NCBI GenBank assembly: GCA_949361645.1
Contig: OX442415.1
Coordinates: 17,015,269-17,079,268 of the forward strand
Length of the DNA: 64,000 nucleotides
Origin: Spongilla lacustris
Taxonomy: Eukaryota; Porifera; Demospongiae; Spongillida; Spongillidae
Reading direction: 5' to 3'
Positions 1 to 64,000 of this stretch are shown here, piece by piece. A model generated the notes under the pieces. That model was not told where the DNA came from and did no database searches. It saw nothing but the letters and a program-made list of their open reading frames with translations. The position numbers and the translations under genes are program-made. The stretch's first letter is position 1. Each line of letters begins with the position of its first letter.

Positions 1-163
1 CTGCTGCATGGTGTACTGGATAGAGGTACATGGTGCATATTCCATTGAGTTAACTTAGTAATTTTAATTTTTTACATTACACATAACATCATTCAGGTTT
101 AAAAGATACATGTAGAGTGCATTTTAGGCCACTCCTGCTACGGAATATTTGCATTCATTTTAG

Positions 164-2126
164 ATCCTACGTTATATTGCAAGGAAGCATGGCCTTTGTG
201 AGTTATTGGGTATGCTTATGTGTATTCACACATCCACATGTGCACAGGTGGTAGGACTGAGAGAGAAATGGCTATCGTAGACATGTTGGAGAATGAGGTT
301 TGGTTCTTGCTGGCTCTTCCTATCACCTATGCCTTGCTAACCAACAGGCCATGGACTTTAGGAATGAGTTTGTACGGCTTGTCTACGATCAAAACATGGT
401 ATGTGAGTGTGTTTCTGGGTTAGCTATGTGGATGTGGCCTACCTCCCAGTGCTTAATCCTGTAAAATTATATGAATTCTTCTTGTATGCGCATGTCAAAG
501 CAGGGTGGTAAAATGTCTGCTCCGGACATGATATGCATCTATGAAGAAAGGGGGTAGAGGGTGGAATGGTTCATGTTTGGACAACAAATACCTGATTTCA
601 AATATTAATTTTCCTCCTATCACAAGGTTTCACACCATCCCATTGCAATCATTAGGTAATAAAAATGAATCGGTTACTTGCCTTCTGCCTCTACGAGCTG
701 GCAAGCATGCCAAAACCTTTGCTCAAACTGTTGCATGATAGAGATCCACTTGGTGTGTCATCTGCATGTGGAAGCCACAACATATACACTCTCAGCTAGT
801 GCAGATACAGACAATTCCAATCACTAAAAATTCTAGTCTAACTACATGTAAAGAGACTATCTAATATAAGTATGTAAGCAGAAGAAATCAAGCAATTCAT
901 ATCAAATTATTTATGTACATGTACCTCAGTAGACCTGCATGTACATTTACATGTAGAACTTGTTTTTTTTTTAGGACAAAATATTTCTACATAAATTTGT
1001 CAATACGATTAGAAAATGTAATGTATTCAGTGGTGCCTAAGACTAGTGTGTGCACATCCACTGATGATGTCATTAATAGTAGTGGCTAGAGGTGTAGGCC
1101 GTATATTGGCCAGGTGTTGATGGCATTAATAGTTATATTCCAGACAACTGTTAACATTTCTGAGCCATGAAAGTGCCTTAATCTGCACAACTTTCATATC
1201 TACATGTAGTCAAATAAGAACTTGAAATGTTTGTGTGCATTATGAAATGAAGTTTGTATTAATTGGTATATGACTTCTTGTGTACATATTTGTGGTTTGG
1301 CAGGAGTCCATGAAAGCCAATTATCTTCATTCCGTTGATGCCAGAATTGAACGCTTCTCACTGTACCTCGGTGACAAGCCATGGTTTGCTGGAGATGAGG
1401 TCACAAAACACACACTGCCATATATTTTTACCTACACATTTTTATCTCCTCTTCCCCCCTCCTTTCCTTTTATCCCCTCCTCCATTTCCTCCCTTCCATC
1501 CTCCTACCCCTTCATCCTCCCTCACCTCTTCCCTGTTTTCTTCCTTCTCCACCTCCTCCTCCTCCTCCTTCATTCAAATTCCTTTCATCAGATTACATTT
1601 GCAGACTTTTCCCTTTACGAGTTATTTGATCAACATCGCTTATTTGAACCTTCCATATTGGACAAGTACCCAAACTTGAAGGTAACTTTTATTCAGTGCT
1701 TGTACCTCTCAAGACATGAGGTCACAACTGCATGTGACCACCTTCTATCCTCCCTCTGCATCTCTGTATGAACCTGCATGGGCCAGAACTTTTTGGATCG
1801 TTTTGAGGTAAATGTGTATGCAAGCATATTAAACGTGTGCACATATACATTTTTGTATGCTTACACAAGCATGTCCTACACACACGTGTACATATGTACA
1901 TATGTATTATATTTTGACATTTACACATGCGTGCACCTATGAACATGTGCACACCCATACACTGACAAATACACATTGATATATACGTGTGCATACGCAT
2001 CGGAACATACATGTGCATACACTCACACCCACTATCACACAGGCTCTTCCAGCTATAAAGGCCTACATGGCCTCGGACCAGTTCAAGCCAAGGCCTGTTT
2101 ATAACACCCCTGCTCTATGGAAATGA
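164..2126 (+). CDS. Mu-class glutathione S-transferase, copy 1 (5' exons outside window)
   Basis: Cytosolic GST that conjugates glutathione to electrophiles; this is the C-terminal two thirds (141 residues plus stop). Seven exons can be read with consensus splice sites: 164-197, 248-297, 348-398, 1304-1399, 1592-1681, 1787-1807 and 2043-2126. They join in frame. Recognisable stretches are ILRYIARKHGL at the end of the thioredoxin-like domain, CGRTEREMAIVDMLENE, FSLYLGDKPWFAGDE, ITFADFSLYELFDQHRLFEP (the Mu signature FAG..ITF.DF) and a C-terminus ending ALWK. Exon boundaries match those of the complete neighbour downstream, exon for exon. The missing first four exons (about 75 residues with the catalytic Tyr) must lie upstream of base 1. 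Exon 1592-1681 differs from its paralogue at about two bases, so the duplication is fairly recent. Class assignment is by motif recognition, not by a search. Confidence 0.9.
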
Positions 2127-2261
2127 AAGACTAAATGTCTATTATATGATACAGGACATCCATGCTTGCAAGCATTTGTCATTTCAGCTGGTGTGTTGAT
2201 TTAGATTTACGATCAATATTTGTGATGTAATTTTGCTAGAATCCATATTGAAATTACAGTC

Positions 2262-2399
2262 AGTGTCAAATTGGTGAGGCATTACTGGTTCCGGAGTTTT
2301 GATGAACAATTAATAAATGATTTTTTTTCTTGTATATATAATTCCCTGGGGCCAAGGTTAAGATCACTGATGAGTCTGAAGTTAGGCTACTGCTTATAG
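2262..2399 (+). pseudogene. Dead copy of GST promoter and exon 1
   Basis: From about 2262 the sequence repeats the region just before GST copy 2 (GTGTCAAATTGGTGAGGC, a GTTCCGGAG block, ATAAATGATTT, CCCTGGGGCC). It ends in a degenerate first exon starting at 2370 that reads MSLKLGYC then Leu and a TAG at 2397-2399. The functional paralogue at 2891 reads MTLKLGYWKLRG before its splice donor. The donor is lost here and no second exon follows, so this is an orphan first exon left by tandem duplication. Confidence 0.7.
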
Positions 2400-2890
2400 A
2401 AATGCATAATCATAATTGAGGTTGTATTTCACAATCGTATGCTTTGAAGTGATTTTCAAACATGAAAAAAAAAAAAAAAAAAATCTGGTATGATGTTCAC
2501 AAAGATATATAGTGCTGATGCTATTGATATCGATCTGTTTGAGATTGCCAACGATTTCATTGCGATGAACCCAGAGATACATTGTTTTTTGGAATGCTTA
2601 TTACGTTTTTAAAATTTATGCTAGATGAATCTGTATGACTATAATTTATACAAAATAATTTTGACCTTGCTGCAGAATCGTAAAGTACCAGACTGTGTTC
2701 GGGCCCACAGGTGTGTAAAAACTACATTGTGTGTCAAATTGGTGAGGCGTTACTGGTTCCGGAGATTTGACATGATGAACAAGTTAACAATAATATTGTT
2801 TTTAATTACGGTGTACGTGGCATGTACGAGCTCGGTTTAATAAATGATTTATATTTTGTACAATAATTCGATCCCTGGGGCCGGGCCGAG

Positions 2891-5800
2891 ATGACTCTGA
2901 AGTTAGGCTACTGGAAACTGCGAGGTGTACGTATGCACTCGCCTGTTTGATGGGCTACATTTAGTGAGCAACTTGCGTCCCCGGCCCACAGCTCGGGCAG
3001 CCCATTCGCCTGCTTCTGAAGTACACGGGAACGGACTTCGAGGAGATTTCCTATCAGCAAGGAGGCCGTACGTAGACGTGTCATTATGTCTGGGGGGCTA
3101 TAATGGGGGGTCGATATGGGTGTAGATTATTGTGTATACATTCCTCAGATCAGCTTCCGTGTGCAATTGACCGCGCCTTTTGCACTGGGTTTTTCATGTT
3201 ACATCATAATGCTGGGAAGGAAAGGCATGTGTGCTTTGATCTCACGTGGTAGATACGTACATGTGCAATATGAAAAAGAAAACCTGGCTCTGTTTCAGAA
3301 TCGTTTTCAGTATAATTGTGCCATGTGCATTGCTGTTGCTATGAAAGTGGTGGATCAATGTGATACATGTAGGTTGCCATGGTGAAGTACTGGAAGGTTG
3401 GCATGCGTGTAATATATTACTAGTCACACAATGACTAACTGAATTGCATGTATACGATGATTATAAATAGACTTGATAATATTTCAGATTAGCTTCTAAT
3501 TAAGCACTTGGCCGAAAAGAAGTATATTAACCATTAATAATAGCTATCTTGCAGAATGAGATTGAAATGGTTTCCATCCACAGCTCCTGAATACAGCAGA
3601 CAAGAGTGGTACTCCGCTATACCAAAGCTGGGGCTGGACTTTCCTAATGTAAGTCACCGCATGTATGTACGTTACTAGTATAGGTGTCCTCCTGATATGT
3701 ACTTCCCACTTGAGCATACAGTTGAATAACTTCTTACTGTGTGGTGTTACTGTACATATGCAGCACCATCACACATGCTTCATGATTTTATTGTACATGA
3801 CCACAGCTACCATATCTTATCGACGGTGACTTCAAATTGACCCAAAGCAATGCTGTAAGGAACCACTTATTGTATCTCATTGTTATAGCAAAGTAATTAC
3901 TCAGTACAGGTTAATTCCATAATTCAGTACAAAACCATTAGATAACTGACTAATTATAACTTTAATATAACTACTTATGGCTATTGGAGGAAGGTAGTAT
4001 TGTCAAGCTGAAGGGCTTCTTTAATCTATCGCAGTAGGTAGGTGTGATCACATGATCAAATACAAAGAAGTAAAATAGTGCATAATCTGTTGTGTAAAAA
4101 TAAAATAAAATCACTCCACAAAAAATGGTATGGTGGTATACCCAGCTGCCTATTATATGTACGTATGGTACACATGTACGTGTACTGCGTGGTATACATG
4201 TTACAATCATGTACGTACACCATGTACATGCGGCTACTTGTATCTCGGCCATAGATCCTACGCTATATTGCAAGGAAGCACGGACTTTGTGAGTCATTTG
4301 ACAAAATGTACACAAATGTCTGCACTCACTCACACATGCACCTGTACTCATAACATGCACACACACACACAGGTGGTAGGACTGAGAGAGAAGTGGCTAT
4401 CTTAGACATGTTGGAGAACGAGGTTTGGTTCTTGGCCACACCTCCTGTTACCTTTGCCCCTTCAAATCGTTTAGGCCATGGACTTTAGGAATGAGTTTGT
4501 ATGGCTTGTCTATGACCAAAACATGGTATGTGGGTGTGGCTTAGCTATACACTGATATCAGATTGATATACGTGTAACATAGCTTGCAATCTGATAACCT
4601 TTTATTGTGGCTTAAATTGGAGGGCATGATTTACATGTGTTACCATTTTTACCAAACCTCTATAACTCATTCAACTGCCCCCCCCCCAACCCCCCTTGCG
4701 TATACAGGAATCCATGAAAGCAGAGTACCTTCAGTTGGTTGATGATAAGATTCAACAGTTCTCAATGTACCTTGGGGACAAGCCATGGTTTGCTGGAGAT
4801 GAGGTAACATACCCCCACTGCCCCTATACCTTGGAATTACGTACATCTTTCTGGTTACCTCTCTGCCTTTACCACCACTCTTCCCTCACCTTTACCACCA
4901 CTCCTCCCTCACCTTTACCACCATTCCTCCCTCACCTTTACCACCACTCCTCCCTCACCTTTACCACCACTCCTCCCTCACCTTTACCACCACTCCTCCC
5001 TCACCTTTACCACCACTCCTCCCTCATCTTTTCCACCACTCCTCCCTCACCTTTACCACCACTCCTCCCTCACCTTTACCACCACTCCTCCCTCACCTTT
5101 ACCACCACTCCTCCCTCACCTTTACCACCACTCCTCCCTCACCTTTACCACCACTCCTCCCTCACCTTTACCACCACTCCTCCCTCACCTTTCATCACTT
5201 CCCCTTCATATCAGATTACATTTCCAGACTTTTCCCTTTATGAGTTATTTGATCAACATCGCTTATTTGAACCTTCCATATTGGACAAGTACCCAAACTT
5301 GAAGGTGTGTTGTCGTATGTACACCCTATCCCAGCTTTGTGTGTGTTATATGTGTTATGTGTGCACAACTATCCCACATGTGCATGTATCTTTCCCCCTC
5401 TACATGTGGGCGGGGCCAGAACTTCTTGGATCGTTTTGAGGTACAGTGCATGTAGAGCTCTTGTGCATGAGATGGAGATGTTCCCACGCATGTTCCAAGT
5501 ATTCATGTGTGTGCACATCATTACCAACACAACACTTATGCCAGAATGAGTTTTTGTTGGTACAGTATTTTATACTTATATGATATTCATAAACCATATA
5601 CTAATCTTACGAAGATCCAGGTCATGTACATGTGTGTTTTGTACACAAGCCACTTCACTATGTGTTGATAACATCTGTATAAGCAGGGTGACTTGTAATC
5701 GGACTTGTAGTCGATTTGTCACATGCAACTATATGGACAAATGTTCCGCAAACCATCAGTAAACTAAACAATTACTGAACTTTTACCCATATTCATTGAG

Positions 5801-6064
5801 TTGCATGGGACAAGTCTGCAGGAAGTCGCCCTGTGGTAGTAAGGTTTTGTGGCTTATGAATATCATATATCAGCATAAACAGTGTTGCCAGCCTTGCAAA
5901 GTCTCCAGACTAGCAATTACTTGTAACACAATCTCTCTACACACTCACATAACGACATACACCCCCCTACTATCACACAGGCCCTCCCTGCCATTAAGGC
6001 CTACATGGCCTCAGACCAGTTCATCAGAAGGCCCGTCTATAATGTCTCCGCTCTATGGAAATGA
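2891..6064 (+). CDS. Mu-class glutathione S-transferase, copy 2 (complete)
   Basis: Complete GST. Eleven exons with GT-AG borders join in frame to 216 residues: 2891-2926, 2992-3067, 3584-3648, 3807-3854, 4255-4288, 4373-4422, 4475-4525, 4708-4803, 5215-5304, 5420-5440, 5981-6064. The length is typical of Mu GSTs (about 218). The N-terminus MTLKLGYWKLRG places the catalytic Tyr at residue 7. LGQPIRLLLKYTG, LPYLIDGDFKLTQSNAILRY (thioredoxin-like glutathione site with the conserved QSNA) and FAGDEITFPDF (helical domain) follow. The start ATG is the first in the exon and is flanked by the duplicated upstream block. Exon 10 is a 21-nt microexon coding NFLDRFE. Intron 8 carries a 23-bp minisatellite absent from the paralogue. 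The gene is convergent with ZPR1. No promoter motif was confidently seen. Confidence 0.95.
4866..5195. repeat. 23-bp minisatellite in GST intron 8
   Basis: About 14 copies of a 23-bp pyrimidine-rich unit (CTCCCTCACCTTTACCACCACT plus one base) with few substitutions. The unit length is not a multiple of three, so the array stays open in all three forward frames and creates a long false ORF across the intron. The same intron in copy 1 (1400-1591) is pyrimidine-rich but not arrayed. Confidence 0.95.
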
Positions 6065-7110
6065 GTGAAGACTAACACAAAAATGTACATCTGAACAGTT
6101 ATGCATATGTGACTGAATCATGTAGTTGTTAACTATTGATTAGTAGTATATAGGCTGATATGCAGTCGTGATATCATCCATCCGCTGCTGCATATGTGGG
6201 TCTGGGGACAAGAGTACCTGTATGTACAGTGTACATAGGTATTAATAGTTAATGCTCAGCTGTTTAAATAAGGTGACTGAATTTGTTGCAAGGCATACTT
6301 ATAATTGTTACATGTACTTTGCTAAAATCAGGATTCACCTACACGTGCACCTTATAATTAGTCTACCACCTTGTTACAACCATGTTGTTAAATTACAATA
6401 TATAGGGTGTCTGCATACTTAACACATGTACTGACTAATGCTCTCCACAGATACGTATTGTTGTGTATGTGAGCAGATTTGTATTCTTACACTACACCTT
6501 AGTACATGTATTTCCCCCTCCTCCCCCCCCCCAAAAATAAATAAATAAATTGAGGTAGCAATGTTATTTGTTGGCTTATTATTATATTGGATTATCCAAT
6601 AGCATGTCATCATGCATATTGCCACAGTGTGCAAATTAAAGGGTATTATTTTTGCTTGTCTTGTAATTGGGTAAGTACATCTTTCCCCCTCACATTAGCG
6701 CTGGCTGATATCTGATCATTAAAAGAGCCACAAAATGGCTTCTAGTATTCCTGAGGAGAATTCTTATAATATAACCCTTAGAACAAGGTATATGTACATG
6801 TATAAGTTACTTAGAATTAGTACTATTTAGCTAGAGGTCCAGTGTCGCTGGCCTTCCCCATGCACCAGTCACATACATGTAACAGGATGTCAGCTGGGCC
6901 ACAAGCAGGTCTCAGCATGCAAGGACATAAATGTACTGACACCTTTCTCAGGTGACTGGATGATGGCCGATCGAGGCGATCAAGATAGCCAAACCCATTC
7001 GATCAGACATGTAGGATTGCAAACATGATTAATTTCAGTGCTATGTACAATAGGCATAATAGACAAGTGACAGGAAAACAAAGCAAACGCACATTCAAAT
7101 TCACCAAGTA
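6065..7110. other. Convergent intergenic spacer between GST and ZPR1
   Basis: I see no coding evidence here. The sequence is AT-rich with an AAATA run near 6535-6550 and several ACATGTA palindromes. It holds the 3' ends of both flanking genes, but no poly(A) signal could be assigned with confidence. Confidence 0.6.
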
Positions 7111-10100
7111 TCACATCTCTGGTTTAGAGGTCTCCTCATAATTCTCTACTTTCATTTCGTTCAGTCCAAGGGCATCGTTCTGCTCATACGTCCTCTCATA
7201 ATGCTCCACTGTGAGCTCAGGGTCAGGGTCTGGAGCATACACATTCTAGGATAGGATCAATAATAGAAGGGGTATGGTCAGTTAACGAAGGTGTGTGCCA
7301 GAGTGCCACATAAAACGCTTTCTCTACATGTTGTATCTGCCATCACCTCATTGCTAAATTCATGCAAAGGATGCAAATTTTAAATTTATTTTTAATAAAC
7401 ATTACAAACTAACTATGTATGTAAAAGACTCTTCCACATGCATCTGAACATCTAGCACTTGTACAGACAAACCTTCGCTGTCAAATTTTGTTGATGCTCA
7501 GATTCATATACACATACACAAATACACGCACACATTGCCACACACATGTACATGCACACATAACTTACCTGTAGATAGCTGTTCCCTGCAGGGTCATCCA
7601 TGATTATATGCACACCCAATCTCTTTCCATCAGTCACCTAAATGTCGCATACAGTATGGATCATAACAGCAAGCAGACATATACACATGTACACACCTAC
7701 AAACAGTACATGGACCAACAAAGTGCCTCATGATTCTAACACTCAAACACATGCAATGTCTACCAACCCTAATAATATTCATGCAAATTCTACATCTTGT
7801 GATAGGTCTTCAGTTTACCCATACTGGATTATCTACCTAAACAAGTGAGACCACAATGTGGGCTCATCTAGCATGACTATTTGTGTGTGTTGTAGAAACA
7901 CTACACACATACTTTGCACATCTACACTATCGTTAATATTCTTAACAATGCACCATCACACAAGCACATGCCTCCTCCAACTGCCTCAGGAAGGCAGACA
8001 TGTTGGATTGGTCCACACTGTCTCCAATGGCAAAAGGGTGCAGCTCCTTCAGTTGGTCCTTCACCGACCTCAGCAGCCCTTCAATGGTGGTGAACTTCCC
8101 CCCCAGTGTGCCCGTGTGCAGCTCCAGCTCTATCTCCGGGATCTCCAGGGACGCTGTCTCCGACTGTGTTTAATAAGAGGCATCAATTAGAATCTCGATC
8201 ACCACCTCTATCACTTCCGTCAAATGTACCTTGAGGATATCTCGGGATAGGTCAGAGGGGTCTGTCAGCCTAAGGGAGATCTTCGTTCCCTTGGGGGATA
8301 TCCCCGTACCAGACTTCACTTCGTTGCTACGGTAACCGCAGTAGTCGCACACAGTGGCCATGATGATGACCTGCTTGAAGTGTGGGATGTCTGGAGGGAG
8401 GGGATCAAGGAGGTGGTAACAGTCCTCCCCAAGACCTGATAGAAGGTGCTAAATGTGCCGTATTAGTAGTGTATGGAACACTGACATGCTCCACCCACTC
8501 GACACAACAGGCCATGGGCTGCCATGTGTGGTGATGATGTGTGTGGTGATGGTCACATGTGTGGTGATGGTCACATGTGTGGTGATGGTCACATGTGTGG
8601 TGATGGTCACATGTGCGTGGTGATGTGTGGTGATGGTCACATGTGTGGTGATGGTCACATGTGTGGTGATGGTCACATGTGTGTGGTGATGTGTGGTGAT
8701 GGTCATGTGTGTGGTGATGGTCACATGTGTGGTGATGGTTACGAATGAATGGTCATCAGAATGAGGTAATAATTTATCAGCAACACAAGACACAGTCTAC
8801 AGTGTCCTTATCATGTGTGCAAGGATACCAACAACCTTCATCCTGGTCTGCGTAGGTGAGAGACAGTTGTGGCAGCTGGTGGGGAACGTGAGGACCTCCT
8901 CAGGAGGAGGCTCACTGGTGGTGGGTGGAGGCTCAGCTGGCTGGGGGGAGGAGGTGCACACATCACACACATACACACCATCTTGCTACCAGTCTGACCT
9001 CTGCAGCCTTCTCCTCCTCCTCCCCAGCCAGCCCTAGATATGAGTTCTGCTCTTCTGTACGTTTGTAATGTTCCACTTGGCAGTTGGGGTCGGCTAGAGG
9101 AGCCATCTTGTTCTCCACAAAGCTGTTCCCTGATGGGTCATCCAGAACCTTGTGGAGGAGAGAACACAAGCATAGAGTACATGCAGTGTATGATCACACC
9201 ACCACATTGTGATAACAAAAGTTCTAAATTTTTGATTTTAAAAAAATAGTTACATGTAGACCACGCAAATGTACACTGATGTGCTCTCACTAGAGTGAAC
9301 TGTCTCTTTAGTGCCAGACATTCCTGTAGCTTTTCAATGAACTCATCAATCTTCTGCGCGGTCTGCGGATCAGCTGTCTGCAAATACATGGACACCATTG
9401 CAAACATGTACATTATGTAACTGCAGGCCCTTATGATAACACCAGTGAAGACAATTAGTACATGTGATGGTTGGTACTCTTGACTGTTATTCACATACTG
9501 GGTGTACATGTACATGTACATGTACCAGTGTACAAGCACATGTGTGTGAAACCACAGTACATGTAGCATGGATTTACTCTGTTGAGCAGCACATGTGACC
9601 CTTGCATAGTATGATGGCCTGGTAGGTCAGGCACACCCGAGCTATTGACATACATGTAGAACTGGTCATGCAATATAAAATCCAACATTGTACATGAGCG
9701 CAAAGCAATTTTGAAGCGCAATGCTCAATACAATGTCGCCATCCCATAAAGCATTTATAGCCTTGCACTTCGAACTACTGGTGTGCTTCAAATGCACTAC
9801 AATGTAAAGTTGAAGGAAGTCTGTACACAGGTTGATAACTTTGCTTGTCAGTGCAGCCAACTTTGAACCCTATGAGCAATGCTAGCACTACATTGATTGA
9901 TCACCAGGTCAGTTTCAACATCAGTTTCCATCATACTTAGTGCTGAGCTGTCTTATGCATGAGATGGCTTCTAGTCAGAACCTCCTCTCTTAGTACATGT
10001 TGCATGTAAAATCAAGAATATCGCATTCGTAACCTTGCAGTACTTACAAACTAGAAATACATATACATGTACATTGTACATGTACATGCCCCACACACCC

Positions 10101-13100
10101 ACCACACTAACACACACACTCACAGCAGGGACTCACCCTCCTAGTGGGCTGCTCCTGCCCCAGTCCACTTATGGCCTCCGTAATGATACCTTCTACTGTG
10201 GTGACCACACCCACCTGGGTGGTAGGAGGGACCTCAAAGTCCAGCTCTGGGATGTGCACTGCAGCTGTGTCTGACTTGACCACCAAGTTCTTCAGGTACT
10301 GCACGTAATCAATGAACATACAATGGTCACCCAGTGATAGGCAGAGGTGGGGAGGGGAGAGGGGCATGAATTCATGCAAGTCTGTACAGAAGTATGTGTA
10401 CGTATAGATCAGCATCAACCCAAAATAAACATGCCCCCACACACGCATAGCTTCATTACTTCTCATCATCTTTTCACGGGGTTTTCTGCGGCTCATTCTT
10501 AATCATTTATACAAAACGTGGAACTACATGTACATGTACACCAGGCGTTGTATAGACCCCCAGACTCTTTGTACAGAAACCAAATGTACATTGTAGATAA
10601 ATTATGATAGAACAGAACGTGATTTGGCATGAAAAGCAATGACAGTATTACAGCTAGGTACATGTAGATCCTAATTTTCACCTGAAGGTGATTTGAAAAT
10701 AGGTGATTTGAAAAATGATTGTTTTCCAAATGCCCCAACGGCTTAGGCCACTCAAACAAATCAAATGCACATCATTTCAAGTCAAATGCAACAAACATGA
10801 ACATCATTCGCCCATGCCTGTTCTGGTGGAGGTGGCAGTACCATTGATACGAGCATTCTCTCATAATATCACACATGTATGCATATATACCAAACCCAAC
10901 AACATTCCCTCCTACATGTACCTCAGTGCTTTGCACACATAAAGTGTATCGAACACCACTGTCTTGTATCATCGCTCCAGACTGAATCTCATTGTTGCTG
11001 TTGTGACAATGTGGACACGAGAATGACATCACCACGACCTCTTTGAACATGGGAATCCTGGTGATGAGAAGCCTTGTAGTTCCCTGCAAAGTAGAGCACA
11101 GAATGGTTATGAAGATTCATTGCTTTGAATGATTAGGGTATGGGCAGTGGGAAGTAGTGTATGGGCACCCTACACATCAAACTTGGGGCCAAGGCTGAAG
11201 GTGTTTGCATCTCACGGCACAAAATAATCCTACATGTACATGTGTATATGGAGTTTGCGTTTTCAGTGCACAGTGCAAAGTATTGGTTGCTGCAAAATAG
11301 TGATGTAAGCATAGCTACATGTAACTGTGCCTCAATTAGTGTCATAAACACCAACCAATCGCTAGCAACATAAATCGGGACAAGACAATGTCTGTGATGT
11401 GCTACATGTATAATACATTCAGTACAACATATCCATTTTCATTTTTCGAGAAGAAACTGACTAGCTAGATAATTTACATGTAGGTATTGCTGAATGCTCC
11501 CTCTGTACAGCAACTAAGCAGTAGTCGCTGGGGATTGTTTGGCTTTCCCCCACCCATGATGATCAAATGATGTCCAATGACGACCCAGGCTAAGTTGAAG
11601 CCTTACGTTCTCGCTTATTGAGCCAATCTCCTCAATACCCGACCTCAAGACAAGATTTATATATGCCATTAATGGAGGCAAGGCAATATACATGTACAAT
11701 GTGGATGCAGCACGTAACTATGTTGCCATGTACGATGAATATGTGGCTAATGTAGTAGTAGTGATCCACATTGGTTCTGGAATGCCGGCACGGGCTAGTG
11801 AACTGGAAACACATCGCACAAGAAACAGTCTAAATTGCGCAAGAAGTACCTATTTTTTGGGTAAAAACATCTTTTTTCATCCCCAATATAGCAAGACCAG
11901 GTCAACGAGTGGGCACAGCTTAGTAATATGTAGGTTTCTAGATGAAGAGGCATCCCTCCTCTTACTTACAGACCTTTTCATTGTGCGGCCATTTGTCGCA
12001 TCGTTGACACACTTCTTGGAGATAAACAATGGCAACCCACACTATAACGAGCTTCTATTTGTCCGTCAAGGTGTCTCCTTGAAACAGGACCTCACCAACA
12101 TATTTTGTACGAAGTTCTCAGACTACACGGGTGTTAATATCTATTTCCAAGATTTCAGGCACATAGCAAAGTACTATGCACTAAAGATTGGCTTGAATCT
12201 GCCATCGATGGAAAATATATGTTTATGTCGTTTGAACGTAGTAAATTAGACAGAAACTACGCTCCCTCCTATTGCGATTGGCAGCTTATGATGTAGGTGT
12301 GAAGCATGTGAGATGACCACGTGGATGTGGGTATATGTACCAGGAAGGCGGGAAGACTAGTCAGTCTAAGTCACAGTGCACGACTTACAGGCAACCTTAT
12401 AGTCAACCTTTTCTCGAGAGGATGTCCGATTCCGAACGCGACGATGGAGCAGCCACACGTACGTCGGAACCTGGACCCAGCGGAAGCGGCGGAGCGGGCC
12501 GTCTGGAAGCGCAGATGGCTAGAATGATTGCCGAAATGCAGCAAATGCGAGAAGATTTTGCGGTCGGCCAGGAGGAAGCTGCGAGCAAGTTGGCACGAAG
12601 CTCCAGGCGTGACCCGTACTCGTTTCGCCGAAAGGGAAACGAGAACCAATATCGTTTTTGCGAAGACGTCGAAGAGCGGCTGGAAACCACCTCCGCTGCC
12701 ATCGCCCGTGCAGAAAGGGGAGCGGGAAAAGAAGCGCTGGCGCGAGCTAAGGAGGCAGCGAAAGAAGGTATGGAGCTTCTTACCCACAGAAAGAAGCTGA
12801 TCAAACTCGCCGATCGTTCGGAAGTTGGATGGGCAGTCGTCGAGGAGTATGTCGATGACGATTTAGCGGACGACTCAGATGACGAGAGACGTATGGAGAA
12901 GGCCAAGCGAGCAGCTGAGAGGAAGATTGCTGCTAAGCGAAGAAAAGAGCGGGAGGCAGGTGCAAAACGGGCCAGGTTGAGCGAGCCGGAGCCTATGGCC
13001 CCGGAAGGAAAACGGCCACCGCGCGCGAGGGATCCAGCGGGTTTGGTTCCTGTTCCGAGAAGCGCGCCGGGTGCTTGCCATCAATGCGGCGAGTTTGGCC

Positions 13101-16100
13101 ACTGGAGGCGTGACTGCCCCAAGCGTGGCGCAGCCCCAGCAACGTATCCTTTATCAGAAAGTACGGGGTATGATGAGGGCACGTGTTCAGGTGCTGTAAG
13201 GGGTGGTTTATTGTCACCTGAGATATGTGAAGACGTGTTGAATGTGGAAAAAGGGGAGGTGTCAGTGTCAGTTGCAGGTGTTAAGGGGAGGTTGCATAAG
13301 TGCATTGATTTTTGGAGAGATGAGCTATGTGCCCCCCCTTGGATACTGAGTGTAATTACACAAGGTTACATATTGCCATTTATGTCTGCTCCTCCACCAT
13401 ATTCCCGTCCGAATCAACCCTCTGCATTCGCTGAATCAGAGTTTGTCGATAGTGCAATTGGGGAACTCTTAATGGGAGGTTGTATTAAAATGGTTGCAGA
13501 ACAGCCAGTGGTATGTAGTCCTCTTTCAGTGGTGGTGAACGGCGCGGGTAAAAGGAGACTGGTAGTTAACTTGAGACATGTGAATCATTACTTGAAGGTA
13601 CAGAAGTTTAAATATGAGGATTTACGTGTGGCAATGCTACTGTTTAAGCCAGGTGAGTGGATGTTTGCATTTGATTTAAAATCGGGATATCATCATGTTG
13701 ACATAGTGGAGCATCATCAGAAATTTCTGGGCTTTAGGTGGAAAGCAGGTTTTTATGTATTTACTGTATTGCCATTTGGGTTGTGTACTGCACCATATCT
13801 ATTTACAAAGTTGCTGCGTCCTCTAGTACGGTTGTGGCGAGGTAAGGGGTTTAAGGCTGTGGTATACTTAGATGATGGGATATGTGCTGTGGAGGGTGAG
13901 CAGGAGGCTTCTAGGGTTAGTCAGCTGGTAAAGGACACCTTAGCAAAGACAGGGTTTGTGGTCAACGAGGCTAAGTCCACGTGGACCCCAACTCATAGGT
14001 TGGAGTGGCTGGGTTTTAACATTGATTTACAATCTGGAAATATTTCAGTACCCGAAAAGAAAATTAATATTCTTAAGGATATGCTGCAGGGCGCTTTAAG
14101 ACAGCGTCAAATTTGTGCTAAAAGTATTGCAAGCTTGGTGGGGAAAATTATATCCATGGGTTTGGCCTTGGGTCCTGTTGCTAGATTCATGACTAGGGCT
14201 TTGTATGCTATGCTAGAATCGCGCATTGCATGGTGCGATGTACTTACAGTGACTGCAGAGAGTCAAAAAGAACTCAATTTTTGGGTAAAGGCTATCAATG
14301 GATTTAATGGGCAACCAATATGGCGAAGCCCTTCTGCTATCCGAGTTGCGTATTCGGATGCTAGTGATACAGGATACGGAGGGTACACAGTAAGCCATGG
14401 CATGCATGTTGCCCATGGTTGTTGGAGGGAGCACGAAGCTAGTCAGAGTTCGACATGGAGGGAGTTGGTGGCAGTTGCTCGAGTACTTGAAGCAATTGCC
14501 AGTAAGCTGATGGGTACAAGAGTTCGCTGGTTCACTGATAACCAAAATGTAGTACGCATATTGCAGGTGGGTAGTTGTAAACCTGCCTTACAAATTGAGG
14601 CGGTCAGAGTATTCGAGTTGTGTGTGACTAGCCAAATTCATTTGGAACCTGAATGGATACCCAGGGAGAAGAATCAGTTGGCAGACTATTTAAGCCGAAT
14701 TATTGATTATGATGATTGGTACTTGGATCCGAGCATGTTTGTCAGATTGGATAATTTGTGGGGTCCCCATAGTGTAGATAGGTTTGCAAACCATTTGAAC
14801 ACGCAGCTTCCACGTTTTAACTCCCGCCATGCGGATATTGGCAGTGAGGCCATTGATACATTTACAACACATTGGAGTGGTGAGAACAATTGGTGTTGCC
14901 CACCACCTGCCCTTATCCCCAGGGTTTTAAGGCATGCGGAAATATGCAAGGCATGGGGCACTTTGATTGTACCGGCATGGGAATCAAGCCCCTTTTGGCC
15001 CCTTATTTACCCAAATGGATGTGACCTGGCACATTTTGTGGAGGCTTTTGTGTCCCTCCCGCTTTCAGACAGCCTTTTTCACCCAGGTGAATCTGGGCAT
15101 GGGTTATTTCAAGGTGGAATGCCTAACAGTGCTGTGTATGCACTCAGGTTTAATTTTTCTTGATCATGCCTCGGTGTAGGTATTCAGCCTCTAAGAGCTG
15201 TGTGTCAACCTTTGCGTATTGACTGGTATTCAGCCACTTTGGGCTGTGTGGGTGTCAACCTTTGCGTGTTGACTGGTATTCAGCCACTTTGGGCTGTGTG
15301 GGTGTCAACCTTTGCGTGTTGACTGGTATTCAGCCACTTTGGGCTGTGTGTGTCAACCTTTGCGTGTTGACTGGTATTCAGCCACTTTGGGCTGTGTGTG
15401 TCAACCTTTGTGTGTTGACTGGTATTCAGCCACTTTGGGCTGTGTGTCAAACCTTGCGTATTGACTGGTATTCAGCCACTTTGGGGCTGTGTGTATCAAC
15501 CTTTGCGTGTTGACTGGTATTCAGCCACTTTGGGCAGTGTGTGTCAACCTTTGCGTGTTGACCAGGTATTCAGCCACTTTGGGCTGTGTGTGTCAACCTT
15601 TGCGTGTTGACCAGGTATTCAGCCACTTTGGGCTGTGTGTGTCAACTTGTAGTTACCCAGTTGGGGTTTGCATAAGAGGTGGGCAGGGTTATTGGCACAA
15701 TCTTAATTGCTGCTATTCTCCGTACCTGCAGATGTGATGGGAGCGGGTGTCTGGCCACTGCTGAAGGATCTGGAGGACCCAGAGCTGCAGCGTCTAGCAC
15801 AGTCTCTACCAGCCACTGTTCTGAGAAGCAGGGCGGATTCCACGACAAAGAAATACCTGGGAGCCTATCAGAGGTGGAAGACATGGGCAGAGGCCAGACG
15901 CGAAGTACCCGCATTCCCTGTTAAGGATATACATCTAGCACTCTATCTACAACACTTAAGTGAGTCAGTACAATCCAGGGCAGCGGTGGAGGAGGCAGTG
16001 CATGCACTATCATGGCTGCATGAGGTAGCTGGGCTCGGGTCAGTGGGTATGTCACCTATTGTCCAAGCGACATTGGCTGGACTGAGGCGCATGCTGGCCC

Positions 16101-19100
16101 GACCAAAGTCTCGTAAGGAGCCTGTAACGGCAGATATGTTGAAGGATATGGTGGAGGCTGCAGGGTCAGATCCATCATTGACAGATGTCAGGTTATTGGC
16201 AATGTGTCTAGTTGCTTTTGCTGGATTCCTGAGATGCGACGAGCTCATTAAGCTGAGGTGTAGTGACATAGTGTTTAATACTGAAGGCATGGTAATTACG
16301 ATTGTTGGGAGTAAAACGGATCAGTACAGGGAGGGTTCCTCCCTTATTGTGGCCAGAACTGGTACGGTCACTTGCCCAGTCGGCATGATGGAGAGGTATT
16401 TTGCTATGGGGGGGCTAGAATGTACATCGCATGAGCACGTATTTAGGGCCATATCAAAGACCAAGTTGGGCGAAAAGCTGAGGAAAGGTGGTGGACTTAG
16501 TTATTCGAGAGCCAGGGAATTGCTGCTGGAGAAGATAAAGTCTATGGGTATGGATCCTGCTCTGTTTGGGATGCACAGTCTGCGAGCAGGCGGTGCCACT
16601 GCAGCAGCTAATGCAGGCGTACCGGACAGATTGTTCAAGAGACATGGTTGATGGAAATCAGAGTCTGCAAAGGATGGGTATGTGAAAGATTCAGTGGTCA
16701 GTCGTTTGGAGGTATCAAAGAGACTTGGCGTCTAGCAAGGCTTTCTTTGTTACTCTATGTTGGCTGTCGTGCACAAGCGACGCTACACCAATGTGTTGTC
16801 AAGTGAATGGGGGGGAGGGGTATATGCATGGCAATAGGAGGGAGATATATGTTTATGTCGTTTGAACGTAGTAAATTAGACAGAAACTACGCTCCCTCCT
16901 ATTGCGATTGGCAGCTTATGATGTAGGTGTGAAGCATGTGAGATGACCACGTGGATGTGGGTATATGTACCAGGAAGGCGGGAAGACTAGTCAGTCTAAG
17001 TCACAGTGCACGACTTACAGGCAACCTTATAGTCAACCTTTTCTTTTTTATGTGATGTATGTGTATGTTCAGTTGTTTCCTTGACATTCATGAATACAGA
17101 TGACGCAAGCTGGAAGGAGCTCATGTGCTGTCAGAACAATGGTATATGTAGGATGAGCAGTGTGTGTTGGTTTTTTCCTCACTAAGTGAGGTTTTTTTCC
17201 TTGAGCTGGTGTGGGCCCACCACTCTAAATAAATTAGGCTAAAATCAGATCTAGTTATAGGTAGCTGGCCCCTGCTCTCCGTGTGGTAGTATGTGGTAGT
17301 GGAGTTTTGTGTTGAGTCAGTATTGTGTATATGTAGTTGATGGATTAGTCTATGTTGGCTGTCGTGCACAAGCGACGCTACACCAATGTGTTGTCAAGTG
17401 AATGGGGGGGGAGGGGTATATGCATGGCAATAGGAGGGAGACAGAGAGAATGTCCATTCAGGTGGCACAAGTTCATCCGGGTGCAGTACAAAACCTCTCA
17501 TGAAATAACAACTTCACACCATGCATTAAGATGGTGTTGCCACTGACATTGAGAAAGTAGTTGAATCAGCTGTAGAAGTTGAAGTGGCTGACAATATGTC
17601 CTCAGTGGGTGAATCAGTTAGCAGTGAATCTCGATCAAAGAGGGCAAAGGTTGTGCCAAGCATTTAGCTACACATTCATCACTAACGTTCAATCAGCACA
17701 GTCACTGCAACTGCTCAAGCGTTTTTACAGTGATGAAAATACAGCATTCCATTCAAACGAACAACATGCAGCTGTAGATAATGTTCTTAACACCAGCAAT
17801 GATATTTTAGCTATTTTGCCAACAGGGTGTGGCAAAAGTCTCCTGTTTTTTTCTATATGCAGTCGTACATAAGGGGCAACGCACGACTGTGGTGATTGTT
17901 CCTACATTATCTCTGATGCAAGGTTTGATGCGCAGGGCAACAATGCATGTCTCTGATGCAAGGTTTGATGCGCAGGGCAACAATGCATGGAATTTCGTGT
18001 ACCAACCAAACTGAGATTGCTCACCAAGTGTCACTGTTATTTATCACACCAGAAGCTGCTGTGAAAAATGTAGCTACAAATGCAGTCATCCCATTGACTT
18101 GGGACAATCTTTATCGATGACGAACGTCTTTTTAGAAGGAGACTTCAGGCTTTCAATCAGACAGTTATCAAAGTTATGCTGTGTCTGTGCCGACAACAGC
18201 AACTGCTCCAAAGTGGGTTGTTGAGGACCTGTTGGAAAACTTCTTTGGTAAGGTAAGAGCTCCACTGATCATTTGCCAACGTACAAATCGCCACAACATA
18301 TCTTTCCAGGTGGTAAATAGCTCTGAAAGTTCACTTGTAGGTAAGGTTGTGAATGATCTGGATGGGTTGATCAGAAAGTATGGTGACACAGATAGGGCAA
18401 TTGTGTATTCACCAACCATAGCCAGGGTTGCCGAAGGCCAGTCTGGCCTGCCAGGCCGGACATTTAGCTTGGCCTGGCAGGCCGGACCGTGACCTGACAG
18501 GCCGGCAGGCAGGGATCCACCCACTTATTATAATAAATTATCAATTCATTTTGCGATGTCTAGTCTATAGCTATATATAGTAATAATATTATCGTTATTG
18601 CAATCAGCTGGTAATGGTTACAATTTACAAACTACAGATACAGAAACTGCGTCTGAGATACATAACATGCAGTGATGCAAACAGCGCGCTTGCTATCTAA
18701 ATACTTGTAATTAACCATGCATTGTGCTTCAGCATGACACACGCCTCCAATCGTTGAGGGAGAAGGTTCCATCTCTGGCGCTGTTGAATCAGCTTAGCTC
18801 GAGAAAACACCCGCTCGGATGGAGCTGAAGACGCAGGAATAGCTAAATACTTCCTGGAAAGCTTTGCAATTGTGGGGAATTGCCCATCGTGCATTTTCCA
18901 CCATGCTAGAGGGTCAATAGGGGAATTTGCATCTATGACTCGGACCTCAGGAACAAGCAGCCATGCACCATACTCGCGGCTCTCTGAAGGGCACCTGCAG
19001 CTGCTTCTGAAGTGTCTTGCTCATCCGGTTCATCTTCATCACAGTCATCAAAGCGCCGCCGCTTAACAATTTGAGCACCATCTTTATTACCAGGTGCGAT

Positions 19101-22100
19101 TTCTGTCATTTGTAACCCAGACACAGCAAACAACTCCTCTAGCAGTTGTTTTTGGATGGTGTGTTGCTGGTGACGTTTCAACCACTCTAGGCTCTTGTGC
19201 CTTGGGTCAACAAATGCTGCCATCCCCAGGAGTACGTTGCCTGTGTCCCATCGCTTTGTGAGATCATTGAGAAGAAAGTCTCTCATCCAGGTGACTGCTA
19301 TGGGAAGATCAGCCCAATCCTTATATAAGCCCCAGGATTGAGGTGTTGCTCAAATACAGAAGAAGTTGAGTAACTTTCCGGGATAGGATACCAAGGGTGG
19401 GGTACTTCTCCCCTTGAAGGTAATCCATCACAGTTTGGAATGGCTTCCTGAAGTGACACAGCAGCTCTCCAGTTACCCAGTCATTATCTGAAGGCCCTTT
19501 CAAACCAAGCTCATTCATTAGCTTGCACAGAGGAAGCTCAACAGTGCAGATTATAATTTTCTCCACAGGTCGGGCAAATGTCAAACCAACAACAATTATG
19601 TTCGGACATGGCTGGACATTAACAAACTATATTTAACTAGTGTATGCAGGGGCGGATTTAGGGGGGGGGGGGGGGGTCCAGACCCCCCCTTTCCTATATG
19701 AAGAATGACGTAATGCATAAGAATGACGTAGTGCATACTGTAATCTATGCAGCGTTCTGCATGTTACCATCCTTGGATTTGCAGGCTTGCACATTGTTCT
19801 AGCCAAGCGGGATCTAGATCGATCTAACTAAATCCTCCTATTATATTAACGAAATTTAATTTTGCATGTGTGGTTAATTAGTATTTAATCGCGCGATCGA
19901 TCGAATGGTGCATGCGAGCGGGAATTGAGGTACATGTAAGCGATCAAAAGACATGAATGGGATGGATCTCAGATTCTTTTCCTCAGAAAACGGTTATTAC
20001 CGTAGCTATAGAGCTAAACAAACTAAAAGTACTAATACTACATGTATAGTAAAACATACCGACATGTACATGTGGCTGGTGCATGGCCACATCGTCAGTG
20101 TCACAGTGTATAGCCATGACATCGTCTGATATTCTCGCTCATACTGCGTTTGCCACTTCCTGAAGGTGGTGAGGCTAATTTTGCGTCGCTTTGGCGCTGT
20201 ATCAGCAGAATCCTTGCCTGAAGCACGTTTCATTGCCTTCGCGCACATAAAAGTAGGTGTGGTTACTTAGTTTGCGCACACTAATAAATTCGTGGAAGTA
20301 GCGTCGCAAGCTAGCCGCGCACACATTTCGCGATTCATGGAAATTATAGAAGGAAAAAACTGCCTGGACATTCTGTCAGGGTAATGTTAAAAATGACCGG
20401 ACATTTGACCTGCTTGCCTGGACAAATGTCCGATGACCGACCGTTATAATCTGCACTGCTTAAGCTGCACACATCGTGAAAGCATATAACATGTTAAGTT
20501 CCACCTTGTCACTACTAAATCTTGAATAAGCTTTAGTGTTTGTGGTTAACTATGAATTTTAATAAATTGTTTAATAGTATCATGTTTTATGGTTAGCCAT
20601 GAATTTGTTTAATACATCAATTTATCCGACCTGGCAGGCCGGGCCTTTCAGGGCGGACCCCGGCCTGACTTTCGGCAACCCTGACCATAGCCCTTGTAGG
20701 CATCTTAAAGGAATCTTTTCTAAAGCAGCAAATTGTATGTTGTACGTACACAGGTGAGCAAACTCAAGAGGTGAATACCGATCAGTTTAAGTCCTGGAGG
20801 GAAGGAGGAACAAAAGTGATGATAGCAACAAGTGCCTTTGGGGTAGACATTGACTACCCTAATGTCAGAGACGTGATTTGCTGTGGATTGCCTTACACTG
20901 TAGAGGACTATGTGCAACAGACGTGACGAGCAGGAAGTGACTCAAAGGCATCAACAGCACTGTTAATTTATGATGAACAAAAAGAACGACATAGACTAGA
21001 GAACATGGACAAGGGCAAGAATTTTTTTTCAAAACATGTTGGCATATGCCACAACGAAAGGAGTGTGTAGAAGAAGGAATTCTCTCAAGGTACTTTGATG
21101 GTTCAGAAGTAGGTTGTGCTTATGAGGCATGTAGTATGTGCAATGTATGCACGGTATCAACACGTACACATTACTGTCCTTCTAGCCAGGCTGGAATAAG
21201 TACCAAAAATGACACAACATTTGGACAAAGAGTTCTGATAGTTGAGAGGAATCTCACACAATGACTGAAGTTTTACTTGACAAGTTATATATATCTATGC
21301 ATTGTGTGCCATTTGTCAAAAAAATCAAACTATCAAACTCATGGTACAGGCTTCAAATCATCTTGTCCTACCATTGTTGCAGGGGGAACGATAACGGTCG
21401 GTCATCGGACAAAAACCGATCAATTAAATCACGTGACCGTTCAATTATTTGCACGTTCGGTAAGTGATGTCCGCTCAAAAAAAGAAGTGTCGGTCTCGCG
21501 CTCGAAAAACAAAGTGCAGATGCTGAAGGGACAAGTAAAATAGCTAAGCGTTCTGTTTCTGTTAAAACTGTTGATAAGTGGAAAGCAGAAAACGATAAGG
21601 CTTTTAAGTACGAGTCTTTGGCAGTTTGGCTACAGTACGATAAGTCAATGGGGATAGCGTAACCACGCTGAAATGCTCTTTGTGCATTAGATTCAATGAA
21701 AGGCTATTAAGCTGTAGGAACTACAATGCAGCTTTTATTACAGGATCATGTAATCTTCGCCTCTCATCAGTGAAAGACCACGCAAGTTCCTATATGCATG
21801 AGCGTGCAATGCAGCTCTTTAAAAAGAAGTCAGTACTGTAATGTCACTGACTACGCGCCAATAGCAAGAGCACTTTGTACAATGGATGCAGCTTTAGAGC
21901 TTAAGATGAAAAAAAAGTTTTAGATTGTATATATGCTCTGCAAAGAACACATGGCATTCACAAAAATGAGCCCATTATGTGAATTAGAAGAAAAACCTGG
22001 CAATTGAACCATACATATTCAGTCTAGATGACTGGGAGACACTCTGATTTTTTTGTTTCGGCTTGTTTTTTTAGTTTGCAAAACAATACTTAGTTGCTTA

Positions 22101-25100
22101 TAGTTACTTACATGATTTGTGAATCATATTGTACTGTATTGCATAAAATAGATGATACTTATCCTTGTCTGACCAATTTATATAAATGACTGAACATGTT
22201 CAATATTGTTCTGACATTTCGTCTGCTCAATTCTGCAATCTTATCGTTCCCCCTGTTGTTGAATGATGATTCAGGTGTTTTAATGCTGGGCATGGATCAA
22301 CAAGTTGCAGCCGCACTCCACGAACCATCCGAGGAAACTTGTTCTCACTGTTTCCTACGTCTACAGTTGGGAGATGTAGCCTTTCATCCTGATGGCTTTG
22401 CAAAAAATTGTTTCACTCATGATGTTCTGAAATTGTATGGCCTGTCACTAGAAATATTTGGAGATTCGACTGGTTGCATTAAGGACTCAAAGTGGCTGTA
22501 TAAATGTAACAGTTCAGGGTTATTAAACATTTGGACAGCAATTGTTGACTTTTGTATTCGAACTGCACAACACCAATGAACTCATATGTTCAAAATTGTA
22601 ATGCAATTTATCATTGAGGCTTCTTTATTTCACTTGTTAATTACATTGCTGCAGCGTTTTTACACCACCATTGCCTCCTGCAGAAACGTTTGTCTCAATT
22701 GCATATGAAGGATCGCGCGTATTTTCATTAAAATAGGTAGTAAAATAGTTTAATTATAAAAATAAGCATTAATTAATTTAAATATGTATGGGCGTGTTGA
22801 CTCCAGCTCTCCTCCTCTTCCACCGCTCCCTCTAGAATATGATTTGCCTTCAGCTGGCATTTTTTTTCCACAGGCTCCTGTTGAAGTCAAAATAAAGTTA
22901 CATTATTTGTCAAGCTAATGAGTATATGATTGTTTAAATTTTACAGTTTCTTCAGTGCCGTCCACCACGTCCGTCGCAGAGTCAGAGGTTTGAATTGGTG
23001 ATGGTACATGTAGGTGGGTGGAGGGTACAGTGGTGATCCCAATCAAATGGAAAGTTTTATCTGTACAATTAGACAACCTTCTACATGTGTGTTAGTTTTA
23101 GCATAGATTATTTAGACAGGGATTGGAAACGGGGTCACATGCAGCACGCCAATTATCAGCTCCATCTGTGTTATAGCGGAAGATAACTTATTGTAGTACT
23201 TATTAAATTTGGAATGGCCGAATTGTCTGCTGGCACTTGGGATAGTACATGTAAGTCGTAACGTTTGGTGCTCAAATAACATTAATTCACATGTAGGTGG
23301 CAAGCTTTTAAGCGACAACGTTTTAGAAGACGCGTTTTTTACTACTGATTCTCCAGTCACAGTTATAGCTCGAAAAGCTGCTGTTAATTTAAAAGAGTGG
23401 TGTCAAAAAGTGGAAAACCAGCTGTCCTCTTTAGCATTTACGGATTATTTGCTTTTGAAAACCAGCGGTTGTTGGTGTCCCAAGAATGACAAATAGTGGG
23501 TATTGTATATTTCATTGAGTTCTTCTGAGACTTTCGTTGCTAAACCCTATTCTTTTCCAACATTTAACTGATCTTGTGTTTCATGCTGTAACCCAAGGAG
23601 GTTTGTAATGTTACTGCACCTTATAGAGGCTCATTCAGCAGTGATCATGGTGTAAGCCACCAGGAGTCTTCGGATACGTCTAGTGAACAGGATGCGCCAA
23701 TACAAGTAATTGATGCAGCAGGATGCAGCCATTCTTTAAAGAGGTAATTTTAAATCATTCACAATTGACTATGCTTTAGAACGAACTTAATATGCAGTGA
23801 CACGGCATCATTTGTCGGTACAACTGGACGTGTAGTAGAAGAAACATGAGCTGAAGACACTATTCTGATATCGGAACTGTCAGCGATCAAAGTTGACTTA
23901 GTGACAAGGACGGAAGATTATTTTTGAAACAGCATTTCAAACCTTCAAAAGCTCACAAGTTTCCAAAACATTTTCACAAGAAGTCTGGCAAAAACCAAAG
24001 TTTCAATATCAATTGGCTGGAGCAGTAGTATATTATAAAACCCATGATGTTGTCCTTTGCCTGGCTTGTGTGTTGTTTGCCACTGGAGCTAGTAACCGTG
24101 GGTGTACTTGTGGGGTTCTCGTGGACACACCATTTAAGGACATCAATAAAAGCCAAAGGAACAAAGCATGGTATACTGCATGAACAAAATGAGTATCATA
24201 AAACTGCAATGTTGAAAGCGTGCTCTTACACTCAGATCCCAACATGAGAGTTGGTGTCCAGATATTAAACCAAATTATAAAAACAAGAAGTATGCATTGG
24301 AAAGCATTATCGAATGTACCTGTATACCGTATTGTGGGAAACAAGGCATTGCATTACGTGGGCATAGAGACAATACAACTGCAGACTGTAACACAAGTCA
24401 TGGTAATTTCATTGCATTGTTGGAATTTCGAGCTAAAACCGATGAACGTCTTAGATTTATTATGGATAAACATAGACGGCCGAAGGGGGGGGGGGGGGGG
24501 GCCCAGGGGCCTTGGCCCCCCCCCCCTCCCCAGGCTATGGCGCCCCCTTCCCCCTACCTTCAATCTATAAAACTAAATTACTACAATCCAAAGAGACTAC
24601 AACATACGGAGCATAATTTAGCTTCTAGCACTCGCTTGCATGCATTATTAGCAAGAATCCAGAGTCAAATGGTTACGCGCGTATCTGCATGAAGTATCGT
24701 AAGCCACGCCCCTTTTGGCGCCCCTCGTGTGCTTGGCCCCTCCCCTCGATAGATGCTGGGGCCGCCTCTGATAAAAGCGTTGGTAATGCTTGTAGTACTT
24801 CAAAGGTGATTAAAAATGAGTTAATCGACATACAGGTATTGTACGAGAGACAATATTGTGCTATAATACTTAAACAAAGTAGACATTCCCACAAGGTACA
24901 TGTGTATGTCCTACATGTATATAGAAAGAGGCACAAGTGTGAGTTTTTAATATGTGATATTTGAGAGAATGCTCCAATGTGGACTTTACAAAGGAAAACA
25001 TGCTAGGACAAGCTTATGATACCACAGCTACAATGCCATCCGATGGTAATGGACTTAAAGCAAGCATTCGACAAGATGTGCCGGAAGCAATATACTAGTC

Positions 25101-28058
25101 CTGTAATGCTACTAAACCTTCTAATTGCTAATGCAAGCAAATTAAAATAAAACGGTGTTGGGGTTGTCAACGAAACGCACCTCTTTTTTAAAGCATCACC
25201 AAAGCATCAATGATTTTTTTGCATGTAGTAGGCATACTAAGTAAAGGCTCATCAAGTAAGGTAATAAAGCTGGTAGGTCTGCGCAAAACACGCTGGGTGG
25301 AAAGATTTGAAGCAGTTGACAACTATGTAGATTTATTTTTATGAATTGGTTCAGGAGACCTGGGAGTGGGATACTAGAGCACAAGGTATTTTAGCCAGTG
25401 TACAAAATTTTGAATTTGCAGTTATAGTTTAAGTGACATTAAAGAATGTCCTGGAGCCTTTACGTGGAATTACAGCCAAACTTCAGAAACGTGATTTAGA
25501 TATCTATAAAGCCTTCTGCTATATACATGTACATTCTGCCATTGATGATGTACATGTAACATCAAATTGTTTTGAATACATGAGGTACCCAATCTTTGCA
25601 GGAGGTCAACACTTCCTTGAATTGCTGCAAAATGAATTGCATAGAGCAAACCTTCCTGCCAATAATTTTTTACAGGCTATCTATAGTTATACCTTTGATG
25701 AGGTTTTAGCTCAGCTCAAAAATTGCTTCAGTGAAGATACAAAAGCTAGCCAGCATTAAAGGTTTATTACACCTGGTTCCTGATAAAATTGTATGCATTC
25801 AACAACAGGATTAAAGAGCATCATTCAAATTTTGAAAATGTACCACGACAATTTGCCCTGATACGAAGGTTTGCATGTAGAACCTGCTGTATGGAAGGAC
25901 AAGTGGGCTAGGTGTGAGAAAAATGTGCCCATGTAATGAAGATGTGCCCAAGGCAGATGTGCCCATGTATGGAAAATGTGACCATCTAAGGAAGATGTGC
26001 CCATGTAAGGAAGATGTGCCCAGCACCTTGATGCAATCCCTTGTAAGTTGTGAACAAGACACAGTCCCAAACCTGAAACGCTGATTTGATTTTCAATTGG
26101 TTGCATAATACCTGTAACAAGCTGAGAAGCAGGGAGATCGTTTTCTGCTTTCCAGATTTCTCTGCTCCAGTGCAGGAAGACTTTCTTCATTAGCAATGGT
26201 GAACATTATAACTGTACTGTCAATGCACATCAAGTTTTAGAAATGTTTATACAAAAGCGACCAAGAAGGCTCATCCCCTCACTGTATGACGAAATGCATA
26301 AAACAGCCACATCCTAGTATTAGTAGTACATTAAATGTACATGTGTCAGTATTGCTATATTGCTCAAAGCTTCCACACAAACACATCCCCCTCCCACCCC
26401 CTTACGAAATTCCTGGATGTGCCTCTGGAGCTCTTATTGGTGATGTCATATCTATGGTGCTACGCTCACAAAGAAGGTCAGTGAGCACTGCTAAGCTACT
26501 TTGGCAGAGGTGGTCATCAAGTTGCACTCCTGCTGGTGCACATGGCACACTCAACACCACAACAGCCTGGGAGATGTCCTCCTACAGTTCTGCCCGCCCT
26601 GCTGACAATTAGGATATTGGGCATTCCTACTACCTGTGGTGGTCTTATTGAAGCGGGGGCTACTAGTTGGTCAGCAGCCACCTGGCTAATGTTCTGACCT
26701 AGGCTAATGTTATGTGTACCCTTTTCGGTGGAGACTTATGATTGTTAGTATGTATCTAATGGAAAATAACCTTCCAGGCATCTTGGTGGCATTTTTCAGT
26801 TCCATATTGCAGTGACGTGGTAGTTGCGCTAAGAGCCCTCGTATGGGTCTCACTGTGCACTATGCCCTGGTAGTCCTCTTGACCTCCTAGGCCACCATGC
26901 AACTACTTGCAAAAGAGGGGCTGATGCTATATAAAGCCATTACAATATTCGGGATATCTTGGTGGAATCGAAGCAGTTGGTCCAGATTGAAGCAGGTGGA
27001 ATACTCATTCTCCCAGTCAAGACCAGCAGATATCCTGGTACAAGACTGGGATCAGGGAAAGCCAGCAACCTTGGACATTTCTGTTGTCTCACCACTAAAC
27101 TCAAATGTGTTTTGACAGTGGGAGCAAGAGCAGGTGCAGCATCAGAGGCAGTTGAGCTTAGGAAGCACACTGCCAATGATGCAAAGTGTGCAGAGGCTGG
27201 GGCAAGGAGGCTCTCTTCCAGACATGCTTTCTGTCCATGGCTCTGTGCCTCTAAATCCATGGCAACCTTTGACTCTATGCAAGGCATAACATCTCCCTGA
27301 TGAGGGCAAACTCTAGGGCGATGTTACCTCAGTTGTTATGTTACTGTAGTAGTGTATATGTTTTAACAAGTTGAGTATTTTAAATGTGTGCATTTATTGA
27401 GTGAAAATAAATTTCAAATAGAGCCCCCAGTATAGAAAGACCACTCAATCTTACATATATAAGTGCCCGATCTCATGCTCTCACAAATAGGACTAATTTG
27501 CTCTTTACTGCACTTGAACCATGTAGTAGTGAATATTGAGCTATTCCATTATTTACCTACAGATGACAATGAATGGTGTCCATGGGGTATAGGGAATATG
27601 TCCCAGATTCTCCCCGGGGGGATTTTTGCAATTATTCTCAACTGTAAGGGTGTATAGTTAAGTAATGGAATAGCCGCTGCCAAACCAACGCATTGCATTA
27701 AGTGTGGGCACGGGAGTAATTTCACACCTAGAGCTGCTAATCACAGGCTTGATAAACCACTGCCTCACGCTTACAAAAAAATCTTGTAATGTATGTTCAT
27801 TTATCCTGCTGTAATAATAACTGTAGCCTACATTAATTAGTGCCTCCGTTTTGCAAAGAAGTGTATCGCTCTCCTTCTCATTACGCGTGGGTGCCGAACA
27901 CCGTTTAGTATATTTACTACACGTGCGACAAGACGACTCACAGTTTCTCCGCATGCCATACACATGCTCTCGATTTGTGACGTCTCCAGCTCGCTGTCGT
28001 CTGCTGCCAAATCCCTGAAGAGGGGCTTCTTTTTGTCCGTCTCAGGTGCTGCCTCCAT
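7111..28058 (-). CDS. ZPR1: ZPR1 zinc-finger protein (complete, 10 exons)
   Basis: ZPR1 binds eEF1A and growth-factor receptor tails and shuttles between cytoplasm and nucleus. Exons in transcript order: 27942-28058, 10922-11083, 10137-10298, 9291-9377, 8999-9148, 8829-8940, 8230-8390, 7972-8163, 7569-7637, 7111-7245. All joins keep frame and give 448 residues (human about 459). Exon 1 codes [24 protein letters not shown], the first half of zinc finger 1; exon 2 supplies CPHC. Exon 6 codes SCHNC and exon 7 codes CDYC, together making zinc finger 2. Each finger is followed by the ZPR1 repeat ([35 protein letters not shown]), [14 protein letters not shown], and [11 protein letters not shown] or [11 protein letters not shown]. 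Intron 8 uses a GC donor. Intron 1 is 16.9 kb and contains several transposons on either strand. The start ATG at 28058 fits family N-termini. Confidence 0.95.
8524..8748. repeat. 18-bp minisatellite in ZPR1 intron 6
   Basis: About twelve copies of GTGTGGTGATGGTCACAT, some shortened. It lies wholly between exons 6 and 7. The unit is six codons long, which yields a false ORF reading CGDGHM repeats on + and a Thr/His-rich one on -. Confidence 0.95.
11692..12214 (+). pseudogene. 5' part of a helicase-associated gene, cut by a DIRS-like insertion
   Basis: An open frame that runs into the left end of the retrotransposon. It contains [60 protein letters not shown] and [13 protein letters not shown]. 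The Arg in ARASEL and the FRHIAKYY block recall the R and HxxR/RH boxes of tyrosine recombinases, but I cannot confirm homology. Sequence on the far side of the retrotransposon (from 17442) continues in the same direction into RecQ-type helicase motifs, so I read this as the upstream domain of one interrupted gene. The true 5' end is not visible. Function is inferred weakly. Confidence 0.5.
12215..12414 (+). repeat. Split direct repeat A1
   Basis: Left terminus of the DIRS-like element; apparently an exact match to 16845-17044. It begins TATATGTTTATGTCG and ends at the CAACCTTTTCT block. It carries the first in-frame ATG (12335) of the Gag-RT frame. Confidence 0.92.
12335..15163 (+). CDS. Gag-like / reverse transcriptase / RNase H polyprotein of the DIRS-like element
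   Basis: An uninterrupted 942-codon frame. Residues about 30-230 are charged and Arg/Ala/Glu-rich (Gag-like, coiled-coil prone). A CCHC zinc knuckle [14 protein letters not shown] lies near residue 248. RT follows at about 385-560 with [37 protein letters not shown] and catalytic YLDD at 511-514. RNase H at about 668-790 has [24 protein letters not shown] and [11 protein letters not shown], ending [16 protein letters not shown]-terminal domain ([30 protein letters not shown]) matches the region downstream of RNase H in metazoan DIRS/Ngaro-like proteins. The 12335 ATG lies inside repeat A1; the in-frame ATG at 12422 (MSDSERDD) just after A1 may be the real start. No frameshift was seen, so the enzyme may be functional. 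Confidence 0.92.
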   Translation: MYQEGGKTSQSKSQCTTYRQPYSQPFLERMSDSERDDGAATRTSEPGPSGSGGAGRLEAQMARMIAEMQQMREDFAVGQEEAASKLARSSRRDPYSFRRKGNENQYRFCEDVEERLETTSAAIARAERGAGKEALARAKEAAKEGMELLTHRKKLIKLADRSEVGWAVVEEYVDDDLADDSDDERRMEKAKRAAERKIAAKRRKEREAGAKRARLSEPEPMAPEGKRPPRARDPAGLVPVPRSAPGACHQCGEFGHWRRDCPKRGAAPATYPLSESTGYDEGTCSGAVRGGLLSPEICEDVLNVEKGEVSVSVAGVKGRLHKCIDFWRDELCAPPWILSVITQGYILPFMSAPPPYSRPNQPSAFAESEFVDSAIGELLMGGCIKMVAEQPVVCSPLSVVVNGAGKRRLVVNLRHVNHYLKVQKFKYEDLRVAMLLFKPGEWMFAFDLKSGYHHVDIVEHHQKFLGFRWKAGFYVFTVLPFGLCTAPYLFTKLLRPLVRLWRGKGFKAVVYLDDGICAVEGEQEASRVSQLVKDTLAKTGFVVNEAKSTWTPTHRLEWLGFNIDLQSGNISVPEKKINILKDMLQGALRQRQICAKSIASLVGKIISMGLALGPVARFMTRALYAMLESRIAWCDVLTVTAESQKELNFWVKAINGFNGQPIWRSPSAIRVAYSDASDTGYGGYTVSHGMHVAHGCWREHEASQSSTWRELVAVARVLEAIASKLMGTRVRWFTDNQNVVRILQVGSCKPALQIEAVRVFELCVTSQIHLEPEWIPREKNQLADYLSRIIDYDDWYLDPSMFVRLDNLWGPHSVDRFANHLNTQLPRFNSRHADIGSEAIDTFTTHWSGENNWCCPPPALIPRVLRHAEICKAWGTLIVPAWESSPFWPLIYPNGCDLAHFVEAFVSLPLSDSLFHPGESGHGLFQGGMPNSAVYALRFNFS
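15178..15648. repeat. About 48-bp minisatellite between RT/RNase H and recombinase frames
   Basis: About ten units of 46-52 bp carrying GTATTCAGCCACTTTGGGCT and TGTCAACCTTTGCGTGTTGAC, with small insertions (GTGGG, CA). It starts 15 bases after the polyprotein stop and ends before the recombinase frame. Each unit contains the inverted pair GTCAAC...GTTGAC and so can form a small hairpin. Confidence 0.95.
15737..16735 (+). pseudogene. Tyrosine recombinase of the DIRS-like element, one nonsense codon
   Basis: Integrase-like tyrosine recombinase that would insert the circular cDNA. The frame shows an N-terminal SAM-like core-binding region ([39 protein letters not shown]) and a catalytic domain: box I Arg in [16 protein letters not shown], a KTDQYREG strand, box II HSLRAGG, then RHG followed by TGA at 16649-16651. 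Past the stop the frame continues [14 protein letters not shown] with the expected nucleophilic Tyr and ends at TAG 16733-16735. The stop falls where the family usually has Arg (HGRW), consistent with a CGA to TGA transition. It is the only lesion seen. The ATG at 15737 is chosen; the frame is open upstream to 15707. Confidence 0.9.
16754..16845 (+). repeat. Split direct repeat B1
   Basis: Internal copy of the right terminus, matching 17349-17441. It starts TCTATGTTGGCTGTCGTGC and abuts A2 directly. Confidence 0.9.
16845..17044 (+). repeat. Split direct repeat A2
   Basis: Internal copy of A1, apparently identical. It includes a second copy of the polyprotein start-codon region at about 16965. 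Confidence 0.92.
17349..17441 (+). repeat. Split direct repeat B2 (right terminus)
   Basis: Right end of the element. Differs from B1 mainly by G-run length (eight against seven G). Host sequence resumes with CAGAGAGAATGTCC. Confidence 0.9.
17442..18422 (+). pseudogene. RecQ-like helicase, domain 1 and start of domain 2 (broken)
   Basis: Continues the gene interrupted at 12214. In one frame: [20 protein letters not shown], then [12 protein letters not shown] (Walker A). After a frameshift: [19 protein letters not shown] (motif Ia). A 40-bp tandem duplication follows (two copies of a block starting TCTCTGATGCAAGG at about 17909 and 17949). Motif II is damaged (FIDDE in place of a DExH box). 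Then come [18 protein letters not shown] (motif III), [17 protein letters not shown] and [10 protein letters not shown] (motif IV), where the hAT element enters. Frameshifts, the duplication and the damaged motif II mark it as a pseudogene. Confidence 0.8.
19542..20458. mobile_element. Nested transposon inside the hAT transposase
   Basis: CAGTGCAGATTATAA at 19542-19556 is exactly inverted at 20444-20458, and the hAT transposase reading is interrupted precisely there. The minus strand reads [20 protein letters not shown] and [18 protein letters not shown] (from 20248), like the N-terminus of zf-BED/ZNF862-like hAT transposases; the rest is missing. A related end and N-terminus occur at about 21389. 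Target duplication is unclear. From 19652 a G-rich block (GGCGGATTTAGGGGG) begins that recurs at 31317. Confidence 0.7.
19649..20060 (+). repeat. Dispersed repeat, copy 1 (pairs with 31316-31700)
   Basis: Starts GGCGGATTTAGGGG, then GACCCC, GAATGACG, GCATACTGTAATCTATGC, CATGTTACC, TCCTTGGATTTGC, TTTAATCGCGCGATCGATCG and GCTAAACAAACTAAAA. The same ordered blocks occur at 31316-31700 with indels. It looks like one non-autonomous DNA transposon family with GGCGGATTTAGG ends. Confidence 0.8.
20692..21264 (+). pseudogene. RecQ-like helicase, rest of domain 2 and Cys-rich tail (broken)
   Basis: Helicase sequence resumes right after the hAT target duplication. [20 protein letters not shown] (motif V) runs into [20 protein letters not shown] and DYVQQT, then TGA where motif VI normally has Gly (QTGRAG), then [20 protein letters not shown]. 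After one more shift comes a Cys-rich zinc-binding-like stretch, [20 protein letters not shown] and CNVC. The nonsense codon in motif VI and the shift confirm decay. Joined conceptually to the upstream parts, this is a RecQ-type superfamily 2 helicase with a zinc-binding tail. Confidence 0.8.
21385..21900 (+). pseudogene. Remnant of hAT (zf-BED/ZNF862-like) transposase N-terminus
   Basis: Begins with a terminus-like block GATAACGGTCGGTCATCGGAC, similar to the inner side of the nested element end at 20430-20458. It then reads [31 protein letters not shown] and WLQYDKS, and a BED/zinc-finger-like region [52 protein letters not shown], in shifting frames. Same family as the nested element inside the hAT transposon. 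No downstream transposase core was found. Confidence 0.65.
22196..23496 (+). other. Unclassified stretch with two short open frames
   Basis: Frames at 22196-22579 ([30 protein letters not shown]) and 23209-23496 ([39 protein letters not shown]) look less random than their surroundings, but I recognise no family. They lie between two decayed hAT copies and may be transposon-derived. Function unknown. Confidence 0.3.
23600..25760 (+). pseudogene. Decayed hAT transposase (TTF-type / DUF4371-like)
   Basis: Fragments in several frames follow the order of TTF-type hAT transposases: [20 protein letters not shown] (acidic N-terminus), [13 protein letters not shown] (TTF finger region), [20 protein letters not shown] then [21 protein letters not shown], then [20 protein letters not shown] (catalytic-core region of the DUF4371 family), [18 protein letters not shown], and [20 protein letters not shown]. 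Many stops. A G-run/C-run segment at 24483-24780 looks like a secondary insertion between RAKTDER and the later part. Non-functional. Confidence 0.75.
25890..26035. repeat. Imperfect short tandem repeat
   Basis: Six or so variants of GATGTGCCCATGTAAGGAA with spacing changes. Small local array, no coding value. Confidence 0.6.
26900..27310 (+). pseudogene. Non-LTR-type element C-terminal fragment
   Basis: Reads [31 protein letters not shown], then in another frame [25 protein letters not shown]. The same domain appears intact at 41215-41745 (-) (RPADTLVPNWFCSRPAALDL, TVISPLSSNV, RKHIKNDPKCEELGW). It is therefore a frameshifted 3' fragment of the same element family. The PAD...LDxTV pattern resembles PD-(D/E)xK nucleases of R2-like elements; this is inference. 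Confidence 0.55.
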
Positions 28059-28404
28059 CCTACCAGTACAGAGGGTTAACGGGTTAACATGCTGACTCGT
28101 GCCCAGCCTTTCGTATTTTTGTAAGATGCGCTATAAATAGCCATTCCCAGTTACGTCATAGTTGAAGTACGGTCATTCACGAGTGGCTTGTTTGCGAGAG
28201 GCCTAATAATTATTACCGTACTGCCACATAATATACGCTCGTGCTTTGGCATGCGCTTACTGTGGCAAACGAGTTGAGTACAAAGGTCACCGTTGAATTG
28301 TAGTATCACGGCTGTTTCGAGTGGACAAAAGGCTTATAAATAGAACACAGTGACATTATTTACGGTTCAAGTAAAACATGGCTAGCCGCCATCTCATTAA
28401 AAGT

Positions 28405-28860
28405 TCACCGATTAAAAATGCAAAACGTGTAGCTGTAATGCACATCTTGAAACCATTTCCAACTAGTAAAACTAGGTTGGTTTTTATTTTCACTTAAACG
28501 CATGTTCCAACGCGTAGCAGGACTGCACACTTTGCCACGCGCATATTGTACTCTCCAAATGGCGCGAAAAATGCCATTCATTCTGACCTTCGTAGCTTTT
28601 TTTCCGCCCTTATAAGTGGTACAAAATGACGCAAAAGTGGAACGATCAACCTTTTTCACGTAAGAATATGCGTTTTACTCGTGGTGCCGCAGTTCCTGCC
28701 ACTCACAGAAAAACATAATAACACACCATCCACATCATGAATAATGCGCACCACCTCATAAATAGCCATAGAATCCTACCACAAATGACGATTGGCGGTG
28801 CAAACTTCAAAGAGGAGTCAAAGCCAAGGGCAAACCAACAAAGTAAGAGCCTACATACCA
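28405..28860. other. Region upstream of ZPR1 start, no recognised gene
   Basis: An 84-codon minus frame at 28405-28659 (RMNGIFRAIWRVQYARGK) is not recognisable. 28059-28400 is the presumptive ZPR1 promoter region by position; no TATA or other element could be assigned with confidence. Confidence 0.3.
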
Positions 28861-28863
28861 GCT

Positions 28864-29011
28864 AGTGCAGGGCCTACATACCAGTGCAGAGCCTACATAC
28901 CAGTGCAGAGCCTACATACCAGTGCAGAGCCTACATACCAGTGCAGAGCCTAGATACCAGTGCAGAGCCTACATACCAGTGCAGAGCCTACATACCAGTG
29001 CAGAGCCTACA
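28864..29011. repeat. 19-bp minisatellite
   Basis: Eight head-to-tail copies of AGTGCAGAGCCTACATACC with one or two substitutions. Confidence 0.95.
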
Positions 29012-30091
29012 GTGATAGTCTATAGCTATTGGTTGCATTTGACATCAGTGTCTCAACCAGACCAGGAGGAGATCCACCCACAATTGTTCTGCACATTGTG
29101 CCATAAGGCAATGCAGGTGGTGTAAAAGAACCAATACAAGTGCCAAGTGCAGCCATATAACTGGTACAGGATTCATGTATTACAAGTACATGTGCTTAAC
29201 ATGATGTTATGTTGTAAGCATGTAAACCATTTTACAAGCCATGATGTACCATTTCAAGTAATATGATTGCAGGCTACCTCAAAGTCAGTAGCTATCTCCA
29301 CCTGCTATTATCACCAAAGTACCTATGCCTTCTGTGTTAACAAAATAGATATTGTCAATGGTAGATGCAGTTATGTGTCCAATTTTTTTGGACTGCTACA
29401 TCAACCAATACAGCTACCATGCCATGCCTATGTGTGTGGTTGAGTGGATTTGTGTCACTGTACGACTGAAGTGCCCCTGCTGCTATTCAGTCACCAGTCT
29501 TCAGCTAGCCGAGCTCAAACAGCATGTTCAGTTGCTTGGTGACATAGTGATGCATTGTGGGACAGATGTTGTCGCCAGCTTACAACACACACCATTGCGG
29601 TCAGCACAACAAGCCACAGTTGAAGATAGCAGCACAAGTTGTACACGAACATCTTCAAAACAGCAGTACACAACTACCTGCAGGAGGAGCAGTAAGTACA
29701 TACGTGCAATGTTACTGTACCAAACTAACACATGGTAGCCTTTGACTCTTATGTGGATAACACAGCCACGAGCAGCCATCAACCAGCTCAGTAAATGCAG
29801 CAGGAAGCGTCGGACTAATGAAATGAGTAGCACTAGGTGCAGAGAGCTCCACTGTCATATTTGAGACTGAACTGAAATCCTTGGACAGAACGGAGGAGCT
29901 TTTGCTGAAGTCTGCAGGGATCACCAAAGGCATAGAGCTGGCACTCAGGCTGATTTGGGGTTGCCATAGAATGTTGAGAAGGTGTTAACTCAGTACATAT
30001 ACAATAACACTCATCATGCTATTATTGGCCCCTCCCACAACCTTTGTGATGCAATTAGTGCTCCTTTATGCAACTGCATATATGGATGGAT
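29012..30091. other. Gene-free or unrecognised stretch
   Basis: A 128-codon plus frame at 29352-29738 (CVTVRLKCPCCYSVTSLQLA, ELKQHVQLLGDIVMHCGTDV) is Cys- and Ser/Thr-rich without a family I recognise. The rest has no coding signal. Confidence 0.3.
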
Positions 30092-30301
30092 CAGGGCCGG
30101 TGAGAGCCGTAGTGAGGCCCGGGGTAACATATCATTTGAGGGCCCCATAGGCCCTAAAAATACGAGCACGGGGGGGGGGTCCCCCTTGAGATTGGCCCGT
30201 CCGGCCCCCTTTTATATTTTGGGACCCCTACTATACCTTGGGGCCCGGGGTAAGTAACCCCGCTTACCCCCCCCCCCCCCCCCCCCCTCTCACCGGCCCT
30301 G
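30092..30301. mobile_element. hAT-type MITE (210 bp)
   Basis: Inverted termini CAGGGCCGGTGAGAG and CTCTCACCGGCCCTG, flanked by 8-bp GGATGGAT (30084-30091) and GGGTGGAT (30302-30309), a 7/8 target duplication. The interior is G/C homopolymers and GGGGCCC-type palindromes; no coding. Confidence 0.85.
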
Positions 30302-31315
30302 GGGTGGATTTGGATTTCACAGGCCACTTACTCTTTCAGGTGGTTGAAGGAGGCAGGAGTTAGCCTTGGTACAGCAGGTTCTTTCAAATCACTAGTCAGC
30401 GATAACTTGGAGGTAGAATTGACTCCATTTTCAGTTGGCTGTTTCTGGAGGGGGAGAAGAGATCAAGGCTGGATTGGATTCGTTCCCACCATCCAAAGCC
30501 GGAAGTGGGTTGATGACCAAGTCCATGCATTCCCAGTTCAACCTTGCAGCTACGTATAAAACCACCCCCAATCCATTAGACAGGCATATTACGTGCATTG
30601 TGAAGGAACACTACTTAAAGGTCTTTCCTCAAACTCAGAGTGCAACACTTCCTACTTAAGCTTACGTATACGTAGATGCAATGTGCGCAATAACAGTAAT
30701 ACCATATTTATTTTCATGTGTCTTCACTAGACAGCACAGCCTAATGGAGCCAAGAGTGTTGGATGGTGGGCTAAAGACTTAAAATGGCATCGCGATTCAA
30801 GTAAGCCAGGTTAAGCTAGGTAGGAGAGGTCAATGGCGTCAAACATCGCGGAAATATTGCAATATTCCAAACGCATACTGCATGAGCTAGAAATCGCGGC
30901 ACCACGAGTTTTATTGAAAATCTAACAGCCAAAACTATCTGAGTTATATTATAAAAGTTTCAGGGTACTTCATAAGGGCGGAAAAAGTACCAGAGCAATC
31001 TGTATCACCTGACCTCAAATAATACACACATGCAGAATTCGCGAGCGTATAACATAGTATCGACAGAATATAAGCGGTATTAACTCACATTGTTCAGAGC
31101 GTCAGACAATATAGAAGTAGGATCCGAAGTCAAACGAAGAGTTCAAAACAGTCCTCGTGGTAAAAAGGGAGCATCTTTAAGCCCATGTTGGTTGCTAAGG
31201 TCGTAATTAGGTCCGTTGCTATGAAAAAATTTCGTATCACGGGGCGTAGCCTTTTTGTCACAGGTTCAATGGGAATGAAACAGCCGTGGTATCTACAGTT
31301 ACATATTAAACTCCA
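30302..31315. other. No gene recognised
   Basis: Short unrelated frames only. 30963-30982 shares a 14-base block (ATAAGGGCGGAAAA) in inverted form with 28605-28620, perhaps two ends of dispersed repeats. Confidence 0.4.
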
Positions 31316-31700
31316 CAGTGGCGGATTTAGGGGGGTCCGGACCCCTCATCTTGTATGAATGACGGAATGCATACTGTAATCTATGCATGTTACCGTCCTT
31401 GGATTTGCTAGCTTGCACATCCCTCCTATCAACGAAATTTAATTTGGATGTGTGGTTAATTGGTATTTAATCGCGCGATCGATCGAATGGTACTGTACAT
31501 GCAAGTGGTGCGTGTGAGCATGCAGGAATTGAGGTAAGCGATCAAAAGACTTGAAATGCAGAATGGGATGGATCTAAGATTTTATTCCTCAGAAAACAGA
31601 TAGCTATAGAGCTAAACAAACTAAAAATACTAATACTATAGTAAAACGTACATGAGTCGACTGGCGACATGTAGCTGGTGCATGGGCACGTGCACGATTC
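31316..31700 (+). repeat. Dispersed repeat, copy 2 (pairs with 19649-20060)
   Basis: Begins CAGTGGCGGATTTAGGGGG and repeats the ordered blocks listed for copy 1. Copy 2 has the shorter G-run and lacks one GAATGACG duplicate. Confidence 0.8.
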
Positions 31701-32008
31701 GGTCACATTCACTGCGTCGCGAATTTAATTGCTGAGCGGTAGGAACCAAAGCATTATGAAGAATGAAGAGTTTTCTCGTCGCTATCCATGCAGGCTCTAG
31801 TAATCCGGATATCGCCTGATGTATATGTATTGGATATACGGTGTCACTGTGAATTACATGTTAAATGAACGCAACCCAGTGATGTGGCTATGTCCCTTTA
31901 CGATTCTCTTTCAAGGATGGCATGCAAGAGGAAGTATTTGATTAAAATGATGGCAGTGAAAGCGCGGCAGACGAAAGCGGGACTGCGGGACAAAGAAGAA
32001 AAGGAGAG

Positions 32009-32445
32009 GTGTGCTTTATATTATATGGAGGTGTGCATGGTGCCCTGGGTCACTGCCTAGAAGAAATTGAGTTCGACCAGGCAACTATGCAAAACCACCT
32101 CCTAAAGAGCTTTACTTCAAGAAACGTCACTCCTTTTCCTACCAAGAAAGTCAAAAGAGCATGTCAGTCATACCCGCATCATGAATATACATGTGTACAT
32201 GTTTTGCATGCAGCTTTCAGATGCCTGACACTTATATGGGGATGTGGTGCAGTGTGGTCTTTGTGAACACTGCATGGTTTCACATCAAGTGTGTTGGCCT
32301 CCACTCTCTTTCATCAAGTGCAGAAGAATGGAATTGTTCACTATATATGTACATAAATCTTGGTGTGTTAATGAACTTTACCTTTACTGAGTATTTATAT
32401 ACAATGAGTTGCACAAATGAACTACTACAAAGGCGTCGCCGTTAA
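32009..32445 (+). pseudogene. Ginger-type ULP1-like/PHD tail fragment
   Basis: About 90% identical in nucleotides to 40390-40753. Carries the end of a ULP1-like protease region (HGALG...EFDQATMQNHLL, TPFPTKKVKRAC) and a broken PHD-like finger (CGAVWSL / HIKCVGLHSLSSSAEEWNC in another frame). No integrase is attached. It is a 3' remnant of a Ginger element. Confidence 0.7.
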
Positions 32446-33290
32446 TGAGATACACTAATATGGCTGAACTGTCGGATTCGTTTAAGCAGCTTGATACGGT
32501 GGGAAAGTTACGCTATAAAGAGAAGCTTGGTATGCTAGGGGTAACCACAGATCCATACAGTACTTCAAGAGACGTTTGGCCGGCCCACTAAGTGTTTTCT
32601 TCGAGGCATATCACAAGGGCTGTGTAAATCATGACAGCTCAACTCCGCAATTGAGGCGCAGAATCTCAATAACCCTACACCGTGTTAACATGCTTTATAT
32701 CTCAATACACCCACTAGACATCACTACACGTGGATTCTGCTTGGCGCTACCGTTCCGTATTCTGTCTTAACAAAAATTGGCTCACATGCAGTAGAAGTCA
32801 TTAAATTGCCTTGTCTTGATTATGTTATAAATAACAAAAAACGAGTGAAGTCAAATCAGTCCTATTACACCCACGGTATGATAGAGAGCTTATTTATGTT
32901 GCTGGTGTTCTTTTTTACCCTTTCAGGCGCGTATCCAGAAATTGATGGAGGGGGGTGCGGAACGGACAGCGCGCTTCGCGCGCGCGAAATTTTTTGCAAC
33001 CACGCCCACTCAGCAGTATAGTCTAACAGAAATACAACGGTTCAATCGGCAAGAATGTCTGCAATCGCCAAGGATGGCGCCGAGCACATATACTAATAGG
33101 TAGGGCATGTATATCCAAAAGCCGCCGAATAGCGCTTTAGCACACTAAATGATCCGCTGAGTATGTTGTGAATACCGATAAGCGCTCTGGCATTTGCTAG
33201 CAATGCAGCTTTAATACTGTGGATACAATCTGCTGATTGAAGATCTGCAAACTTCTGAAACTGTATCCATGCCAAGGATAATTTTAGAGC

Positions 33291-33602
33291 CAACATCAGT
33301 GATCAGTGTAAATACAGCATGCTCGCCAACCACTTTAAGCCAGGTGCTGATTACATGCACTTTTCCAATTCAATGCAAGGTGTGCCAATGGATCCATTCA
33401 AATATTAATGGTATAAGTGCACTTAAACCATTAATATTTGAATGGATCCATTCAAATATTAATGGTATAAGTGCACTTATACCATTAATATTTGAATGGA
33501 TCCATTGGCACACCTTGCATTGAATTGGAAAAGTGCATGTAATCAGCACCTGGCTTAAAGTGGTTGGCGAGCATGCTGTATTTACACTGATCACTGGTGT
33601 TG
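33291..33602. repeat. 312-bp near-perfect palindrome centred on GGATCC
   Basis: Arms 33291-33446 and 33447-33602 are inverted copies with only about two mismatches (CAACATCAGT against CAACACCAGT, and one A/T at CACTTAAACC). The axis lies within GGATCC. Each arm also contains smaller palindromes around AAGTGCACTT and TCCATTCAAATATTAATGG. Both strands encode nearly the same false ORF. Confidence 0.95.
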
Positions 33603-33849
33603 TCCCCACAAAGCTTCCTATACATCGCGGGCGCAAAAGTTTGGAGTAGTAACTAAAACGCACTTTTCACTTGGAGGACGACTAGCAGTCAACGGAATCC
33701 AACTAGGAACACAACAATTAATTATAACTGCGGTTGCAGTGGCTGATCCAAGGTTGACACACTGGTTACTTGAGGTGCAGACGCCTTCAGGTAATACGCT
33801 ATGATTGAAGCCTATGCATGCTTCTTTATTTTAAATAATACCCCCCCCC

Positions 33850-34055
33850 CCCCTCCCCCCCCTGAAAAAAATGTGTTTGTGTTTAAACGAGCGCATCTTC
33901 GTAATCGTTAACGCTTCCGACATCCTGTTTGGCATTTCAGGGGAAAAAACTGGTACTCCAACAGGGTTTTAAAGAACGGCACGCAGCTGCGTTCATGATT
34001 ACAAAGATACGCTCGTTTGAACACGAGACTTTTTTTTCGGTGGGGGCAGAGGGGA
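33850..34055. repeat. Hairpin repeat family, copy 1
   Basis: GTTTAAACGAGCGCATCTTC at 33881 is inverted near 34003-34022 (GATACGCTCGTTTGAAC), with the inversion continuing outward through A/T-runs to C-run and G-run ends. The middle has ACTGGTACTCCAACAG and GCACGCAGCTG. Shared with 47900-48077. Confidence 0.8.
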
Positions 34056-34229
34056 CTTTACGGTAATAATCTTGTATAGTAGTGTTGTTAATAATAGAAG
34101 TGAATTGAATTACGTAGCTCGCTACGAAGGGAAATTAGTGTTAATTTCATTTTAATTATATTCATTTTTGTATCGGAGGGGGGTGCCTTAGCCCCCTGAG
34201 CCCCCCCCTAAATACGCCACTGCCTTTTC

Positions 34230-36390
34230 ACGGAGGGCCAGAGGGATTAGAAGATTTGTTTTCAATACAGGAACGGCAAACTATAACCTCGCACCATGCG
34301 GATCACCAAATCGATAGAAAAGGACGGAACCAACCTTGTATGAAAGTTTTAGGCCTTGAAAAGTGATCGCTGATAGTTCCTGAACTCACTCGCGTTAGAG
34401 AACTTCGTGTCGCGTGATGTAATTGAACCAATATTGGACGTGTCGCCTGAGTAATTGAACCGAGCGTGTGACATTTATATATTCATATTGCGGTCGAATA
34501 AGGTCTATAGGGTGCCTATGTATTACATTATACATATGCATGTAAGAGCCTTCCGTCCGCGATCCGGCACATCTCGGCGATACCAATAGGGTTGTCAGGG
34601 AAGCCGGCCAGTCCTATTGCAACATACTGTAGAGGCCGGGCCGTAACCTGTCACCCGGCTGACCTGAGCCATTCACGAGTTTGACTAATTGTTGTATAGG
34701 TACAAACTTGAGGTTATAATTAGTCACGTATTGTTGTTGAATGTGTACTATAGCTATAGCATGTATAATTACATTGGACGTTAAGGTTATGTAAACATGC
34801 AACACTCTTTTGAATAGATCCCGTCATAAATAGCCTTCTTAAATCTGTCGGCACTTCCTGCCATGCACTTCTTGAGGGCTGTAAGTCAAAAGATGCTTGT
34901 ATATAAACAATAGATGCATGGATGCATTTCACATGCACTCCGAACAGTATACAGCTAGCATCGGTTTTAGCTGTGCTATTTTTCTGTGCGTTATAATGCA
35001 TGTGCTTAGAGTACTAGATTGCATGCATACATGAAGTTGACAATTGCATAGACCTTGTTACATGTACAAATCAGTACAGCACTAGCTGCATCATCAGAAA
35101 TTGCTTCAGTTCTGCATGTCAAACTTGATTTGAGCGGTTTCTTATGGGGTAGGAACCATGCATACCATAAGATGCATGAACATCCATGGGACCGCGGCTT
35201 CGCTGCATGACGCGTACTGAGGCTTGCATGGGTTGGGAATGCTATATTCAATTGTCATTACAAAAGTAAGGGAATGTTATACATGTGCATACAAATATAT
35301 GGGAAAGTTTACGAGAAAAGGGACCTAGCGTGCATGTATTATATAAAAGTATAATAAAAATGCATTACGTTTGATTTGCTATAACTTCCGAACAGTTAAC
35401 GCTATCAACTTCCTATTTCCAACATTTCATACTGCACCATTTCTCTATGGTAAAATATATTTTGGAGTCTTGCACTTGCTCCGTGTCAGTATTGCAACGT
35501 TCGATACCCCACTGGGTTCAAACCCGCCATAACTTTCGGTAGGAGTAATCAATTAATTCGCTTCAAATTCGGTTTGTATGTAGAGAGGTCCTATACCTAT
35601 CGATTTGTTCTGTTCGCTGATTTTTATGCCATCCATTACGGAGATACAGTTGAACAAACTACGTGCCCATTTTCGCGCTCGATTCGCGCCAATGATTTGG
35701 GCAAATTGCGTTCCGCTCAATGTATGGGGAGGCGGGGATTATATCATTGGCGCGAATCAAGCGGGAAAACGTGCAAGGAAGCTGCAATGGCAACTTGATC
35801 GTATGGACCCTAGGTTTTTGTGATGACGATTGACGAAGCGTTTTAGCCTGTGGTGTTTCTTATCTAGTAGCTTTATTTTTATACATGTAACTTATGTAAG
35901 TTAAAAACGTCAAGTCTCTGTAATTGTACACCAGTATCAGCGGACCGTATATTGATTTTATATCGGTTACATTTGTCCGCAAACACACAGTTCGTTGCTC
36001 TGACATCACAGTGCTAGAAACAACATCTATTCAAACATGTACTCATGTCGTAGTGCGAAAATTCCCTCTAGTACTTATTCCTAACACTAATTCGGTTACA
36101 TGTTGTCGTGAATAATTGTTTGGAAGGCCAGTACATTGTACAAGAAATATAAAAAACCAATAAGAAAGCCGAGTGTTACCGATAATATTCGGTTAGAAGT
36201 TACCTCTTACTGAAAGGTAATGATAAGAAAAGTGTCTTACCGGTTGCTTAACGGTATCGGATAACCGGTAAGCGGTATGGACAAAACTTATCGATACTGA
36301 GTTGACCCTAGGTCCCTAGCTATGGGTCGGTAAGGGGGTGGGGCCGTGGAATGCTACATGTATCTTGTTGGGGGGGGGGGGGGGGGGGGG
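34230..36390. other. Gene-free AT-rich stretch
   Basis: I see no supported gene. It includes an imperfect inverted repeat around GATTCGCGCCAATGAT (about 35683-35698, inverted about 35741-35757). 34170-34225 has G/C-run sequence ending CTAAATACGCCACTGCC, which looks like a transposon end. Confidence 0.5.
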
Positions 36391-36393
36391 GGG

Positions 36394-36610
36394 GGACACA
36401 CTCCTGGAGGCGGACACCTGTTCCTAGGAGGCAGTGTCCGGGGGGGGGGGGGGACACTCCTTCCTAGGAGATTGTGTCCGGCGGACAATGTTTCCTAGGA
36501 ATAATTGTCCGGCCGGACAATTATTATATGGGGGGACACGTATTCCTATTACACCGGACCAATATTTTCTGAAGAAAAAAAAGGTCCGTGTCCTAGAAGA
36601 AAAGGTCCGG
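36394..36610. repeat. Tandem hairpin array (core TTCCTAGGA) at a Ginger 5' end
   Basis: At least four units bounded by GGACAC or GGACAAT and GTGTCC or ATTGTCC. Each has an inner palindrome TTCCTAGGA, and units are separated by G-runs or CCGG. The array ends 50 bases before the start codon of a truncated Ginger transposase. Confidence 0.85.
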
Positions 36611-36660
36611 AGATTTATTTCAATTAAACGTCCACGTGGTTGATATTCAGTTTGCGAGTG

Positions 36661-37580
36661 ATGGCGGAGATTGAAGAAATACTTGACGATGGTTCCGATT
36701 GTGATGATTTTGTCGAGGAGGCCTATGCCTATTTAGTGTCGAAGAAGTATCCTGAATGTGTCCATGCATGAGACCAAAAAGAGGGTGATACGAAGGAAAG
36801 CTGCGAAGTTGACAATATCTGTTGAAGGAGAGCTATTATATATTGGAAGAGGCCAAAGGCAACATTATCGCTGCACATGCAGTTGAGGCAGAATTAAGAA
36901 GCATACGACAAAAAGCACTGCAAACCAGGCTAACTTCAGTGTGAACAGTTGGTATTGCAGAGAAACTTCTCCCGTAAAAAGGTCAGGGGTGGAAAACTGA
37001 CAGAAAGATTTCTTAATTGGGCCATACACAATCTTAAATGTGCTGCCAAATGCAGGCAGCCACTTAAAAATGCACATGCAAGTTGAAGATCAAAGTTCTT
37101 CACAAGGAGATTGTGCAAGTAAAATTTAAATATCATACAATTAAGAGATACTTGTCAGTCTGCAGCTGATGTATGTTCTCCTAAGGTTGTAATAAGAGAT
37201 GCCATACATGCAAGTTACAAATACATGGGTATATCATGATGCAACTCTTAGCCACCATGCATGGAATATGCATTGTTTATAGGTTGCTTCTTCTGGTATA
37301 TACTCTGGCAAGCCCTCATTCTTCTGTTGAGATTGTCACACAGGAGGCCAATCTAAAGGTTTGTCTCGTGTATCCTTTTTCACTTACTTAGAATACAAGA
37401 CTAGATATATATTTTCATTAGACCCTTCATCACCCTGTAATCGTGCCCATCAAAATGACCTTGTTGAAGTCGGTGGCATTGATAGTGGTTGCACTGTACT
37501 GGAGGATTGTTCAGTTTCTGAAGAACGAGATATCATTCGTAAGGTAAATTACAATGTACTACCTAAGCAGGGAATAATTT
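36661..37580 (+). pseudogene. Internally deleted Ginger transposase
   Basis: Starts MAEIEEILDDGSDCDDFVEE, AYAYLVSKKYPECV, then after a frameshift RVIRRKAAKLTISVEGELLY. This parallels the complete copy at 49319 (VEEAYEYLVRNVYP, RCIRRKAQKF). It then jumps to a GPY/F-like piece (RKKVRGGKLTERFL, IGPYTILNVLPNAGSHL) near 36970-37060. The H2C2 finger and DDE core are missing. A further frame at 37361-37582 may be tail. The ULP1/PHD tail at 40290-40720 could be the other end of this copy, split by later insertions. Confidence 0.7.
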
Positions 37581-38200
37581 AACCGGTATCGCATCGCATT
37601 TTGCGAAGCAGTTTTTATAAGATGCGAAACAACTTCAAACATGGTCGCAGAAAACTGCGATGCAATCTAATCCGCGTTTGCAGGCACGTTGCTCAGTGTA
37701 AATGCTACGCGAAGAGAGTGCATTTATGGTACAAAAGAATTCCAATCAGAAAGCTGGCGCCACGTCACATCAGCCACACTCACGTGACATCGCGATCGCG
37801 ACAATTAATGTGATTGTGTATACGCGTACGAATGACATGAGCGCGCAGCATACACAGCCGGCTTCGAGAAGGGGGGTGTCGAATTTTATATTAAAAGAAT
37901 TATCAAGTTACCAAATAATTACTAATTAAAGTGTATGCACAAATATGCCCGAACGCGTACGCGACAGTACAGTGCCAATATGGGTGGACAAAATCTACAA
38001 ATATTAAAACTTTTAAATGTGATGGTGACCTCATAGACGGGGGAGGGGGGGGGGGGGGGAAGTAGTCGTTTGACTCGTTAACCTGAAAGCGATCCAAATG
38101 CACGTGGGCGTGTCCGTGGGATAGCTCTGCTTTGTGTTCAAATGAAGAATCACCACACATCTCGGCGGGAATGAATTGCGATGCAACTGAACCAAGTTGC

Positions 38201-38400
38201 NNNNNNNNNNNNNNNNNNNNNNNNNNNNNNNNNNNNNNNNNNNNNNNNNNNNNNNNNNNNNNNNNNNNNNNNNNNNNNNNNNNNNNNNNNNNNNNNNNNN
38301 NNNNNNNNNNNNNNNNNNNNNNNNNNNNNNNNNNNNNNNNNNNNNNNNNNNNNNNNNNNNNNNNNNNNNNNNNNNNNNNNNNNNNNNNNNNNNNNNNNNN
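38201..38400. other. Assembly gap (200 N)
   Basis: Exactly 200 undetermined bases. All open frames across it are artefacts. Confidence 0.99.
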
Positions 38401-38639
38401 CATGATTGTGGGAGTGTCACATGTCTGCCTGCATTTGATTGGTAGCGACAAAATTCTGTCGCTGTGCTATGGAATTCGACCCATTTTCGCCAGACGTATA
38501 CAATGTCATGTAAACCATATGCATTTATACGTCTGGGTACGAGACTACCACTGGGTAATGTCAGCGCTCGACTTGCTACAGGTCCACTCTTTTTGACTTG
38601 CCGTAAGGTTGGAAGTAAGGTAACTCATGGTCGTAGACA

Positions 38640-38785
38640 ACCTTCAAAGTTTGGGGGGGCTATAATGACTGGGGGTGGGTGCGGGAGGGGGCGTGCCCCC
38701 TCCTGCTAACAGAAAGGGGGTTTGGGGGAGCGCTGTAAGCTCCCCCAATGGGTCTGGGGCGAAGCCCCAGCCGCTTTAACTTTTT
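38640..38785. repeat. Double-hairpin module, copy 1
   Basis: Contains GGGGGAGCGCTGTAAGCTCC (stem-loop) followed by CTGGGGCGAAGCCCCAG (stem-loop). The same two hairpins in the same order occur at about 47757-47806. Probable subterminal module of a transposon family. Confidence 0.7.
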
Positions 38786-40160
38786 CCTTCTTTGTTGTTA
38801 GCAAAAGCTATGCAGAAATTGACCCGGCTGCCGGTATACGATATAGCAACGAATGCTTCTTGATCAAAGCGATGCGTTATTGCGTTTATTACATGATTTA
38901 TAATCCCTTCCGTTGTGCACCAAAAACTCTCTTTGAAAAATATATTTTTGCCTGGTTGGGCTTAGGAGGAAAAATTCGAACACGGGCGATGATGTAAAAT
39001 CAGTAACTGCATCACCGGCTAGTACTTTCACAATCAGCACCACATTCTTGGCTCATTTCAGTATTCACCACGCTGCTTATAATCGCAGGATCACATCTAA
39101 ATGAGGAACCGTTACTACATAGAGAATCCACAGTACTTGGACTTCCACTCTGACCGCTGCAAGTGTTATTGCTAGGTATGTTGCAAAAGTGCAATAATTG
39201 TCCTCCATTTTGTTCCACATTATTATTGCAGGATTATTAACACTTTTGAGGTCCATTTAAAAACTTGCTTCGTGTACGGTTTTGCTTTGCGTCATAGTTC
39301 GGAGGTTCGTTTTCATCCTCTTGTGTAGATTTCAATAAAAACGTACTTTACCAGATATCACTGATTCACTATTGGAAAAAGTGCTATGACTTTACCGTGC
39401 AAAATTAAAACACCTTGATCGGGATAGCGGACATCTTTGAAAGGTGTTTGGACATTCAATGTAGTGTATAACCTTGTATTGCACAAAATTTCATCAAAAT
39501 CTATCGATGCGAAGATATTGTTTTTTCGCCCGGAATTCGGTCGGCCGTACATGTATACGTAGTGTCTACATGCACTAACGTCATGTATTTCCCTATGAGT
39601 ATACATTGTTATTAAAGTTATGGAGCCACAAACAACTATATCGCTTGCATAGTGAACCTTTAACAGAATAGTTTGAAAGGGCATCTATTAACCTGCATAT
39701 ACTGAAAATTCCATCCCGATATGGTATACGTTGCAAAAGTTATGTGGGATTTAACAGAACATGCACGTTTTAATGAATTCCCATACTAAAAAAAAAATGC
39801 TTTTTTTACGCTTTAAAACGCTATATCTTCCGTATTTTAAATAATAAACTTATGATTTTGGTATCATTAAGTATGGTTTAATGCGCTCTTCAAATAAGTG
39901 TTATTATCTCTGTGATTTAAACAATTTGAAAAAATTTGCAACATACCTATTATTGCTGTTGCTGCATGCTAGTGCATGGCAAATCAAATCGCGATCGTTT
40001 GACAATGCGCTACCTTGCTTCTTAAAGAACTTCAAGAGTGACATAGTACGTCGTCGTATGCGAACTAAACATGCACATGTGTACTAGTACTCACGATCGA
40101 CCGAATTACAGCTGTAAGTAGTTAATTCTAATTATACGAGCGAACATTTTAATATTTTCT
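38786..40160. other. Gene-free AT-rich stretch
   Basis: Only short frames. Minus 39358-39684 (IFASIDFDEILCNTRLYTTL) is not recognised. No RNA gene or repeat was identified. Confidence 0.45.
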
Positions 40161-40289
40161 CCAAGGAAAATTTGGAGGGGGGCTCAAGCCCCCCCAAGCC
40201 TCCCCTTGTCTACGGCCTTGAGGTTGGAAGTCATATGTCTTCAACCCTAACCCATCAGTTATGCCAGGTGTTCAGAACATCAATATGTG

Positions 40290-40720
40290 AGAGCCGGTGC
40301 GGGAATATCATTCTTAGCTGTGAAAGTTGCTACCATCCAGAAGCAGCGTGGCAGTGATGATTGTGGGGTTTTTGCAATAGCATTTGCATTGCATGGTGCC
40401 CTGGGTAAATTGAGTTCGACCAGGCTACTATGCAAAACCACCTCCTACAGTGCTTTACTTCAAGAAACTTCACTCCTTTTCCTACCAAGAAAGTCAAAAG
40501 AGCATGCCATACCCGCATCATGAATATACATGTGTTTTGCATGCAGCTGTCAGATGCCTGACACTTATGGCGATATGGTGCAGTGTGGTCTTTGTGAACA
40601 CTGGTTTCACATCAAGTGTGTTGGCCTCCACTCTCTTCCATCTAGTGCAGAAGAATGGAATTGTTCACTATGTACATAAATCTTGGTGTGTTAATGAACT
40701 TTACCTTTACTGAATATTTA
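40290..40720 (+). pseudogene. Ginger-type ULP1-like/PHD tail fragment
   Basis: Contains the C-terminal half of a ULP1-like cysteine protease domain, VATIQKQRGSDDCGVFAIAF (Q...DCG with the catalytic Cys), then FPTKKVKRACHT. A PHD-type finger follows in another frame: CFACSCQMPDTYGD, MVQCGLCEHWFHIKCVGL, EEWNCSLCT. Same architecture as 52432-53022. Frameshifted, without integrase. Confidence 0.75.
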
Positions 40721-40786
40721 TATACGATAAGTTGCACAAATGAACTACTACAATTATTTTACACATGACACATTACATCATCAGTA

Positions 40787-41191
40787 TTATACACATTCTT
40801 CTAAACTATATACATACAACAGAGTCACGAAAATGATGCCGATCGAGCCAGGAGGGCTTGGGCATTTTGCCTCTTCAAAACAGTGCCGAGGCGACAATAT
40901 ATTGCATTTAGCATTGGATGAGTGGGAGTGGATGGCCAAACGCCTAGCAATTCTTGAGAATGTTTCTTCTGCAGTGATTCCCCAGCCTCCATATGCCTCC
41001 ACTACGAGAGGGACACATATCCAACCTCTTTCCATACAACCCAAAGCATTGTTTTCTAATTTCTCTTGTTCACCCGCTGCAGCTGAGGCACCTGAGGTCT
41101 GACCAGCATCTGATATCAATGAATTATTGACGGGATGTATAACCTTGATGTCAAATGCCGCAGATCGAGACAGTGACCAGAAAATACACAA
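40787..41191 (-). pseudogene. Non-LTR-type element C-terminal domain, second copy
   Basis: Reads AAFDIKVIHPVNNSLISDAG, ERGWICVPLVVEAYGGWG and ARRLAIHSHSS. It is homologous to the domain of the next feature (AALDLTVISPLSSNVIAEAG, ELGWICVPLAVEPYGAWG, ARRLCIK). N-terminal parts are missing. It lies directly downstream of the other copy, suggesting nested or tandem 3' ends. Confidence 0.6.
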
Positions 41192-41214
41192 CTAACTACA
41201 CCATACATATAAAT

Positions 41215-44200
41215 CTACAATGCACTTCTACTCAACATCACTCTTGAGTTGGCCTTAATTAGGGACATGTTCAGACGACAATATAGATTAGAAATCACTC
41301 TGGACATTGTTTGGTTAGTTTTGATGCAGAGCCTGCGGGCCAAACGTGAGATTGTACGTTGTGCTTCTATGCCCCATGCACCATAGGGTTCCACTGCTAA
41401 GGGCACACAGATCCATCCAAGTTCTTCACACTTTGGATCATTTTTGATGTGCTTTCGGACTACAGCAGATGCAGCTGCTGACCCCCCTGTGAATCCCGCT
41501 TCGGCAATGACATTTGAGCTAAGCGGTGAAATCACAGTGAGGTCTAGGGCTGCTGGTCTGCTGCAGAACCAGTTGGGAACCAAAGTGTCAGCTGGCCTAG
41601 TGCGACGGTTGTCATGGCTCAACCCACTTCCAGCTTCACATTTAACACTTATGCCTGCCCGACGAAACGACTCAGCCAGTATATCTCTGATGTTGTTGTG
41701 CCTTATGACAACATCTCCCCCTAGCTCTCTTACAAGTTGTTGCATGGTGCCCCAAAGGATCTAAGGAATGGTCATAGCCTTCAGGGTCAAGGTGCAAACA
41801 CTGACCAGGAGTTGGTATCATAGAGAGCCATGAGGAGGAATGTGGTGCTGATACAGATAACAGCCTTGCCTTGTCGGCTAGTGAACTCTTGTTAAGTAGA
41901 CACTTGAACTGAACGTCGTCAATGTTAGATGACAGCCTTCTGACAACACTTTGTATGCACTACATCCATAACTGTAATGAAGTCTCAAGTGAAATACTTT
42001 GATTGTACATGTCCAGTGCATGATTCAGGTGAGTACTATGAATGGATGCAGTACCTGAAGCACTAAGAGAAGCTATATATGCTGCTGGAGAGTGAAGAGC
42101 TAGAGATCTTATGCCAAGGCCCCATGAGAGAGGCTTAATTCAGCCTGGTACCAATTAGCATCTTATGGGTCTAAGGCCAGGCACTCTGTGAAACTTTGCC
42201 TTACATTTTTGTCAAACAAGGCAAGCTCCTTAGCAGCTAGAGCTGGGGGTGTTGTCCTTGCTATGTGGGAGAGCTTACAAAATCATCCACAAAACGAAGA
42301 AGGATGAGAGCTACATGAAGATCTTGTGATCCTAAACTTTCAAGGGATTCCAAGCGCTTTATAGCCATTGCACGCTTAGATGAAATAAATGCTGAACAGT
42401 GTTGGAAGTCACCTATGAGAACACCCAGGATGACCATGCAGGTTTGGCTCAGTTGATGTCTTCATCTGTGATGGAAACAGAGCAAAGTCTGCATATTGGC
42501 TAAACAGTTCACATTTTGAATGGTTGATGTTGGGGGCCCAATTCTTCCAGGATATGATTGGCATGTCTGACAGCTACCACAGAACCAGCTATGGCATCAT
42601 CATCCAATTAAGTATCAACGATGCAGGAGCAAATCAGCACAACAGCTATCTTTAGAAATGGAGATGACAACTTTTTGTAGCACTTGTCATGCCGTAAATG
42701 GTCCGGGCGATATATAACCGGTCCGACCGAACCATCCATGGTGCTACAGACGGTCCCCCCCAGAACCACCCATGGTCGCCCTCTGCTACATATGGTCCCC
42801 CTTTTGTAGTCACAAATATTTCAACCTTTTCGAGCCTACCATAAAACGTAAGGTTCAGAAAATGACTTACGAGTTAAGAAACATATCCGTGCCATTTTTC
42901 TCTAGGCAGTGCATGCACTGAACTGTTTTAAAAATGAGTGGCGAGTATATCAGCAAAAAGGAATAGTATTGTGACAACATACAACTCTTCATGCGTGCAC
43001 AGATTTCCTTCTTTACACTCATTGTTCTAAAACTTCCAAGCGCAGTATAGTATCGGACGGAGAGATACCATTTGCAACGACATGCATCAAGCTTATTAAC
43101 TTAAGATAATCAATTTACAGGTAATCATTTTGAGACAGTTACATGTATGTAACGTGTAGTATTGGTATGTGTACTGTGTCAATCTGCTGACAGTATTGTG
43201 CATCGTATGTACAGTGGGGGGGAGGGGGGGGGGGAGGCAGCTCCCCCCGCCAAATATTAATTATGCAGCATACACGATAGCTATAGCTTCGTGCATCATT
43301 TTTGCGCTGCGCATGCATGATAATATAAGTGGATCCTTGTTTTAGATCGCTAAAAATATACCCTCCCCCTTCCATTACCAATCTAATCGGGGGGCGGACC
43401 ATCTGTGGCAGAGGGAGACCATCTATGGCACCATGGATGGGGGACCGTTCACAGCGCCACGGATGGTCCGGGGGGACCATCTGCAGTTGCCATGGATGGT
43501 CCGGGGGGACCATCCGTTGTGTGACAGTACCAAGGCATAAAGGGATCACCCTGTTGCACTCCCTGTTTGGATGTCAGACTGGTGCCAGAGATATGGGTGT
43601 TGGCCATAGCACCAACTGACCCAAGGTAACAATTCTGGAAAGTGGTTTGCACATTCCTCTAGGATAGCCTGACGAGAGACAATGTTAAATGCATTTCTCA
43701 GATCTAGCATGCAAGTGATGAAGTCTTTATCTTTCCAGTGGTCTTCTATACACTGACGCAGACTATGAACAATCCTTTCACTACCAGAAGGACATGAGAC
43801 ACCACATTGGAAGGGCTCAAAATAGGCTGCAGCTTTCATTTTGGTGAGGGTACAGAGACATTTACTTACTAGCCTCCTGAGTGTTTCACCTACAGCTATT
43901 GGTATCACATCCATAGGTTTTCCTTGGCTGTCCATTTTCAAGGCAGTCAAACGTCCCCCTGCTAGATATAGAGCAACTTCCTGTGGTGCTTTCCATACTG
44001 CTAATAGGTTCACTACACCCAGGAGCAATGAGCTGAGACTGGTTGGTAGTTGAACTTCCACGGCATCCAATAAATGCTGAATGCGCATGCCTGATGGACC
44101 GGCTGCGCTCAGTTTGAGGAAATATCTAAGAATTGTTATAAGATCGAAGTTGGATGGAAAGAGGGTATACTCTAAGACTTGTGTTACTGCACTTGTCTAA

Positions 44201-44706
44201 GGGGGTGAGATTGGAGGGGGACAATGGGGATGTTTTGAAACAAGTAAACTCCAAGTTTCATCAGTATCAGGTGCTACCCCAGATGATGTGAGAGCCTGAC
44301 ATGCCTTGCCATATAGCCCATCCATTGCTAATGAAATAGCTGCAGAAACCCTCCGGCCTAAGCAGCCAGATCTTGCCTTGTGTGATTTTTGCCACCTTGA
44401 GGTTTCAAGGACTGCCTGATCCCATAGAGATCTAATTTGACCAGCCATCCAGCGATCACACAGTTGGTTAATGTCTATATAGGCTTGCGCTGTCGACCAT
44501 GATGCTGACAGGAAAGAAGTATACATTTGGGCAATAGGAATAGCTTTAACCAGGCCTTGTTGTATTCAGGTACAGAATATCTTTAAGGGTAGCAGCAAGT
44601 AACCTGGCAAAAGCTGGCGTAGATTTGAATGGCATGTGACGAATAATAGGACATCGTAGACCAAACATTTCAGCAAAAGATGGTAAACTGGAGAATCGAT
44701 CTCAGG
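41215..44706 (-). pseudogene. Non-LTR-type retrotransposon ORF, interrupted and mutated
   Basis: Read from the right: FAEMFGLRCPIIRHMPFKST, LLAATLKDIL; CLGRRVSAAISLAMDGLYGK; then reverse transcriptase ALYLAGGRLTALKMDSQGKP, PIAVGETLRRLVSKCL, CMLDLRNAFNIVSRQAIL and QGVQQGDPF. An 841-bp element (42686-43526) follows. RT resumes with KLSSPFLKIAVVLICSCIVD, and the catalytic YxDD box reads T, TAA, LDDDAIAGS. Thumb-like and C-terminal parts follow, and the ORF ends with RPADTLVPNWFCSRPAALDL then TVISPLSSNV (41745-41215), possibly a PD-(D/E)xK nuclease. Stops, frameshifts and the insertion make it dead. Exact clade not assigned. Confidence 0.75.
42686..43526. mobile_element. Non-autonomous element with hairpin arrays at both ends
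   Basis: Ends TGTCATGCC... (42686) and ...GTGTGACA (43526) interrupt the RT reading between QGDPF and KLSSPF. Both ends carry GGACCAT/ATGGTCC hairpin units around CATGG cores (42702-42803; 43388-43520). The interior is AT-rich without coding. A target duplication is not clean (GTAC against GTGC is a candidate). End structure resembles the arrays at the Ginger elements, so it may be mobilised by a Ginger transposase (inference). Confidence 0.7.
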
Positions 44707-44709
44707 GAG

Positions 44710-47160
44710 AGATATATATTAATATAAACACTTGCATATATTTATGTATGGTATATTGTACATGTAATAAAAAATAATACACATGTATACGAATTAAACA
44801 TATAGATCACATTAAAATCCCTACCACCCATATATTATTATTATTATTATTATTATTATGGTCACCCTATCTATATACGTTTTTTTTTAAAGCCAGGTTT
44901 TTTTAGGAATAGCATGCTGTAGTGTTAACCCCTCAGGAGTGTTAGAGCCAACACTCCTGAAGTGTAGCCAGTACACACTATTGGGTGTTGACACATGCAT
45001 GCAGGTGATGATGATCAATCACAACATAAATTGATATTAATAAACTATACCACAACAGGTCCAATAGATTTTTCCTAGATCTAGGACCTCTATATTACAG
45101 CTTCGAAATTAACATTGTATTTTCTAACTTAATATTTTATTGTGGTCTCCAATCATATTTGGATAAGTATTAGTTAAAAAGAAAGCATTATAACAAGTTG
45201 TTTATATCATCACATCAAAATGAGTTTATTGCAAAAAAAGTGACGAAAGTTTATTGGTTCCTTTTTTTGCTTGTAACTTCACACCCATATGTGCTCTATT
45301 TCAGGGGAACACATTTTAACATTACTAAAATACTGCCCTATAAATGTACTCTGATTTATGCAAACATTATATGTTTCAAATATTATATATATATGATGAG
45401 ATAAACAAAGTTGAAATCTATAAATGATTGTATTTACATGAAGAGCAAAATCAGCATTCAGGAGGTTTTTTATAATTGACCTAGCCAGATCCAATCCTGT
45501 ATGGTACTGCTAGTTAGTGATCTTTCCTCAAATTATGATTTTAATATGCAAGTTTTATGAATGCAACTTGGCCTCCTTACATCCATGCAATTCAAAGGCA
45601 TGCGCACGCCTGTTCCAACAAGGTTTATGTCATGCAACATGCATGATTACACTTCAAAACATGATCAAAATGTCTGCAAAATGTAGACATATACACTCTA
45701 CAAACGGAGGCTGCTTCAGTGGTGGTGTTCCCATTTGTCCAATGTGGGCTGGTAGCTCCATGTGGGGGTTATGGTTTCTCAGGTAGTGAGTCTAGGATAG
45801 GGGGCCATTGTGGCTGGCCGCAGTGTTTGGGGCCTGCACCATGTACATGTAACTCCACATGCAGTAAAGGCTAATGGCTCCATTGCATGTGTGGTTCCAC
45901 TCCACATGCTGGGGACCAGTGATGTGGCAGTTGGTGGCTCCCCTGCTGGCAGTCTGATTACTCCATGCGTAAGAGGTCTGTTGGGGGTGGGAGGGCTGGT
46001 TGAGTGTTGTTCCACTAGTATTGTGTGTTTGCATTGAGAGGGCTAGTGAGTGTGGGATGGCCTTGCATGTTTGCTCCTGGACCTCGGATACAACTTGCAG
46101 TAAAGGATAGGTAGTGAGAGACAGGATTGTGGGGGCTAGCCCTGTATGTGGGGAGCTTCTAAGTGAGGGCTAATGGTTCCATGGCCAGGGCATGTGTGAC
46201 TCCAGTTGATGGCTCCCCTACTATTGTGGGCCTATTTCAGTGTGAGAACTGGAGTCTCCACCAGCACGCATTATGGCAGGAGCCCTCAATGACCCCGGAG
46301 AGTTTAGCAGCTAGTGGATCCCTCGCTGGCAGTCTGATGACTCCATCTGTGTGTAGTGTGGGGCTATTAAGTTCACTTGCATTAATGGTTCTGTCCGCTT
46401 GCAGTGAGTGAGCTGATCCTTGGGCCATTAACTCAACATGCAGTGAGGGCTAATGGTTTCACTCATAGTGTTTGGAGAGGGGCAGGTGTACATACAATAC
46501 ATGTAGTTCATGGCTTACCCTGAAATTTGGGAACTACTTGTAGTGGCTGGCATCTCCACTGGCACATACCTATTAGCTGTGTGTAGGTATTAAATGTAAG
46601 TTCACTTGTCTCGTGCGGCCAAAATGTATTTTACCATAGAGAAATGATGTATAATGTGAAGTATTGCAAATAAGAAGTTGATGGCATTAACCGTTCGGAC
46701 GATATACCGATTCAAAAGAGAAGCATTTTTATAACATTATATATATATAATTATATATATATATACAAAGACTCATTTTGTCGGAAACTGTCCCAATACC
46801 ATAGATATTAGAGTAGAAGGATTGGAAACGGATCCAATTAACACTGCTTCACGCACCGACTAATCGATGCTCCTCGTTCCCAGACCGCTTACCGTATTTG
46901 ACATGCATGGCCGCGTGCTAGAAGGCAACAGCTCCTTTTGTGGAATCAAGTGATACAGGTATTTATTTCAAACGAAGTCGAGTTCCGTGATATGTATACT
47001 CAGTTGTTTCTTTATTATTAGGCACTCTACTTGAAATAGGGAGAGTTTACTGAAGAAAGATACCTTCAAACTCTCATCACCAGTAGCGGACGTTTGCAAA
47101 AAAGCTGCTCATAGATAGTAGCTGATCGCCTCAATACCTCTAAAAAGATTAGTGCTGGTC
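44710..47160. other. Gene-free stretch with simple repeats
   Basis: (TTA)n at about 44836-44859, (TA)n at about 46737-46764. Between 45700 and 46500 there are loosely repeated blocks such as GGCAGTCTGATTACTCCAT / GGCAGTCTGATGACTCCAT and GTGAGGGCTAATGGTTCCA, suggesting an old diverged tandem or segmental repeat. No gene supported. Confidence 0.5.
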
Positions 47161-47540
47161 GCGAGAAGATGTGGACAGCGTTTCACAAGTTAAGAACGTC
47201 AGCAGACTTTCGAAACAAGTGGAACGATTTAAACACTGCCATGAGGAAGCTGTACATCCTCACCTCTTTCAACAAATAACAGACATAATATTTAAGAAAG
47301 TATTAGCGAGAAAGGTGAGTGTACAACAACAGGATGAAGAGCAAGTAGTTGAATTAACAAGAGCAGAAGATATGCTGCAGGAAGTCTGCAAACAATCATC
47401 TAAAGATCCATCTAAATCATCTAAAGATCCATCTAAACAGAACCTATTCTTCTGTATGGAGATGTTGCGACGTGATAGTGCAGTTGACAGTGAATGTGAG
47501 ACCAGTGAAGATTCATATATGATGGAATCGATATCATAGA
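47160..47540 (+). pseudogene. Small transposon-like ORF fragment
   Basis: MWTAFHKLRTSADFRNKWND (from 47169), then a shift into HPHLFQQITDIIFKKVLARK and a polar tail (VELTRAEDMLQEVCKQ, EDSYMMESIS). The WTxxHKLRTS...W and HPxLFQQxTD blocks are reminiscent of N-terminal regions of invertebrate transposon proteins, but I cannot name the family. A contained direct duplication encodes SSKDPSKSSKDPSK. Confidence 0.35.
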
Positions 47541-47744
47541 TCGGGGAGGATTGTGGCACATCCCCATAGGCGGCGGAAGGTGAATAAACCTGGGGGGGGG
47601 GCGGAAAAGTATAACTGGGGGGTTCGGCCAAATACGAACGGGGGGGGGGGGGGGTCCCCACATTCACTACTGGATGGCTCTTTTACTACGGCGTTTCCAC
47701 CCGGCACTCTCGTCTACTTGCGGCCGAGGCACCTCCCTCTCGCC

Positions 47745-47815
47745 AGCAAGGGGGTGTGGAGGAGCGCTGTAAGCTCCCTAATCGGGGTCTGGGGCGGAGC
47801 CCCAGAAGCTTTCAC
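47745..47815. repeat. Double-hairpin module, copy 2
   Basis: GGAGCGCTGTAAGCTCC followed by CTGGGGCGGAGCCCCAG, the same order as copy 1 at 38640-38785. Confidence 0.7.
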
Positions 47816-47899
47816 ACTTAACGCTTCAAATCCCGCTAAAAATTAGTCGGCTGCCGTGCGAATACATGTACATGTACCAGAGATAATAAATAAATAAAT

Positions 47900-48077
47900 A
47901 GTCCATGTTTAACGAGCGTATCTTCTTCGTACTCGTAAATTAAAACGCTTCCATGTACCTATTTAAACATTTCAGGAAAGAACTGGTACTCCAACAGAAT
48001 AGCACGCAGCTGAGTTCACAATTACGTCGATACGCTCGTTTAAACATGGGCCATTTTTTTCGGTGGGGGCGGAGGGG
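47900..48077. repeat. Hairpin repeat family, copy 2
   Basis: GTTTAACGAGCGTATCTTC inverted as GATACGCTCGTTTAAAC, with AACTGGTACTCCAACAG and GCACGCAGCTG between and TTTTTTTCGGTGGGGGC at the right. Same layout as 33850-34055. Confidence 0.8.
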
Positions 48078-48813
48078 GGATATATCGCGGTGGACAATAG
48101 TTATTAATACATGTCAAAAGTTCATTGCGACAACGAAGCCCGATGTTTATGACCGGTTTATGGTTTATGCTATACTGAAGCGCATGCGTTACATATAACA
48201 TACGCGCATCTATATATACCATTAATTAGAATACAACTTGTGGAAGTTATGCATGGTCACATATGTAATAAAATAGCTGTATACTACCAAAAATCTGGGG
48301 GGGCCCCTCGCATAACATTTTATTTCATCTAGTCTATGACAAGGCTGGGAAACTTTACGGCAGTACACGGAATCGCGTTGACGCCATTACTCAGTAGCTC
48401 CTAGCCGTCGCCAAAGCTGCATGTCGTTCCGCCGCTTGAAAAGCTCATTGTAACCAATGCAATACTGACACACATATACACGAACATTTTAATTTTAGAA
48501 TTTTAGTATTAAAGAATACACAGCTCTTATCCTTTCCGTGTCGTCAAAGCACTCATTGAAACCAATATTCACACACATATATACACGAACATTCATTATT
48601 AAAATTCCTTAAGGAGTGGTGATTGATATACTTCATGGCTGAAATCTCATCAGTATGAGAGATTGAAATATATTGAGATCAATAGGATCATAGCCTGAAA
48701 AGTAATGTCACATAAACACAGCTTCACACTATTCCCATGCATGCATCGTCAGTTCATCTGTTGCGTGATAGTACAACCGATCAGTCGGTTACTCAGACTA
48801 AAACCCATCCTAA

Positions 48814-49002
48814 AGAGCGTAAAAGCCATGCATCATTCTGCGTCCAGGGTGGGAATAATGTAAAACCTTACTTGGAGCCGGGGTTTTTGTCGAATGTTGA
48901 CGTATGAATTGAATTATTGCTTCAACATTCGACAGAACTAGGGTAGAACCACATGTATTCCCATCCTGGACGCACAATCCGGGCAGGATGGTTTTTACGC
49001 TA
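48814..49002. mobile_element. Fold-back MITE
   Basis: Arms of about 45-50 bases in inverted orientation (AGCGTAAAAGCCAT...TGCGTCCAGGGTGGGAAT against its complement at 48957-49000), with an inner inverted pair GTCGAATGTTG / CAACATTCGAC. No coding. It lies 70 bases left of the Ginger hairpin array. Confidence 0.8.
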
Positions 49003-49072
49003 TATAAGGACGGGTCTTTGTTAAAAACCAGCCTGTTGGACGTTTATAATTGCCTTTGTTGTCCTATAGGTA

Positions 49073-49267
49073 GGACATTGCACCCTAGTGTGGAGTGTCC
49101 GGGGGGGGGGGGGGGGACATTTTACCCTAGTGGGGGACAGTTTGCCCTAGTGCAGAATGTCCACGGGGACATTGTGCCCTAGTGCAGAATGTCCGGGGGG
49201 ACATTCTGCACGGGGGGACAATCCGCCCTCCCACACCGGACCGAAAATGACGCCAAAATTTGTCCGG
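49073..49267. repeat. Tandem hairpin array (core CCCTAGTG) at a Ginger 5' end
   Basis: Four clear units with GGACATT...AATGTCC arms around CCCTAGTG, plus partial units, spaced by G-runs. The array ends about 50 bases upstream of the Ginger start codon. Confidence 0.88.
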
Positions 49268-49318
49268 GCAAACCAAAACTACATAACACCTTGAACACGT
49301 GGAGCATTCGTTTTGAAA

Positions 49319-52300
49319 ATGGCTGATTCAAGTGAAGAGGGAGATGCCAAAAGTGCGGGGGATCTAGTAGAAGAAGCATATGAGTACTTGGTAAGAAATG
49401 TGTACCCTGTGGGTGCAAGCGTAGCGCGCAAGCGGTGCATACGAAGAAAGGCTCAGAAATTTGTTGTGAAAGATGGAGAAATGTACTTTAAGAAGAAGAA
49501 GAAGGGCAAGGTTTGTTCATTTTAATTTGGCTAATGCACACCTACTGTGTCGTCCGCACGTCATGGGTTGAGCTTAATTATTATAGATAATGGAAATACG
49601 ATTTGTCGGAGTTAAGAAAGAGCAGCGTCGTATTCTGAAGGCTTGTCATGTGGATCCGATGTCCGGGCACATGGGAGTGAAGCGCACTTTGAACAGGATC
49701 AGCGAGCGGTTCATTTGGCCTGGAATGGTCAAAGATGTGAATGATACGGTGAGCGGACATGCAACTTAGATTTTTAGTAATAGATTTCTATAAAGTCCAT
49801 ACCTGAATTTAAATAACCGCAGGTCACCCAATGTGACATCTGCCAGCATGCAAATCGGAAACACATGCATACAGCCCCAGAACTACACCCGGTTCCAGTG
49901 AAGTCACCATGGAATCACATTGGCATTGATTTTGTTGGGCCACTTGTGAAATCTAAGTCAGAAAATCAATACATCCTGACTGTGTGTGACTACTTCTCCA
50001 AATGGGTAGAAGCAGTCCCACTTCCATCTAAACATGCAATTGGAGTTGCCAATGCACTCTACAAGGTAGGTCAATGAAGCAACGTTTTCCTATGTGTAAT
50101 TACATTATAATTGCATTTACATTGCAACTGAGATATATATGTGCTTATTATTTTAGAAATTAAGTTATGGTACAGTAATATAATGCCATGCCCACTCCAG
50201 GCCCTTAGCCAGGAAGGGGGGGGGGGGGGGGGGGGGGGTGGGCCAAGAGGCTGAGTTCCCCCCCCCCCCCCCCCCCCCCCCCCCTCATGCAAGGGAGACC
50301 CCACACACATATACACATTCGCATTTGGCTAAATGTGAGGGGACCTCCCCCACTTTCAAAAGTCCTGCTATCGATCCCCCCCCCCGTCAAATGTCCAGGC
50401 TACGGGCATGCACTCATAGTCTAATTCACTGTATTCTATCCTTGCAGATTTTTATGAGAATGGGTTTGCCCAAGATCATTACAACAGACAATGGCACTGA
50501 ATTCAAAAATGAATAAAACAAGCACCTTATGGATCTCCTAGGTATAGATCACCGGCTGACAACAGCGTACCATCCACAGGTCTGTAATATGTCTGCATTC
50601 ATTTTTTCCATGCTACAATAAAATTATTGCGTATGTTAAAAAGTAGTGAAGCCATTTTTGAAGTTAAATCCAATTATTACTTAAAGCAATGAGAAGAAAT
50701 GTTTAAGGAACAACACTGTAGATTTTATATTTTGTTGTCTCAATACCTAAAAGGAAGACAGACCGTTTCCATATTTAATAAGGGTTAATGGACTCGTATA
50801 AATTTAAATGATTGGTAGAATACCATTAAAATTATGCTTTTATCCAATGCCAACTTTGCATTCATTTTATAGGCCAATGGTCTTGTTGAAAGACTTAATC
50901 AGACCTTGCAAAATATGATTGTCAAATTTTGCAACGTGAAGAAAACCAATTGGGATGATGTTCTGAATACCTGTGTTTTTGCATACAACACTTCTTGCCA
51001 CGAAAGCACACTTTATACGCCGTTTGAGATTATGTTTGGGAGAAAGGCAATTCTACCAATTGATTTCCAAATGCATGTAGACATAGCAGAGAAAGTTGAG
51101 GAACCTTTTAACCCAAATGCTTCTGACATAGAACGAATTACTGATGAAAGAATAAAGGTACTGAAACAAGCAAAAGCAAATATTCAATTGGCACAAAAGA
51201 AGCAGAAGCTAGAATATGACCGGAAACATGCTAACCCAAAAGCCTATGAATTAGGTGCAAAAGTCCTAAAAAAGGATTTCAAAAGGAAAAAAAGGAGAGG
51301 AGGAAAATTGGACTACAAGTATGTGGGCCCATTTACTATAACAAAGTGTCTTGGAAAAGGTTTGTACTCACTTCAGTCAATTGAAAACCCAGATGTAGTC
51401 ATCAAGAGCGTAAATGGTGTCCACATCAAACCATATCTTACCCCACACAGTACTTTTAGTACACATTCAAGCTCAAACTCATCCAGTTACACACCACCAG
51501 TAGATAAATCAGTTCTTCATAAAACTGAGCTTGTACTTTCCAGTGGTGATTCATTCCACAAGAGAGGTGACTCATCAGCAAGTAGTCCTACATCCAAGTC
51601 TCAGCACTCCAAAGAATCAGAGGCCACTCTCCAACATCTTAGTGCTAGCAAACAACATATGGAAGAGCATTATTATGCTGATAATCACTTAAGTAATGTT
51701 CAAGATGATGGCAATCCGCTTTATGCGTGGAAGTGTGTGACATATACATTAGAAGGTTGTAAAAGTGAAAGCTTAAATGTCTTTGATCATGAAAGTACTC
51801 AAATGGGTGACCTTGCATTTGTATTGGAGTCTTCCAAGCATATCACAGTACCTGAATTGCCAAATCCCCATAGTGAGATGGTTACAAGTACTCCAACTTT
51901 AAGTGGAGGATATTTTACACCCAATGGAAGATGGAAACTTATCTCCAATACCAGTTTGTAATGTGCTGAGCCACTATAAGGAGAGCTGCACTTTCCACCA
52001 CTGCCTCTATCCCAAACCCCACATCCTCGCCTGCTTGTCCATCACAGGTTCCTCAAACTAGCAGCTGTCCACAGAGAGATTTTCCAAAGAGTCCAAATTC
52101 ACAAATGCAATTAAAAATTGCTATCACAAAGGATAAATGTCATTTGAAAAGCAAACACCATAAGAGCCACAGTGAAAAACGTGAAGTGATTCCTAGTGAA
52201 GAAAGTAAGTGATTATGATTATATTCAATTTTATAAAAATTATTGCATTTGTTTATTTCCACAGAACAAAAGAAATCTCAAGGGTTACAAGTTTGGATAC

Positions 52301-53022
52301 CATGACTGAACCTACTAGCTGAAGACAACCAGGCCATTGAAGAAGGAAAATGGTTATCAGATCGTGTTATAAATGCTGCACAGGAACTACTGAAATCCAT
52401 CAATACTTCCATTGGCGGGCTACAAAATGCCTTGTTGGCACAAAACTTGCAATTCACTATTGAAAGAGACAGGTTTGTACAAATTTTACATGTTTCGGGG
52501 AATCACTGGATTACAATAGCAAATAATGGATGCACAGGTGGAGAGATAAAGGTTTATGATAGCATGGGACATTCAGATCTTCCAGAGGAGACTAAACAGC
52601 AAGTAGCTGCGTTGATTTTTACCTCAGTCAATAAGATCACACTGACATTTCAGACTGTTCAACGGCAACAAGATAGCAGCAGTTGTGGTCTATTTGCGGT
52701 TGCTTTTGCTACATCTCTTTGTTTTGGATCACATCCAAGTACCATAATGTATGATTCGGCAACCCTAAGGTCCCATCTTAAGCATTGTTTTGTATCAGGA
52801 ATCATGGAGCCTTTCCCAGGCAAGGAAATAAAGGCTCGAAGGCCATATAGCCATGTACAATATGATATATTTTGCAGTTGCAGGCTGACAAGAGGAAAGG
52901 AAAAGATGGCCAGATGCGACAATTGTCTGGAATGGTTCCACAAATCATGCGAAAAAATTCATGGTTGTGTGTTCTCTAAGAGCCAGAAGTGGTTTTGCCA
53001 CTCTTGTAACTCCTCAACATAA
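49319..53022 (+). pseudogene. Ginger transposase with DDE integrase, ULP1-like protease and PHD finger
   Basis: Cut-and-paste transposase related to gypsy integrases. Exons: 49319-49510 (basic N-terminus), 49587-49748 and 49823-50065 (H2C2 finger HVDPMSGHMG, CDICQ; first Asp in GIDFVGPL), 50448-50579 (second Asp in TTDNGTEF), 50873-about 51950 (catalytic Glu in ANGLVERLNQ; GPY/F-like GGKLDYKYVGPFTI; low-complexity Ser-rich linker). One or two linker exons follow to about 52205. The last exon, about 52266-53022, has a ULP1-like C48 fold (GNHWITIANN, QRQQDSSSCGLFAVAF) and a PHD finger (CSCRLTRGKEKMARCDNCLE, WFHKSCEKI, CHSC). In-frame TAA at 50514-50516 and TGA at 52303-52305 break it. Intron 3 holds a G-run/C-run MITE-like insert. 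Confidence 0.88.
50200..50410. mobile_element. MITE-like insert in a Ginger intron
   Basis: Ends CCCTTAGCCAGG and CCAGGCTACGGGC are imperfectly inverted. The interior begins with a long G-run and C-run that could pair. Its position between exon borders leaves the transposase splice sites intact. Confidence 0.55.
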
Positions 53023-53297
53023 ATGTATTTTTAATTCACCATTTATTGCATGCACATGCAGCATGCATGCTTTTTGCTTATATATACATCATTCACTAAC
53101 CATGCATGTACTGTGCATGCACTATGTATTTATTCCATTCATGTATTATACGCTTACGTACATGTACATGTACAAGGCGCCGGCCTCTACTACAGTGTAT
53201 GTACCCCAGATATTGTATAATTGAGCAATCAAGCCTGAAAAATTGCTAGGACAGGCTTTGCGTGTTTTGTTAAGTACGAACTCATTGGATGAAAAGC

Positions 53298-53451
53298 GGA
53301 CCGTTTTTGGCAAGGTAGGACCATTTTTGGCGGACAGATATGGTCCGGGCGGACCACTTTTGGCGACCAAAATCAGTCCGGCCGGACCACTTTTGGCGAC
53401 CAAAAGTGGTCCGCCGGACCACTTTTAGGTAGGACCACTTTTGCCATGACA
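53298..53451. repeat. Tandem hairpin array (core ACTTTTGGCGACCAAAA)
   Basis: Three or four units with GGACCACTTTTGG and its complement, joined by CCGG. The right side ends TTGCCATGACA, comparable with the TGACA end of the 42686-43526 element. It lies 275 bases after the Ginger stop but has a different core from the Ginger 5' array, so it may belong to another element. Confidence 0.8.
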
Positions 53452-53943
53452 GTCCTCTTACGATCTTACTCTTCCGTACTCGTACTAGGCCAATGGCAAG
53501 GGGAGGGGACCCGCTCTCTAAACACGAGTGGATCGCCGCGCTTTCATAAGTCCCTAGCTATTAATTGCTTCCTCCCCCCCCGTCGGACTTTCAGGCTACA
53601 GGCCTGTTAAAGCCAGAGCGGATCACGCACGAGTGCGTTAATTCGGTTCATATTTCCCTCGAGCAAGCAACGCAGCTACCTAATAAGCTACCGGCCAGTA
53701 ACGCAATAGATAAGTGAATCACTGAATGCTCGGACCAATTTAGGAACCACGTTTTGTGCACTGTCTGTCTTGTGAGTTGTTTACCATTTGTTAAACAAGT
53801 AACATACAACATATTACAACAATTAAAAATAGGAGAATGTGTTAATCAATACTAGTTAAATCGTTTGGAAACTTTACAAAATACTTATGCAAATCTGTGC
53901 TGATTGCTTTGCACTTTTCTGTTATGTCTGAAGCATTGATATA

Positions 53944-56900
53944 CTAGTGATGAAAGACAATTATTTCCACTGGAAGAATGATATCTTTTAAATAGCCCTC
54001 TATTTCATCATTGTCAGTATAAGGAGCATCAGTTGTATGTGGTGTTAATTTTGCAAGAAGCAGTGGCTCTAAATCAGGAGGTTTTATCCATAAAAAGAAG
54101 TCAATTTCTCCAAATCCAGACTTTTCTTCTGTCTTGTACATCACTGTGTAATTGTTTTGTTTTTTGGCTCTAAGATATCCTTTACTGTGATAAACTTCCT
54201 TTCGTATCAGTGCTCTTAAAAAAACTTTAAAAGCACATGTGTCAACCCCCAACTCCATTTGACTGCACAACTCATGTAGTGTCTCTTTTGTTAAAAACTT
54301 TTCAACTTCCAAAGATTTCCCCACTGTTAAAGTGTTTGGTGTTGATATAACTTGAGATCTTTGGAAAGAAAGGAAGCATTTCATTTGTTTCGTAATTGGT
54401 ATATAACATAAATTCTCATGCATGTGCATGTAATACTACTTTAAGCAACATAGAATATACCCATAGCAGTACCTGTTTGGCAATGAGGCATGGGGTCTTC
54501 TACTGACTATGGAAGATTTCAATTGAGAACGAATACATCAGCAACAGTGGGAAAAAATACAGATATGATCTCAATACTTAAGGTAATATATTGTATAGAC
54601 TATAAATTGTATCTTTACCTGAACAGACATGTTCCTTGAACCATGAAAATAGCGCCGTAAAGTGCCATTGGCACTTTCAAATGAAAAGCATGACATGTTC
54701 CAAAGAGGACCCCATGCTTCAGCAAAATATGTTAAATGAGACATTAAATGAACATTCATAGTTGTTGAGCATACACCTGGTGAAAAATAAGGACAACTTC
54801 AAATGATTAGCGGCTTCTATCCTGACCCAGTTTCAGCATAAGGGCATGTTTGTGTAGTACACATTTGCAGTAATAATTTTGCTTACCATAGAGTTCAGAG
54901 AATTGAATATAAAACTTTCTCAAGCAAACATCAGCTACCTTTAACTGAAATTCAGATACCTCCTCTCCCAGGAGCATATGGATACCAGTCACAAGAAGAA
55001 TATAATGCTGAAAATATATTTCAGGCAATATACCCCTCAATACTGGAACAGAATAATAAAGCAGCCAGGATTGAAGTTCTGATCCTAGTTTACATACAGT
55101 CAAATAGGATCACAATTTTTATGTTACTTTGTTTCTTACCTTTCCATTTACTAAACTGGTGTAAAGTTTGAGGTGTTCGTGATATAACATTTGGAATTTT
55201 AATTGACAGCAATCTATTATTGCACTCCTGTATCTGTATATATGTTAACATATTGAATGCATTGTTCATCATAGTCAGTTATACTTAGCATCGCTGTACC
55301 TGTGAATAAATACTATATTCCTCATGACTTTTACTTGAAGAGAACCAGAGAGATAGCAATGCTTTTACCACGCCTATGTAGAGAGTGTGCAATATGTCCA
55401 GTACCATTCCAAGAACAGTGTCGAATGGAGGATGTAAGGCTAACACTGGCAAGCCATATATTCCACAAACCTAAATGCATGCATAATGTATAGATGCACG
55501 CCTTCAAACATTAGACACGAGCATTAGAATACATACTGGCTTTCCTGTCACAGTTGCTTCCTCAGCATATTGAAGAACTTCATGATGCTTGCGCAGTGTA
55601 GCCTTGGGATCATAAGGCCAGTACACAGTGCGACCAACAAGAGTGCCGTAAATATCACAAGTATTACAGCCATTGTATCCATTGTACTGCATACAGTTAC
55701 CAACTTTGGCTTTGGCTGGTAGGTCAGCTGAACACATTAATACCATGCAATGAACCTGAATCTTTCCAGTAGGTGTATTAACTTCTACACCTGAATAAAT
55801 AAATAAATAAATAAAACCGCCCTGAATAATAATTATAAATATATAATCCATGTATATAACTTACCATCCATATACAATTTGTTCAATTTATCCACAAGAG
55901 GCTTCATATACGTGCTCCTTGTAGGTTTCTGCTTTGAATACCAAAGTCCTGCCAATATTGTATACCATTTAGAGGCTCTGCAATTTCAGATATAATTACT
56001 GCATACTGAAACATTTAATACATGTACAACCTCATTTTTGGAGGCAATTCATTTATCTCAAGCCAAATTGGCCACAACTCAACCTTGGATGATTTAAATA
56101 ATGAAACCCCATCAGTGTTAAGGCAAAATGAAATGCTATTACAACTTGATAAAAATTCTCCTGGCACAGTTCTTTATTTGTACTCCGTTCCTCCAAAGAT
56201 ACCAGAGTTACTAAGATTCCCACTGCTGTCAAAACGTGATTGCAGAGCAGTCCATGTTGATTCATCTGAACATAATCAGCTTAGTAGTGTTTATATTTAC
56301 AAGCTCACATACATATATTTAACACATGACAATAGCCTAAAAGTTAGTGCATCTAATTGTAAATTTTAAATGAAACCAAAAAAAATAACAGAGTCACAGA
56401 TTGAATCATGCATGTAGTTATATACTTTAAATTAACAACTGAATATTTCAGTATTGGTATGTATGAGTGTACAGTCCAACAAATGTTGGTCAACTATATG
56501 AACACTAACCTGCCATAATAGCCTTAAGCTGAAATTCAATATCACATGTTATAAATTCTTCACATGGAGCACTACAATTATTAAGACAGACAACATGCTG
56601 TAAATCAGTTTCCACCTCCTCTTTCGTTATTAGGTGATGGCACACTGAACAATATTGATGCTTTTCAACCACTGGCTCACCAAAAATATGATTTAAAAAC
56701 CTTTTTAGTCTGTATAATGAGGTCATTGCTGAATTAGGAGAAGGCAACTGTTGACTAACTAACTTTAAACAATCTTCATATGCAAGTTTGGTAAGGCAGT
56801 GCTTGAGTGAAAAATGAAATAAACTGGTATGGTACTCAAAAATGGTAACATCTGATCCAGGATATAGTGGCTCAAAGAACTTGTCATCTAAACAAGAAAA

Positions 56901-57438
56901 TTCATCCTTAGATGTGTCCTTTGAAAATAAATCTGCTGCTAACAAATCCTCCCCTTCACAAGCATATTCTTCCATGTCAGACACGCTGGAAGCTTTTGAT
57001 GAAATACATCTTTCACTGTTTTGAATATCGCTTGACATACTCAAGGCAGGCGAACTGTCTGACATAGTTTCTTCTTCGTTCATACTGCTACTCTCATTTA
57101 GTCGTAAAGCTTCCTTTGCTAAACAATCTTTACTACGCTGGGTTTCGTCACAGAGATTCATCAACCGAATCTCTGCTGCTAGTGCAGTAATTATAGAACG
57201 ATTTATCTGTGAAATCCACATCATTTGTCTCACTCCGAATATCTTCGTAGCCTTCGCTAGGTCTACATGCCGCTGCAGAGTTCTCAAATCCATACTGGGC
57301 AGTTAAATCATGTTCATGTAGGCGTAGGTGTTTTGTTTTTAAACCTGTGCTGTAGCGACACCTTGTTCGAAGCGGTACTTCACTAGACGCTAGGCTGCAG
57401 GCACGGAGATAGGCTTTTCGTTTGCTTTCCATTCTCAC
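53944..57438 (-). pseudogene. EnSpm/CACTA-like TNP2-family transposase
   Basis: Exons (transcript order): 57293 or 57438 to 56510, about 56265-56031, 55977-55865, 55790-55537, 55470-55300, 55233-55140, 55084-54887, 54776-54619, about 54520-54485, 54358-53944. Motifs follow the tnp2 order of animal EnSpm proteins: YPGSDVTIFEYHTSLFHFSL, FCLNTDGVSLFKSS, WPIWLEINELPPK, ILAGLWYSKQKP, CSADLPAKAKVGN, QYNGYNGCNTC, LALHPPFDTVLGMVLDILHT, IPNVISRTPQTL, LLYYSVPVLRGILPE, YFAEAWGPLWN, CFSFESANGTLRRYFHGSRN and VSRRPHASLPNR. One in-frame TAA at 56174-56176 and one unresolved junction after 54619 suggest recent inactivation. The N-terminus is split between two frames. Confidence 0.82.
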
Positions 57439-57683
57439 AAATTTATAATTTTTCTACCTCGATCCCCTATCGGCAAAAAAAAACAACTTCCGTCATTTTC
57501 CAAGGTACGTATACGGCTGTACGCAATATAGTTCACGGCTGTACGTGGAAAGAACTCGTGTAGCAAATTTTCAAGATGTCGCTGAAAGTCCAAAGTGCTA
57601 AGTGGGGCCGTATGTGCTAAATACGCTTTCTTTGTGCATATTTAATGAAGTGACAATATTACCATTTAGCACCGACACATGCC

Positions 57684-59797
57684 ATGGTATTGTTCGATGA
57701 CGGCAGCAGCAGCACTATCCCCGTCACCAGGATTGTTGGCATACCGGCATCATGTATTTTGAAAGTGGGGGAGACGGTGGAGGTGCAGTGGTCAGACAAA
57801 TTGTTGCAAGACACGTACCGGGTATATCATTTTGTATGACTTGTATAGGAAACCAGAAAGATATGGAGGAACTCATTGACGCCCTACAGGGTGAGGAGTG
57901 TTCAGCTGATGAAGGAGACCATGAAACTGACGAAGAAATCAAAAAAGGTTTGTAATTGGATGCGTTCATGCATGGCATCGGTTAGGTGATAATAAGGCTG
58001 TTTCTTGTGTATGGCAGTGGCTAGATCTCATGAGCGGTTACTAGTCCTCGTATTGAACAAATGGTGGCAAGGGCAATAAATATCAAATACATGTGCGTTT
58101 CAATATAAATATAGCCCTTACTTTATACCTCAACCTAGCTTCGCTTGAAACACACGCTGTGTGTACCATCACTTGAATTTGCTAATTGATTTCTTTAATG
58201 CCTGTTAATTGGATGTAAATAATAAGCCTGGTAACCACTCATCAATTATTCATAGTCTTAATGTCAATTGATCCGTTTCTATAATAAACAATTCTATTTT
58301 CTGGGTCCATCAGTGATAAAAATTTAAATAAGTAAACATAGCTATATCAAGCTGTAAATGCATGTATTTGAACTGCTCTCAATATGTAACTACATTCATT
58401 CCCAAGGAGAATTGAAAAAGAAGAAAGACAATGGTAATGAATATATATTAGCAGATTGCTGTAAATTTTATTCCCATTCTCATATTGCTACCTACAGTGC
58501 AATCAGTGCCAATGACTTCAAAGGTCTGCGAAAAGGTTATAGTTGTATCATAAATGTATGTCAACTTGCATGTATATGAATTGCACCTTTTCCAGAAATA
58601 TTTTGATACCAAAAAGGCAAAAAAAAAAGAAGCACTTCTAAGCAGTGCGTCATTCATCGAAATCAAGTCCCAGCAGGTGAACTACATTAATTGTGCAAAC
58701 AGTTAACTATAGTTCTACTCAATCCACCAAAAATGTTATATAGGATGGAGCTGAGTTAACGGTGTTGGCTAGTAAAAAAGCAAAGCGTGACAGTGCAGCA
58801 AGTACATGTAAGTACAAGATCAAAGTCTTAAAAAACTGTTTGAAATATTTTACTATCAATGTATAGCCAATGAACATCTGCACACAAGTAAAGCGTCTTC
58901 TGACTCAACACTTGTAAAGTCTCTGAACCATATAATGGTATTTACATACAGAAAAGCATTCATGCAGTCACTTTATGTTGCATGTATACATGTAGCTGCA
59001 GTTGGCTGATATGAAGCACCTGATAATGTCGACACAACCTCAGAACAAGTATCCACGTACATGCATGGTACAGTTGAGCTAATTTTAGTGATTATAATTT
59101 AAGATTGGTTTGGATGCAGGACGTGCAGAGAGTAAGTTGTACCATGGGCACTATCTTATCTTTAATAACTAGTACAAATTGATTCTGCAGGTAGTTTGTC
59201 TGAACTCAAGCCTATTTGTTAGCTTTTGTTGTTGATTGTCAGCTTGGTGGTGCAGATATGATAATTACATATTTAGGGTGCTGGCTAGGAAATCCAGCTG
59301 CTACTGATGCAAAGCAAAGAGTGATGACAACAAGAACTACTCCAGAAAAATTGGCTTCTGCTGAATTCACCGCCAAAAATGCTCCAAAGTTAGCCCTGAA
59401 TTTAATGCGGGCACTCTTTTCAGATGACGAGCTTGTACATGGTTGCTGCACTCCATCACCTAATGGGTACCAACTACTTGATCAATCAATCATTGGTGGT
59501 ATTAGAAGTTAATTGACAATAAAACATTAATAAACAGTTTTTTTGTCCCATACAGTGCACATCAACTACAAATTCCCTGCCAGTACCTTGGATGATGAAA
59601 AGATACGATGGAAGTCAATACTACAAGGCAATATGAACGCTAAATGCAGGAGCCTTCGCAGCAGGAGTCCAAAGTTTGTGAAAGTGCAGCGTGTGCTTGA
59701 TGATGGTGGCTGTCGTGCTGTGTTGAGAGATGCTGCTCACAATGATGGAGGCTGCCTTGCTGTGCTGACGGATGAAAGTGAAGATACTGCAGGTTGA
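57684..59797 (+). CDS. BEN-domain protein (complete, 8 exons inferred)
   Basis: Predicted chromatin/DNA-binding protein. Exons: 57684-57821, 57857-57947, 58407-58433, 58498-58535, 58596-58676, 58744-58807, 59298-59507, 59556-59797. All phases fit, giving 296 residues. The N-terminus VLFDDGSSSTIPVTRIVG with VGETVEVQWSDKLLQDTYR looks like a small Tudor/Agenet-like module. A charged linker follows (DEGDHETDEEIKK, KKAKKKEALL). The BEN domain spans about residues 155-245: KNAPKLALNLMRALFSDDEL, HGCCTPSPNG, LLDQSIIGGIR, KFP, IRWKSILQGNMNAKCRSL. The start ATG is the second of two overlapping ATGs and is the one in frame. Intron 1 would be only 35 bp, which is a weak point, and exon 7 could begin upstream. 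It is divergent from the TNP2 transposase, 245 bp away. Confidence 0.75.
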
Positions 59798-59979
59798 CTG
59801 GTCAAGGAAGGAAGTATAGACTGAACTCACCCGCTGCATTCACGCTTTCATTGTATGGGGTTGTTTTTGTTCTGTTTATCTCAAAGAAGTTCATTTCCTA
59901 TATATTAAAAGTAATAAGACCATTACGTAATTTATGAATATACATATAACACTGTAACAGCAATATCATGAATGCAATT

Positions 59980-60470
59980 AAAAGGTACGCAAAAATACGC
60001 GTTAATGACATGCTAATTAGCCCGTAAAAATGCAACGCGTGGAAATTGGCCATAATAGTCACGCATTATCGCGATTTTATGAACTCAAATAGGCGTATCT
60101 ACGCGTTACTTCCGGAAGTACAAAAAGTACGCATAACGACGCGTTACAACGCGATTTTTTTACCCGGGATTAAGGATGTGTTTCCAGTATTTTATGCCAT
60201 GGAGGAAGAAGTGAGATGTTCTATACGCAATCCCTCACGTAAGCAGTCTGCTTTGGATGTAAAGCAACTAAGCAATGCTATTTTGTCCAGTGAAGACGTG
60301 CTCTTCTTTTGGAGTATAGCTACTGTTCAATCCGATGAAAATGAGAAGCTGCTGCTTAAAAAGATAACAAAGTTGTGAATCACAGTCAGAGGATTGCCTA
60401 TACAAGTGCATGGATTGAGCAGTACAAGCAAAGTACTGCAAAAGAAAAAGGCGCTTCGTAAAACATTGCA
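59980..60470 (+). pseudogene. TACGCG-rich repeat followed by a short ORF fragment
   Basis: 59980-60175 repeats ACGCGTTA/TACGCG motifs in both orientations. Next comes FPVFYAMEEEVRCSIRNPSR, SEDVLFFWSIATVQSDENEK, then in a second frame ITVRGFAYTSAWIEQYKQST. This looks like the C-terminus of an invertebrate transposon protein but I cannot name the family. Confidence 0.35.
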
Positions 60471-61116
60471 GTAGCTATTAGTATTATTTATTACACATTG
60501 TATAACACCTGGCAGTCACATTTGATTCACATTCATTGTACATTCATCCAAATACTGATGCACTTGCATTTATGTACAGCCCCATAACCTAGCTAAACAA
60601 AAAAAAAATGGTTGCTCACTGGAAGACACTGGTCTATGTTTTGTTGGACAGTTCAGCTGAAACTTGTGGCCAGTCCTGTTATACATTCTGGTGGATATGG
60701 AAAAATGATTATTCAATCCTTGTAGACAATATTTTGGTAACACACTAACAAAGCAAACCCATTGGGAACTTGTGGGAATGTTCACGACCAAACCCAGAGC
60801 TTGGTTACGGGCGAATGGTGCCTAAAGTATGTAGAATTGGTGTAGCTATCTGGAAAAAATGTTGGAATCGACATAAAAGCTTAACCAGGGTAGTTTTGTC
60901 GGTTAGTTCATGGTAATGTCAAAACTTAAAACGTGGAGTAAGTCCAAGACCCTCCAACCTAAACGCTTTAAACACACCTCACCGTACGTAAAATTTTGTG
61001 CTGCATCTGGCCATGCTATTTCTTTATATTATATTTCTTTCATTGGACAAAGTGTTAAGGCACTGATGCTGGACATGGCGAAGCTCCAAATCTGTGGCGA
61101 TCGATAGAAAAAATGC

Positions 61117-61935
61117 TTGGAGACAGACACTCCGATCCACGCATTTGTTCCTAAGTCAGTGCCATACTCCGGGCCCTATGTAACCACAGAAATGCGGGAA
61201 AGATGGGCAAAATTGGATCATGACTTTGCCATGTTGCGCACTACCACCTCTCTCATCTTTACTGAAGAGGGAATGGTGGAAGTTGTGAAGGCCACACAGG
61301 ATAAGCTTGCAATGATTGAAGCTGTCCTTGCAGAGAAGGATCTTTCTGAGAATAGCAAAGGCACTTTGAAAAGGACCTGGGATGAGTACCAAACTCAGAC
61401 CCAAGGACAAGTAGAAGAGCTGCTATCTAGAAAAAGATCCAGAGTTGGAGAAATGAGTGAGTTTCTAACCACTCAGAATGTACTTAATTCTATTTTCTCC
61501 TTCCCTCCCTCCAGAGAGACCCTGGAAGAATGGAGAGGAAGACATAGAGGAAAAAGAGGAGGAATGGGACCAACCTGGACCAACCCCCAAAAAGTCAAAA
61601 CAAGCTCAAAGGAAGCCCCAACCCCCAAAGAAGGACCCTCCTCCAGCGAGGAGAGGATCCAAGAACAAAGGGAGCGGGCCAAGGAACCCAGGAAAAGACA
61701 GGGCCCAATAGTGACCCAACTTCCTGTTTTTCCCCCTGTTGAGTGTACATTGTATACCAATTGTACTTGTATAAAATGCTGTTGCAATATTAATTTCTCA
61801 CCATGTGACCTTAATAGCATTTTCAGCTTAAGGGCACTAGGGATAACCAATGGAAATCCAGAATTCTTGGTTAATCTGTCAGATTATATCGGAAATCTGG
61901 GTATGACCCTGGTAAGGTTGATTGTAACCTTATAG
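61117..61935 (+). CDS. 5' region of the Penelope-like element (accessory N-terminal reading)
   Basis: A plus frame of 272 codons: VTTEMRERWAKLDHDFAMLR, VVKATQDKLAMIEAVLAEKD and ELLSRKRSRVGEM, predicted helical and charged. GTGAGT at about 61456 and CCTCCAG before 61515 look like splice sites. Removing that segment would instead continue into a Lys/Pro-rich tail (EEDIEEKEEEWDQPGPTPKK, SKNKGSGPRNPGK) ending at 61711. I favour the spliced reading. Function is likely the N-terminal part of the element protein; not certain. Confidence 0.45.
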   Translation: METDTPIHAFVPKSVPYSGPYVTTEMRERWAKLDHDFAMLRTTTSLIFTEEGMVEVVKATQDKLAMIEAVLAEKDLSENSKGTLKRTWDEYQTQTQGQVEELLSRKRSRVGEMSEFLTTQNVLNSIFSFPPSRETLEEWRGRHRGKRGGMGPTWTNPQKVKTSSKEAPTPKEGPSSSEERIQEQRERAKEPRKRQGPIVTQLPVFPPVECTLYTNCTCIKCCCNINFSPCDLNSIFSLRALGITNGNPEFLVNLSDYIGNLGMTLVRLIVTL

Positions 61936-62993
61936 AACAACTTGTAGCCAAAGTGTATAAAACACTTACCCCACTGCTTAAAAAGAAGAATCATAGCAGA
62001 GATAACCTTGGGTATACAGCCAGAAAATGCCTTAGAAACCTGATGATGACAAAAAATATCATCATAAAAAAGGCAGACAAAGGATCAGTCATAGTGGTTG
62101 AGAACACCACAGACTATGTACAGAATGGACGAGGACATCTCTCTGATAAATCAGTTTACAAGAGACTTGATAGAGACATATCTATGCCTATCAAATCCTC
62201 AATAGTTCAGAAGCTTAAGCACCTGTACCAAGCAGGAAAGCTTAATGAGGAACAATATAAATATTGCCTGCCATTGGCTGGATCAAAAACAGCCAGGCTA
62301 TATTTCCTCAAGAAAGTGCATAAAAATCCACCGACTGGGATCAGACCTATAGTCTCGTCATGTGGAAGTGCTACGGAGAATATCTCACAATTTGTGGATA
62401 TATGCCTGCAGCCAATGGCTAAAGCATTACCCTCATATGTGAGAGATTCAGCAGACTTTATTGAAAAAATAAAATCTGTCAAATGTCCATCCACAGATAT
62501 TATATTGTCATCCTGGGACATAGTGTCTCTATACACCAATATACCCCATAAAGAGGGATTGGAAGCTGTCTATGCAGCAACAAAGAGACAAACCCACTGC
62601 TCTGTAAAGCCTAAAGTGCTTACAGAACTAGTAAAAATTGTATTAAAAAATAATACAATCACGTTTGCTGGGGAATATTATTTACAATTGCAAGGCACTG
62701 CTATGGGCACCAGGCTAGCACCTGCCTATGCAAATGTATTTATGGGAGAGCTAGAAAAAATCTGGCACAGCTATGTAGATGAGAAATGCATCATAGCCTG
62801 GTACAGGTTCATTGATGACATATTCCTCATATGGAATAGCTCAGAGGAAGAGCTAGACAAATGGGTACAAAAGTGTAATCAAACACATAGTTTGATCAAA
62901 ATCACTTATAAAAAATCCAGTCTAGAAACTACCTTCCTTGATGTTACCGTGTTCAAAGGTCCTAAATTCAGAATGACAGGCTTTCTTGACTAA
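61877..62993 (+). pseudogene. Penelope-like element reverse transcriptase (3' truncated)
   Basis: Reverse transcriptase of the Penelope order. Motifs in sequence: IIIKKADKGSVIVVENTTDY, ARLYFLKKVHKNP, GIRPIVSSCGSATENISQFV, SSWDIVSLYTNIPHKEGLEA, LQLQGTAMGTRLAPAYANVF, WYRFIDDIFLIW (catalytic FIDD at about residues 286-289 counted from 61953) and ETTFLDVTVF. The frame is open from about 61877. It stops at TAA 62991-62993, just after GFLD, where family members continue to a conserved 3' part and often a GIY-YIG nuclease. Downstream only scraps remain (RTNSSNLYFWDQVKKH near 63020-63070). No GIY-YIG was seen. Confidence 0.88.
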
Positions 62994-63079
62994 CACGAAA
63001 AGCAGTTATAGTTGGTGAGATATAGAACCAACTCCTCCAATCTATACTTCTGGGATCAGGTCAAAAAGCACATGCTATT

Positions 63080-64000
63080 TCTTTATAAAGAAAGAGAAGT
63101 TTAGGGGAGTTGTATCGGTTAGTTGTTAGAAATATGGTATGCCCTCCAAATTCTGTAATCTGTATATCGGGTTCTAAAAGGGCTATAAACATGATAAGTT
63201 TGCCCGAATGTACGCATTTTGTGCTATTGTAGTCTTCTATCAGATTGTACAAAGCATTTTATCTCGGCTTTCTTCTCAAGAGGGGCGAGGCATCACTTCA
63301 TCGAATTAGCACCATCGCGGAGTCCGCGCTTTGCAATGTATAATACATCTACAGGGCTCTATGGCTCACGTGCAGGGCTCTATGGCTCACGTGCTCCGTT
63401 TCACATATTTACGTGTACATGTATGTCTATAAATACATGCAATCAGGTATAAAATAGATACATACAATTAAGGCTTGGTCTTTATACGCCCTTGCTCTCG
63501 ATTCTGTACTTAATTGCTTCCATAATTGTCCTCAAACACCCAACAATTTCTGTCCATTTCTAGCCCATCCACAATGACATACAAACGTTCTTCATTTCTT
63601 TACTCCAAATACCACCTTTTCAAAGGCCTCCTTGGGATTTCACTAGCTAGGGGAATGCGATGGCTGCGAAACCTGTGGACAATTAATCCTTTTTTAAAAA
63701 TAATAGTAACGCCAGATTTATGCTTGTCAGCCACCTTGTGCAATATTCTATTGTAACGAATATCTATACATGTGTATAATACTGCGCACTCGGCTCCATT
63801 TCAGTCACGCACAAAATTGACATAACAATGAAGATTTCTTCCTTTGTGCTGATGGCTTTTTTTGAGAATATAACAGTGAAATCTGGAGTGCTTCGTCACA
63901 AGAAGCGTCATCATCTGATTTATTCTTTAGCAGCGGCACTTGCAGCGGTGATGAGAACACAGCAAGAACCAGTACCATCATATTCCTGGATGGCACGCTG
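63080..64000. other. Unassigned right edge
   Basis: A 21-base direct duplication, CAGGGCTCTATGGCTCACGT plus G, occurs twice at about 63352-63393. The last 170 bases read DFFLCADGFF and SASSQEASSSDLFFSSGTCS on +, which may be an exon or transposon N-terminus cut by the window end. Nothing firm. Confidence 0.3.

Follow-up and report, generated by a model that had tools for sequence, protein, structure and literature searches.

Tandem head-to-head modules with family-private cores as putative terminal inverted repeats of Ginger1-class transposons in Spongilla lacustris

The window, a stretch of 64,000 nucleotides of Spongilla lacustris DNA, contains loci at which short units bounded by GGAC and GTCC stand in tandem, each locus with its own core, in the neighborhood of Ginger transposase genes. 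The question raised by this arrangement is what such arrays are for. An initial annotation of the DNA considered either a modular binding-site array or a structured promoter/5' UTR. In the analysis below we arrive, with a probability that we put at roughly 0.75, at the reading that Ginger1-class transposons, together with short elements that they probably mobilize, carry these arrays as their terminal inverted repeats (TIRs), with 14-bp modules as putative transposase half-sites.

We counted as a unit any GGAC...GTCC of 24–38 nt whose inner arm is complementary for half or more of its bases. The window contains 13 such units, versus a mean of 0.35 (maximum 1) per dinucleotide shuffle (n = 20), and the tandem units with locus-specific cores reported in the initial annotation therefore stand far above chance. 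Twelve of the 13 fall in the loci reported there, and one lies outside, at 20399-20431. Of the four loci, the cores are as described, but the part at 42702-42803 is without any unit by this definition. When all 256 tetramer frames were ranked in the window at the 70% level, GGGG came first (7) and GGAC second (6); the top rank of GGGG reflects the G-runs. These long G-runs between units have no role in the binding-site model discussed below. Among 105 GGAC-N20/21-GTCC stretches from the window and loci L009-L039, at least half of the inner arm is paired in 100. The starts of adjacent units are 31–35 bp apart in 37 of 47 pairs (units with arm pairing below 50% dropped), with 33 bp the commonest value (20), a step of about three DNA turns. 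The annotated picture of a constant frame with a changing core holds as far as the core varies by family, but the frame is not the only one, as GGTAC...GTACC arrays coexist with GGAC arrays (in L031 and in the flank of L009).

Genome scans covered 248.6 Mb in 51 contigs, with reversed patterns as controls. A genome-wide scan for tandem GGAC/GTCC units, suggested by the initial annotation, gives a split answer. The tight unit GGAC-N8-CTAG-N8-GTCC is strongly enriched, at 3,928 places versus 4 for the reversed pattern, but the loose tandem pattern GGAC-N10-30-GTCC-N2-12-GGAC is not enriched in the genome (12,573 versus 15,183 reversed) and is too permissive.

The loci fetched around genomic units reveal a common plan. 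Pairs of arrays bound elements of about 0.5–4.4 kb, with a TGT...ACA terminus directly outside each pair. An end reads TGTNRN, then a 14-bp module closing with GTCC, and then, going inward, tandem head-to-head pairs of modules. A full CTAG unit, GGAC-N8-CT/AG-N8-GTCC, corresponds to two modules head to head minus the six terminal bases, and the units of the TGTCAC class are 28–29 bp long with centers other than CTAG. In many elements the spacers are C-runs at the left array and G-runs at the right array. The terminal arrays span roughly 90–220 bp, by eye, and inverted identity over the terminal 20 bp is 13–20 of 20. We listed 17 two-ended elements, a set that leaves aside one-ended fetched loci, the second element of L024/L025, and the later loci L040-L063. 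TGTNR is present at 34 of their 34 ends, which were sought with TGT, and GTCC occupies bases 17–20 in 32 of 34, a figure that is partly circular because most ends were found using GTCC. In these elements GGAC/GTCC occurs at a density of 36.5 per kb within the terminal 220 bp and of 4.0 per kb in the interior. This crowding, the TGT termini, and the genome-wide count of CCGG followed directly by TGT-N13-GTCC (1,251 versus 131 reversed) support the placement of the arrays at transposon ends.

The 4-bp flanks, read as target duplications, are identical in 14 of the 17 elements: CCGG in six (L009, L011, L024a, L028, L034, L035), GTAC in four (L033, L036out, L038, L039), and ACGG (L014), ACGT (L023), GTGG (L029), and GGAC (L036in) in one each. 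They differ in L015 (CCTG/CCGG), in L016 (GTAC/GCAC), and in the window element at 42685-43526 (CACT/GTAC). Six rows from five loci were picked by flank list (from the CCGG list L034 and L035; from the GTAC list L038, L039, and both rows of L036), so this mix of flanks is no sample; moreover, ends were sought partly with CCGG/CCGT flanks and partly without a flank requirement, and CCGG served to place the left ends of L009 and L028. Several different flanks occur outside the CCGG class (GTAC, GGAC, GTCC, GACT, GTGG, ACGT). We considered GTAC as a strict target of the TGTCAC class and rejected it. TGTCAC-N10-GTCC termini number 1,523 in the genome versus 639 in the control; an exact GTAC flank is seen at 53 versus 1 in the control, yet these are a minority. 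In a further sample of eight end pairs, three of which were chosen because at least one end is without CCGG, the flanks are identical in only two pairs (GTCC/GTCC and GACT/GACT) and non-identical in six.

Seen against this plan, the window resolves into nested elements. The locus at 36394-36610 is composite: up to 36553 it is the right TIR of an inserted element, and its last 57 bases, CCGG included, are Ginger. The inserted array (36389..36553, plus strand, core TTCCTAGGA) belongs to a Ginger1-type element of the L034 family, with 90% identity to the array end of the autonomous Ginger1 L034 over 36389-36557 (169 bp). It ends in ...TTCCTATTACA, with the terminus TGTAATAGGAATACGTGTCC and a CCGG flank. 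The match to L034 breaks off at 36389, and a search for the left end of this element found none. The CCGG target site at 36554..36557 (no strand assigned) joins the inserted element to the left TIR of the host Ginger, of which the inner part follows; L016 and L033 show this TIR uninterrupted. The host is a decayed Ginger1 copy, matched in pieces, a relative of L016/L033 (36555..40756, plus strand), which blastn aligns to L016 at 36555-36842 (90%), 36840-37552 (75%), and 40217-40756 (88%). The remnant of its left TIR runs to 36610 and its start codon is at 36661; a search for its right TIR found no match.

The locus at 49073-49267 is composite as well, being the right TIR of an inserted element up to 49235 and Ginger in its last 32 bases, CCGG included. 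Here the insertion is a non-autonomous element (48304..49235, no strand assigned) nested at CCGG in the Ginger's left TIR and 87% identical to positions 3326-4263 of L015 over 48304-49239. Its right TIR array, at 49073-49235, has the core CCCTAGTG, and its left TIR array is missing; the short element has 771 candidate places in the genome, 40 of them scored. The host is a Ginger1 element (49236..53451, plus strand) 98.3% identical to L029, and the insertion junction is plain from that comparison: L029 reads GGTCCGG-CCGG-ACCGAAAATGACGCC, and the window reads CCCACA-CCGG-ACCGAAAATGACGCC. This Ginger1 retains a left TIR remnant at 49236-49267, a start codon at 49319, and a transposase broken into several open pieces that give weak matches, Ulp1-like and PHD, as far as 53019. 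Its right TIR array (53298..53451, plus strand) has the core ACTTTTGG..CCAAAAGT, the terminus ...TTTTGCCATGACA, and GTCC as the right flank. The two loci at 42702-42803 and 43388-43520 are the two ends of a single 842-bp non-autonomous element of the TGTCAC class (42685..43526, no strand assigned), 72% identical to the same family in L036 over 42685-43479. It has a degenerate left TIR at 42685-42803 and a right TIR array at 43396-43526 with the core CATGG, and its flanks, CACT on the left versus GTAC on the right, form no matching target duplication. The initial annotation had placed two arrays about 50 bases upstream of a Ginger start codon. That distance holds for the end of the left TIR that is the Ginger's own, but the arrays mostly come from elements nested in that TIR, and the main cores beside the two start codons (TTCCTAGGA and CCCTAGTG) are therefore not the cores of those genes.

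Judged by their sequences, the arrays are the TIRs of Ginger1-class DNA transposons and of short non-autonomous relatives throughout the genome, the short elements being probably mobilized by the former. The clearest case is L034, which is 4,440 bp long, has CCGG on both sides and arrays of the TTCCTAGGA core at both ends, and encodes Integrase_H2C2 (59.6 bits) and rve (34.2 bits), both above cut-off. In both L034 and L038, PHD scores above cut-off and Peptidase_C48 just below. L056 and L060 repeat the L034 layout with CCGG on both sides, in a search that had asked for alike flanks, and L029 has arrays at both ends with GTGG on both sides. For the integrase part, the window's Ginger1 copy yields SH3_Tf2-1 only, below cut-off; its PHD and Ulp1 matches are also below cut-off, and it is 48 and 46% identical to the H2C2 and catalytic pieces of L034, respectively, over short stretches (50 amino acids). 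GPF and GPY were seen by eye in translated open reading frames of the window and of L034. Matches to Ulp1 pieces taken from L034 and from the window lie in both Gingers of the window and in L016, L029, L030, L033, L034, L038, L056, L058, and L060, the two query sources matching by construction. All of these loci carry an array at one readable end or at both (in L030 only at the right end), and L031 and L057 have arrays without an Ulp1 match. At the integrase-gene loci L032, L061, L062, and L063, no such array lies within the stretches fetched, which are cut; some of these loci may be retrotransposons. A transposase piece from the window has 112 matches, and the species named among them are the sponges Ephydatia muelleri and Amphimedon queenslandica.

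The initial annotation suggested checking that a core occurs at both termini, and the two-ended elements bear this out. Between the left and right half-sites of one element the core distance is 2.09 of 10 positions, versus 4.86 of 10 between elements, and none of 20,000 permutations of the 17 elements gave a value as low. For 9 of the 17 elements the best match is the element's own partner end, which never ranks below fifth; the imperfect ranks arise because related elements are in the set. The terminal half-site likewise lies closer to its own array than to the arrays of other elements (means of 2.60 and 5.48 of 10 over 32 of 34 ends, two being without GTCC there).

The proposal that the core is private to a family is also sustained, and in the few lineages compared the core changes between transposase groups as well. 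The half-sites of L034, L060, and L057 read ..TTCC in 27 of 37 cases and ..ATCC in none, whereas those of L056 and L058 read ..ATCC in 19 of 23 and ..TTCC in 2 (one end was read for each of L057 and L058). The Fisher p of 1.8e-11 for this contrast is descriptive only, as it counts related sites as independent. The window array at 36394-36553, kept out of these counts, reads ..TTCC in 5 of 9 and ..ATCC in none. Transposases were compared by pairwise identity to L034 in a handful of lineages; L059, an integrase-gene locus with a CATGG-type array and no recognized end pair, was excluded. The GPY piece follows the core groups (L060 86%, L057 63%, L056 38%, L058 35%), as does the Ulp1 piece (L060 93%, L056 and L058 48%). 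Separation is weaker for the catalytic piece (L060 93%, L057 81%, L056 78%, L058 77%), and the H2C2 piece does not split the groups cleanly (L057 81%, L056 66%, L060 64%, L058 64%). Taken at the level of these putative sites, what sets two related Ginger1 groups apart is a change in the core that most of their half-sites share.

These features suggest a mechanism. Each 14-bp module would be a half-site for the element's own integrase-type transposase, and a head-to-head pair would be bound by a transposase dimer. Several such pairs, about three helical turns apart, could load a transposase multimer at each end, and their multiplicity would let a short recognition sequence be specific. Cutting would occur only at the outermost module, next to TGT. 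GGAC/GTCC would then be a contact that most members of the superfamily here have in common, and each family would have its private contact in the core. The 5' array of autonomous copies sits a short way upstream of the start codon, where it may double as an operator. The position of the arrays, the agreement of cores between ends, and the privacy of cores to families all fit the modular binding-site array of the initial annotation. A broader proposition, which we hold tentatively and at somewhat less than even odds, is that the ends embody a DNA-address code. Here a near-universal frame (TGT end, GTCC at 17–20, 28–29-bp head-to-head pairs) would carry a private core some 10–19 times per element, changed in concert across sites and at both ends as the transposase diverges. 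The arrays would nucleate a transposase multimer, core replacement would insulate subfamilies, and gene-less elements would follow their parent's code.

In principle, the same palindromes could instead function as hairpins, in RNA or in single-strand DNA, that structure the promoter or 5' UTR of the transposase gene, and the two ideas differ in whether the arms of a unit belong to one another. RNA folds of four of the five arrays beat shuffles (z of −5.24, −2.37, −6.88, and −4.51), as is expected because the arrays are palindromic; any palindrome folds, and the fifth array, 42702-42803, shows no excess over shuffles (z of +1.04). Rfam, searched with the window at gathering score, gave no family. 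When arms were re-paired within fine half-site families, own and re-paired identities were indistinguishable (0.850 versus 0.848, p = 0.50, 16 units; 0.814 versus 0.816, p = 0.60, 29 units). Coarser family cut-offs leave a small excess of own-arm likeness (p = 0.037, 35 units; p = 0.013, 51 units), as did a first unit-based grouping (p = 0.013, units below 40% arm pairing dropped). Depending on the cut-off, the re-pairing covers 16 to 51 of 80 units, with units whose arms fall in different clusters (24 to 53 of 80) or in too-small clusters set aside; here no unit was dropped for low arm pairing. We read the arms as exchangeable putative half-sites and not as co-varying hairpin arms, with residual family structure behind the small excess, which is gone once families are finely separated. 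Exchangeable arms favor, therefore, repeated candidate transposase-binding sites. Although the Ginger's own left TIR does end about 50 bases before the start codon, as a 5' UTR element might, elements too short to encode a transposase keep arrays at both ends. The structured promoter/5' UTR of the initial annotation is thus disfavored, and we consider this function very unlikely.

Other accounts accept the arrays as part of transposon ends but assign the repetition a different role. The repeats could have arisen passively, through slippage and tandem duplication within the TIRs, with the outermost module alone mattering for transposition. L010, with tandem copies at a 33-bp step, three of them identical, has this appearance, and long G/C runs do separate units. 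Yet the sites crowd at both ends with few inside (in 17 elements chosen as two-ended), and the core change is common to most half-sites of a group at both ends; this account seems quite unlikely to us. A role for the 5' array as an operator, by which transposase would repress its own promoter besides acting in transposition, is rather unlikely. The 5' array does lie some tens of bases before the start codon (by eye) in L016, L029, L033, and L038, but this shows closeness and nothing more, the 3' array is no less elaborate, and in L056 the first plausible start is further away. It is hardly credible, finally, that the unit junctions (GTCC joined to GGAC, spelling CCGG) serve as landing pads through which elements target each other's arrays. 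Nested cases do exist: two insertions at CCGG junctions in the window, L009 at CCGG in another array, the CCGG of L060 followed by another element's end, and an element within the terminal module of L036 with GGAC on both sides. Genome-wide, however, GT precedes CCGG in only 48 of 1,251 CCGG termini (3.8%; the reversed control gives 26) versus 26 of 522 CCGG sides away from arrays (5.0%; Fisher p = 0.30); across the whole array-rich fetched set it does so in 158 of 908 cases. Self-targeting was rejected for this lack of enrichment, the nested cases notwithstanding.

The preferred reading, of TIRs built from repeated putative half-sites, has consequences beyond this locus. A single genome here supplies a ready set of related transposases of the integrase type, whose private cores are repeated within a frame that hardly varies. 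The private core would act as an address label, repeated along the array, for the family's own transposase to read. If the binding model is true, the series shows how DNA-binding specificity changes without loss of function, a question to which most transposon superfamilies, and integrases of the retroviral type, give little access. In practice, CCGG followed by TGT-N13-GTCC, together with GGAC-N8-CTAG-N8-GTCC, is a usable signature by which short elements that would otherwise stay anonymous can be annotated in such genomes.

Ends with several binding sites have precedents. In bacteria, the ends of Tn7 (with its transposase TnsB) and of Mu carry several sites each for integrase-fold transposases that load as multimers; to our knowledge the sites there are few, and we know of no family-private cores in one frame. 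Among eukaryotic elements, Ginger1 as described by Bao, Kapitonov, and Jurka (2010, PMC2836005) has TGTNR ends, TIRs of 40–270 bp, target duplications of CCGG (75%) or CCGT/ACGG (24%), and a Gypsy-like integrase behind which, in all but one, OTU or Ulp1/PHD parts follow. The sponge elements share with that description the TGTNR termini and a Gypsy-like integrase with Ulp1 and PHD, and CCGG stands on both sides of six of the 17 listed. They depart from it in two ways: the TIRs consist of head-to-head modules in tandem, with cores private to families, and one class has flanks beyond CCGG/CCGT, GTAC among them; the words "palindrom" and "tandem" are absent from the main text of PMC2836005. In the literature searched on Ginger, palindromic or tandem TIR repeats, MITEs, and sponges, judged by titles and the beginnings of abstracts, no such Ginger ends are described. 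The P element, by the account of its ends in PMC7776569, also has internal transposase binding sites near the ends, but with a single 10-bp site per end and no tandem array. Galileo of Drosophila, of the P superfamily (Marzo et al. 2013, PMC3688188), has long, internally repeated TIRs with several transposase binding sites that are thought to give specificity; its transposase, with a THAP domain, is unrelated, and tandem palindromic pairs of a terminal module do not figure in the abstract of that paper. The Tetris foldback element of Drosophila virilis, as presented in PMC4079207, has tandem repeats in its TIRs that share sequence with the terminal domain; there the repeats are named TIR-220, and a fixed frame with changing cores is not described. 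The elements here are thus of a known kind, with a TIR architecture for which the literature searched yielded no description, and the closest known designs are Galileo and Tetris.

At one locus from the same genome, L010, four array units lie in tandem at a 33-bp step between 3921 and 4047, separated by GGTTA or TGTTA spacers, and units 2-4 are identical, which suggests that arrays grow by tandem duplication. The outer frame takes a second form, GGTAC...GTACC, which occurs at the 3' end of L031 and in the sequence that flanks the L009 element on its left. Because it adjoins GGAC arrays in L031, the outer frame is not universal.

The Ginger element of L016 (C1:1949000-1958900), a relative of the decayed window copy at 36555..40756, is present again, together with its arrays, at C1:1995122, ~43 kb away, and the two copies apparently reflect a segmental duplication. 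At the right end of L060, elements of two families lie end to end, with a single CCGG common to the right end of one and the left end of the other.

Elsewhere in the window, two partial matches to the glutathione S-transferase C-terminal domain were seen (1280-1771 and 4696-5439), the second in an ORF that contains a 23-bp tandem repeat of ~14 copies (4866-5192). Further along, an ORF at 12335-15163 encodes a reverse transcriptase with a zinc knuckle, and it is followed by a match, just above the cut-off, to a phage-integrase-type tyrosine recombinase (15707-16651), with a 48-bp tandem repeat (15199-15646) between the two. The whole interval, 12335-16651, looks like a tyrosine-recombinase retroelement of the DIRS-like kind.
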